From: Todiramphus chloris collaris
Taxonomy: Eukaryota > Chordata > Aves > Coraciiformes > Alcedinidae
Direction: 5' to 3'
DNA length: 64,000 nucleotides
NCBI GenBank assembly: GCA_025345505.1
Contig: JANVCC010000135.1
Span: 62,001-126,000, forward strand
Positions 1-64,000 of the stretch are shown here, piece by piece. Every line of letters starts with the position of its first letter. The stretch's first letter is position 1. The notes beneath the pieces were generated by a model. It had not been told where the DNA came from and searched no databases. It saw only the letters and a list, made by a program, of their open reading frames with translations. Made by a program: the position numbers and the translations under genes.

Positions 1-259
1 CTCTCGGAGCAAACTGGACTAAATTCACCCATGGGGGCTCTCGAAGTTTTGAGGACAGGTTTGAGTGACAGCAGAAAGCCACTGGCATCGATTAGGGCTT
101 TCTAGATTCTTCACTTCCCATCTACTTGTGCCAAGTACAAGTGGAGGGTCTGGGCAGCTTGAAGAGGATGAGAAAGGGCAGTGGCACAGCAGGGACTTGA
201 AACTGAACTCAGCCCAAGTGAGACAATGGGAGTGGAAGGGTGAGGATGGATGTGACACT

Positions 260-895
260 GACAGTTGGGGTCCTTACATCACCCTTGTGCTGCATTTACT
301 TCCACGCATCTCCGGCAGCATGGGCAGCAGGTCAAGGAGGGGATCCTGTCCCTCTGCTCCACTCTGGGGAGACCCCCCAAGCCTGCAGTGCTAGGGCCAG
401 CTCTGGCATCCTCAGCACAGCAGAGACAGGGACCTGGTGGAGTGGGGCCAGAGGAGCCCCAGCAATGCTGGGAGGGCTGGAACCCCTCTGCTGGGAGCCA
501 GGCTGGGAGAGCTGAGGGGGTTCAGCCTGGAGAAGAGAAGGCTCCAGGGAGACCTTCTTGGGGACTTTCAGTGCTTCAAGGGGCCTGTCAGAAAGATGGG
601 GACAGACTTTTTAGCAACAGGGCCTGGTATGACAGGACAAGGGGTGATGGTTTCAAACTAAAAGAGGGAAATTTAGACTGGAGAGAAGGAAGAGATTTTT
701 GATGCTGAAGGTGCTGAGACCCTGCCCCTTGTTGCCCAGAGAGGTGGTTGCTGCCCCATCCCTGGAACCATCCCAGGTGAGGTTGGCCAGGGCTCTGAAC
801 AACCAGCTCTAGTTGCAGATGTCCCAGCCCAGTGCAGGGGGGTTGGACTGGATGAGCTTGAAAGGTCCCTTCCCACTCAGAGCAGTCTGTGAGTC
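260..895 (+). repeat. CR1 LINE 3' part
   Basis: The stretch follows the avian CR1 3' region in sense order: the AGCAGGTCAAGGAGGGGATC box, the GAGAAGGCTCCAGGGAGACC box, and the terminal block ending in GGTTGGACTGGATGAGC and AAGGTCCCTTCC. It is 5'-truncated, and short open frames across it are CR1 debris. Confidence 0.85.
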
Positions 896-3049
896 TATGA
901 CTTCTAATCCTTTAGACTCTTACCTGATTCAGAAAGTTTGAGGTTTTCCACCCGTGTGCTCCCACCACTGCCTGCTATAGGAAAGGGCATCAGGAGCAGG
1001 TGAGTAGGAAGTCAGGGAGATGCTACACAGTTAGGGGATGCTCCTGCTGGCAGAGCTCAATTGACACATTCCTGCTGCAGCTAAATAGGAAAAAAAAAAG
1101 CAGCACTGAGTTCAGTCTGGTACCACTCAAAGGGCTCTCTGGCTAACTGGGAAAACAAGGCTCTGGCACTCAGATGATTTAAGAAGTCCCTGCTCCTCAT
1201 GGGGGAAATGGTCCAGGAGAGAATGGGCACCATCCCCAGCCATGGGGACAACCCATCCCCGTGCGCCTGTTCCTGGGGCTCAGTGGCCTTAGAGGAGAGA
1301 ACCTGGGCACACAATGTCCAGGTTTATTATAATACAGCTTATTATATGATATATAATAATATGGAAGCCATATATATATAACACAATGTATAATCCTCCT
1401 GCACCCAAAGGCAACTTCAGGATGGTCAGACGCAGGTATTTCTTCGTCAGACTTCTCCCCAAACTGTACCCTAAGTTGCTCCCCTGCCCTCCTGGGCTCA
1501 GAGGCATCTTTTTCCTTCCATCTGCAAGTGTTGCTGCATCACTTGGATCCTGGGAAAAAGTCTCTTGTCTGCTTGGGGGAGGCTGGGGCAGGAAGCGAGG
1601 CAGGGAGCAGACAGTGCTGCCTTCACCCCCCACCCCAGCATCTCACTCCATCGCTGGGGAGGGGAAGGAAAACAGGCAGAGGGGCTTCCAGCAGCAGGAG
1701 CCCTGGAAAGCTCTGGCATCTGCAAGAGCCAGGGGAATCCAAAGGGGCCAGGGATAAAAGCCGACACAGAAAGAAAATACTTCTTTGGAGCTACAATTGC
1801 TGGCACAACTGCTGGCCAGACCTCCCCCCCCCTTCCAAACACTCAGCGAAAGGGATGGAAATCATTAACTTGTTCGTTTGCGTCATTGAACAGCTTCCAC
1901 CTCCCCCTGCCCCTTGAATAAGCTCCCATTTCTGAAAATCTCCAGCACCCCGATGCTGCAGCGCCTGGGGCTGCCCTGGAGCAGCAGGCAGGGGTTGAGA
2001 GAATCGCTCCCCTCCTCCTTGGATGATTTTACAGGCAGAAGTCAGGGGCACGTGGCTTTTCAGCAAGGCTAGATGTCCAGGAAAGAAGCCAAAGAGCACG
2101 CAGGAGAAAGCCAGAGGGGTTTGATGCTCCTCTCAAAGCACAGAGGCTCAGAAAGCCCACGGTCTCAGAGGGAACGTGGGGGAAAAATACCCGAGTCACA
2201 AATAAAGCAGTTGGCCAAAAGCTACGGGATGATGAAGGAATGATTTTGAGGCAGGATGGGGACCCCAGTGAAGAAGAGCTGGGACACAGCCCTACTGGAT
2301 ACTGAGCATGCATTTAGTGGGCTGGCTAGTTTTGCTGGGACAAGCCAAGCCCTTGGGGCTCCTGGGCTCAGCTAAGAGGGATGATGTGGGTCTGCAGCCT
2401 TTTCTGGACGTGCTCTGGCTCAGGACCCCCTCGTCAGAGGCAGCAAAGCCGCAGGAGGTGGGGGGAGGGAGGAACGTGAGAGCTTGCAAAGCATCTCACC
2501 ACAGGAGTTTGAGCTGCCAGGAGGAGGGGATGCGTTTCAGGAAACCCAGAGAGGCAGGAAATCAAGGGAGAGGGACAATAATTGAGTCCATATGTTGGAA
2601 GCAAAGAAGGCATCTGGTAGCAGAGAGCAGACTAAGGGGGAGAGTCCCCGCTGTGGGGACAGCACAGAGTCACGGTAACCTCCTGGACCAAGCGGGAGGT
2701 TGAAGTCAGACTGACCCCAGATGCTGAGATGGGTCACTTGTCACTTCTGTGGGCTGTTAGGTCAGCACCTGGAGTAGCTACAGGTTCAGGAGGCTTCTGA
2801 CCTTAATCACATTAACATGCTGATGTAACGGGTAACGTCGTGAGAAGGTGAAGGCAAGGGCTGTGTTGTTACAAAGCAACAGGGTTAGATCCGCGCCCGT
2901 GTCTCTCAGCAGGTATGGAGCTAGGAAGGAAACAACAGCAGGAGCAGAACGTGGTTTTGCTGCTCATCAGGCAGTGCCAAGAGTGATGTCAAGTCCACTC
3001 TGCTCCCAGGAAGCAGTACAGATCTGGGGCAGGAGTAAGAGTGCTGGCA
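896..3049. other. Unassigned intergenic sequence
   Basis: No exon with convincing homology or codon structure was seen here. It includes an AT-rich TTATTATA/ATATAT patch at about 1324-1382. Open frames overlap in several phases and look non-coding. Confidence 0.5.
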
Positions 3050-3290
3050 CCCAGAGCCACTGGCACCCTGGGCTGCACCCCAGCAGCGTGGGCAGCAGGG
3101 GAGGGGGGGATCCTGCCCCTCTGCTCCCAGGGCTCTGGGGAGAGAGAGAGACCCCCCTGCAGTGCTGGGGCAGCTCGGGAGTGCTCAGCACAGCAGAGAC
3201 AGGGACCTGGTGGAGAGGGGCCAGAGGAGCCCCAGCAATCTGGGCAACCTGGGTCAGGGTCTCACCACCCTTAGCATCAAAAATTTCTTC
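3050..3290 (+). repeat. CR1 fragment with an inverted CR1 scrap
   Basis: Bases 3050-3245 match the same CR1 segment as at 16920-17100 in sense orientation. From about 3246 to 3290 the sequence switches to antisense CR1 (GGGCAACCTGGGTCAGGGTC), so two pieces are joined head to head. Confidence 0.75.
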
Positions 3291-4892
3291 ATACTTGTGC
3301 TCATGTGCATTTCACTGGGAGGTGAGAGAGTTCAGCAGCATCAGAACAATCCAAGCCAGCACCGAGACTCTGACCCTCTCTTTTTTCCTTTGGTAGTATT
3401 TTGGTCTGGGGCACACACCAAGAAAAGTTTCTAGTCTGTAAAATGAGATAGAAAAAAAAGTGATTTCTTTGTGTTTATTTAAAGATGGACAGTCCCAGAG
3501 AAGGGTGCAAAGGCACTGGGAAGGGACCTGCCAAACTCCAGCACAGCACTGCCTGGGACACGGGGTGGGACAGAGCTATACTGGGGGGTTGTTCTATGTT
3601 AGAAGGAGGCTTATTAAATATTAGACCAGGTATGACAGAGAGCAGAGAAGCTGGGGTGCAGGGGAGCAGGGACGGATACATCTGCAGCCCACATCCTTCT
3701 CCTGCCTCTTGTTTTCCTTCCTCCCTGGACACTGACTCAGCACCAGCAGCCTTTTATCACAGGACAAAACAATCAGTCTCCTTCCTCCCTTCTTTCCAAG
3801 CATCCCATCCGCTGCTTTCAGCGATGGTTCTTTCCTTCCATGTTTCTCTCCTGCACAGCACAGAACAGCCACAGCCCTAATGGGAAAAAGGCTTCTACTA
3901 GAACACCACAAATGGGGCATTTTTGGGATGCAGCCTGAGCCAGGAGTAAAAACCATCTTTGCTCGAAGCAGCCAAGATCCAAACCACTGTTCCCCGGCCA
4001 CAGTGAATGGTGTCGCCTTCACTGGGATCATTTCTGATCACAGGATTTTGTCTCTTGGAGCTGGTTGTGAGAAAAACTGGTCAGGAGAACAGGACCATAG
4101 TGAAGGTGTTGAAAGCCTGGCCAGCAGGTAGCTCCAGGCTCTGGAAATCCTCTGCCTGTATTTTCTGGCCACCCACATACAAGGGGCTGGGCAAAAACCC
4201 CAGAGGGTACCAACCAGTTCCCTTGAGCTGGCCACAGGAAAGTCCTCACCTTGCAGAGAGACCATTTCTCCAGTTCTGTGGAGTCCCTGAGCTATCCCAA
4301 AGCTACCACCCCTCAGAGACCCACGCAAGGTCCTGCTTTTCACCGCACAGCCCTCAGACCTGCTCCACCAACCCAAAAGACTTAAACCAAGGCAGCAGGT
4401 GAGCAAGTAGGTGCAGGGGGTGTGTGGACACCAGGATTGGTGGGCAGTGATCCTTGTCTTTGCCATCACCAGCTCCTGCTTGTAAGATGAAATGGAGAAA
4501 GCACTAAAGTGATGCCCATGGCCCCACAGACTTCAGACCCATCAAGCACTTGCTTCCTGCCATGCAGAGCCAGAGACCAACACGGCAACAGGCATGGAAA
4601 CCAGCAGGAGGAAAAGGAAGAAGCCCATAGGAGGAGAAGGCAGAAAGATGTCTTTAAAAGGACAAAAAGATGCTTCCTGAGCTGAGCACTGACCAACTGA
4701 GTCTCAAGGAACCATCTGTGCTGCAGGGTCCTGCAACAGCTTGTCTCTGGCCTGCTTTTCAGACCCCCAGGTGATGGAACACAGGTAGTTACTGGAACAC
4801 ACCTGCTCGTCCCTGTGCTGCTTTCCAACTTTTACAGCAACCAGAACTCTTCTCCAAGCAGGCGGGTTCTGTCTCAGCCTCAGAGAAGTGAT
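3291..4892. other. Unassigned intergenic sequence
   Basis: I see no recognisable gene, repeat family or splice-bounded coding segment in this stretch. Confidence 0.4.
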
Positions 4893-5125
4893 AGCGAAGG
4901 GGAATCACACAACAGTTTGGGTTGGAAAGGACCTTAAAATTTATCTAGTCCAACACCCCTGCTGTGGGCAGGGACACCTCCCAGTAGACCAGGTTGCTCA
5001 GAGGTCTGTCCTACCTGGCCTTGAACTCCTGCAGGGATGGAGCATCTACTTCTTCTCCAGGCCAGTCTCACCACTCTCAGAGTGAAGAATTTCTTCTAAT
5101 ATCTAATCTAAATCTCTCATCTTTA
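4893..5125 (-). repeat. CR1 LINE 3' end, antisense
   Basis: It starts with the antisense CR1 tail (AACAGTTTGGGTTGGAAAGG, then ATCTAGTCCAACACCCC) and continues into the body through CAGGTTGCTCAGAGG. Confidence 0.85.
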
Positions 5126-6013
5126 GAAGACCTCAGAGCCAGGGTACGTTATCATGGCCAGGAATGGGTTCATAATGTTATCCAGGAGTTGAGGAGGAGG
5201 AGAAGGAAGGAGACCAAGTTCAGACCGCAGACACTAGGCAGGTTACACCCAGCTGGGCACAGGAGGAGATGCTTCCAGGAGAAGCATCAGCAAGGGCTGA
5301 GCAATGGCAGACTCACCATCCTTCCTGGAGAGGGTCCTTCTAAGCCCCGAGTTCATCTGAACTGTAAACATGGTACTCTGGTCAATAAAAGTCTAAAAAA
5401 CTTAGAGGAACAGGCATTTCTGAGGTCATGCTCTTAACTCCCAGAGAGCCCATCCTCTCAGTGCAGAACTCATCAGACACAGGGTCCTGCCCCTCTCACT
5501 CCCCTTACCCTCCTCTTGCCCATTACAAAACCACTACAGGAGACACTGAAAACCTCACGGTTTTGCTAAAGGAGGCTTTTTACATCAGACAATTCCAAGA
5601 CTTCTCGCACTGAAGAAAGGGAAAAAACCCAATTTGTGATGGGAGTTTCCCATTGGAATTGCACGGCCAAAGTTTCATTATTTTGGAATTAAACGTGGCA
5701 GGAGAGAGTGATTTCATCTGCTGGAGTCACACCAGATGCTTTTGTATTTCGAAGGTCCAACTTCTCCAATGGGGACAACCCTGTCTAAAAAAAGTAGGGC
5801 AACTGAGACCCTCTCAGGATGTTTTGGGATGACAAACAGGGAGCTCTTCACTCTTCCTTTTTCTTTTGTTTCATTTTTTTTTTTCCCCTCCTGTCTTTAA
5901 AATAAGTAGGGGGGTGGGGTTGGGGAGCGTGGTGTGAAGCCAAGTTACTGCACACTTTGTGAAATCTTGTACACAGGGAACAAGGACAGGGAGCACAAAA
6001 TTTCCACAACACA
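5126..6013. other. Unassigned intergenic sequence
   Basis: No supported feature. There is a T-rich run near 5858-5885. Confidence 0.4.
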
Positions 6014-6300
6014 TCACAGAATAGTTTGGTTGGGGAGGGAACTTTCAAGCTCATTGAGTCCAACCCCCCTGCACTGAGCAGGGACATCTGCAACTAGAGC
6101 AGGTTGCTCAGAGCCCATTCCAACCTCACCTGGGATGGTTCCAGGGATGGGGCAGCGACCACCTCTCTGGGCAACCTGGGCCAGGCTCTCACCATCCTCA
6201 GCATAAAAAAAAACCAAAAAAACAACTCTTCCTTCTCTCCAGTCTAAATCTCCCTTTTCTAGTCTCAAGCCATCACCCCTTGTCCTGCCACAACAGGCCC
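6014..6300 (-). repeat. CR1 LINE 3' end, antisense
   Basis: Canonical antisense CR1: the CACAGAATAGTTTGG tail, TCCAACCCCCCTGCACTGAG, CACCTCTCTGGGCAACCTGG and the downstream TCACCCCTTGTCCTG box. An A-rich expansion at 6207-6222 interrupts it. Confidence 0.9.
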
Positions 6301-6493
6301 TGCTAATAAATAAATAAATAATTAAGGATATTGTTTGGATTTAAAAAATCCATGAAGTCCAAAATTTACTCATCTAGAGTCTTCCCCACATTAAAGTGAG
6401 ATGATAAAGTTGCCTTCTTGACATTAAGAGTCAGCCTTTTTGGAAACTTAGGTAATAAACCTGGTACTGATTAAGCAGGCCAAAGAGAACTCA

Positions 6494-6790
6494 CAGAATC
6501 ACAGAACTGTTACGGTTGGAAGAGACCTTTCAGATCATCAAGTCCGAACATTAACCCAGGGCACCACTAAACCATGTCCTTGAGCAACACACCTCCACAG
6601 CTTTGAAATCCCTCCAGGGATGGGGACTCCTGTTTCCTCTCGTCCTGTCATTTTTCCTTGGGAGCAGAACCCAACCCCACCTGGCTCCAACCTCCTGAGA
6701 CCCAGAAGGTCTCCCCTGGGCCTCCTTTCCTCCAGGCTGAACAAGCCCAGGTCCCTCTGCCACTCCTCACCAGACTTGTGCTGTAGACTT
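6494..6790 (-). repeat. CR1 LINE 3' end, antisense
   Basis: A second CR1 subfamily. It has the tail TCACAGAATCACAGAA, then GGTTGGAAGAGACCTTTCAG, the GGGCACCACTAAACCATGTC block and CTCCTTTCCTCCAGGCTGAA. Confidence 0.88.
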
Positions 6791-7629
6791 CCTGCTGTCC
6801 AAGCAGGTTAAAGAATCAGAGAATTGAAATTCATCCCTGGTTGGCCACAGGGATGCCCAAACCCCACACTATCGGGAACCAGGGTGAGGAAGAAAAGGAG
6901 ACTAGAGAAATAAAGTCCCTGCTTTAAGACAGGGTGTGTAGCAGACAGACCAAGCAGGAGACACTTTCCAGTGTCCTCGAGATTGTTTAAGGGCTTAAAA
7001 AGCCAGACCTGCGACTAACCCTGAGCCCACACGGTGCCCTAACCTGTAGAATTCTGAACCCTCTTCCCTATCCCCCCTAAATCAGCCCAGGGCTGTTGTG
7101 CTGTGGTGCAGTGGGAAGCAATTAAGAGAGAATAGCTAATTACCACTGATGACAGAGCTTGGCTTCCTTTTCTTGCCCTGGCTTTGCCTTCAGGGCTCTC
7201 AGCAGCCAACAATAGCAGACAAGGGTCATCAAAGCAAGCGCTGAACATCACCCAAGGACGGGCAGCACTGAGCTTAATGGGCAATTAGCACTGCACCATC
7301 TGCACCTCCTCAGAGCCTGCTCCAATCCACACCCCCAGCCCAGGGTTGAAAATGGGAGACTGAGCAAGACCTGAAGAATCCAAAGAGTTACTGAAGGAAA
7401 AAATCTTCAGGGGAGAAAGTTTCTTCAGGGGAGACTCCAGCTGGCTCTTATCCTGGGTGGCCACTGGGGAGTTTTCCCTTTCTCCCCTTTATTTTACCCA
7501 CGCCCCAAAAATGACTTTCTACTGCTGTAGTTGCTGTTCACCATCCTGAGAAGAAATGTGCGTGTGTGTCAGCCTGTCTTGTCATTTTTTTCTGTGCAAC
7601 ACCAAATGGGGGAAATACAGTGACACTGT
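6791..7629. other. Unassigned intergenic sequence
   Basis: No gene or repeat was recognised by eye. Confidence 0.4.
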
Positions 7630-8160
7630 GAGGAGCAGGAAGGAGAATGTGGAGTGGGTTCATTGAGCAGAGTGTGGCCAGCAGGTCAAGGGAAGATCTC
7701 CTACCCCTCTACTCTGCTCTTGTGAGGCCACCTCTGGAGTATGGGTCCAGTTCTGGGCTCCACAGTTCAAGAGAGACAGGGAAACACTGGAGAGAAGCCA
7801 GTGGAGGCTCCAAAGATACTGGGGGGACTGGAGCATCTCTGTGCCAGGAAAGGCTGACAGCCCTGGGGCTGTTCAGCTGCAGAAGAGCAGCCTGAGAGGG
7901 GAGCTGAGCAATGCTGAGCAAGAGCTAAAAGGCATCTGGGGTTCAAAAGGATGGGGCCAGACTCTTGTCAGTGGTGCCCAGTGACAGGACAAGGGGCAAT
8001 GGGCACAAACTGGAATCCAGGAGGTTCCATCTGACCACGAGGAGAAACTTCTTTGGTGTGAGGGTGTGGAAGCCTGTCCTAGGATGCTCAGAGAGGCTGC
8101 AAAGTCTCCTCTGGAGACATTCCAAATCCACCTGGACAACGTGATCCTCTGGACACCCTG
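7630..8160 (+). repeat. CR1 LINE 3' part, sense
   Basis: Sense CR1 of the subfamily with GGGGCTGTTCAGCTGCAGAA and CAGTGGTGCCCAGTGACAGG. It runs to the CACCTGGACAACGTGATCC box and meets an antisense CR1 directly at its 3' side. Confidence 0.85.
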
Positions 8161-8465
8161 TTCCTTGGGAGAAGAGACCAACCCTACCTGGCTCCAACTT
8201 CCTGTCAGGGAGCTGTCAAGAGCCAGAAGGTCTCCCCTGAGCCTCCTTTTCTCCAGGCTGAACAACTCCCAGGTGCCTCGGCCCCTCCTCACCAGACTTG
8301 TGCTCTGGAACCTTCCCCAGCTTCATTGCTGGACACACTCCAGCGCCTTAATGGGAGTGAGGGGCCCAAAACTGAACCCCAGATTCAACAGGAAGCCTCC
8401 CCAGTGCTCAGCCCAGGGGGATGCTCCCTGCCCTGCTCCTGCTGGCCACATGATTTCTTGAGAGC
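8161..8465 (-). repeat. CR1 fragment, antisense
   Basis: Antisense CR1 with AGAAGGTCTCCCCTGAGCCT and TTTTCTCCAGGCTGAACAAC, abutting the sense copy to its left. The two form an inverted junction from different subfamilies. Confidence 0.8.
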
Positions 8466-9689
8466 ACTGCTCTCCCTGGTATTCACAGATAAGGGCACAG
8501 GCAACCCTCCCACAAGGAGCAAGATAACCTCACTGAAGACAGCTACTGCCTTAAATTAGGAGGGAAACTTCAGGCCTGACAGTCTCCACCTGCAGATCAA
8601 AGCTCAGGGCGAGACACCAAAGGACTGGTGGAGCAGCACAAGGGGATGTGTTTCAGGGGACAGGTTTGCTGCTGGAAAAGTGACTGAAAGACGCCCAGCG
8701 TCATCCCTGTCCCTCGACTTTCTTGCCCCCTCCTCTATGTGGTATCAAAATCAGTCTGTCACAGATGGCCCCCATGCCCTGGGACCATGAATAGTTCCCA
8801 CCAACACTCTTGGGACCCAACCAGAGAGGTGTGGAAAGAGTTTTCACCCCGTCCCACAATTCCAACTGCCTCTGACATCCAGGAGAGGGGGGACCATGAC
8901 ATCCCACTGCTGGGATATGTAAAAACTCATCGCTTCACCGTGTGCTGGGACAAGCAGGGGGGTCTGCACCTGTCCCAGGGTGACCACAAAAAACCAAAAC
9001 ACCCTTTCCTACTGTACCCTAACCACGGGGAGGGAAGAGAACCACCACAAACACCCAATCCCAAGCGGCTCTGCCAGGCGCTCATCCTTCAACACCTCAG
9101 GCAAGGGGGATAAGCAGGAGCTTGTAGACCTCCCCCTCACCTCCCCAAGCCTGCCCAGCAGCCCCTGAAGTGTCATGCTGCCCAGTAACAAGGCAGGGGA
9201 GGCCGAGCATCTCTCCCTGGGAGCTGACCTATGGCTGTGCTGCTTCTCCGCAGCCGCACCGGCGCCCGGCGAGCAGACAGAGCCCAGAGACTGCTGCTGC
9301 TGCTGCCAGCACAGAATCCCTGACCTATTTTCCTATACGTGGCCATGCACCAGATCACAAACAAAGAGCTCTTTGGCTTAAGATATTTAAAGGAGAAGAT
9401 ACTCATCTAAACTATCCCCAGAAACCACAGCAGCTCTCATGATGTTTATTATCTTCCTGAGAAGAGCTCTTGTGTGTGGCTGTGGGAAAGGAGGGGAAAA
9501 AAAAATAAACAAAAAATAAGCACAGAGCAGATGGGTAAAAGCAAACCAAAAAGCTCCATTAAGCTGTGAAATCACATTTCTAGGAAAGCAGCAAAAAGTG
9601 ATGTAAGAACTTGAGACTAAACTGAGCCTAGGACGTGATAAGCATGAGAGCGACCAGGACTCACCTATGTGGAAGGGATTAATTTCTAT
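8466..9689. other. Unassigned intergenic sequence
   Basis: No supported gene. An (CTG) run occurs at about 9290-9308 (GACTGCTGCTGCTGCTGCC). No open frame has splice or homology support. Confidence 0.4.
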
Positions 9690-9920
9690 TCTTTTAGGTT
9701 TAGGTTGAAGCTGAGGAACAATTTCTTCCCTGCAGCAGTTGTCCAGGCCTGGCCCAGGCTGCCCAGGGCAGTGGTGGGGTCCCCGTGATCCCTGGAGGAG
9801 TTTCAGAGCTGTGGAGCTGAGGGACATGGGTTAGTGGTGCCCTGGCAGTGCTGGGGGAGCAGTTGGACTTGAAGATCTGAAAGGTCTCTTCCAACCAAAA
9901 CGATTCTGTGATTCTATAAC
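9690..9920 (+). repeat. CR1 LINE 3' end, sense
   Basis: Sense CR1 with GAGGAACAATTTCTTCCCTG, CTGCCCAGGGCAGTGGTGGG, and the 3' tail TCTCTTCCAACC followed by GATTCTGTGATTCTATAA, which is the characteristic 8-bp CR1 end repeat. Confidence 0.9.
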
Positions 9921-10137
9921 AAGCAGTCCCACAGGGATGTCCCCACCTCCTGGCACTGATGGTTGAGCTGCTTGTGCAGCTACTGTCTCTGTGCACATAC
10001 CTGTAGGGGTGAGGACCTCGCAGTTTGGGTCTCAGGTATGGGAACAGATGAAACAAAAGAAAACCCTGAATCTGTGCTGAAAAAGACCCTAAACAAACTC
10101 AGGAGCCCTACAGAGGTTCACAAAGCTGCCTCTCAGA

Positions 10138-10290
10138 GAATCACAGACTGGTTTGGGTCGAAAGGGACCATTCAAGCTCATCCAGTCCCACCCCCCTGCA
10201 CTGAGCAGGGACATCTGCAACTGAAGCAGGTTGCTCAGAGCCCAGGCCAACCTCACCTGGGATGGTTCCAGGGATGGGGCATCACGGAGG
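10138..10290 (-). repeat. CR1 LINE 3' end, antisense
   Basis: Short antisense 3' fragment: AATCACAGACTGGTTTGGGT, CATCCAGTCCCACCCCCCTG, and GGTTCCAGGGATGGGGCATC where homology stops. Confidence 0.88.
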
Positions 10291-13200
10291 GGAGATACGG
10301 GCTGTGCTTGTTGCAGAGCAAGAGCCTGCAAAGAGGCAGTGACCAGAAGCAGACTAGAGAAGTGTGAGCCCATCTCTGAGCCCACAGCATCCTAGTTTGA
10401 TTGGGTTAGATAAGTTCTGTGTTGGGAGAAGCCTCCAGCAGTCAGGGTTGCTGGTTTGCTTCCTATCCTGGACTGGGAGATGCCTTCTCACCCCTCAACG
10501 CCCCGCTGCACGGCACGAAGGATGCAGTGACGAATAACACAGAAATGGTTGCTACAAACAGAGCCACTGACAATAGTTACTCAACATCCCAGGCTGGCAG
10601 CTCTCCTGGGGCTCTCCACGCAGCTGGGACAGGGGCTGCTGCCAGGATTTGTCAGTAATGAACCTGGGGCAACACTCCCCCCCCCCCCCCCATACCAACG
10701 GGGCCAGGCAGGAAGGGAATTAAAAAAAAAAGAGCAAGAATAGATCTCAGTGTCCTGAACAATGAAAACAGGAAAGTCCCTCTGGTCTGGGAAGCCCAGA
10801 GGAGAGAAGCTCAGCAGCAAAAGTTCAGCTCCAGCTCATTTCCCGGCAGCTTGTGGGGTCTGCCCAGCCTCCTGCGGAGGTGGGGGTTAAAAAAAGCCAT
10901 GATGCAGCTCGAGCATCCTGTGAGAGCCAGGGAGGGAGGGAGGGTGGGTACCATCCAGCCTCAGGAGCTGGCAGAGAGGGGTCCGAAGTAGCATTTCACC
11001 CAAACCACCAGCTCTGTCTGCAGAAGCCCCCTCCCCAGTTCCAGCATCCCCCTCTCCCCAGAGAGCCCCGTGCTCTGCATCCCTCTGGGTACAAGGCAGG
11101 GCTTACTGCATCCCCCCAGCCCAGCCCCACATCCCGCCCCGGCACCGAGAAAGCCACCACCGAGCTCTGTCTCAGCACATCCCGTTCCTCCCCCTGCTCC
11201 ATCCTCCCCCCTCCTTTGCCATCCTTTTCATTTTCTGCGTCAGAACCATAAAATGGAGACTGCAGGGAAGGAAAACATCTCTAAGATGGCTGAGGAAGAA
11301 GAAGAATTTGCAGGGCAGTGCACGAGCACCCTCTGCTGCTGGATGAGCTGGGGGGGGGGACACGAGCATCAGGTCTGCAGCCCTGCTCCAGCCCCACAGG
11401 CTCCAGGAACAAAAAGACCCCAAACAGCCTTTCCTGGGTCATTTAAATTGTTCTAGCCAAAATATTTGCTTAAAAAAAAAAAAAAAAAAAATTCAGCAGC
11501 CTTGTTGCTTCCTGAGCTCTCCCGGTTGCCTTTCCCCACCACCTCATTTAGGTTTTGGTGTTCCTCACTGTGTTACAGTCACAATCCTTAAGAAAAAGCC
11601 AGTATTTTGTATTAAAGCTGGCACATTTCACACAACCGATTCCCAACAACTAGCCCTGCTGCCCTCCACATTTCTATATTTGCCCAGCTTTGAGAAAAAC
11701 CCCACCAAATTTCCCCCATATTGAGTCCCACAGCAGGGCGAGCACCCAAAGCCTGGTGGTACTTCTTGTGGGAACATATCTGGGCCCAGAGAAGGAAGCA
11801 AAGGCTGAAGATGGGCACAGGGGGCAGAACCAGCACCCCCCTGAATCAGGGGGCCCAGATGCCACCCCTAGGAGAGGTCCAGGGACCAAAGGGTACGTGC
11901 AAAACCAGCACAAGGACACCCTGCAAGCTGCTCCCTGAGCATCCCAAGGGGTATGGCAGACTAAGGCCAAATCCAGCTGCACCCGAGGCTTCAGAATTCC
12001 CACCAGAACATTGCAGGAAGTTTTTCAAGGATGGGTTCAGAAAGGACCAAAAAGCATCACTCAGCCATGAGATAAAAAAAAATAAAACCCAAACAAAACA
12101 AACCAAACCAAACCACAACAACCCCACAAACAGATCCAGGATCCCAAGTCCTTTGAGGCAACTTAAACACGGAGGAGGATGAAGAAGAAAACAGAAGAGA
12201 GATACAGAATAAACACTTCTATAGGTGACACCAGTTGACACCCTAAGGTGGAAGGATTAAGCCCAGCGAGATGCAGGGTGCCCAGCACCAAGCTGCACCC
12301 ATCCAGCCTGTGAGGACAGAGCCTGGCAAGCACCAGGTCAGGGGCACCAGCACTTACACTCCACGCTGCCCCACGCAGATGGTCCCACTGGCTATATAAC
12401 TACAAAAATCACTTTTAAAGGTCTTTCTGGGGAGAAAACAAGCCTTTTTTGTGGACTCAGGCTGAGGCTGACCTGAAGCTGCAGCTCTGTGGTGATGGTC
12501 CTGCCACAGCAGAACACCCAGGACAATGTGGGATGGAGCAGACACCCAGGGAGGCTCGGTTTTATTATGGGCATGTCCCCTGTCCCATATAGCAGGAGAC
12601 ACATCTTGGGGGGCACTGGGACGATGGGGAGCTCAGCAGGGCGGGGATCAGCACCCAGATGCAGTGACGAGGGGGTATTTTTGTGGTGCTGCTGCATAGG
12701 AAGGGGCAGCAAAAGATGAGGTGCCAGGAAACCTCCTCCTGGGAGCAATGAGGGGGGGGACTGAAAAAGAAAAGAAAAGAAAAAAGAAAAGGCAATATAG
12801 CTCTGGGGCTTCCTGACCACGGGTGTGTTCCCAGCGCACCCTACGTGACTCAGCCTGGGAGTGCTGGGAAAATGAGCCATCAGGGTGGACCCCAGCCTGG
12901 TAAGATGATGCCACGGGCTCAGGAGTGATGGAGACAAGCAGAGCTCTGCGGGAGCCCAGGACTGGGGCTCAGTGCCACTATTGGGCCTGTTGTGTCAGCA
13001 GGGATGGGGGTTTTGGGGGTGGGGGGGGAGAGGCAGGAACAGGGGAGCACAACAGCAGTGCAGTAGCAATGGGCTGAGAGCAGGAATGGGGTGCACTGGG
13101 GAGATGTGGAGAGCCCTGTAACAGCAGGATTCAGGGTGGAGAGGGGCTCGTACAACACTCCAGACACCCCCAGTTTCCTCCAACAGCACAAAATGCTGCT

Positions 13201-14845
13201 AATCCCAGCTCCTGCTCTTAAACCCTCAGAATCAAGCCCCCAAAAGGCTGGTGGTGTTGGGGGGGGGGGGGGGGTTGAATGACACAAGAGCTGCCTTTGT
13301 GTGCCAGGGCAGGTGATTTCTCCCTACACTGCCACCCCCCTCAGCCCCATTTCCCCCAGCAGCAGATGGAGACCCCCTTCCCAATTATGGGCTTGTCACA
13401 GGCAGAATTAAAAGGAAGACAAATCACTCCGAGGAAGCTGTCAGATGGGACAAAGGCTCCTTGAAATGGGAGCTGAGCTGTTCTTTCCAGGTTCAGAGCA
13501 GGGCCGGAGGGAGGGAGGGAGGGCCAGGGGGGGTTCAGCATAAGGAGGGCAGCGGGGGGGGGGCAGGGGGGTGCTGGGGCTGCCAGGGATGCAGAGCAGG
13601 ATGCGCGCGCAGCCGGCACATCCCTTCTTTGTCTGGAAAAGGAGGTCAAAGGGAGGGGGGACTGGAGCTGGGGGGGGGGCTGCAGGGGAGGATGGGGGGG
13701 TGACGGGGGGCTGCGTCAGCCGCACGTCACCAAAGCAGCTGATCCCTTCTCCCAATCCCAGTCCTCTGAGCTCATCTCCGGGATCCGAGCCAATGCGGCT
13801 CAACTGCGCACATCTGGCGGATGAAAGCAGCACTGCAAGGACCTGGAGATGGGAACACACAGCAACGGGGGGCCAGAGGAAAAACCCCACTTTTCAAGGC
13901 CGGGCAAGCCCCAAAACCCACATTAAGCCAAAAAAGCCCTAGAGCACTCCCGGCCCTAACCTGGAGCTCACTCAGGGGTCTCTTGAAGCTCAAATTACCA
14001 AGAAAAACCACTGCCCGGTGCCGACACCCCAGTGCAAACACCAGGGCTGGGTGCTGTGGGCACTACAGGCACAGTCCAGCTCCCAGCATCTCCTAGTAAG
14101 CACCACACACCTTGCAGAGAGCCCACCAGTGACAACCCAAGTACTTCTCGCAGCCTGGGACAGGCAGGAGCTGCACCCCAGAGCTGGGTGCAGCCGTCAC
14201 CCGCAGCACCCCTGAAACCACTGTGGCAGCACCAACACTGACAGGGACAGCAGCAGCTCCTCACTGACCAGGAGGAAGCCCCAGGTCACTGCCTGACCTC
14301 ACACCTACCCACCTTTCTACACATCCTCTGTTAGAAATGTCACCTTCAGGGGTAAAACATCTGCACCAGGATGTTCTGCTGGAGCTGGACCAGCACCCAG
14401 GCACTCACCATTGTCTGTTGTGAGATGAAAATATTGCCTGCTAAAAATCCATGGCAGTGCCACAGAAAGGTGTTGAGCTGGCCATGGTTCTTGGCTCTGG
14501 AGTCTGATACACGTGGGTGGGAAAGTGGGAATATGCAAACACCTCCCAGACCAGCCACCACTCTACCTGCACCTATAGGTTCTGTATGTGCGATGAGAAG
14601 TGACTCTCAGTTTGTCAAACTCCAGAGAACATGCTTAAAACCCTCTTGTGGGACACGACACAGGGAGCTGGCACCCTGCATGTTCTGTGGGGATGAAACA
14701 CAAGATCTAGGGAGAAAGTTCTCCAAACAGGTTCTGCCTCCTTCAAAAAACAAATGAACATTCATTGTCCCACCAGCACTGCTCCCAGAGCCCTAAGTGC
14801 ACTGGTGCTGGTGTGTTCATCACCACTCCAGAGAAACAAGGAATC
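10291..14845. other. Unassigned, partly GC-rich intergenic sequence
   Basis: No gene was recognised. It contains homopolymers: C at about 10678-10691, A at about 11472-11492 and G at about 13260-13274. A G-rich, locally CpG-bearing patch lies at about 13500-13830. It could hold regulatory DNA, but I see no promoter or exon evidence. Confidence 0.4.
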
Positions 14846-15240
14846 AGAAAACCATAGAATTGTTTTGATTGGAAAAGACCTTTCAGATCATCAAGACCAA
14901 CTGTGCCCCCAGTACTGCCAGGGCACCACTAAACCATGTCCTTCAGCACGACAGCTCCATGGCTTTGAAACCCCTCCAGGGATGGGGACTCCACCACTGC
15001 CCTGGGCAGCCTGGGCCAGGCCTGGACAAGCCTTGTGGGGAAGAAATTGTTCCTCAGCTCCAACCTAAACCTCCCTTGGCACAACTTGAATCTGTTTCCT
15101 CTTGTCCTGTCACTTGTTCCTTGGGAGCAGAGACCAACCTCACCTGGCTCCAACCTCCTGTCAGGGAATTGTTGAGAGCCAGAAGGTTTCCCCTGAGCCT
15201 CCTTTTCTCCAGGCTGAACAAACCCAGGTCACACAGCCAC
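14846..15240 (-). repeat. CR1 LINE 3' part, antisense
   Basis: Antisense CR1 of the CACCACTAAACCATGTCCTT subfamily, running through GTGGGGAAGAAATTGTTCCT to CTTTTCTCCAGGCTGAACAA. Confidence 0.9.
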
Positions 15241-16239
15241 TCAGGAAGCAAGAGCAGAGAGAGGGCCAAGAGATAACAGCCACCAGCTCCAACAAGAGAA
15301 ACCCTGACTTCACACAACTCAAATTTGAGAACATCTTCAAGAGAAGATTTTCACAAGAGTGGTTAAACACTGGAGAAGGGAGCCCAGTTACATCTCGAGA
15401 GCTGGGGGAGTTTCTGTCCTTGAAGAGACTCAAACTTCCCTGCAAAAATCCCTCAGCAATCTCTAACTCTGGAGTTAGACTTACTTGGAGCAGGACAGAT
15501 GGATCCAAGCCCTCCAGAGGATCCTTTGAATTTGAATCGTTCTGTGATGCTGGAAAGGTGCTTGCGACCTCCTCACATTCATTCTCCTCAGCAGGCACTT
15601 CTGAAGCAGGATTTGTCCACAAGCCTGGGAGCTGGTAGGCTTCTCCATTTCATCCCAGAATGTACCTGAGCAAAGGAAGAAGACAGAAGTTTCTACCCCC
15701 ATTCATTGCTACTTCTCAGCCAACACTGGCACAACACACACAGATACCCGAGGAAGGAAGAAGCTACAGCTGCAGAATTGTGAAGGCTCTGCATCACCAG
15801 GGAGAGGTGATGGAGCTGGGGGCACTGAGCTGGAGAAGGAAGGAAAAGGAAGGGACAGAGGAGACCCATGTGCCAGGGGTATGGCATCCCTGCAGCAAGA
15901 TGTTTGTGAGCAAGAGGAGGTGATGGCTCCCAGGAGCCTGGAACTCCGAGGGTACGTGAAGCCACATGGGGATCCTTTAAAAGCATTTGTGGGCACCTGG
16001 AGGGGCCAGAGAACCAGAACCAGACATTATGGGAGTTCTGAACAGCATTTTCAGAAAACCCCAAAGTTTCTTTCTCAATAGAAACGTTAGTTTGGGTTCA
16101 CACAAGGTGTTCAGGGCCCTGACTCTCAGCCAGGCGTATAAAGTCCCATTGTCTGTTAATGGTGTCTTAAGTTTCCATGCCTTAGGAGCTGAAGATCTTG
16201 CTGTTTCTGGCCCTTTGGAGCCAAGGAGTCACTGATTTC
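15241..16239. other. Unassigned intergenic sequence
   Basis: Open frames exist on both strands here. None shows family motifs or splice structure that I recognise. Confidence 0.4.
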
Positions 16240-16475
16240 TAGTGATATAGATTAGACAGAAGGAAGTTCTTCACTCTCTGGGTGGTGAGACAGGGGAACA
16301 GGTTGCCCAGGGAAGTTGTGGATGCTCCTCCACCAACTGAAAGGGTTCAAGACCAGGTTGGACAGGGCTTTGAGCAACCTGATCCAGTGGGACATGTCCC
16401 TGTCCATGGCAGGGGGGTTGGAACTGAATGAACTTTAAGGTCCCTTCCAACCCAAGCCATTCTAGAATTCTAGGA
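16240..16475 (+). repeat. CR1 LINE 3' end, sense
   Basis: Sense CR1 3' end with GGAACAGGTTGCCCAGGGAA, TGGCAGGGGGGTTGGAACTG and AAGGTCCCTTCCAACCCAAG, finishing in a degenerate ATTCTAGAATTCTAGGA tail. It is followed immediately by a second CR1 that starts further 5' in the element. Confidence 0.88.
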
Positions 16476-17245
16476 TCTTATTAGATGGACAAGAAATTGG
16501 CTGGATGAGTTAGAGAGTTACAGCCCAATATCCAAATGGGAAACCAGTAATGACTGGTGTCATATAAGGGGCTGTTCTGGGACCACTACTGCCTAATATT
16601 GAAACTGATGACAAAACCAGTGGGACCGAAAGCACCCTCAGCAAGTTTGCAGATGACACCAAGCTGAGTGGTGCAGTCAGCATGCCTGAGGGACAGGATG
16701 GACCCACAGGGACCTGCAAAGGTTGGAGGAGTGAGCCATGCAAACCTCCTGAGGTTCAACAAGGCCAAGTGCAGGGTCCTGCACTGGGGAAAGGGCCACC
16801 CCCAATAGCAATACAGGCTGGGGGTAAAGGCATCGGGAGCAGCCCTGGGGAGAAGGACCTGGTGGTGCTGGGGTGAGAAGCTGGAGCTAAGCCAGCCCCG
16901 TGCGCTGGCACCCAGCAGGCACTGGCACCCTGGGCTGCACCCCAGCAGCGTGGGCAGCAGGGGAGGGGGGGATCCTGCCCCTCTGCTCCCAGGGCTCTGG
17001 GGAGAGAGAGAGAGAGACCCCCCTGCAGTGCTGGGGCAGCTCGGGAGTGCTCAGCACAGCAGAGACAGGGACCTGGTGGAGCGGGGCCAGAGGAGCCCCA
17101 GCGATGCTGGGAGGGCTGGAACCCCTCTGCTGGGAGGCCAGGCTGGGAGAGCTGGGGGGGGTTCAGCATGGAGAGGAGAAGGCTCCAGGGAGACCTTCTT
17201 GGGGCCTTTCAGTGCTTCAAGGGGCCTGTCAGAAAGATGGGGAGG
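16476..17245 (+). repeat. CR1 LINE fragment with reverse-transcriptase remnant
   Basis: This copy reaches into the CR1 ORF2. The frame near 16580-16870 preserves the RT box read as FADDTKLSG (the polymerase YADD-type motif, first residue F), and later EKDLVVLG. Non-coding 3' CR1 sequence follows to the GGGAGACCTTCTTGGGGCC box. It is truncated at both ends, with no intact ORF. The RT box makes the CR1 assignment firm. Confidence 0.85.
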
Positions 17246-18039
17246 GAGATTTTATGATCTGCAGGTGACAGTCCTGACAGAAACCTGCCTCTGACCACCC
17301 CACACCTCTCCCACAGCACAGACAGGGCTCTGCTCCCCCCCAGACCCACCCCAGTCTCTGGAGCAGGGCTCTGAGCCCCGGCTGCAGCAGGGACACCAAG
17401 CTCCATGCAACACAAGAGATCCAGGTGCCACCTGGTGCCCAGCAGCAGCTCTGCACCGAGACCCGACTGCCCAGCGACCAGCGGATCCTTTAACCTGTCT
17501 GCCCTGGAAATGACATCACCGTGGGGACAAGCAGACCCCGACTCCTCTGCAGACACCCCGAGGGCCACCCACTTGTCCCCAGCACCCGCAGCTTAGAGCC
17601 CAGCAGCCAGAGCTGCAGACACACACCAAGGTTTCCTTCCCACTGGTCACTCCTGTGCCAGGAGGAAACTCGTGGCCAGGCTCCTGGGTGCCATGGACAC
17701 CTCAAACTGGGAAACTGGGGCAACAAAAAATAACGGGGAGGCTCAGGAAACCTGCCCCCAGCAAGGCATCAATGCCAGGGGGAAACACAAAGCAGGCGCT
17801 GCCAGTGCCAACAGCAGAGCAAGGAGCAGTGGAAAAAGGACCTCCCAGAGACCTCTGGCTGTCCCTGCTGCTGGTGCCACCAGCCAGGCAGGTCCTGGGT
17901 CCACCCAGAAGGATCAGGGCTGGCCCTGGTGCAAGGCACCAACAGCAGCCACACACTCTGGGGAAGAACTGATTTCTCTGGTGAACACATCGCTCATCTC
18001 CTGACCAAGAACCAGTCTATGGTTTTTTTGATCATGCAG
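17246..18039. other. Unassigned sequence 3' of the DIAPH1 remnants
   Basis: The FH2 C-terminal half of DIAPH1 would be expected around here or further left, but I found no frame matching it. Confidence 0.4.
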
Positions 18040-18295
18040 CAGTGGGTTAGTCAGGAGATTCCTCCCTCCCCTCAGAGCTAAAGTGGACCTCATCATCTGG
18101 AGGGCCTCCAGATCTTCATAAGAGCTTGCTTCGTGAGAGCTGCCAGCTTATACAGAAGACACCCCACAGGTCAGTGATGAAGAACTCACAGGCCACCACA
18201 GCCTTCAAAGGGGGCAGAGGACAGCACATGTCAGCATGCTGCAGGTCAGATGTCCTGCACAGTTTCAGGATGACCAAGCACTTCAGGTCCCTGTG
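18040..18295 (-). pseudogene. DIAPH1: DIAPH1 relic: eroded FH2 segment
   Basis: Read on the minus strand, the frame contains RDLKCLV aligning with the diaphanous FH2 KELKVLD, then PLPPLKAVV against PYQEIKNVI and EFFITDLW against EAVLTESM. After a frame change, YEDLEAL aligns with YDDLAES and STLALRGGRN with GTVPRLRPRLN. Identity is low, but the order is collinear over about 80 residues. Indels and a frame change mean it cannot code for FH2, the actin-nucleating domain of formins. An HRDLK string here mimics a kinase motif, but the other kinase motifs are absent at the right spacing. Alignment was done by eye. Confidence 0.55.
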
Positions 18296-18486
18296 TACTC
18301 TGCCCTGTTGCCTCTGAGTACAAAAGCAGAGAGATGAAACCATCTCCTTCTCCAGAAGATTAGTTTCTCTATAGAATACAGAAAGCAGGGCCATGAAACC
18401 TCTCAGCCAGGGGGTGTGAGGAGATGAGAAAGGATGAGCTTGCTGGGGCGAAAGGTGTATGGTGGCCTTTAGAGTGGAGGTCCTAC

Positions 18487-18811
18487 CTTAGTCTGCTGTG
18501 GTCTTCACAGTTGTATGGCTGGCTGAGAATCTTCTTTGGAGATGATCCCATGGAAGCAGTTGAAGTGCACAGGCTCCCCTAGATGCGAAGCTGAGGGCAG
18601 GAGGGGGAAGCCCCATTCCTCAAGGAAGTGTGGGATGCCAGGACACCCTGGGAGTGGAGGAGCTGGTGAGAAGTCTCCAGAAATAGTCCCTGATAGTGGC
18701 TGTGTGGTGGTAGATGGATGTTCCCTTCAGCGCTTGGAAGCGAAGCTGCAGGGAAGAGTGTGAAGCCATTTCCTGCTTGGTGTCTTCAAGCTCTTCTTTC
18801 AGCTTCTCCAC
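18487..18811 (-). pseudogene. DIAPH1: DIAPH1 relic: coiled-coil/FH1 exon with frameshift and stop
   Basis: A good acceptor (TTTTGCTTCAG) precedes VEKLKEELEDTKQEMASHS, which matches the diaphanous-1 segment just before FH1 (VAKLTKELEDAKKEMASLS). The proline-rich FH1 that should follow is reduced. Only after a frame change does APPLPGCPGIP appear, recalling the PLPGGPGIP units. Downstream, SPKKI matches the TPKKL that opens the FH1-FH2 linker. In a further frame, QL-stop-RPQQTK aligns with QLRRPNWSK, with a TGA where an arginine codon is expected. It ends in a GTAGGA donor-like site. So it has the position and order of a real exon, with two frame disruptions and one nonsense codon. Confidence 0.7.
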
Positions 18812-20420
18812 CTGAAGCAAAACCAAGAACATGACAGAAGTTAGTGCATGCTCAGTTGGCCAGAGCAAACAGGACACCACCCTCAAGCAAATGCCAAGTG
18901 ATCAGGTCTAGCTCAGAGCCCCGTCCTTCTTCTCACAAGATGCTGCCAACCTCCTTTGTCAATGAAAAATGAGCAGAAGGCAGCACAACAGGTGACCTGT
19001 ACGAGCATCTGGGGACTTGACATCCTCCTCCCACGACCTGATGGAGGGAAAGGTGCCTTCCTGCAGCAGGGTGACCTCAGAAGACATCTGGCAAGATACA
19101 GCTGGAGGAACAATGGTGAAGCAGAGTCTGCTCCCAAACTCACAAGTCAGTGGTTGAAACAGGCCTGGAAGACAAGTGGTGGCTCATTAAATTTGTCTCA
19201 TCTGTTCAGAAGCTGGTGAATGGGTATCAAAGCTCCTCAGCAACCGGTGCCTCTGAAGGTCACATGGGGGGGCTGGAGACATAGTGTGGAATGGAAAGGA
19301 AACCCCAGTTCTCTGCACCAGCTGCTAATGTCAGTGTTGGTGATGATCAACAGGGACCAAAGTCTGGGGATCTGCAGGACAGGCAGAGCCTGGGCTCTTG
19401 TGGGGGTGTCCACACCACGGCCAGCCCATAGCCCTCCCCCTCTGACACCTCAGGCACCCTGACAGACCTTCTCTACTGCTGCACCACAGGTCCTCCTCTC
19501 CTCTCTCAGCTTTTGACCGAGCTCAGTGAGATGAAACCTCGTGCTTGCAGTTCCCAGAAGCTCAGAAAGCAGAGGCACCTCCTGGTCACCTCACTTTTGC
19601 CTTGTGATGGGGCAGAGGCAGAGCAGGAGCTGCCACCACCAGCTGCCCAGCCCCAAGCAGCCCAAGGACTGCAGAAAATTAGGGGAATGTTTCCCTCCCT
19701 CTGACCTGAGCTTTTTCATCTTGTCACACAGAACCAGCCAGAGGAAGAAGGGGCCAAACCAGAGATGTCTATCAGAGGAGCCACTCACAAAAGTATGTAG
19801 TCACCAAAAAAGGGATTTCTATAAAAAAAACAACTCTGAGAATATGCTGCTCAACTTGTGAGGGCAGTCTCCAAGTCCAGAGACAAGGCAAGACACGCCA
19901 GGGTCAGTCCCACATAAACCAGGTCTCTCCAGGACAGATCTGGGTGAGGCTGAGCTGAAAGCAGGGTGTGAGGGGAACGCTGGACAAAGCCCAGGACGAG
20001 ACATTCAAGGCAGGCAACTCTATTCATGTGCAACCCAGGATTCAAACCTCTTCAGAGCACACCAAAACCCCTGAGCTGCCTGACAGGCAACAACAGGTAG
20101 AGAATCAGCTCAAGGGAAGCCAGCCCAGGGACTACATTGGAGCTGAGGAGAGATTAAAGTGGTCACCTGTAGACTGATCCTGCTGGCCTCAGGTCTATGG
20201 ACACCATCAAGAGCAGAGCCAGCAGTAAGGTTCAGCATTTACTACCTAGAAATGAAGATTTCTTTTGTTTTATTCAGGGGACTATTGTCTTGGGTCGTGT
20301 TTTAACTTAAGAAACTTTTGAAATGTGTATATAAAAGTGAGATTTTGTGTTGCAGCCACTGCAGAGCCTGGGGTGTCTCCTCATGGTGACCCCAGTGCAG
20401 AGAGGGACAGGGATACTCAC

Positions 20421-20509
20421 GGCACTGGGTGCAGGTGACATCTCACTGGGATCAACCTGTCCTCCTCCCTCAGAGGCTGCTGCTTCTCCTTGTTCAGGTC
20501 CATCTCCAG
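20421..20509 (-). pseudogene. DIAPH1: DIAPH1 relic: N-terminal exon
   Basis: The acceptor TTCTTCAACAG is followed by LEMDLNKEKQQPLREED, nearly identical to the human DIAPH1 N-terminal segment LLDMNLNEEKQQPLREKD. The in-frame continuation (RLIPVRCHLH) no longer matches. Shifting frame gives SEMSPAPSA ahead of a consensus GTGAGT donor, compatible with the decayed end of the same exon. The remaining GBD/FH3 exons, which should lie between this and the FH1 exon, are not visible in the 1.6 kb available. Confidence 0.72.
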
Positions 20510-20629
20510 CTGTTGAAGAAATGTACAGTGGTTCTTAAACCCACTTGCTTGTGGAGTGGCCAAGTTCAGCAAGCAGAGCACCATGTCCAACCCAAGCTCT
20601 TGCACAAATGTGGTGCAAATACAAGTCAT

Positions 20630-20945
20630 CATAGACAGGTTTCAGTTGGAAGGGACCTTTCAAGCTCATCCAGTCCAACCCCCCTGCACTGAGCAGGGGC
20701 ATCTGCACCTAGAGCAAGTTGCTCAGAGACCAGGCCAACCTCACCTGGAATGGTTCCAGGGATGGGGCAGCGACCACCTCTCTGAGAACTTGGGCCAGGG
20801 TCTCACCAGCCTCAGGATAAAAATTTCTTTCCTTTTCTCCAGTCTAATTCTCCCTTTTTTAGTTTAAAATCATCAGCCCTTGTCCTTTCCCAACAGACCC
20901 TGCAGAAAAGTTTACCCCTGTCTTTCCAACAGGCCCCTTGAAATA
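20630..20945 (-). repeat. CR1 LINE 3' part, antisense
   Basis: Antisense CR1 with TCCAGTCCAACCCCCCTGCA and AGGGATGGGGCAGCGACCAC, inserted just upstream (in the sense of transcription) of the DIAPH1 N-terminal relic exon. A TAATAATAATAATAA run follows at about 20950-20966. Confidence 0.88.
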
Positions 20946-21729
20946 CTAATTAATAATAATAATAATAACGTCAGCAAAGAGAAAACTCCTGCAAGAGACA
21001 GGGATTTTTCTCACTAATTAACAGCCCAAACTGGAGGCTAAAGGAGGAGGAGAAGAGCCTGACATTAACATCCCCTCCCCTCCTTAGGCAAGACAAAGGT
21101 TTAAGGGTCTGGAAAACCAGCACCTTCAAACCAAGCTCATTAACTCCCAAAGCCAACGGCTCTAGGACAAAGAGAAGCACAAAGAAACCACCGACCTGGG
21201 AGCAGGACCCTGCTGAGCCAGGCTTTGGATCCCTCCAAAACCTGAAAGCGAATGGAATTCCTCGATCACCCCACTGGCTGAGCACAGCTCCATGTCCTAC
21301 ACATGCTTTGGGAGCTCCCCGGGTGGATTTTCAGCCCTTCCATCAGCCGGGAGTGGAGTCAGGAGCACGAACAGCTCCTGACCCCCCGGCTTGGGGGTGC
21401 CAGGAGCCCCAGAGCCCGGGCTGAGGCCTCAACCAAGGGGCTGAATCGGTATTTCCTGGACCCTCCTGAAAATGCACAATTAAAAATGAAAACAAACAAT
21501 GGAAATACGGATTTATTTCATTTAATTATTAATTCCCCCCCCAAAAAGAGGAAAGCAGCCCAGTCAAGCCCCGAGGACCCCGCATCGCGCATCCGAGCGG
21601 CACCTCACCCTAAACGAACCCCTAAAGAGCCCCAAACCTGGGTTTATACCGATAATTTAGAGAGGGGAGGGGGGAACCGAAGTTTTTGTTGGCTCCTCTA
21701 AAAGCTGAAGGTGCAGGAGAAGCCGCGGG

Positions 21730-21771
21730 ACCCCTGACCGAGGAGCAGGGACCCCTGACCGAGGAGCAGGG
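21730..21771. repeat. 21-bp tandem duplication
   Basis: Two perfect copies of ACCCCTGACCGAGGAGCAGG plus G lie inside the CpG island. Confidence 0.9.
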
Positions 21772-22008
21772 ACCCAGCCAGGTCCTCTCCCGACCCCCAG
21801 GAGCCGCCCCCGCGGTCACCTGCCGACCTCCCGGTCCCACCCCCCTGGTCCTCTCCCGTCTCGCTACTGGGGAACCCCCCCCGGCTTCGCTTACGGTCGC
21901 CGAGACCCTGCCCGGGTCCCCCCAGCAGCCCCCAGCCCAGACCCAGGACCCCCCGGTCCCCCCCGTGCTCACCGCCGCCCCGAGCGCCAGCAGAAACCTT
22001 CGCGCCGC

Positions 22009-22024
22009 TCATGAATATTCATGA
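22009..22024. promoter_or_regulatory. Palindromic octamer (MORE-type) element
   Basis: TCATGAATATTCATGA is a perfect palindrome. Its core ATGAATATTCAT fits the MORE consensus ATGMATATKCAT, bound by POU/Oct dimers. It lies at the edge of the CpG island beside GC boxes. Confidence 0.6.
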
Positions 22025-22579
22025 GGAGCCGCCTTCCGGCTCCGCCCACCCCCGCCCTAAGCCCCGCCCCCCAGTGCGGGGAGCACCTCCCCCGGGTCCT
22101 AGCGCCGCAGGCCGGAGGGGGCCGGGCTGGGCACAAGGGGGAAGAAAAGGCAAGAAAAAAACCAACACAAGAGGGGAACCCCCCCTAAATCCCTCCTCTG
22201 GCCCCGCTGCCCATTGTCCCCTCAAATCCTGAGCCTTCGAGCCACGTCATTGCACAGGGTGTGAGCTCAAAGGCTTCCTGAGGATAATTAAATGAGGTCT
22301 CGTATTACCCAGGGAGAAAAAATATTTAGGGAGCAGCAGGTCAGGGGCAGCCAGGGCTCAGGAGGTGCAGGTTTGACACCCGAACTGGGATGTCTCAGGT
22401 GGTGCTGGGGGTGTGGGACTCAGCCTGGTCTTACCTCAGCCTGGGGTGATGCTGGTGTGGATGGAGAGATGCACTTTGCTCACACCAGAGGAGTGGAAAC
22501 GTGGCAATTGACCTCAATCCGCGATTTCACCGAGTTTGACAGTAAAGGTGACTGGTTTAAGGAAATTTGATGGTGCCTG

Positions 22580-22925
22580 GTCCCAACCTCCCTCCTCCAG
22601 CAGGGTCGCCCAGAACAGGGGTCCCTGGATTGCACTTTCCAGGAGGATTTGGACTCTCTCCAGCGAAGGAGACTCCACAGCCTCTGTAGGTAGTCTGGGA
22701 CAGGCTCCAATACCCTCAAAGCAAAGAAGTTTCTCCTCCTGGGTTCCAGTTTGTGTCCATTACCCCTTGTCCTGTCCCTGGGCACCACTGACAAGAGTCT
22801 GGCCCCATCCTCTTGCCCCCCAGGCACCCTTTAGCTACTGATCAGCTGCCCACTCTGGATGCTCTTCTGCAGCTGAGCAGCCCCAGGCCCCTCAGCCTTT
22901 CCTCAGCACTGACATGCTCCAGTCA
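22580..22925 (-). repeat. CR1 LINE fragment, antisense
   Basis: Antisense CR1 with GAAGGAGACTCCACAGCCTC, CTCCTGGGTTCCAGTTTGTG and GGCACCACTGACAAGAGTCT. It lacks the extreme 3' tail. Confidence 0.85.
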
Positions 22926-23259
22926 CAAACAGCTTTAGTAAAGAGACTACAACTCAGACTCCCTGATATTTAAAACCACTGCAGGAAAAGTTTCTGGAAT
23001 CAGCTCTACAGCTTCTCACACAGCTTCTACTGGATTTGGAGGAATTACTGGGAGCATCCAGCAGCCCACCTGGCCTCGGACCAGGGACTTCAGTGCTCTC
23101 CTCATCCTGCACTGAGGCTGAAGAACCCCCAGGGTATTCTCCAAGGAGCTGGATTCCCTCCTGGCAATGTTCTCAAGCCTTGGGAGGCCAGGAGCCAAAA
23201 ATATTGTGAGGATTAAACAGACCAACAACAGGTCAGGTAAGAAAAATACGGCCTCTTCC

Positions 23260-23265
23260 TTTAAT
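23260..23265 (-). terminator. Candidate HDAC3 poly(A) signal
   Basis: The plus strand reads TTTAAT, which is ATTAAA on the HDAC3 strand, 1.1 kb past the stop codon. No stronger AATAAA was noticed between the stop and here. Confidence 0.3.
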
Positions 23266-24368
23266 GGTTAAAGACATCAGTAAACAAACCGACCAGGACA
23301 GACAGAGGCTAAAGCCCTCCCCTGTTCCCCAGCAACATGCTCCAAACCACCACAGGTACCAGGCAGTGACTCCAGCGAAGAAGCAGCAGAGTCTGGGATG
23401 GGAGGGACAACCAAGAGAAACCTCTGCCATGTGAGGGCAAGAAGATGGGACTGGGAGGAAGCAGCTTCCCTCACCCCTGAGCAGAGGGACAGCTCCTGGG
23501 GATCTCCAGGAGCGAAGGGTGTCTGCTCTGTGCAGACCCCAGCTCTTGCTAAGACACAGAAGGACCCCGAGTGACCTTGGATAACACATCTGGAAGCTAC
23601 ACCAGAGGTGCTGGACACGCTACGAATGGACCTTGGCAGCCAAACCTCTGCTCCACAGGGATTTTAGTCTCCCAAAGAAGAAAGAAAACAAGGAAGTGAG
23701 GTCCAGCTCGGCAAAGCATTGCAGGAGTCACTTGTGAATGCACAACGGAGCGTGGGGGGAACATGCAAGGCTACACTCTGCAGACATTCTTCTGTCCTGC
23801 TCCAGGGACGCTCCTGACCCCTATTCCACGATGGGTTTTGTCTTCTCAGTTTTCCTTGATCTGTGGAGCATCAGATGGTTTGAAGGGACATCAGGAAGCA
23901 ACTCTCAGTGCAGGCTTCAGAGGACAGCCACCTGAGGAGCTGAGTGAGGGGGCCTGGGGGAAGTAGGATGGATGAGGTCTTCCTGCTGCAGAGAGGCAGA
24001 GGCTGGAGGCACAGCTCCCACCTTGCTGGTAGAAGCCCACCCAGGGGGTGACCGAGGTGGCCCCGGGCAGGCTTTGAAGGCAGTTGCACAGCAGCCAGCC
24101 CAGGGCCAGCGTGGCTTGGAGCACTACGTGACATCTCCATTTCCCCAGAGCAGTGACAACCTGAACCATGATGTGTCAGAAAGCAAAGAACATGTTTCCC
24201 TGCTCTCTGCCTCTCCAGGTCGCAGACGTCTGCGGTGGTGGTGTCTCTGCTGCCGCCCGCATGTGATCGAATCCAAAGGGAGGGCCCAACTCGCTCCCAC
24301 GTGGCCCAGTTACCTGCTCATGTCCAATGTGGGACACCCCCACAGTCCAGAGTCCCACACCAGCTCTC

Positions 24369-36664
<12,296 letters not shown>

Positions 36665-36845
36665 GGCGGAGAAACCGCGACCCGCCGCTGCCGCCGCCGC
36701 GCGCTCCCGCTTACGTCATCACGGCGCGACCTCGGCGCGAGCCCGACGTCTGGCGGAGCCCGGCTTGGGGGCGGGGCTTGGAGGGAGGGGGCGGGGATTA
36801 GGGGGCGGGGATTAGGGGCGGGGCTTGGGGAGGGGCCAGGATCGC
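36665..36845 (-). promoter_or_regulatory. HDAC3 CpG-island promoter
   Basis: CpG-rich sequence directly upstream of the HDAC3 ATG. A CRE/ATF-type TTACGTCA lies at 36711-36718, and at least four GC boxes (GGGGCGGGGC, GGGGGCGGGG) lie between about 36770 and 36830. There is no TATA box. The island could also drive divergent plus-strand transcription. Confidence 0.7.
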
Positions 36846-36899
36846 GGCGGCGCCTCCCGCGGTCCTAGTGCCCGCCCCAGGCACCCTCGTAGACCCCCA

Positions 36900-37450
36900 C
36901 GTTACTCCCGGCTGATCCCAGTTGCACCCTGGGTTCTCTTCTGTAGCCCTACAGCTGCACCCAGGCACGCCCAGCTGCTCACCGGTTACCCCCACCTGCC
37001 TCCCAATCGCCCCTACACCCGCCCACAGTAACTCCCAGCTGCTCCCAGTGACTCCCAGTCGCCTGCTGGATCTCTCCCATCAGCCTACATCGGCTCCCCG
37101 GTCACCCCCATCTGCTTCCAGTCACACCTTGCTGACTCCCACCTACCCCTAGGCATCCCTAGCTTCACTCTCAGGTGATCCCAGTTGCCCACTGAATTCT
37201 CTTCTGTGCCCTACACCTGCCCCCCAGTCACCCCAAGCTGCCCCCAGGCATGCCAAGCTGCTCACCAGTTACTCCCACTTGTCTCACAATCAGCCCTAGT
37301 TACCCCTAGTCACCCCCTACTTTCCCAGTTACTTCCAGTTGCCCACTGGGTTCTCTTCTGTAGCCCTACAGTCACTGCTAGCAGCCCCTGGGCAAACCCA
37401 GCTGCCCACCAGTTACCTCCACTTGCCTCCCAATCACCACTGGTTTCCCA
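36900..37450. repeat. Degenerate tandem repeat tract (about three long units)
   Basis: A block with CACTGGGTTCTCTTCTGTAG, then CTACA, GCTGCTCACC-GTTAC and CTTGCCTCCCAATC, recurs at about 36925, 37185 and 37345 with divergence. Between copies are CCCAGTTGC / CCCAGTGACTCC steps. It looks like an old minisatellite or segmental tandem duplication and is not convincingly coding. Confidence 0.65.
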
Positions 37451-38497
37451 CAGTCATCCCCAGATGCCACAACCCACACACCAAGGGCACGGGGGACAGG
37501 ACCGAGGGGTTCCCATGGGGCACCCGCACCTTGCTGGGACTCAACCCCCTCCAGGGAGCAGCCCCCCGAGTTGTGAGGGACAGGAACCACCACCACCAGC
37601 TGTCACCTGGCCAAGCAGTCCCCTTGGGTGCCACCTCACCAGGGTGCAGGTGCCCTTTGAAAATAAACCTCTGGGCTTGGCAGGGAGCGGGGACAGGGAG
37701 GCACCAGGCAGGCAGAAGACAAAAGCCGGGTGGAAAATTGCCGTGTATGAAAGAGCAGCCGAGTGGAACAGGGGAAAAAACCCTGACCCTCCCCCCGGTA
37801 CTGATGAGGGACTGGGTTGGGGCCGTGCTGTGAGTGACACCGGTGCACAAATCTGGTCCTTGTGAGAAATGTTGTTGTTCCTTGGAAAGAAGAATGGACG
37901 AAAGGAGCTGATAGTCTTGTCCAAAGGCTCAGAAAACAAAATTAGCTGAAACCGGTGCTTGGCAAGGGCTTGATCCCGTCACCCTCCTGCCTGATGGCTT
38001 CCCATGATCAGGAGCTTGGGGCCGAAGGCTGCAGGGGCTCAGAGGGGAGAAAAGACCTACACGGGGGACACCAAGAGCTGGCTGAGGATGGAGACCACGT
38101 TGGATCTGCACTGGGACGTTCCCCGGCTTCTCAGCGACAGGATTTTAATGCTGGGTAACCAAGGTGTGGGAGGTGGAAGCCCTTCGGCATGCAACAAGGG
38201 GAGCTTCCCCAGTGCACGGCCCAGGGTGTGTGGGATGGAGCTGGTGGGACAGAGTGGGATTTTGGGTGCCACGCTGGGATGCAGCCAAGCGAGAGAACTT
38301 TTGTGGAGGTGCGATTAAATTGGGGAATTACGAGATGATGCTTCTTGCTGTGGGGATGCTGCTCCTTCCTTGCAGCTCCGTGGGTGCGTTTGGCTTTAGG
38401 ATGCTCTGGGGGACGTTGGGACCCTCTGGCTGCACCTTATAAGGCACAGCCGTGGGCAGGGGTGCTCGAAGCTACGTGCCCAGCACCCACCAGCTGA

Positions 38498-38503
38498 AAT
38501 AAA
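38498..38503 (+). terminator. Orphan AATAAA
   Basis: AATAAA follows a CTTATAAGG box at about 38438. It could end a divergent transcript from the HDAC3 island or belong to an LTR, but no parent transcript is recognisable. Confidence 0.25.
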
Positions 38504-40549
38504 TCGTCTTGAAACGTGCTGAACAACAAGGGTATCGCAGCGAGCGCGTGGCGTGCGCTGACGTCTCGGCGGGGGCTGCTCACCCGGCATGACGCTCACC
38601 CCGTCGCCACTCAGCAAGGTGTTGCCACCAGATAAGCGTCCGGCTGGGGCTACTGAGTTGCCCGAGTGGCACGTCCGAGCCACCTGGCTGGGGGAAAAGA
38701 GGGGAGACACACGTCCCTGCCTCCAGTGGGCTTCTCTTTGCCAGTGGGACTTGCTCTCTGGAAATTGGTTGCTGCTCCAGGCATCTTTACTGGTCTCGGA
38801 GTGGTGCAAAAAAAAAGGGTTGGAGAGGGATATTTTCGGATGGTCTTTGTGCTCAGAGAGCAAAGAGCCCGCTGTGGTTGCAAGCCTATTAACTTGCTGG
38901 GGATGTCCAAAAAACTTAAAACCAGGGCTTAAAATTCAGGGAGATGTTTGACATTATGGGATGGAGCATTTTTGCAGAGATGATGGCCATTTCTGGGCTG
39001 AGCATCTGAGCGGAGACCCCAGGAGGAACCTGCCTGTGGGATGCCAGAGCTGGACAATCTGGCCCGTTTAGCTGCCACGTGGACAACTGGCGGGGCCGGG
39101 GCGGACGATCCGCTGAGCGGGCACGGTCGCATTGTTCGTGGGGTGACGTCTGTCGTAATGGCTGCAGAGGAGGTGTGGGAAGAGAGCGGACAAGAGGTAA
39201 CGTGGCGGTACACTGGGACCAGAGCTGGCTGCGGGACAGGGTGATGGGAGATGGAGATGTCCTTTCACCCTCTCCTCGGTTGTTCTGTCCCCTCCCTCCC
39301 CGGCTGCCTCTCACTCGTGGCTTAAAATGGAAGGGCTTTCAGGCAATGTCCATGAGAGGGACTGAAGCCTCCAAGGTCTCTCCAGGGTTCACAGCTGTAC
39401 CTGTCCCAGAGCCCTGAGTGGATGACCTGGAGTGGAAGGGCAGAGGAATGACGGTGGTGAGCCCAGTGGGCAGGCAGTGAGCAGGCAGCTGCCTGCCCCA
39501 GAATTGTGGCTGGATGGCCGTCGTATCTCAGCTTGTGCTGCCTTGCCTGGTGGGATCACAAAGGGTAAGGAAAGGAGCTGGGACAGGGTCAGGATGGGAC
39601 AGAGGATGCTGAGCCTGGCCTCTGGACATGCTGTACCTCGAGTATCCAGCCTGCAGCTGTGTTCACACCTCCCCATCATGGTGTGGGGCTTAACCCCCGT
39701 GTAAGGACCATGCTCACTGGGTGGGATGGACACAGGACGGAGAGCTCAGCTGTGTGAATTTGCACCTGCCATGCTGGCTGGCCTCAGAGCAGGGAAGAAC
39801 CGTGGTGTCTTTTTTGGGTCACCTGTAGGGTGCTTCATGGGACAAAGCTCATGGTCTGGCCATTAAAGTGCTAACAGGGTCCCATGGTGGGACAAGGACT
39901 GGGCAGGGGTGGTGGAAGCAGGGTGGGGACTGGGGGCACACGATGCCTGAGAGGGAGCATCAGGAGGAGAAATGTGATCAGCTGGGATAACCCATCTTGG
40001 TGCTGGGTGGCAGCAGCTTGATCGTAGTGGAGTCCCCTCCTCGTCCCAGTTCACCCCAAGGAAACTGGGATTTGTCCCTGGGTGGGCTGCTGTACCACCC
40101 TGTGCCTGTCAGGTTTTGGAAACACCTCAACACCAGAGACTGTGGGAAAATGGGAATCTTCCCTGGAATTGGAGAGGACTGAGTGACCTGGGCTCATTTC
40201 ACTGGGCATGGCAGAAGGCTGGAAGGGGGGCAGGGCACAGCAATGCGTCAGGAGGGTGGGAACAGGACGTGCGTTGTGTTGTGCAGGACAACGTGCGTGG
40301 GCATGAGGAAAATGGGAATAAGCTTATCCTGACTGCATCCCCTCGGGGCTCCAGAGAAACCCAGCCCTGTAAGGTGCCTGGCTGCGAAGAGACAAGGGCA
40401 AGGCCTTTAAGGTGTTGACCAGCAGAGATGTCACAGCTTCTTGTTCCAACATCAGGACACCTCTCCTCACCCTTGGCCCTAGAAGTGCATGGCAGGAGGA
40501 ATAAGTCTCGCTGTCTGTGGTCTTTTCTTGTCATAGTTGGTCTATCTTA

Positions 40550-40785
40550 GCAACAGGACCAGAGGAAATGGCCTCAAGTTGCACCAGGGGAGGTTTAGGT
40601 TGGAGCTGAGGAACAATTTCTTCCCCACAAGGCTTGTCCAGGGCAGTCCCAGTCTGTCCAGGGCAGTGGTGGAGTCCCCATCCCTGGAGGGGTTTCAAAG
40701 CTGTGGAGCTGTGGTGCTGAGGTTAGTGGTTGGACTCAATGATCTTAAAGGTCTGTTCCAACCCAAATGATTCTATGATTCTATG
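40550..40785 (+). repeat. CR1 LINE 3' end, sense
   Basis: Sense CR1: GAACAATTTCTTCCCCACAA, CCCATCCCTGGAGGGGTTTC, GGTCTGTTCCAACCCAAATG, ending in perfect ATTCTATGATTCTATGAT repeats. Confidence 0.92.
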
Positions 40786-41379
40786 ATCTTAGGGCCTGTC
40801 TTCCTTCCAGGACAGCAGACGGATGGATGGCACATATGATGCGGTGACCTGTTGAAGTCATGGGAATGGGGAAGGTTCCTGGGCTCTCGAAAGGTGACTC
40901 TTGGTCACTTGCAAAGGGGGCCAGGAGTCCCCAATATTGTATAGGTGAAAGCCTGGAGGAGCTGCAAGTTGCCTCACGGCAACACAGAGAGTGGTGGGAC
41001 AACTCCTACAGATGAATATTTATATAGATAGACCAGTAGTGATGGGGTGGAAGGGGTTTCAAGGGCTTCTCAGGGGCTGGGTGGAGAAGTGGCTGGTGGG
41101 TGAGGGACAGAGAGGAGCAAGAGGGATGGAGAGGAGGAAGCCTAATTTACCGTAGCAAAGGAGAATCAGGTGAAGCCTCTCAGAGTGAGGATAATGTGGT
41201 GGAGATGGAGAAGGAGATTGTGAGACTGCCATAGCTGGAGATTTTAAACAGCTCACCCGTCCCTTTTTCAGGAAGGAGGGAGGGACCGTTGGCCTGGGGC
41301 AGGCTGTTGGGCTGTGGGGTCTCCCAGGGCTCCTTTTCCACCATCTCAGTGCTGTGATCACGGTGCGGGTGTTTGCACC

Positions 41380-42330
41380 TCTCTCCCCCCGCACACATCG
41401 GTGTGGGACCGGTCCTGGTCTTGCTGAGCCCCACTTCCAACCGTCTGCCCTCCCATCGCCACGGCTCGGCGCTCGAAAAATCCCTGAGAGCTTCGGCAAG
41501 GAGGGTGCCAGGGGAAATCCGGGCTGGCTTGCGTGCGGGAGAGGTCATTCGCCCCAGGGAGGGCAGCAGCTTGCCAACACTGGCTTCTGCGAGCCGCGCT
41601 CCCACTCGCTCCGCGCTGCAGCCGCCGGCATTTCCCTGAGCTTCTCTCTGCACCTTCATCCGCTGAAACCGCTTCGGAGAGAAAATTGGTTTTGGTTTTA
41701 GTTTAGTTTTTTTTTTTTTTTCTTGTTGGTTTTTTTTTTTTTTTTTCCCGGGGTTGGGACTGGAGGCTGCTCTCACCGGCCGCTAGCGGCAAGCTGCCGC
41801 CACCACGGCCAGAACCAGCTTGGCTCCTTCCCGAGGAAGGAAGGCAACCGGCAGCCGGGGGGCCGGAGGATGCTCGCCGCGGTCCCCAGCCGCGGGGATG
41901 CAGGGTTGCTAGGAGGCAGGTGAAGGTGAAGAGGAGAACGCTGCGGAGAACCGCAGGCCCAGGTACCACGGCAGCAGCAAGGACAGAGGGGGAAGCGGAG
42001 CCGGCGAGAGGATGGCCGAGCTCTGAGCCTCCCCGGGAGGGAGCCGGGATTGCTCAGGGGAGCCGGGGAGGAGGGAGCGAGCCCGGTTCTGCTGGCGGAT
42101 GATGCGGGAGCTGCCGGCCGGCTCGGCCTTTCGCCAGCCCGGCTGCCGCGGCTCCTTGCCTGCCTCTGCCTCTGCCTCTGCCGGCGGAGGCCCTTGGATG
42201 TGAGTAGCGAGGGATGCTGGGGGGAGCAGCTCGGCTCGGTTCATCACGGGGAGGATGCTCAGCCTCCCACAAGGGCGAGTGGGGTGATGCCGCAGAGCCC
42301 GGGGGAGGCTGAGACACCCGTGCCCTTGGG
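41380..42330 (+). promoter_or_regulatory. RELL2 CpG island and 5'UTR exon
   Basis: CpG-rich sequence upstream of RELL2. It includes two long T runs at about 41706-41747. A 5'UTR exon appears to end at 42199 at a GTGAGT donor (CTTGGAT then GTGAGTAGC), pairing with the acceptor before 42673. Upstream ATGs at about 42100 would start a short frame that overlaps the main ORF if this splice is used. Confidence 0.6.
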
Positions 42331-42678
42331 AAGCTGACTGAAAGGGATGGGGGAGAGCTGCAGCCCGGGGCCCGGTGAGCCTGCGGGGATGCTGCCGCCA
42401 CCGCTGCCCTTGGGATGCCTCTTCCCGGGTGTGTGCGGGGCAGCAGTGTCCTTGGGAGACCGGCCAGGCTGTCATCAGCCTGTTCTCTTGTCCATGGGGC
42501 TCCTCACCATGGGGTAAGGGATGAGCCCTTGGCAGCCCACCCTGAGCCAGCAGCTGGCTCTAGCCCAAGGTGGGTGGGAGGAAGAGGAGAAGGAGGAGGA
42601 AGAGGATGGGCAAGGGGAGCCTGGCAGGGGTTGAACAGTGGGGTCTCTGAGCTGCCTTCCCCCTTCTCCTAGATCCGC

Positions 42679-45600
42679 ATGTCAGACCAGAACAGCACCG
42701 ACGATGGGGAGTCAGACCCCCAGCACAGCCTGTCTATGGTCTTCCTCCTTGTCCTTGTCTTCTTCATCATGGGGCTGGTGGGTTTCCTGATCTGCCATGT
42801 CCTGAAGAAGAAGGGTTATCGGTGCCGGACTTTCCGGGACGATCTCGACCCAGATAACAAAGACGTGCTGGCGGAGCTTCAGGCCAGTGAGTGCTGGGGT
42901 GATGGGGGCTCAGTGGGGTCTCTGGTGCCGCTTTTGGCCCAGTATGGATGAATGCTCCTTAACCATGCTTCTGGGACAGGGGCTGGGACTGGGCAAGTTA
43001 TCTGTCACATGCTGCTGGGTTGGGAAAAAGGGGTGGGGCGGTGAGAGTAACACCGTGTTCCCTGGGGATCGGGAGCATGTGGCCTGGAGAGTCGTCTGAC
43101 CTTCTGGCTCTGCAGGCTGGTGGTCCCAAAGAAGTGGGAATCAGCATCTGGCCCTTCCCAAAAGTGGTGTTATCACCAGAAGATAATCCTGATAAACAGC
43201 CAGGATGTGTCGAATCCTCAGTGCCTGAATTATAATCCATGTCCCCTGGAAGGGAAGCATCCTCCAGCCAGGACATGAGCTGCCACTTTACCCATTTGGT
43301 GTTAGGAGGTTTGGCAGAGGTCAGTCCAAGCTGAAGTGGAGAAGACACATTCCTCCAGCTGCTTCCTTAACTGAAAAGGGCCAAGTGGTGCTATATAACT
43401 CCTCTGGCTCCTCTGTGCCACCATCAGCACTTTGGGAGGGTCAGCACCTCCTGCTGCCACTTCTTGGGCATGGGAGGAAAACATCGCTCCCCCCTGAATG
43501 CAGCAGGAGTTTCCAGGTGGCCTTGGATATGCTCCTCTGGCTTCAGTGACTTTGCTGCACATGACATGGAGACAATGTTTGAACCTTCAAGGACTGAGTT
43601 TTGCCACTGGAGTTGCTGCAGCCCAGGGCAACATCTCTGTGGGCTTCCAGGAGCACAGTAGCAGCCCCTGACCATGCCCTTTCAGACAGCTGCCTACCAG
43701 CCCACAGCTCTGACCTGCTCACAGGGACACCTAACGCTGCAGACCAGGGTGAAAGTCCAGGCAGCCAAGCCTCCTGCTTCCAAGCGGTGGCCAGAAGCAG
43801 GTTGCGTTGCATGCTGGGGATGGATACCACAATGGAGCAGACACTGAGCCAAGTTTCCCCAACACACTCTTTTAAGCTTCTAACAGTGTGTAGCTTCAGG
43901 GCTTTCTCCATCAGAGATGGTTCCTCCGTATTTAACAAGCCCCAGCAGGTTTCTTCTCTGTGAACTTGTCCTGTTTACCCTTGGACACTTCGAGCAATTG
44001 CAGAATCCTGCACCCAGGAGCACCAGGGCTGGGCTGTTCCCACGAGGAGCCTCCTCTCAAACCTACTTCCCACTCATTTCTTGTGATACTCCCCAGTTCT
44101 GAAGGAGAGACACAATCCCCGGCTCTGCCGCTTTAGCTGTTTCTTTTCCAGGGTGAGGGATCTGGTGTTCCCTGGGTTTTCCCAAGGTGACGAGTCACAT
44201 GGGTCTTCTCTCACCTCTGTGTCGATGTGACTGCTCTTCAGGGGGGACAGGTGAGCTGAGTGTCTGAATCCCAGCCCTCAGTACCACGTTTTCTCTTTTC
44301 AGATGAAGAGGAGGAGCTGAATGAGGACACCGTGGAGAAAATTGTGAGATGCATCATCCAAAACGAAGGTGAGCATTTCCCAGGGCTGGCGTGGAGATGT
44401 GCTGACCACTTTGGCTGACTCATTCCCTTTTTCCTCTCTCATCAGCAAACGCAGAGGCCCTCAAGGAGATGCTGGGGGACAATGAAGGGGATATCCCAGT
44501 GCCAGTTCCCAGGTGAGGGAAACCTATAGCAGCTTGTGACTCCTGCAGAGTAAGGGAGAAGCAGCCTTCGGGTATCACCTTGGTTTGGAGACTTTGCAGC
44601 CAGCTCCTTCCCAGCATGTTATAAATCATCTTCCCAACCAGAAGTCCTGCTACCCCAAGGGTTACGAAGATGCCTTCATCCCATTGCCAAGGGGTATCGC
44701 TCTTCCTCACTCTGTCCTCACAGGAGATCCCCTCCAGGGCTGGTGCTTCTCAGGGCTTCCTGCAGCGAGGCTGCACCAAGTCTCCTCCAGAGAATGTAAC
44801 CTGTCATGTCCTTCTCCTATTGCAGCCTTTGTCCCCACCGTAACAGCCAGGATGGGGGCCCACCCCACCACCACACAGTGCACCTGGGCTCCACGCAGGC
44901 CCCCTGCATCCACTGCAGCAAGAAGAAGAGGCACCCACTACATCGACAAGGGCGATCCAAGGACGGCAAGGGCAGGATGCACCCTGGAGAGACCACCGTC
45001 TTCTCAGTGGGCAGGTACTTAAGTGAGCTTTGCCAGACATGGCCCAGCTGCTCTGATGGAGCAAGCATCACAGAGGGGCTTCTCAGCTCCCCTGTTCCTT
45101 TCCCCTTCCCCAGTCATCCCACGCCAGGCACCTTCTTGCTCTTCCCCCATTTAGATGCCCCAGTCGTAGCTCCATAGCTGGGAGCCCTGAGGACCCAGGT
45201 ACCAACTTGCCTGTTGTGTGGGGCAGGCCATGATGTACTGGTGGCTTCCCTCCTTCTCCAGGAAGGTGACTCAAGGTTGTCCTGCTTACTCAGTACTGGG
45301 CAGAGCCCCAAATCCCCATCCTTTTACAGCCTGCTCTCCCAGTGACGTGTGAGCTGGGCTCTTGCTGCCTGAAAGGGCCAGTGACCCCAGGTTTTAGGGA
45401 TCTCATTGAGGGGGGTGAAGGTGACAGCAGGTCCTGGATGCAAGTTATCAGCCACCACTGTCAGAATGAAGGCGTGGCTGTGCTCCTTCAGGTCGTTGCT
45501 TCCACTCATGACTGTAATTAGATGACATGACAGGAGTATCAGAATAGGGGTGTGTGCCTGATACTTCCTACAAATACTGTTCCAGTACCAACCTGGTCTC

Positions 45601-48600
45601 ACCTCAAGGGACTTCCTGAGCTTCCTGTGGTCTGTGTAGTCAGCCTTTAGCACAATCTGGTCTTGCCCAGGTTGCTCCATGTCCCAGCAGAAAGGTTTAG
45701 CACTCACAGAACCTTCAGCGAAGTCTTCCAGGGCTCAGCTCTCTACTGCGGTAGTGACCAGAGCAAGGTGACAAGTAACTGCTGGTCTCTGGATGGCCAC
45801 CTTGGTGAGACACAAAGCTCTGCTGGGCTCAGGTTCTGTAGCAGGTCTTCATTCAGGGCATAAGCCATGAAGAAGCTGCATGTTGTGGTCCAGAGAAACA
45901 GTCCTTTCATGGTGATGTCAGGCCAGAGTAAGCATCAGGGGGTGTGGGTTTCTCCATTGTCACAGCAAGGAGGTGAACTGGGGGCTTTGTGGGGAGCTGG
46001 TGGAGGGGAGAGACACACTGGAACTCCCCATGCTGGATTCCAGCTATGATCACACCTTCTGGACCCTGACAGCTTCTGGCTTCTACTACACCTGTTGCCT
46101 CAGCTGTCCTTGGTGGTGGTGCTTGGTAAGCCAGGTCTCCACATGGTTGAATATTCATGGTTAATCTCATTCCCTGGCTGGTGCCCAGCTCCGTCTGCTC
46201 CTCTGTGTCTTTTTTCCAGGCTTTTCTCAGTCTCCTCTCACTCACCTCTGAGTGCCAGAGAAGATAGACTCCTTTCCTAAAGGCACCTTCCCTGAAATCT
46301 TGGTTTTGTCTCTAGCCTTGTCAATATTCTGTGTCACATCAGCCTCCTCCACTAGACAGGGGCTACATTTCTCTCAGGCTGTGTTTGAAAAGTTTCCACT
46401 TCCTGAATCTCCTTGGTATGAGCTCCAGCTGCTAATGGGCCCATGAAACCATGAGGTACAAAACGACCTCCAAATCTGCTTCTTGTTTCCAAGCTGGTCC
46501 CTTTGCTCTTTCAGATCCTGGATGACTTTTTGGGGACTGCTCTGGGCTGTGTCTTATTTACCACGAATATCTTGATGGCATGAATGTCTTTGACTCGTGA
46601 CTGATCCTACACACAAAAGTTCCTCTAACCCACCTCTTCTGTTGCAACCCTCGGGTCTTGTTCTCTTATGGTTTTTTTTTATTATTGATTTTGTCTTGGT
46701 TGCAGTGGTTGAGGTTCCAGCCTCCTTCCCTATAACCTACAGCTCACTGAACGAGTCTGGTCTGCAGCTGGTGGGCACAAGCTCACTGCTCAAGGAATGG
46801 AAAGGAGTGAGATCAGTGGAGGTCCAACAAGATCATCAGGGGCTGGAGCACGTGCCATGTGAGGAGCTGCTGAGGGAATGGGGTTTGTTTGGCCTGAAGA
46901 AGTATAAGGGAAAGGCGGGGGGAATCTAATTACTCTCTAAAACTACTCAAAGGGGATTGGGGAGTTGAAATGCAGATAGACTCAGATTCTTCTCAGAGGT
47001 GCACAGTGGCAAGAGGCAGTGGCCAGAAGCTGTGACAAGAGAAATCCAGAAAAGATGTAAGAAAAAAATCTATTTCCTTATGAGAATGGTGCAGCCCTGG
47101 GACAGGGCTCGGAGAAGTGAAGGGATCTCCATCCCTGGAGATTTCCAAAACCTGAGCGACCTGACTAAGGATGGGAGGTGGCCAAGTTTCGAAGAGAGCA
47201 CTGGAGACTTTCTGAAGGATTTTCACACCTAAACCATTCTCTACTTCTGAGGTGATCAGGATTATGACCTGTACTCTTATATTAGTGAATGATTTACCAT
47301 TTATCTCAGGGCTTCCCCTAAACCAGTTGTTGTCAGCGGCAGAGATGATCCACCAAAGTACCTGCTCTCCTACCTTTCCCTTCACCATCCAGAGTTTGGT
47401 TACATTACCTCTTGTGCCCCCTCCAGTCCAAACCCTTGCCTGATCCTTTGAACCCGTTCTTGGCTCTTACAGGATGACACTGCTCGATGGCATCACCAAG
47501 AAATGGTGCTGCTGCTCGTGCCTCCTCCCTGTCCCTCTTTGGCACCAGAACGTTCTTTGGTTTTCCTGAATTGCAGCCTTATCTTTGCATATCTAGATAG
47601 ACCTGAAAGGTCACATTTGTTGCTGCTCAGTTTGACCTGAGTAGTCCTGTGGGTACCTTGTCTGGAGCTGGAGCATTTCTCTTCTTGACCCCTCCAATCA
47701 TAAGTAGCATTTCTGATGGGTCTCTACTGTCCACAGACTGCTGCCTGGTTGGTCCTCAGTCTGGTGGTGGTCTCCTTCCCCTCTGGCATCACATCTGGCA
47801 TCTGTTCGGATCTCTTGGATATTTCTTCTCAGCTTCTTCCTTCAGAATGCCTGTACCACTGTGTGCTTGACCTTTGGGTCTTGTTCTGCTTTCAACCCCA
47901 GCAGTGCTTGAATTTTGTTGCTGAAATTGATTTTTACCCCGATGCTGACTCAAAGCTGAACATCAGCAGAGCCAGGGCCATCCGCAGCTTCTCTGTGTGT
48001 GACTCAAGCTCATGGAGAGCAGCTGTTGTGTGAGTCATGGGCTGCATGAAATCTCTGTGGTAGGATCCACATTCTTTGGCTGGTGGACACCAAGCTCACC
48101 ATGGAAGAGCTTTCCCACCAGCTGGTCCAGCAGTGGCTTGCATTGTCAGAGGAGTCACAGTGTTAGTCACAACCAGCTTGCTTGCCATCCAGACTTTCAG
48201 GCTTTGCCTACACCTTAACCCGCACAAATCCCAGTGTTATGGTAGATCCCTAACCACTCTCTTCTCCCCACATGTGCTATTGCATCACATCTGCTTATAA
48301 ATACACCCTTGGAGGGTGTCAGATCACCTTCTGCAGCTGTTCTCCTGCCTACCCTGGAGCTCTGAGCTGTTACCTGGTACATGGCGAAACCTTGGTGAAC
48401 CACCTAGTCACCATCCATCACTCCAGGGGATGTTGCAAAATGTGCTCTGGCAGATTTCAGCCAAACAATTCCTCCTGCCTTTAATCCCCATACTCAGTGT
48501 AGCTCCCTCTGCTGAGTCCCTGTCCCTGCCCTCACTTAGGGTGCACTGCCTACTGAAAACTCTACCTCCTGTTCCCCAGTCAGTTACTGGGCACAATGTC

Positions 48601-50434
48601 CATGCAGCTCTGCACGGCCAACCCTTTCTCACCAGGCTCATCTGGTTTGCTCTTTACCTTCTGAAGCAGCACCTGGTCTTCTGGACAAGCTCCTGTTCAT
48701 CCAGGTTGTGCCTTGGAGAGCATTTCTGAGAGCTGTGACCCATCTTGCTGCAGGGAGGACAGGCTGGCACGGTCTACACCAGCCAACATCTGTTCATCCT
48801 TCTCTTTCTATTTGCTTTTCCCATAATGAAGAGAAAAACGGGGTTAATTCACTGGGGGCATGGCTAGGGTGGGAGTTGGTGGTGTTGAGCGGGTCTGAAA
48901 GGTGGGAGAACACCACCAGTCAATGACAAAGAGAGAGGCTATCCAAGGCTGGAGGTGCAGGAGGGAAGGGATTTTGATCTCTCCTGCCCTTGTTTCAGGT
49001 TTCGTGTCACACACATTGGGAAGAAACCCACTTTCCACGAGCAGCAGGAGGGTCCCCTGCCCGATGGCAGCCGGGAGCCGAGCACAGAGGAGCTGGAGCA
49101 CAGCAGTGACCGGCTCCAGCGAGAGCGGGCTCGCAATGGGACTGTCCCCACGGGTGGCCTGCAGAATGGAACCATCCAGAAGGGTGCCCAGAGCGGCAAA
49201 GGTGGGGAGCAGAGCTACCACACCACCCCAGCCCTGAACACACCAGCCAGCTCCAGCACTCGTGACAGCCGACGGTCGGGCAAGGGGTCTGGCACGGCGG
49301 GCTCGCTGCAGGATGCTGGCCCTGCTCCCGGGAGCACGAGCCGTCAGCGGAAGCTCCTAAGCCATAGGCTGCTGGGAGGGTCAAGTCCCAGTATCCCAGG
49401 AGAGCTGGTGCAGGAAGGAGCCAGCATTTACCTGGAGGAGACCGGACTGGGGTCGGCAGATGAAGTATCAGATATTCACGGCAGCCTGAGTCTGCAAGAA
49501 CAGGTTGAGGACTTGGGAAGAGACGACAGCAGCAGAAAACAGCCTGGAGCAGAGACCACGGGGCAGCAGGTGGGTTCCTCCTCTTCCTTGTCCCTGTGTG
49601 GTCCCCTGGGCTGGAGGGTTTCAAGGGTTGTGGCACAAGCACCCCAAGTCCTGCTGCTGCTGAGATCAACTGGCACAAGTGCAGAGCTGTGAGCTGTGCA
49701 GCAGGGACAGGTGAGGTGAGGTTTGTGACAGGCTGGCTGAGTTGTGGGACCTGCCCCGTCCTGCCCACCCTGCATCTGCTTACTGGTTTTGATTTCCCAG
49801 AGAAGCTGTGGATGCTCCTTTACTGGAAGTGTTCAAGGCCAGTCTGGACAGGGCTTTGAGCTAACTGCTCTAGTGGGAGATGTCCCTGCCCATGGCAGGG
49901 GAGTTGGAACTTTAAGGTCCATTCCAACCCAAACTATTCTATGATTCTGTGAAAACCACAGCCTCACTGTCATGCTGGGGCTCAACATGGCCAGCAACAT
50001 ACAAGCAGGGACAGATGTCTCCAGGGGCCTTTCTTACCTTGAAGTCTAGAAATGGTGAAGCCAACTGGTCATTTCTTAGTTTTTCTTGTTGCCCTGGAGA
50101 AGCTGTTGCTGGCTGTGCTCAGAGAGAACAGACCACCGTGGCTGCAGCTCCCAGTACCCTGGTATCTCCCAACTTTCCAACTGACCACCTTACTGGCGCT
50201 GCAGGAGAGCTCCAGGGCAGTACTGGAGAGGACACCATTTACTGGGCCATCAATGGCCCCCAGTTTGGGGGATTTGGTCACTGCCACTGCCTCTGGGCTG
50301 CTACCACTAAGCAAATGAGGCTGGTGGTGGTGGAGACCAGTTCCCCTCACCCCAGCACCCTCTGACACCCACATCCCTCCTTCATCCCACAGGAGCCCAG
50401 AGCTGCAGTGCAAGACCGGGGAGCAACTGTGTGA
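42679..50434 (+). CDS. RELL2: RELT-like protein 2 (complete, 6 coding exons)
   Basis: Single-pass membrane protein of the RELT family. Coding exons: 42679-42886, 44303-44368, 44446-44512, 44826-45014, 48999-49569, 50393-50434. All junctions are GT-AG and in phase, giving 380 residues. An acceptor at 42671-42672 precedes the ATG. A short acidic N-terminus leads to a transmembrane helix at about residues 18-42 followed by HVLKKKGYRCRT, a RELT-family signature. Next come EDTVEKIVRCIIQNEANAEA and GETTVFSVGRFRVTHI, both strongly like human RELL2. The RFRV motif (about residues 177-180) is an OSR1/SPAK docking motif and straddles the exon 4/5 junction. The C-terminal tail from exon 5 is Ser/Gly-rich and longer than in mammals (about 300 residues in total). 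It is convergent with FCHSD1. Confidence 0.93.
45320..46390 (-). pseudogene. Unidentified coding-like block antisense in RELL2 intron 4
   Basis: Several minus-strand segments read like protein and carry splice-like edges. One ends in IFSGTQR at a GTGAGT donor (46246/46245). One has a signal-peptide-like MKGLFLWTTTCSFFMAYA start near 45910. One has QIVLKADYTDHRKLRKSLE ending at a GTGAGA donor (45603/45602). One follows a TAATTACAG acceptor at 45512 and reads FILTVVADNLHPGPAVTFTP. In-frame stops and mismatched phases between the pieces argue that any gene here is decayed. I do not recognise the family. Coincidental openness in GC-moderate intron DNA remains possible. Confidence 0.25.
46800..47185 (+). 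repeat. Decayed CR1 in RELL2 intron 4
   Basis: Weak sense CR1 with CATCAGGGGCTGGAGCACGT, GAGGAGCTGCTGAGGGAATG and CATCCCTGGAGATTTCCAAA. It is heavily mutated and lacks the 3' tail. Confidence 0.55.
49795..49952 (+). repeat. CR1 LINE 3' end in RELL2 intron 5
   Basis: Sense CR1: GCTGTGGATGCTCCTTTACT, TGCCCATGGCAGGGGAGTTG, TCCATTCCAACCCAAAC and ATTCTATGATTCTGTGA. Confidence 0.9.
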
Positions 50435-51455
50435 CGTGAGTCCTTGTCCCTGGCCCCTGGGGCGATGGCCGTGGTGGGGTGGGAAGGTGCTGGCCATGTC
50501 CCTGCCCTGGTGGGTCACATCATGGTGGTGGAAAGAAGGTGAACACCTTCTCCAAGAGGGTCAGTTCCCAATGCACCGGGTCCTGCACGGGCACGTTCTC
50601 TTGCCCACGTGTCACCAGAACTGACTCCGGGCAGACATGGGGCTAGGACAGCCCAGTTGTGGCTAGTGGGGGACCCCACAGACGTGGGGGATGAGCCCCA
50701 TCCTGCCCCTCTTCCCACAGCTCCTCTCTGTTCCCGGACAGAATGTGGACGGATGACGCGCAGCCCCCGGCCCCCCCACCGGGCTGGGGGCTCTGTCGTA
50801 GGGGGACCAGCGGGGCAGCTGGCCCCGGGTGGGCAGCTACGCGCTTGGCATGGCCAGAGCGACGCGCCGACGTCACAGGCACCCGCGACTCGGCCCCAGA
50901 CCTCATCCCATTGGCAATAAGTACCTGACTCCCACCCACCGCACCCGCCCTGGAGACCCACCTCCTCCCTCCATCTCCCCCCCCCCCGGTGGAGTGGGAC
51001 CCTCAACCCTGGCAGGGGCAGGACAGCACCCAGTGCCCGCTGCCCACCCAGCCCCCTCAGCGCTGGGGGCAGGATGCATCAGAGGGGGCTGCAGCAAGGG
51101 GGAGGAACGGAGGCAATGGCTCGAGCCCACCCTAGGGTGGGGGGCAGCACCCCCCCCACCCAACCAGCACATTCACCGCAGAGCACAGCCCCCCCCAGGT
51201 GCTCCTGCCACACAGAGTGGGCACAGACACAAATCCTGCACCCGTGAGGGACCCAGCAGGTCCCTGGGAGATGCTGGCAGAGCAAAATGCTTTCCAGCCC
51301 CATCCAGCACAGGAGGGGCCAGAACCCCTGCCCTGGGGGCAGGATCGCACCCCGGCCAGGCCAGCGGGCAGCCCCCGTGCCCGTGGTGAGCTTTGGTGTG
51401 TAACCGCACTGTACATAGACAAGCTAAAACCATTAAAGCTGCTGAACCCCTCAGC
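50435..51455 (+). other. RELL2 3'UTR region
   Basis: After the stop codon a GTGAGT at 50436 and a TTCCCACAG acceptor at about 50720 suggest a spliced 3'UTR. Sequence then runs through TGTACATAGACAAGC to the ATTAAA at 51432. No convincing coding continuation is seen. Confidence 0.45.
51432..51437 (+). terminator. RELL2 poly(A) signal
   Basis: ATTAAA in the context AAAACCATTAAAGCTGC, at the end of the plus-strand 3'UTR. Confidence 0.6.
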
Positions 51456-51468
51456 AGAGTCAACTGGG

Positions 51469-51474
51469 TTTATT
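51469..51474 (-). terminator. FCHSD1 poly(A) signal
   Basis: The plus strand reads TTTATT, which is AATAAA on the FCHSD1 strand, 357 bp past the FCHSD1 stop and only 31 bp beyond the RELL2 ATTAAA. Confidence 0.7.
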
Positions 51475-51831
51475 GGGGCACAGCCCCCACCTGCCTGGGG
51501 GGAGGTACCTGGGGGGAGAGGAAGGGCAAGGAGGGCCCCGGGGCTGAGCCCCTCACCCGAGGATCCAGGGCTGTACTGGTGATGCCAGGCAGGTGCTGGG
51601 CAAGATGGGGCACGGCTCTGGCACTGAGCACCCTGATAGAGGGGCTGGCAGGATGCTCTGTGCTCCAGAGGGATGCGAGCGGCACTGGGCAGGATGCGGC
51701 CCCCCGAGAGACCAGCTCGAGGCACGGGGCAGCACCAGCCCGTGCTGCCAGGACAGCAGCTGCAGTGACTCGCTCAGGCAAAGCTTTTTAGGGAGAAGGC
51801 CAAGATGGGGGGAGACCCAGGGGGGAGAGGG

Positions 51832-57237
<5,406 letters not shown>

Positions 57238-57244
57238 CGTTGGC

Positions 57245-57380
57245 TGCCCCTGCCCCTGCCCCTGCCCCTGCGCCGGCCCCGGCCCCGGCCCCGGCCCCGG
57301 CCCCGGCCCCGGCCCCTGCCCCTGCCCCTGCCCCTGCCCCTGCCCCTGCCCCTGCCCCTGCCCCTGCCCCTGCCCCTGCG
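57245..57380. repeat. Hexamer repeat (TGCCCC)4-(GGCCCC)7-(TGCCCC)10
   Basis: The plus strand shows four TGCCCC units, a CGCC junction, seven perfect GGCCCC units at 57275-57316, then ten TGCCCC units. On the FCHSD1 sense strand this is (GGGGCA)n-(GGGGCC)7-(GGGGCA)n, ending 8 bases before the ATG. The sense strand is strongly G-quadruplex prone. Confidence 0.95.
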
Positions 57381-57625
57381 CCGGCCCCGCTCCCGGACAC
57401 CGGCGCCACCGCCGCGCGCTCGGCGAGCCCGGAACTACCGGGACCGGCCCCGCCCCTCGCGAGGCCCCGCCCCCTCCGCTGACACGCCCCTTTCCCCCCC
57501 GAGCCGCGCCTCGCGCAGGGGAAGCCCCGCCCATCACGTCAGGGAAGCCACGCCCCCCCGACGTCACACCCCCCTCCGTCACCGTCCCCGCGCGCCCCCT
57601 GGTGGTGGGTGCTGCGTTTCTCACC
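57381..57625 (-). promoter_or_regulatory. FCHSD1 CpG-island promoter
   Basis: CpG-dense sequence upstream of the hexamer repeat, with several GGGCGGGG/CCCCGCCC-like boxes and a TGACGTC (57536-57542, ATCACGTCAGG context nearby). The TSS could lie on either side of the repeat. Confidence 0.55.
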
Positions 57626-57629
57626 GGGG

Positions 57630-58560
57630 CGGGGGACGCGGGGACACGGGGATGCGGGGACACGGGGATGCGGGGACACGGGGAGCAGGGACACGAGGGC
57701 ACAGAGGGATGGGGACACAAGGAAATGGGGAGATAGGGACATGGGGACACGGGGAGCTGGGTGGACAGGGACACGGGGGAAATGGGGACAAGGGGACACA
57801 GGGTGATGGGGACACAGAGAAATGGGGAAGCAGGAGGACAGGGACATGGGGGAAATGGGGACAGGGGGACACAGGGAGATGGGCACACAGAGAAACGGGG
57901 AAGCAGGAGGACAGGGACATGGGGGAAATGGGGACAGGGGGACACAGGGAGATGGTGACACAGAGAAATGGGGAAGCAGGAGGACAGGGACATGGCGGAA
58001 ATGGGGACAGGGGGACACAGGGTGATGGGGGCAGAGAAATGGGGAAGCAGGAGGACAGGGACATGAAGGAAATGTGGACAGGGGGACACAGGGTGATGGG
58101 GACACAGAGAAACGGGGAAGCAGGAGGACAGGGACATGGCGGAAATGCGGACGGGGGACACAGGGTGATGGGAACACAGGGAAATGCAGAGACAGGGACA
58201 TGGGGAAGCAGGACAGGGACATGCACACATGGGGACACAGGGACACGAGGAGATGGGGAAACAGGGACATGAGGACATGAGAGGCAAGAGAACAGGGGGA
58301 TGGGGACATGGGGGACACAGGGAGACAGTGAGGCAGGGACATAGGGATACAAGGAGGTGGGGATGTAGGGTGGCAGGAGGACATGGGGAGATAGAGACAT
58401 GGAGACACAGGGAGACAGGGACATAGGGAGATAGGAAAGCAGGAGGATGGGGACATCTGCACATGGGGACACAGGAGCAGGAGGAGATGAGGAGACAGGC
58501 ACATGGGGACGTGGGGAAGCAGGAGGACAGGGACATGGTGTAGATGGAGACAGGGTGACA
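57630..58560 (+). repeat. G-rich minisatellite, 73-bp core unit
   Basis: GGGACA/GGGGACACAGGG-type sequence fills the interval. A regular 73-bp unit is seen where AAATGGGGACA recurs at 57780, 57853, 57926 and 57999, then 58070 and 58143 (one step of 71). Flanks are shorter, decayed variants. The plus strand is purine-rich. Long open frames on both strands across it are repeat artefacts. Confidence 0.92.
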
Positions 58561-58639
58561 TCGGCTTGTCAGCCCCACCAGTGTGGTCTGGTCCTGGGCA
58601 GACAGGGTGCCCTGTGTCCCTGGGGTGCTGCAGTGGGGC

Positions 58640-58960
58640 AGGGGCACACATCAGCTGTCTGGGAGCCGACCACCTCCTCCCTACCCTCTACTCCATGGTC
58701 CTGCTTGTGGGGCTGCTAACCAACACTCTGTCCTGCTGGGTCCTCATGAACAACTTCAGGAGATGTTCCAGCACCTTATTTCTGCTCAACCTGGCCAGTG
58801 CTGCCCTGCTCTTTGTCCTAGTGCTGCCCCTTCCTGCCCCATGCCATGGGCACGTCCAGCCCCACCTGCCTGCTGCAGTTCCTGACTGTCTTTCAATGGC
58901 CTCTTTACATCGTCTGCCTCCTTCTCCCCCGCAGCGCAGGGCTAGAAGCTGTCAGCTGGA
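58640..58960 (+). pseudogene. Truncated tandem copy of the PAR-like GPCR
   Basis: The frame LYSMVLLVGLLTNTLSCWVL, then NNFRRCSSTLFLLNLASAALLFVLVLPL, is a close copy of the intact receptor 1.6 kb downstream (LYSVVLLVGLPANALACWVL, NFKRCSSTFFLLNLAGADLLFVLGLPF). Homology begins shortly before TM1 and stops after TM2 (CHGHVQ follows instead of SYHLLGNHW). The conserved TM2 aspartate is alanine (SAALL for GADLL). No exon 1 with a signal peptide is seen. It is a 5'- and 3'-truncated duplicate, not a functional receptor. Confidence 0.88.
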
Positions 58961-59202
58961 AATCACCCTGACCTCAATGACGTCCCCTTGGGTGCTCGTC
59001 GGTGGTGGAAACCAGTGGTGACCTCGTGCCTCCTGTCTGAGTGCTCGCACGGGAATGAAAGTGAGACATAGAGAAGAAAGAGGAAGGGTGCCAGTGAGGA
59101 GGGGCGGGTGTCTGTCCCGACGTGGTGACGCTTGGTGGGGCCAGCCCTGCCTGTGACATTTGTGCAGACCCAGAGGGCTTGCACAGAGGCCACCCCGCAG
59201 AG

Positions 59203-61194
59203 ATGTCCCGGCTGGTGACTTTGCCCAGCTCCGCTGCTGCCTGCGTCAGCCTCCTGCTGCTTGGCTGCTTCTGGCTCAGCTCGGCCACCCCAAGTAAGTG
59301 TCTTGGTGGGTCTCAGGGTGATGGGGAGGGGCAGGGAGGCCTCACTGGGACATTTCAGTGTCATGTCCCATGATACTTGAAGGGGATCATTGGACTCAAT
59401 GATCTCCAAAGGTCCCTTCCAACACCCACCATTCTATGATGTCACAGGAAAAGCTCAGGGCACTGCTCTGCTGCCTTCCCTTCATGTCCATGTTGAAGAC
59501 CTACATGAAGGTCTGAAACTGCCACTCTTTCACCATCAGGAGGAAACAGTCAGGTTACTGCACTTGAAACCTGAATTTTTCCTGTCCCCTGAGTGTGGAG
59601 AGGTGGCAGAGAAGTGGTGGGAAACTTGTTGGATGTAACCAGGGCCCCCTGGGGCTGGGCATCCTGGGGACCACCTAGATGGAGCTTTTGGAGCTGGGGG
59701 TGACATGCAAGGGAGCAGAGCCCGGTTTGTGTTTTTTGAGCAAACCAGAAAAGAGATACTTGATTGCGAGCTCTTTGTGTGGTGTCTCGAGACCTTCCTG
59801 TCCTTATGTTCTGAGTGTGCAGAAAAATCCTCCAACCACAGGAAGATGGGGACGTGTGCTCAGCCCCAGCCGCCGCGGCAGACTGAGCTGGGGGGGCTGG
59901 CTGGGGAGAGGAGAAAGAGGAGGAGGAGGAGGTAGGAGCCCCTGTGGTAGAACTTCTCCCACCCTGGCATTGATGGCCATGTCCCGACGCTATCCCTGCG
60001 TGGGTTTCCTGGCTGCCCACGGCGTTGCAGGGGACCTGTTGTGCTGGGCTCAGTAGAAGGGATGTCAGCAGAGTGACATGGGAGCAAGGCAGCTCCTATG
60101 TGGTCCAGAGTAGGAAGGGGCAGTGGGAGGGGTCTCTCAGCCAAGCCTGATGTCTCATGTGCTCCACAGTGCGGGGCAAAGGGCGAACCTTGATCCCCCT
60201 CACTCCGCAAGAAGAAGTCATGTGCCCCGAAGCCTCCGTGGAAGCTTTTCTCAACAGCACCCTCACCACCCGCCTCTTCCCTGCCCTCTACTCTGTGGTC
60301 CTGCTCGTGGGGCTGCCGGCCAATGCTCTGGCCTGCTGGGTCCTGGTGAAGAACTTTAAGAGATGTTCCAGCACCTTCTTCCTGCTCAACTTGGCTGGTG
60401 CTGACCTGCTCTTTGTCCTTGGGCTGCCCTTCAAGATCTCCTACCACCTCTTGGGCAATCACTGGCTGTTTGGGGAGTATCTGTGTCGTGCTATGATGGC
60501 CTTCTTCTATGGGAATATGTACAGCTCCATCCTCTTTCTCACCTGCATTGGCCTTGAGCGCTACATCTCTGTGGTGCACCCGTTCCTGTGGAAGGGCTCC
60601 AGTTGCACGTGGGGCAAGGTGGGAGTCTGTGTGGGCATCTGGCTGATGGTGGGGCTAGGCACAAGCCCTCTGCTTTTGAACACCCAGACAAGACATATCT
60701 CAAGCCTGAATATCACAACGTGCCACGATTTCCTAAAGGATGATGACCACAAATACCTCGCCAAATATTTCCTCCTCCTTGTGGGGCTGGGCTTTGGCTT
60801 GCCCTTCATGCTCGTGACCTTCTCCTACAGTTGCATCCTGGTGCGGCTCCTGGCCCAGGGGAGACGCTATGGGCAGCTGGTGTGTGTCCTGGCCCTGGTC
60901 CTCCTGGTCTTCATCCTCTGCTTCACCCCAAGCAATGTGCTGCTCTTCACTCACTACGTGCTAAAGACCGAGGGGTGCAACAACATCTCCTACATTTTGT
61001 ACACTGTGGCCCTGGTGCTCAGTGCCTTCAACAACTGCTTCGATCCCTTCATCTACTTCTACATCTCCCAGGATTTCCAGGGCTGGGTCCGGGATGCATG
61101 CAGCTGCTGCCCGGGGGGGCTCGAGACCTCCTCCGGGAGGCCCTTGGAGAAGGCAGCCTTGCCTTTGAGGTCCAGCGAGCACAGCCAGCTGTAG
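59203..61194 (+). CDS. Protease-activated-receptor-like GPCR (PAR2-like, two exons)
   Basis: Predicted receptor cleaved by serine proteases to expose a tethered ligand. Exon 1 is 59203-59293 (signal peptide MSRLVTLPSSAAACVSLLLL, donor GTAAGT). Exon 2 is 60170-61194 (acceptor GTGCTCCACAG). The splice is in phase and gives 371 residues. This one-short-plus-one-long exon layout is typical of PAR genes. Residues 33-42 read GKGR then TLIPLT, paralleling human PAR2 SKGR/SLIGKV, so cleavage after Arg36 is predicted. Seven TM segments follow. PAR hallmarks are SYHLLGNHWLFGE, FFYGNMYSSILF, LNITTCHDF in extracellular loop 2, CFTPSNVLLFTHY in TM6 and DPFIYFYIS in TM7. TM3 ends ERYISVVHP. The tail has a Cys cluster (CSCC). 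Which PAR subtype it descends from is uncertain. Confidence 0.88.
59368..59445 (+). repeat. CR1 3' tail in the PAR-like intron
   Basis: Short sense tail: ATTGGACTCAATGATCTCCA, AAGGTCCCTTCCAACACC and ATTCTATGATG. Confidence 0.85.
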
Positions 61195-61455
61195 GTGGGG
61201 TGAGGGGTTGTTGGGCTGTGCCCTCCTCTTCCAGGAAGGGGGGATCCTGCATAAAAGGGCTGCACCATCCCCGACTGGAAGAAAATCCCACCCTGGACTT
61301 GAGGTTCACCAGGACTTTGCCCCAGTTTTACAGTCCATCAATACTGTCCCCGTCCCTTGAGTCCTCCAGCTGGATGCCTGGCCCTGGAACCCCATCTGCC
61401 TGACCCCGGCCCCCCTCACCACTCCTCCTGCAGTGACCAAACCCTCCAGAGTACA

Positions 61456-61461
61456 AATAAA
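61456..61461 (+). terminator. PAR-like gene poly(A) signal
   Basis: AATAAA 262 bp after the stop codon. It forms the left half of AATAAACCTTTATT. Confidence 0.75.
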
Positions 61462-61463
61462 CC

Positions 61464-61469
61464 TTTATT
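61464..61469 (-). terminator. ARAP3 poly(A) signal
   Basis: The plus strand reads TTTATT, which is AATAAA on the ARAP3 strand, about 600 bp past the ARAP3 stop and two bases from the opposing signal. Confidence 0.75.
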
Positions 61470-62063
61470 TCTCCCTGCTGGTGGAAGGACCAGGTATAAA
61501 TATCCCAGCTGAGCAGGGCCCATCCTCCATCGCTGGGACTACGCACGAGGCACACATGGCCAGCCCTGCTCCTGTTGACCCCTCCTGAAATATGCCATGG
61601 TAGGTGCAAGAAGGGAAGAGGGGGATGGCTTGAGTGTCCTGACCCTACCCAATGGGCCCACTGCTGGAGAGGGGACACCATGCTGTGCACCCCCGTGCTG
61701 GCAGGCACCACGTGTCCCCCTGCCCGACATGGTGCCATGCTGCCAAAATATGCAGGCACCATGTTTCTGCTTTTATTTCCCTTTTACTTGCTTTCCTCAG
61801 AGCTGGGACCGATGACAGATGTGCCACCCAGGATCACGAGCACATGTGGCAGCATCCCCAGGCCTCCCAAGACGGGGTGCCACAGCTCAGCATCCTGGTT
61901 CCCACTAACCCCCTGGTCCCCACTGGTCCCTGCTCCCAACCCAACTCCACGGTCAGGAGGAGGGTGCAGGCTCCATGATGCGAGGGTGTAGGGTGCCCAT
62001 TGTCACTGCTTCCAGGCACAACGTGACCCCCCAGGTTGGTGGCCTCTCCTGTGACACGGTGTT

Positions 62064-64000
62064 TCACGTCACCGGCTGGCCTGGCCCTGGTGGCTGGCCC
62101 GGCCCTGGTGGCTGGCCCTCGCTCTTCCTGAGGATGACGCTGCTGAGCTCCTGGATGAGTTTGTCATTGATGGGTGAGGGAGGCTGCACGTTTCTCTTCC
62201 TGGGAATCTCCAGGGTGGTCTCTGCATTGGGACTGCTCCCTGGTGTGGCTGCCTGCTCCCAGTCCAGTGCCACAGAAAGCTCCATGTTCCTCTCCAGAGA
62301 AGCTGTTTTGGTGGGTCTCAGCCCCTGGGGTGGAGCTTTGTCGCTGTCCAGGTTCAAGCCCCTTTCGAGGGACAAGGCTTTGGTGACAGAAGGACCTGCT
62401 GCCCTCTGGGCTGTGCTGCTGGGCAGCGATAAGCGCAGCGCCGTGGGCGGGGGCTGCTCTGGGAATGGGGTTGGCTTCTTGGACCTGTCCACGGTGGGTA
62501 TGGACGACAGGTCTGCCAGCAGCTCCTGCCCCAGTTCCAGTGCAGCCAGCTCGGGGAAGTTTCCCACTTCCTCATAGACAGGATCAGCATCCACCTCCTT
62601 CTCCTGCTGCTCCTCCAGGGAGTCCTGGTGCATCTTCATGGGCTGGGGGAGGGCAAGAGGTCAAAATGAGAGGCATAGTCTGCACTGCTCAGCTCTACTC
62701 CTCCATTCCCCCTCACTGTGCCCTCCCTGCAACTGTGTGCTGCCCATGGAACCTCATCTGCTCACCATGGGGCTGATGCCTGCAGGGCACCCCCCCTTCA
62801 TCAGGTCTCTTGGCTCAGGCACTGTTGCTCTTTCTTCCTCCATCAGTGATGGAGGGTGAGCATTTTGGTCCCTGCTGAGGCATGGTCCTGTGGCACCAGC
62901 CTAGCATCCCTTGGCAGAGGTCTGGGGTGGGTAGGGCATATGGGTGCCCATGCAAAGCACAAAGTTGGGCATGATTGGGTCCAGCCAGTTGGCCCCAGCA
63001 GAAATAACCTGGTGGTGGTGAGGATCCAAACCGTTTTCCTTGCATTTCTCATGTTGATCCTCTCTGGGCAATGTGTGGCCAACAGGAGTGGCTCTGGGAG
63101 CTGGGCTGGACTGCTGTGGTCTCGCTTACACACACCAGAACCATGCAAGGACCCCCATCCCTGGGGATGGCACACACAGAACAATGGGCAACCCCTCCTC
63201 TGCCACCCAGCGTGGGCAGGATGGCCTTGGCATGTCTCTGGGTGTAGGTGGGATGTTTCGGGTGAGCCCTTGCTGCCACAGCTTGGGGCCACGGGGCAAA
63301 GCCAGCAACGGACACGCTCCATGAATGCGGGTACTTACAAAGAACATGGACAGAGTCCTTCGCGTGTGCAGGCGGCGCTGGAAACAGAGGAAGACGAGCA
63401 GAGGTAAGCGCGTGATAGTGCGGAGCAGGGCAAGCAGAGGACGGGCAGCACCCCTCGGGTCCTCACGGGACCCTGCATGCACAGAGAGCCACCGTGGACA
63501 CGAGCACAGCACACGACACTCACGCACCGCTGAGCACGGCCATGCACACCCAAAGCATCCCCATCGGTGCCAGGCAGTGCGTACCCATCTCCGAGACCCC
63601 GGGGTGAGTGCGTGGTCTCGGGATGGGTGCACGGACCTGGGTGAGTGGAGGAGGAACCGCAGGCAGGGGTAGCTGAGGGGGCTTTACCAGGGTCTGGTTG
63701 GCGGAGAGCATGGTGGTGTCGGTGCTGTCCCCGTGCAGTGGCACCAGCGGCATGGTGCCAAACTTCTGCTTGGCGAGGTCAGAGGAGGAGCGTCGGCGCA
63801 TGATCACGGGGCGCAGGTCATCGTGCTGTGCACAAGGACAGGGCAGGGAGGGGGGTCATGCCGGGCTGCTCTGCCAACCCCCTCCTGGCCCAGCCCAGCC
63901 CAGCTGGGTGGCACAGCCAGTCTACACCCACCTGAGCCTTGAGGATGCTGGTGGTCCAGTCCCACAGCTCAGCCTGCCCTGAGCACACCAGGTACCTGCA
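62064..64000 (-). CDS. ARAP3: ARAP3, C-terminal four coding exons (partial, runs off window)
   Basis: PI(3,4,5)P3-dependent Arf6/RhoA GAP. Only the 3' end is in the window. Exons (minus strand): 63932-63995, 63688-63825, 63339-63377, 62064-62642, with GT-AG junctions in phase. The exon starting at 63995 continues upstream beyond the window. Segments AELWDWTTSILKAQHDD, SSSDLAKQKFGTMPL, TMLSANQTLRRLHTRRTLSMFFPMK, PVYEEVG and LIQELSSVILRK match human ARAP3 in order. These cover the end of the last PH-type domain (about the first 25 residues shown) and the disordered Pro/Ser-rich tail, about 272 residues in all. The tail ends in two GQPPGP units encoded by an 18-bp tandem duplication. It is tail-to-tail with the PAR-like GPCR. 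Confidence 0.95.
62075..62122. repeat. 18-bp tandem duplication in the ARAP3 last exon
   Basis: GGCCCTGGTGGCTGGCCC occurs twice head to tail and encodes the repeated GQPPGP at the ARAP3 C-terminus. Confidence 0.85.

Follow-up and report, generated by a model that had tools for sequence, protein, structure and literature searches.

DIAPH1 (mDia1) is a central RhoA effector, and the roles of its DID, FH2 and DAD lie in holding the protein inactive, responding to Rho and building actin. In anole and human, the gene is encoded on the minus strand and flanked by the protocadherin cluster and Hdac3 (PMC2764143, Table 1). Whether Todiramphus chloris collaris still carries it is the question raised by a 64,000-nucleotide stretch of its genome (hereafter the window; positions 62001-126000 of contig C94 within a 1.17-Gb, 889-contig assembly), for which an initial annotation had proposed a decayed DIAPH1 beside HDAC3, in the same orientation, with either loss or relocation of the gene.

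The window was searched by tblastn with four DIAPH1 proteins (emu P0227, ostrich P0231, leatherback and softshell) in which FH1 was masked, and with a profile of 20 DIAPH1 proteins that did not include the window's own sequence, run on all open stretches of at least 12 residues in six frames. In addition, the parts of emu DIAPH1 outside FH1 were divided into 51 overlapping pieces of 40 residues, and these were scanned over positions 8001-23500 of the minus strand. HDAC3 served as the positive control for the search. Feature coordinates are summarized in Table 1.

Table 1. Features of the DIAPH1 locus, in window coordinates, with the evidence on which each call is based.
Feature	Position	Strand	Evidence
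GBD exon splice acceptor TTTCTTCAACAG	20510..20521	-	sequence
GBD exon relic	20421..20509	-	tblastn, profile, frameshift-tolerant alignment
GBD exon splice donor GTGAGTAT	20413..20420	-	sequence and read-through protein models
FH1 exon splice acceptor TTGGTTTTGCTTCAG	18812..18826	-	sequence
FH1 exon relic, 325 bp	18487..18811	-	end-to-end alignment to emu
FH1 exon splice donor GTAGGA	18481..18486	-	sequence; directly after NWSK equivalent
CpG island	21201..22400	.	observed/expected 0.5-0.69, 400-bp windows
HDAC3	24372..36664	-	protein matches to human query

The neighbours of the locus are conserved in order, and HDAC3 is intact. Its matches to the human protein span residues 1-93 and 95-428, and its exon cores contain no internal stops. 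On the opposite side, left of the window towards the contig end, three PCDHG constant exons were located (C94:21545-21604, 36090-36176, and 40980-41222). The DIAPH1 relics described below lie on the minus strand between these two neighbours, which is the orthologous position; the order PCDH-Diaph1-Hdac3 is that reported for anole and human, where Diaph1 spans 70.6 kb and 104 kb, respectively (PMC2764143, Table 1). The interval from PCDHG to HDAC3 measures approximately 45 kb in this assembly, and GC content at the locus is moderate. With respect to missing or masked sequence, the window itself holds no N, and the sole run of N in C94:1-126000 comprises 100 bases at C94:44684-44783, elsewhere in the same interval between PCDHG and the relic, about 3.5 kb past the last PCDHG exon and outside the window.

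Beyond HDAC3, RELL2, FCHSD1, and ARAP3 were not confirmed, seven of the nine frames scanned having no Pfam family; an SH3 piece at 52165-52677(-) from the same scan would fit FCHSD1. CR1-like repeats, recognised by eye, are also present. An open 347-residue receptor frame (7tm_1 by Pfam) occupies 60151-61191(+), its nearest solved structures being proteinase-activated receptors 2, 4, and 1, followed by P2Y8. Table 1 of PMC2764143 gives five genes on the 3' side of the protocadherin cluster, and no such receptor is among them. A damaged receptor-like stretch in the list of open reading frames (about 58600-58900, plus strand) resembles this frame and is perhaps a decaying tandem copy.

Two exons of DIAPH1 could be recognized at the locus, the first of which is the N-terminal exon named in the initial annotation and corresponds to a GBD exon. 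Its peptide begins with LEMDLNKEKQQPLREEDRLI, the emu counterpart with LDMNLNEEKQQPLREKDIMI, and its second half is damaged by deletions. Emu DIAPH1 matched LEMDLNKEKQQPLREEDRLI at 20509-20450(-) with 70% identity and an E value of 0.003, and the same site was found with ostrich (E 0.003), leatherback (E 0.006), and softshell (E 0.007). When frameshifts were allowed, the GBD exon scored 78 here and 38 in the next of 304 segments.

The second is the FH1 exon, which reads VEKLKEELEDTKQEMAS ... PGCPGIP ... QL*RPQQTK (asterisks mark stops). Emu DIAPH1 matched QVEKLKEELEDTKQEMASHSS at 18814-18752(-) with 67% identity (E 0.006), and the site returned E values of 0.023, 0.055, and 0.074 with ostrich, leatherback, and softshell, respectively. 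Judged by the exon edges, KEELEDTKQEMAS, previously read as the exon before FH1, is the start of this FH1 exon, and the supposed distorted beginning of FH2 corresponds to the FH1-FH2 linker alone, with no FH2 relic. The emu FH1 exon (the coding piece compared is 510 bp) could be aligned end to end over 18814-18487. The aligned stretch takes in PGCPGIP, which emu also has, P*GMG.PPP, PKK, and QL*RP...K; the best alignment requires five frameshifts, and there are two TGA stops. The change of frame within FH1 and the replacement of a linker arginine codon by TGA (18507-18505) are thereby borne out, and a second TGA lies at 18622-18620. The exon scored 200, the highest of 304 segments of 420 bp (maximum of 100 shuffles, 90), and the FH1-FH2 linker alone scored 122 vs 84 for the next segment. 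The runner-up for the whole exon (184) comes from a proline-rich repeat near 57 kb, where a low-complexity array with Ala/Pro-coding frames (about 57200-57600) mimics FH1 in searches.

Both exons retain a splice acceptor and a splice donor, and three of the four edges agree with protein models that read through them, the exception being the edge before LDMNL. Read-through models run on from TSKA into VS, which fits a GTGAGT-type donor at the end of the GBD exon; foreign sequence in model P0169 stops right before VAKLSKELED, marking the FH1 exon edge; and turtle model P0163 reads past the FH1 donor from NWSK into VRPANC. Because splice edges are kept at both exons, the relic is not a retrocopy, as the initial annotation had argued.

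Short fragments of this kind might be chance matches or belong to another formin, given that single peptides are about 20 residues long and by themselves of moderate significance (E 0.003-0.008), and that FH1 is of low complexity, the repeat near 57 kb scoring 184 against the FH1 exon. Several results speak against this. Only two sites in 64 kb fell below E 0.1 with emu DIAPH1, the next emu match being at 0.45, and the lowest E value across the four queries in a reversed-window control was 0.59. The three fragments originally singled out rank first to third of all open frames in the profile search (E 0.0004, 0.0004, and 0.008; next 0.087), and they are collinear, in the order, strand, and place expected, with splice edges. 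Emu DIAPH1 scored 76, 71, and 69 on the three pieces vs 52, 28, and 36 for DIAPH2 and 54, 24, and 49 for DIAPH3, the latter two being human sequences with an uncertain register in the coil piece. Six other DIAPH1 proteins scored 72-76, 52-66, and 69-92 (frog without the linker piece), such that DIAPH1 of seven species outscores human DIAPH2 and DIAPH3 for the pieces scored. DIAPH2 and DIAPH3 are of the same formin subtype as DIAPH1, but are found at other loci and fit the relic pieces clearly worse. On these sequence comparisons, the relic descends from DIAPH1 and not from a paralogue, and an origin by chance or from another formin is exceedingly improbable.

The remainder of the gene was not found. 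Between the two relics (18827-20412, minus strand), 1.6 kb yielded no remaining GBD, DID, dimerisation, or coiled-coil exon above the nulls and no repeats in common with the rest of the window; the claim that the GBD/FH3 exons are missing from this gap holds, except that one GBD exon is the relic at its edge. Downstream, at positions 1-18486 of the minus strand, neither FH2 and DAD nor any further DIAPH1 exon rose above chance by tblastn and profile (and, from 8001, by the piece scan), in agreement with the lack of an FH2 C-terminal half noted earlier for these 18 kb. This includes 18040-18486, without DIAPH1 signal above the nulls, so that the relic span first given as 18040-20509 reduces to the two exons. 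C94:1-62000 likewise yielded no DIAPH1 (lowest E value 0.15 by tblastn and 0.2 by profile), and neither DID nor FH2 exons were detected over the remainder of the 45-kb interval to PCDHG. Of the 51 emu pieces, five cleared both nulls by a margin above 6, and four of these belong to the relics.

The fifth is an FH2-like scrap, LSFDLQVETVRPEV, at 8607-8566(-), which scored 47 (nulls at most 38), yet returned a tblastn E value of 3.9 and a profile E value of about 11 and was attributed to chance; the match beside it at 8174-8087 is inside a repeat (7675-8450). Also rejected were a DID-like match at 5293-5198 with two stops, out of order (E 1.3-2.3), and, in the left flank, C94:41276-41163 (E 0.15), an antisense overlap with the last PCDHG exon.

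Compared with intact DIAPH1 (mDia1; emu, ostrich, turtles, mammals), the relic shares locus, orientation, GBD/FH1 residues, and exon edges; it differs in that most exons were not found, that frameshifts and stops interrupt the reading frame, and that FH2, DID, and DAD are absent. In place of GBD-DID-DD-FH1-FH2-DAD in one open transcript, there are only damaged GBD and FH1 exons, one of which alone bears five frameshifts and two stops. Without DID, FH2, and DAD there is no working formin, given that the autoinhibitory hold, the response to Rho, and actin building would all be lacking. It is very improbable that the animal has an intact DIAPH1 and that an assembly error accounts for this stretch, as the window has no N, HDAC3 just upstream is intact, and the damage is scattered decay with no single breakpoint. 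Based on the intact HDAC3 on one side and the PCDHG constant exons on the other, the conserved orientation and order, the splice edges, and the frameshifts and stops, we consider DIAPH1 to be, with high probability, a unitary pseudogene, dead in place. The DID, dimerisation, FH2, and DAD exons, which were not found, were apparently lost by deletion or drift, and the two remaining exons have gathered frameshifts and stops. A similar case is the human relic of PHCF, a PH-domain formin described in PMC5047451 as a unitary formin pseudogene surviving as scraps at its conserved locus; PHCF differs in belonging to a separate formin subtype that placental mammals lack (PMC5047451).

A real relic could nevertheless coexist with a working DIAPH1, relocated or in a tandem copy, in sequence missing from or masked in the assembly, such as the 100-N run between PCDHG and the relic or a region that is hard to sequence. 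Many avian genes called missing are described as escaping standard sequencing (PMC12954441), and N runs at other loci (60 bases within the FH2 exon at C10, 860 bases at C11) demonstrate that part of the genome is missing or masked, so the assembly may be incomplete. Against this, GC at the locus is moderate, C94:1-62000 is without DIAPH1, and a search of the 1.17 Gb for FH2 (PF02181) returned 38 matches distributed over 14 loci, with C94 not among them. Among the 37 that entered the paralogue comparison (all except C27:10025158), three FH2 exon matches are DIAPH2-like, three are DIAPH3-like, and none is DIAPH1. Among the loci compared, FH2 exons that look DIAPH-type occur only at C33, best fitted by DIAPH2 (138, 80, and 96 summed bits vs 115, 68, and 76 for DIAPH1), and at C10, best fitted by DIAPH3 (186 and 88 vs 142 and 62 for DIAPH1). 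The best identity to emu DIAPH1 FH2 is 67%, at C33, a value far below what would be expected of a bird DIAPH1; at all other loci, C10 excepted, identity does not exceed 47% among the matches listed (above 45 bits). Given that FH2 exons of DIAPH2 and DIAPH3 were detected, an intact DIAPH1 FH2 should have shown likewise. A working copy elsewhere is therefore unlikely, and of the two outcomes left open by the initial annotation, loss of DIAPH1 in T. chloris collaris is favoured over relocation. With the gene lost, Rho-driven linear actin assembly would rest on the retained DIAPH2-like and DIAPH3-like genes.

A CpG island occupies the expected site of the DIAPH1 promoter and exon 1. While its observed/expected ratio is 0.5-0.69, the window median is 0.19 and 400-bp windows between 18.0 and 21.0 kb reach only 0.04-0.15. 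Exon 1 was not recognised in the island; the sole tblastn match (leatherback, 21888-21754, E 0.094) is G-rich and was not accepted. CpG would be expected to have been depleted by now had the DNA been methylated, so the island may have stayed free of germ-line methylation; its promoter may have outlived the gene and could still start a non-coding transcript. One might go further and suppose that the residue remains in use, with a short transcript that starts at this promoter, runs through the preserved splice sites and acts as a non-coding RNA or a regulatory element. This would be consistent with the contrast in CpG content and the retained splice signals, but the relic frames are broken and the island may serve another transcript, and we regard such use as having a small, though not negligible, chance of being real.

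Loss of the gene appears to have occurred within birds. DIAPH1 with formin domains is present in emu (1204 residues) and ostrich (1201 residues, the record being partial), so birds began with the gene, and the loss would postdate the divergence from the lineages of emu and ostrich. Over readily aligned codons, 45 of 68 encode the same residue as in emu, a level that neutral simulation reproduces with about 0.2 substitutions per site (compatible range, 0.15-0.3). This estimate errs on the low side, since the count was restricted to alignable codons, and it also takes in change preceding the loss. At an avian neutral rate near 2 per billion years, it would point to tens of millions of years or more.

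The only named birds among the best 120 DIAPH1 matches are emu and ostrich, and a second set of the best 120 matches includes no named bird; since the first ends at 2128 bits, the absence of other named birds is weak evidence. A chicken "DIAPH1" is named in PMC6855842, PMC7528462, and PMC12000514, and a gene of that name has been placed on GGA4, where a SNP at 6.28 Mb lies 286 kb away and PCDH19 about 1 Mb away (PMC3630158). Human DIAPH2, RPA4, and PCDH19 share one duplicated interval (PMC11506946). A position near PCDH19 is thus the DIAPH2 neighbourhood, which makes the name weak evidence for retention; the chicken gene called DIAPH1 is, by its neighbourhood, probably DIAPH2, and we gave these papers little weight as evidence against loss. 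Loss may accordingly be wide among neognath birds. A more specific proposal, to which we assign somewhat less than an even chance, is that of a single loss deep in neognaths (chicken, duck, songbirds, and the rest) with retention in palaeognaths, in which the chicken "DIAPH1" is DIAPH2, most living birds use DIAPH2 and DIAPH3 alone, and the CpG-island promoter survives. A deeply conserved gene lost within birds has a published parallel in DCC (PMC5327424, PMC5327406), whereas no report of DIAPH1 loss was found in the accessible parts of the literature searched on DIAPH1 in birds.

The gene thus appears to be lost here, while mammals, turtles, emu, and ostrich retain it. A bird lineage without DIAPH1 would suggest that the two other Diaphanous formins can bear its load, and avian work that names DIAPH1 may concern DIAPH2. 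In human, DIAPH1 mutations cause hearing loss (PMC5735594) and, according to a title cited in PMC5047451, microcephaly. Emu and ostrich against other birds form a natural comparison and, if the loss is indeed deep in neognaths, it would amount to a natural knock-out of a gene tied to human deafness and microcephaly.
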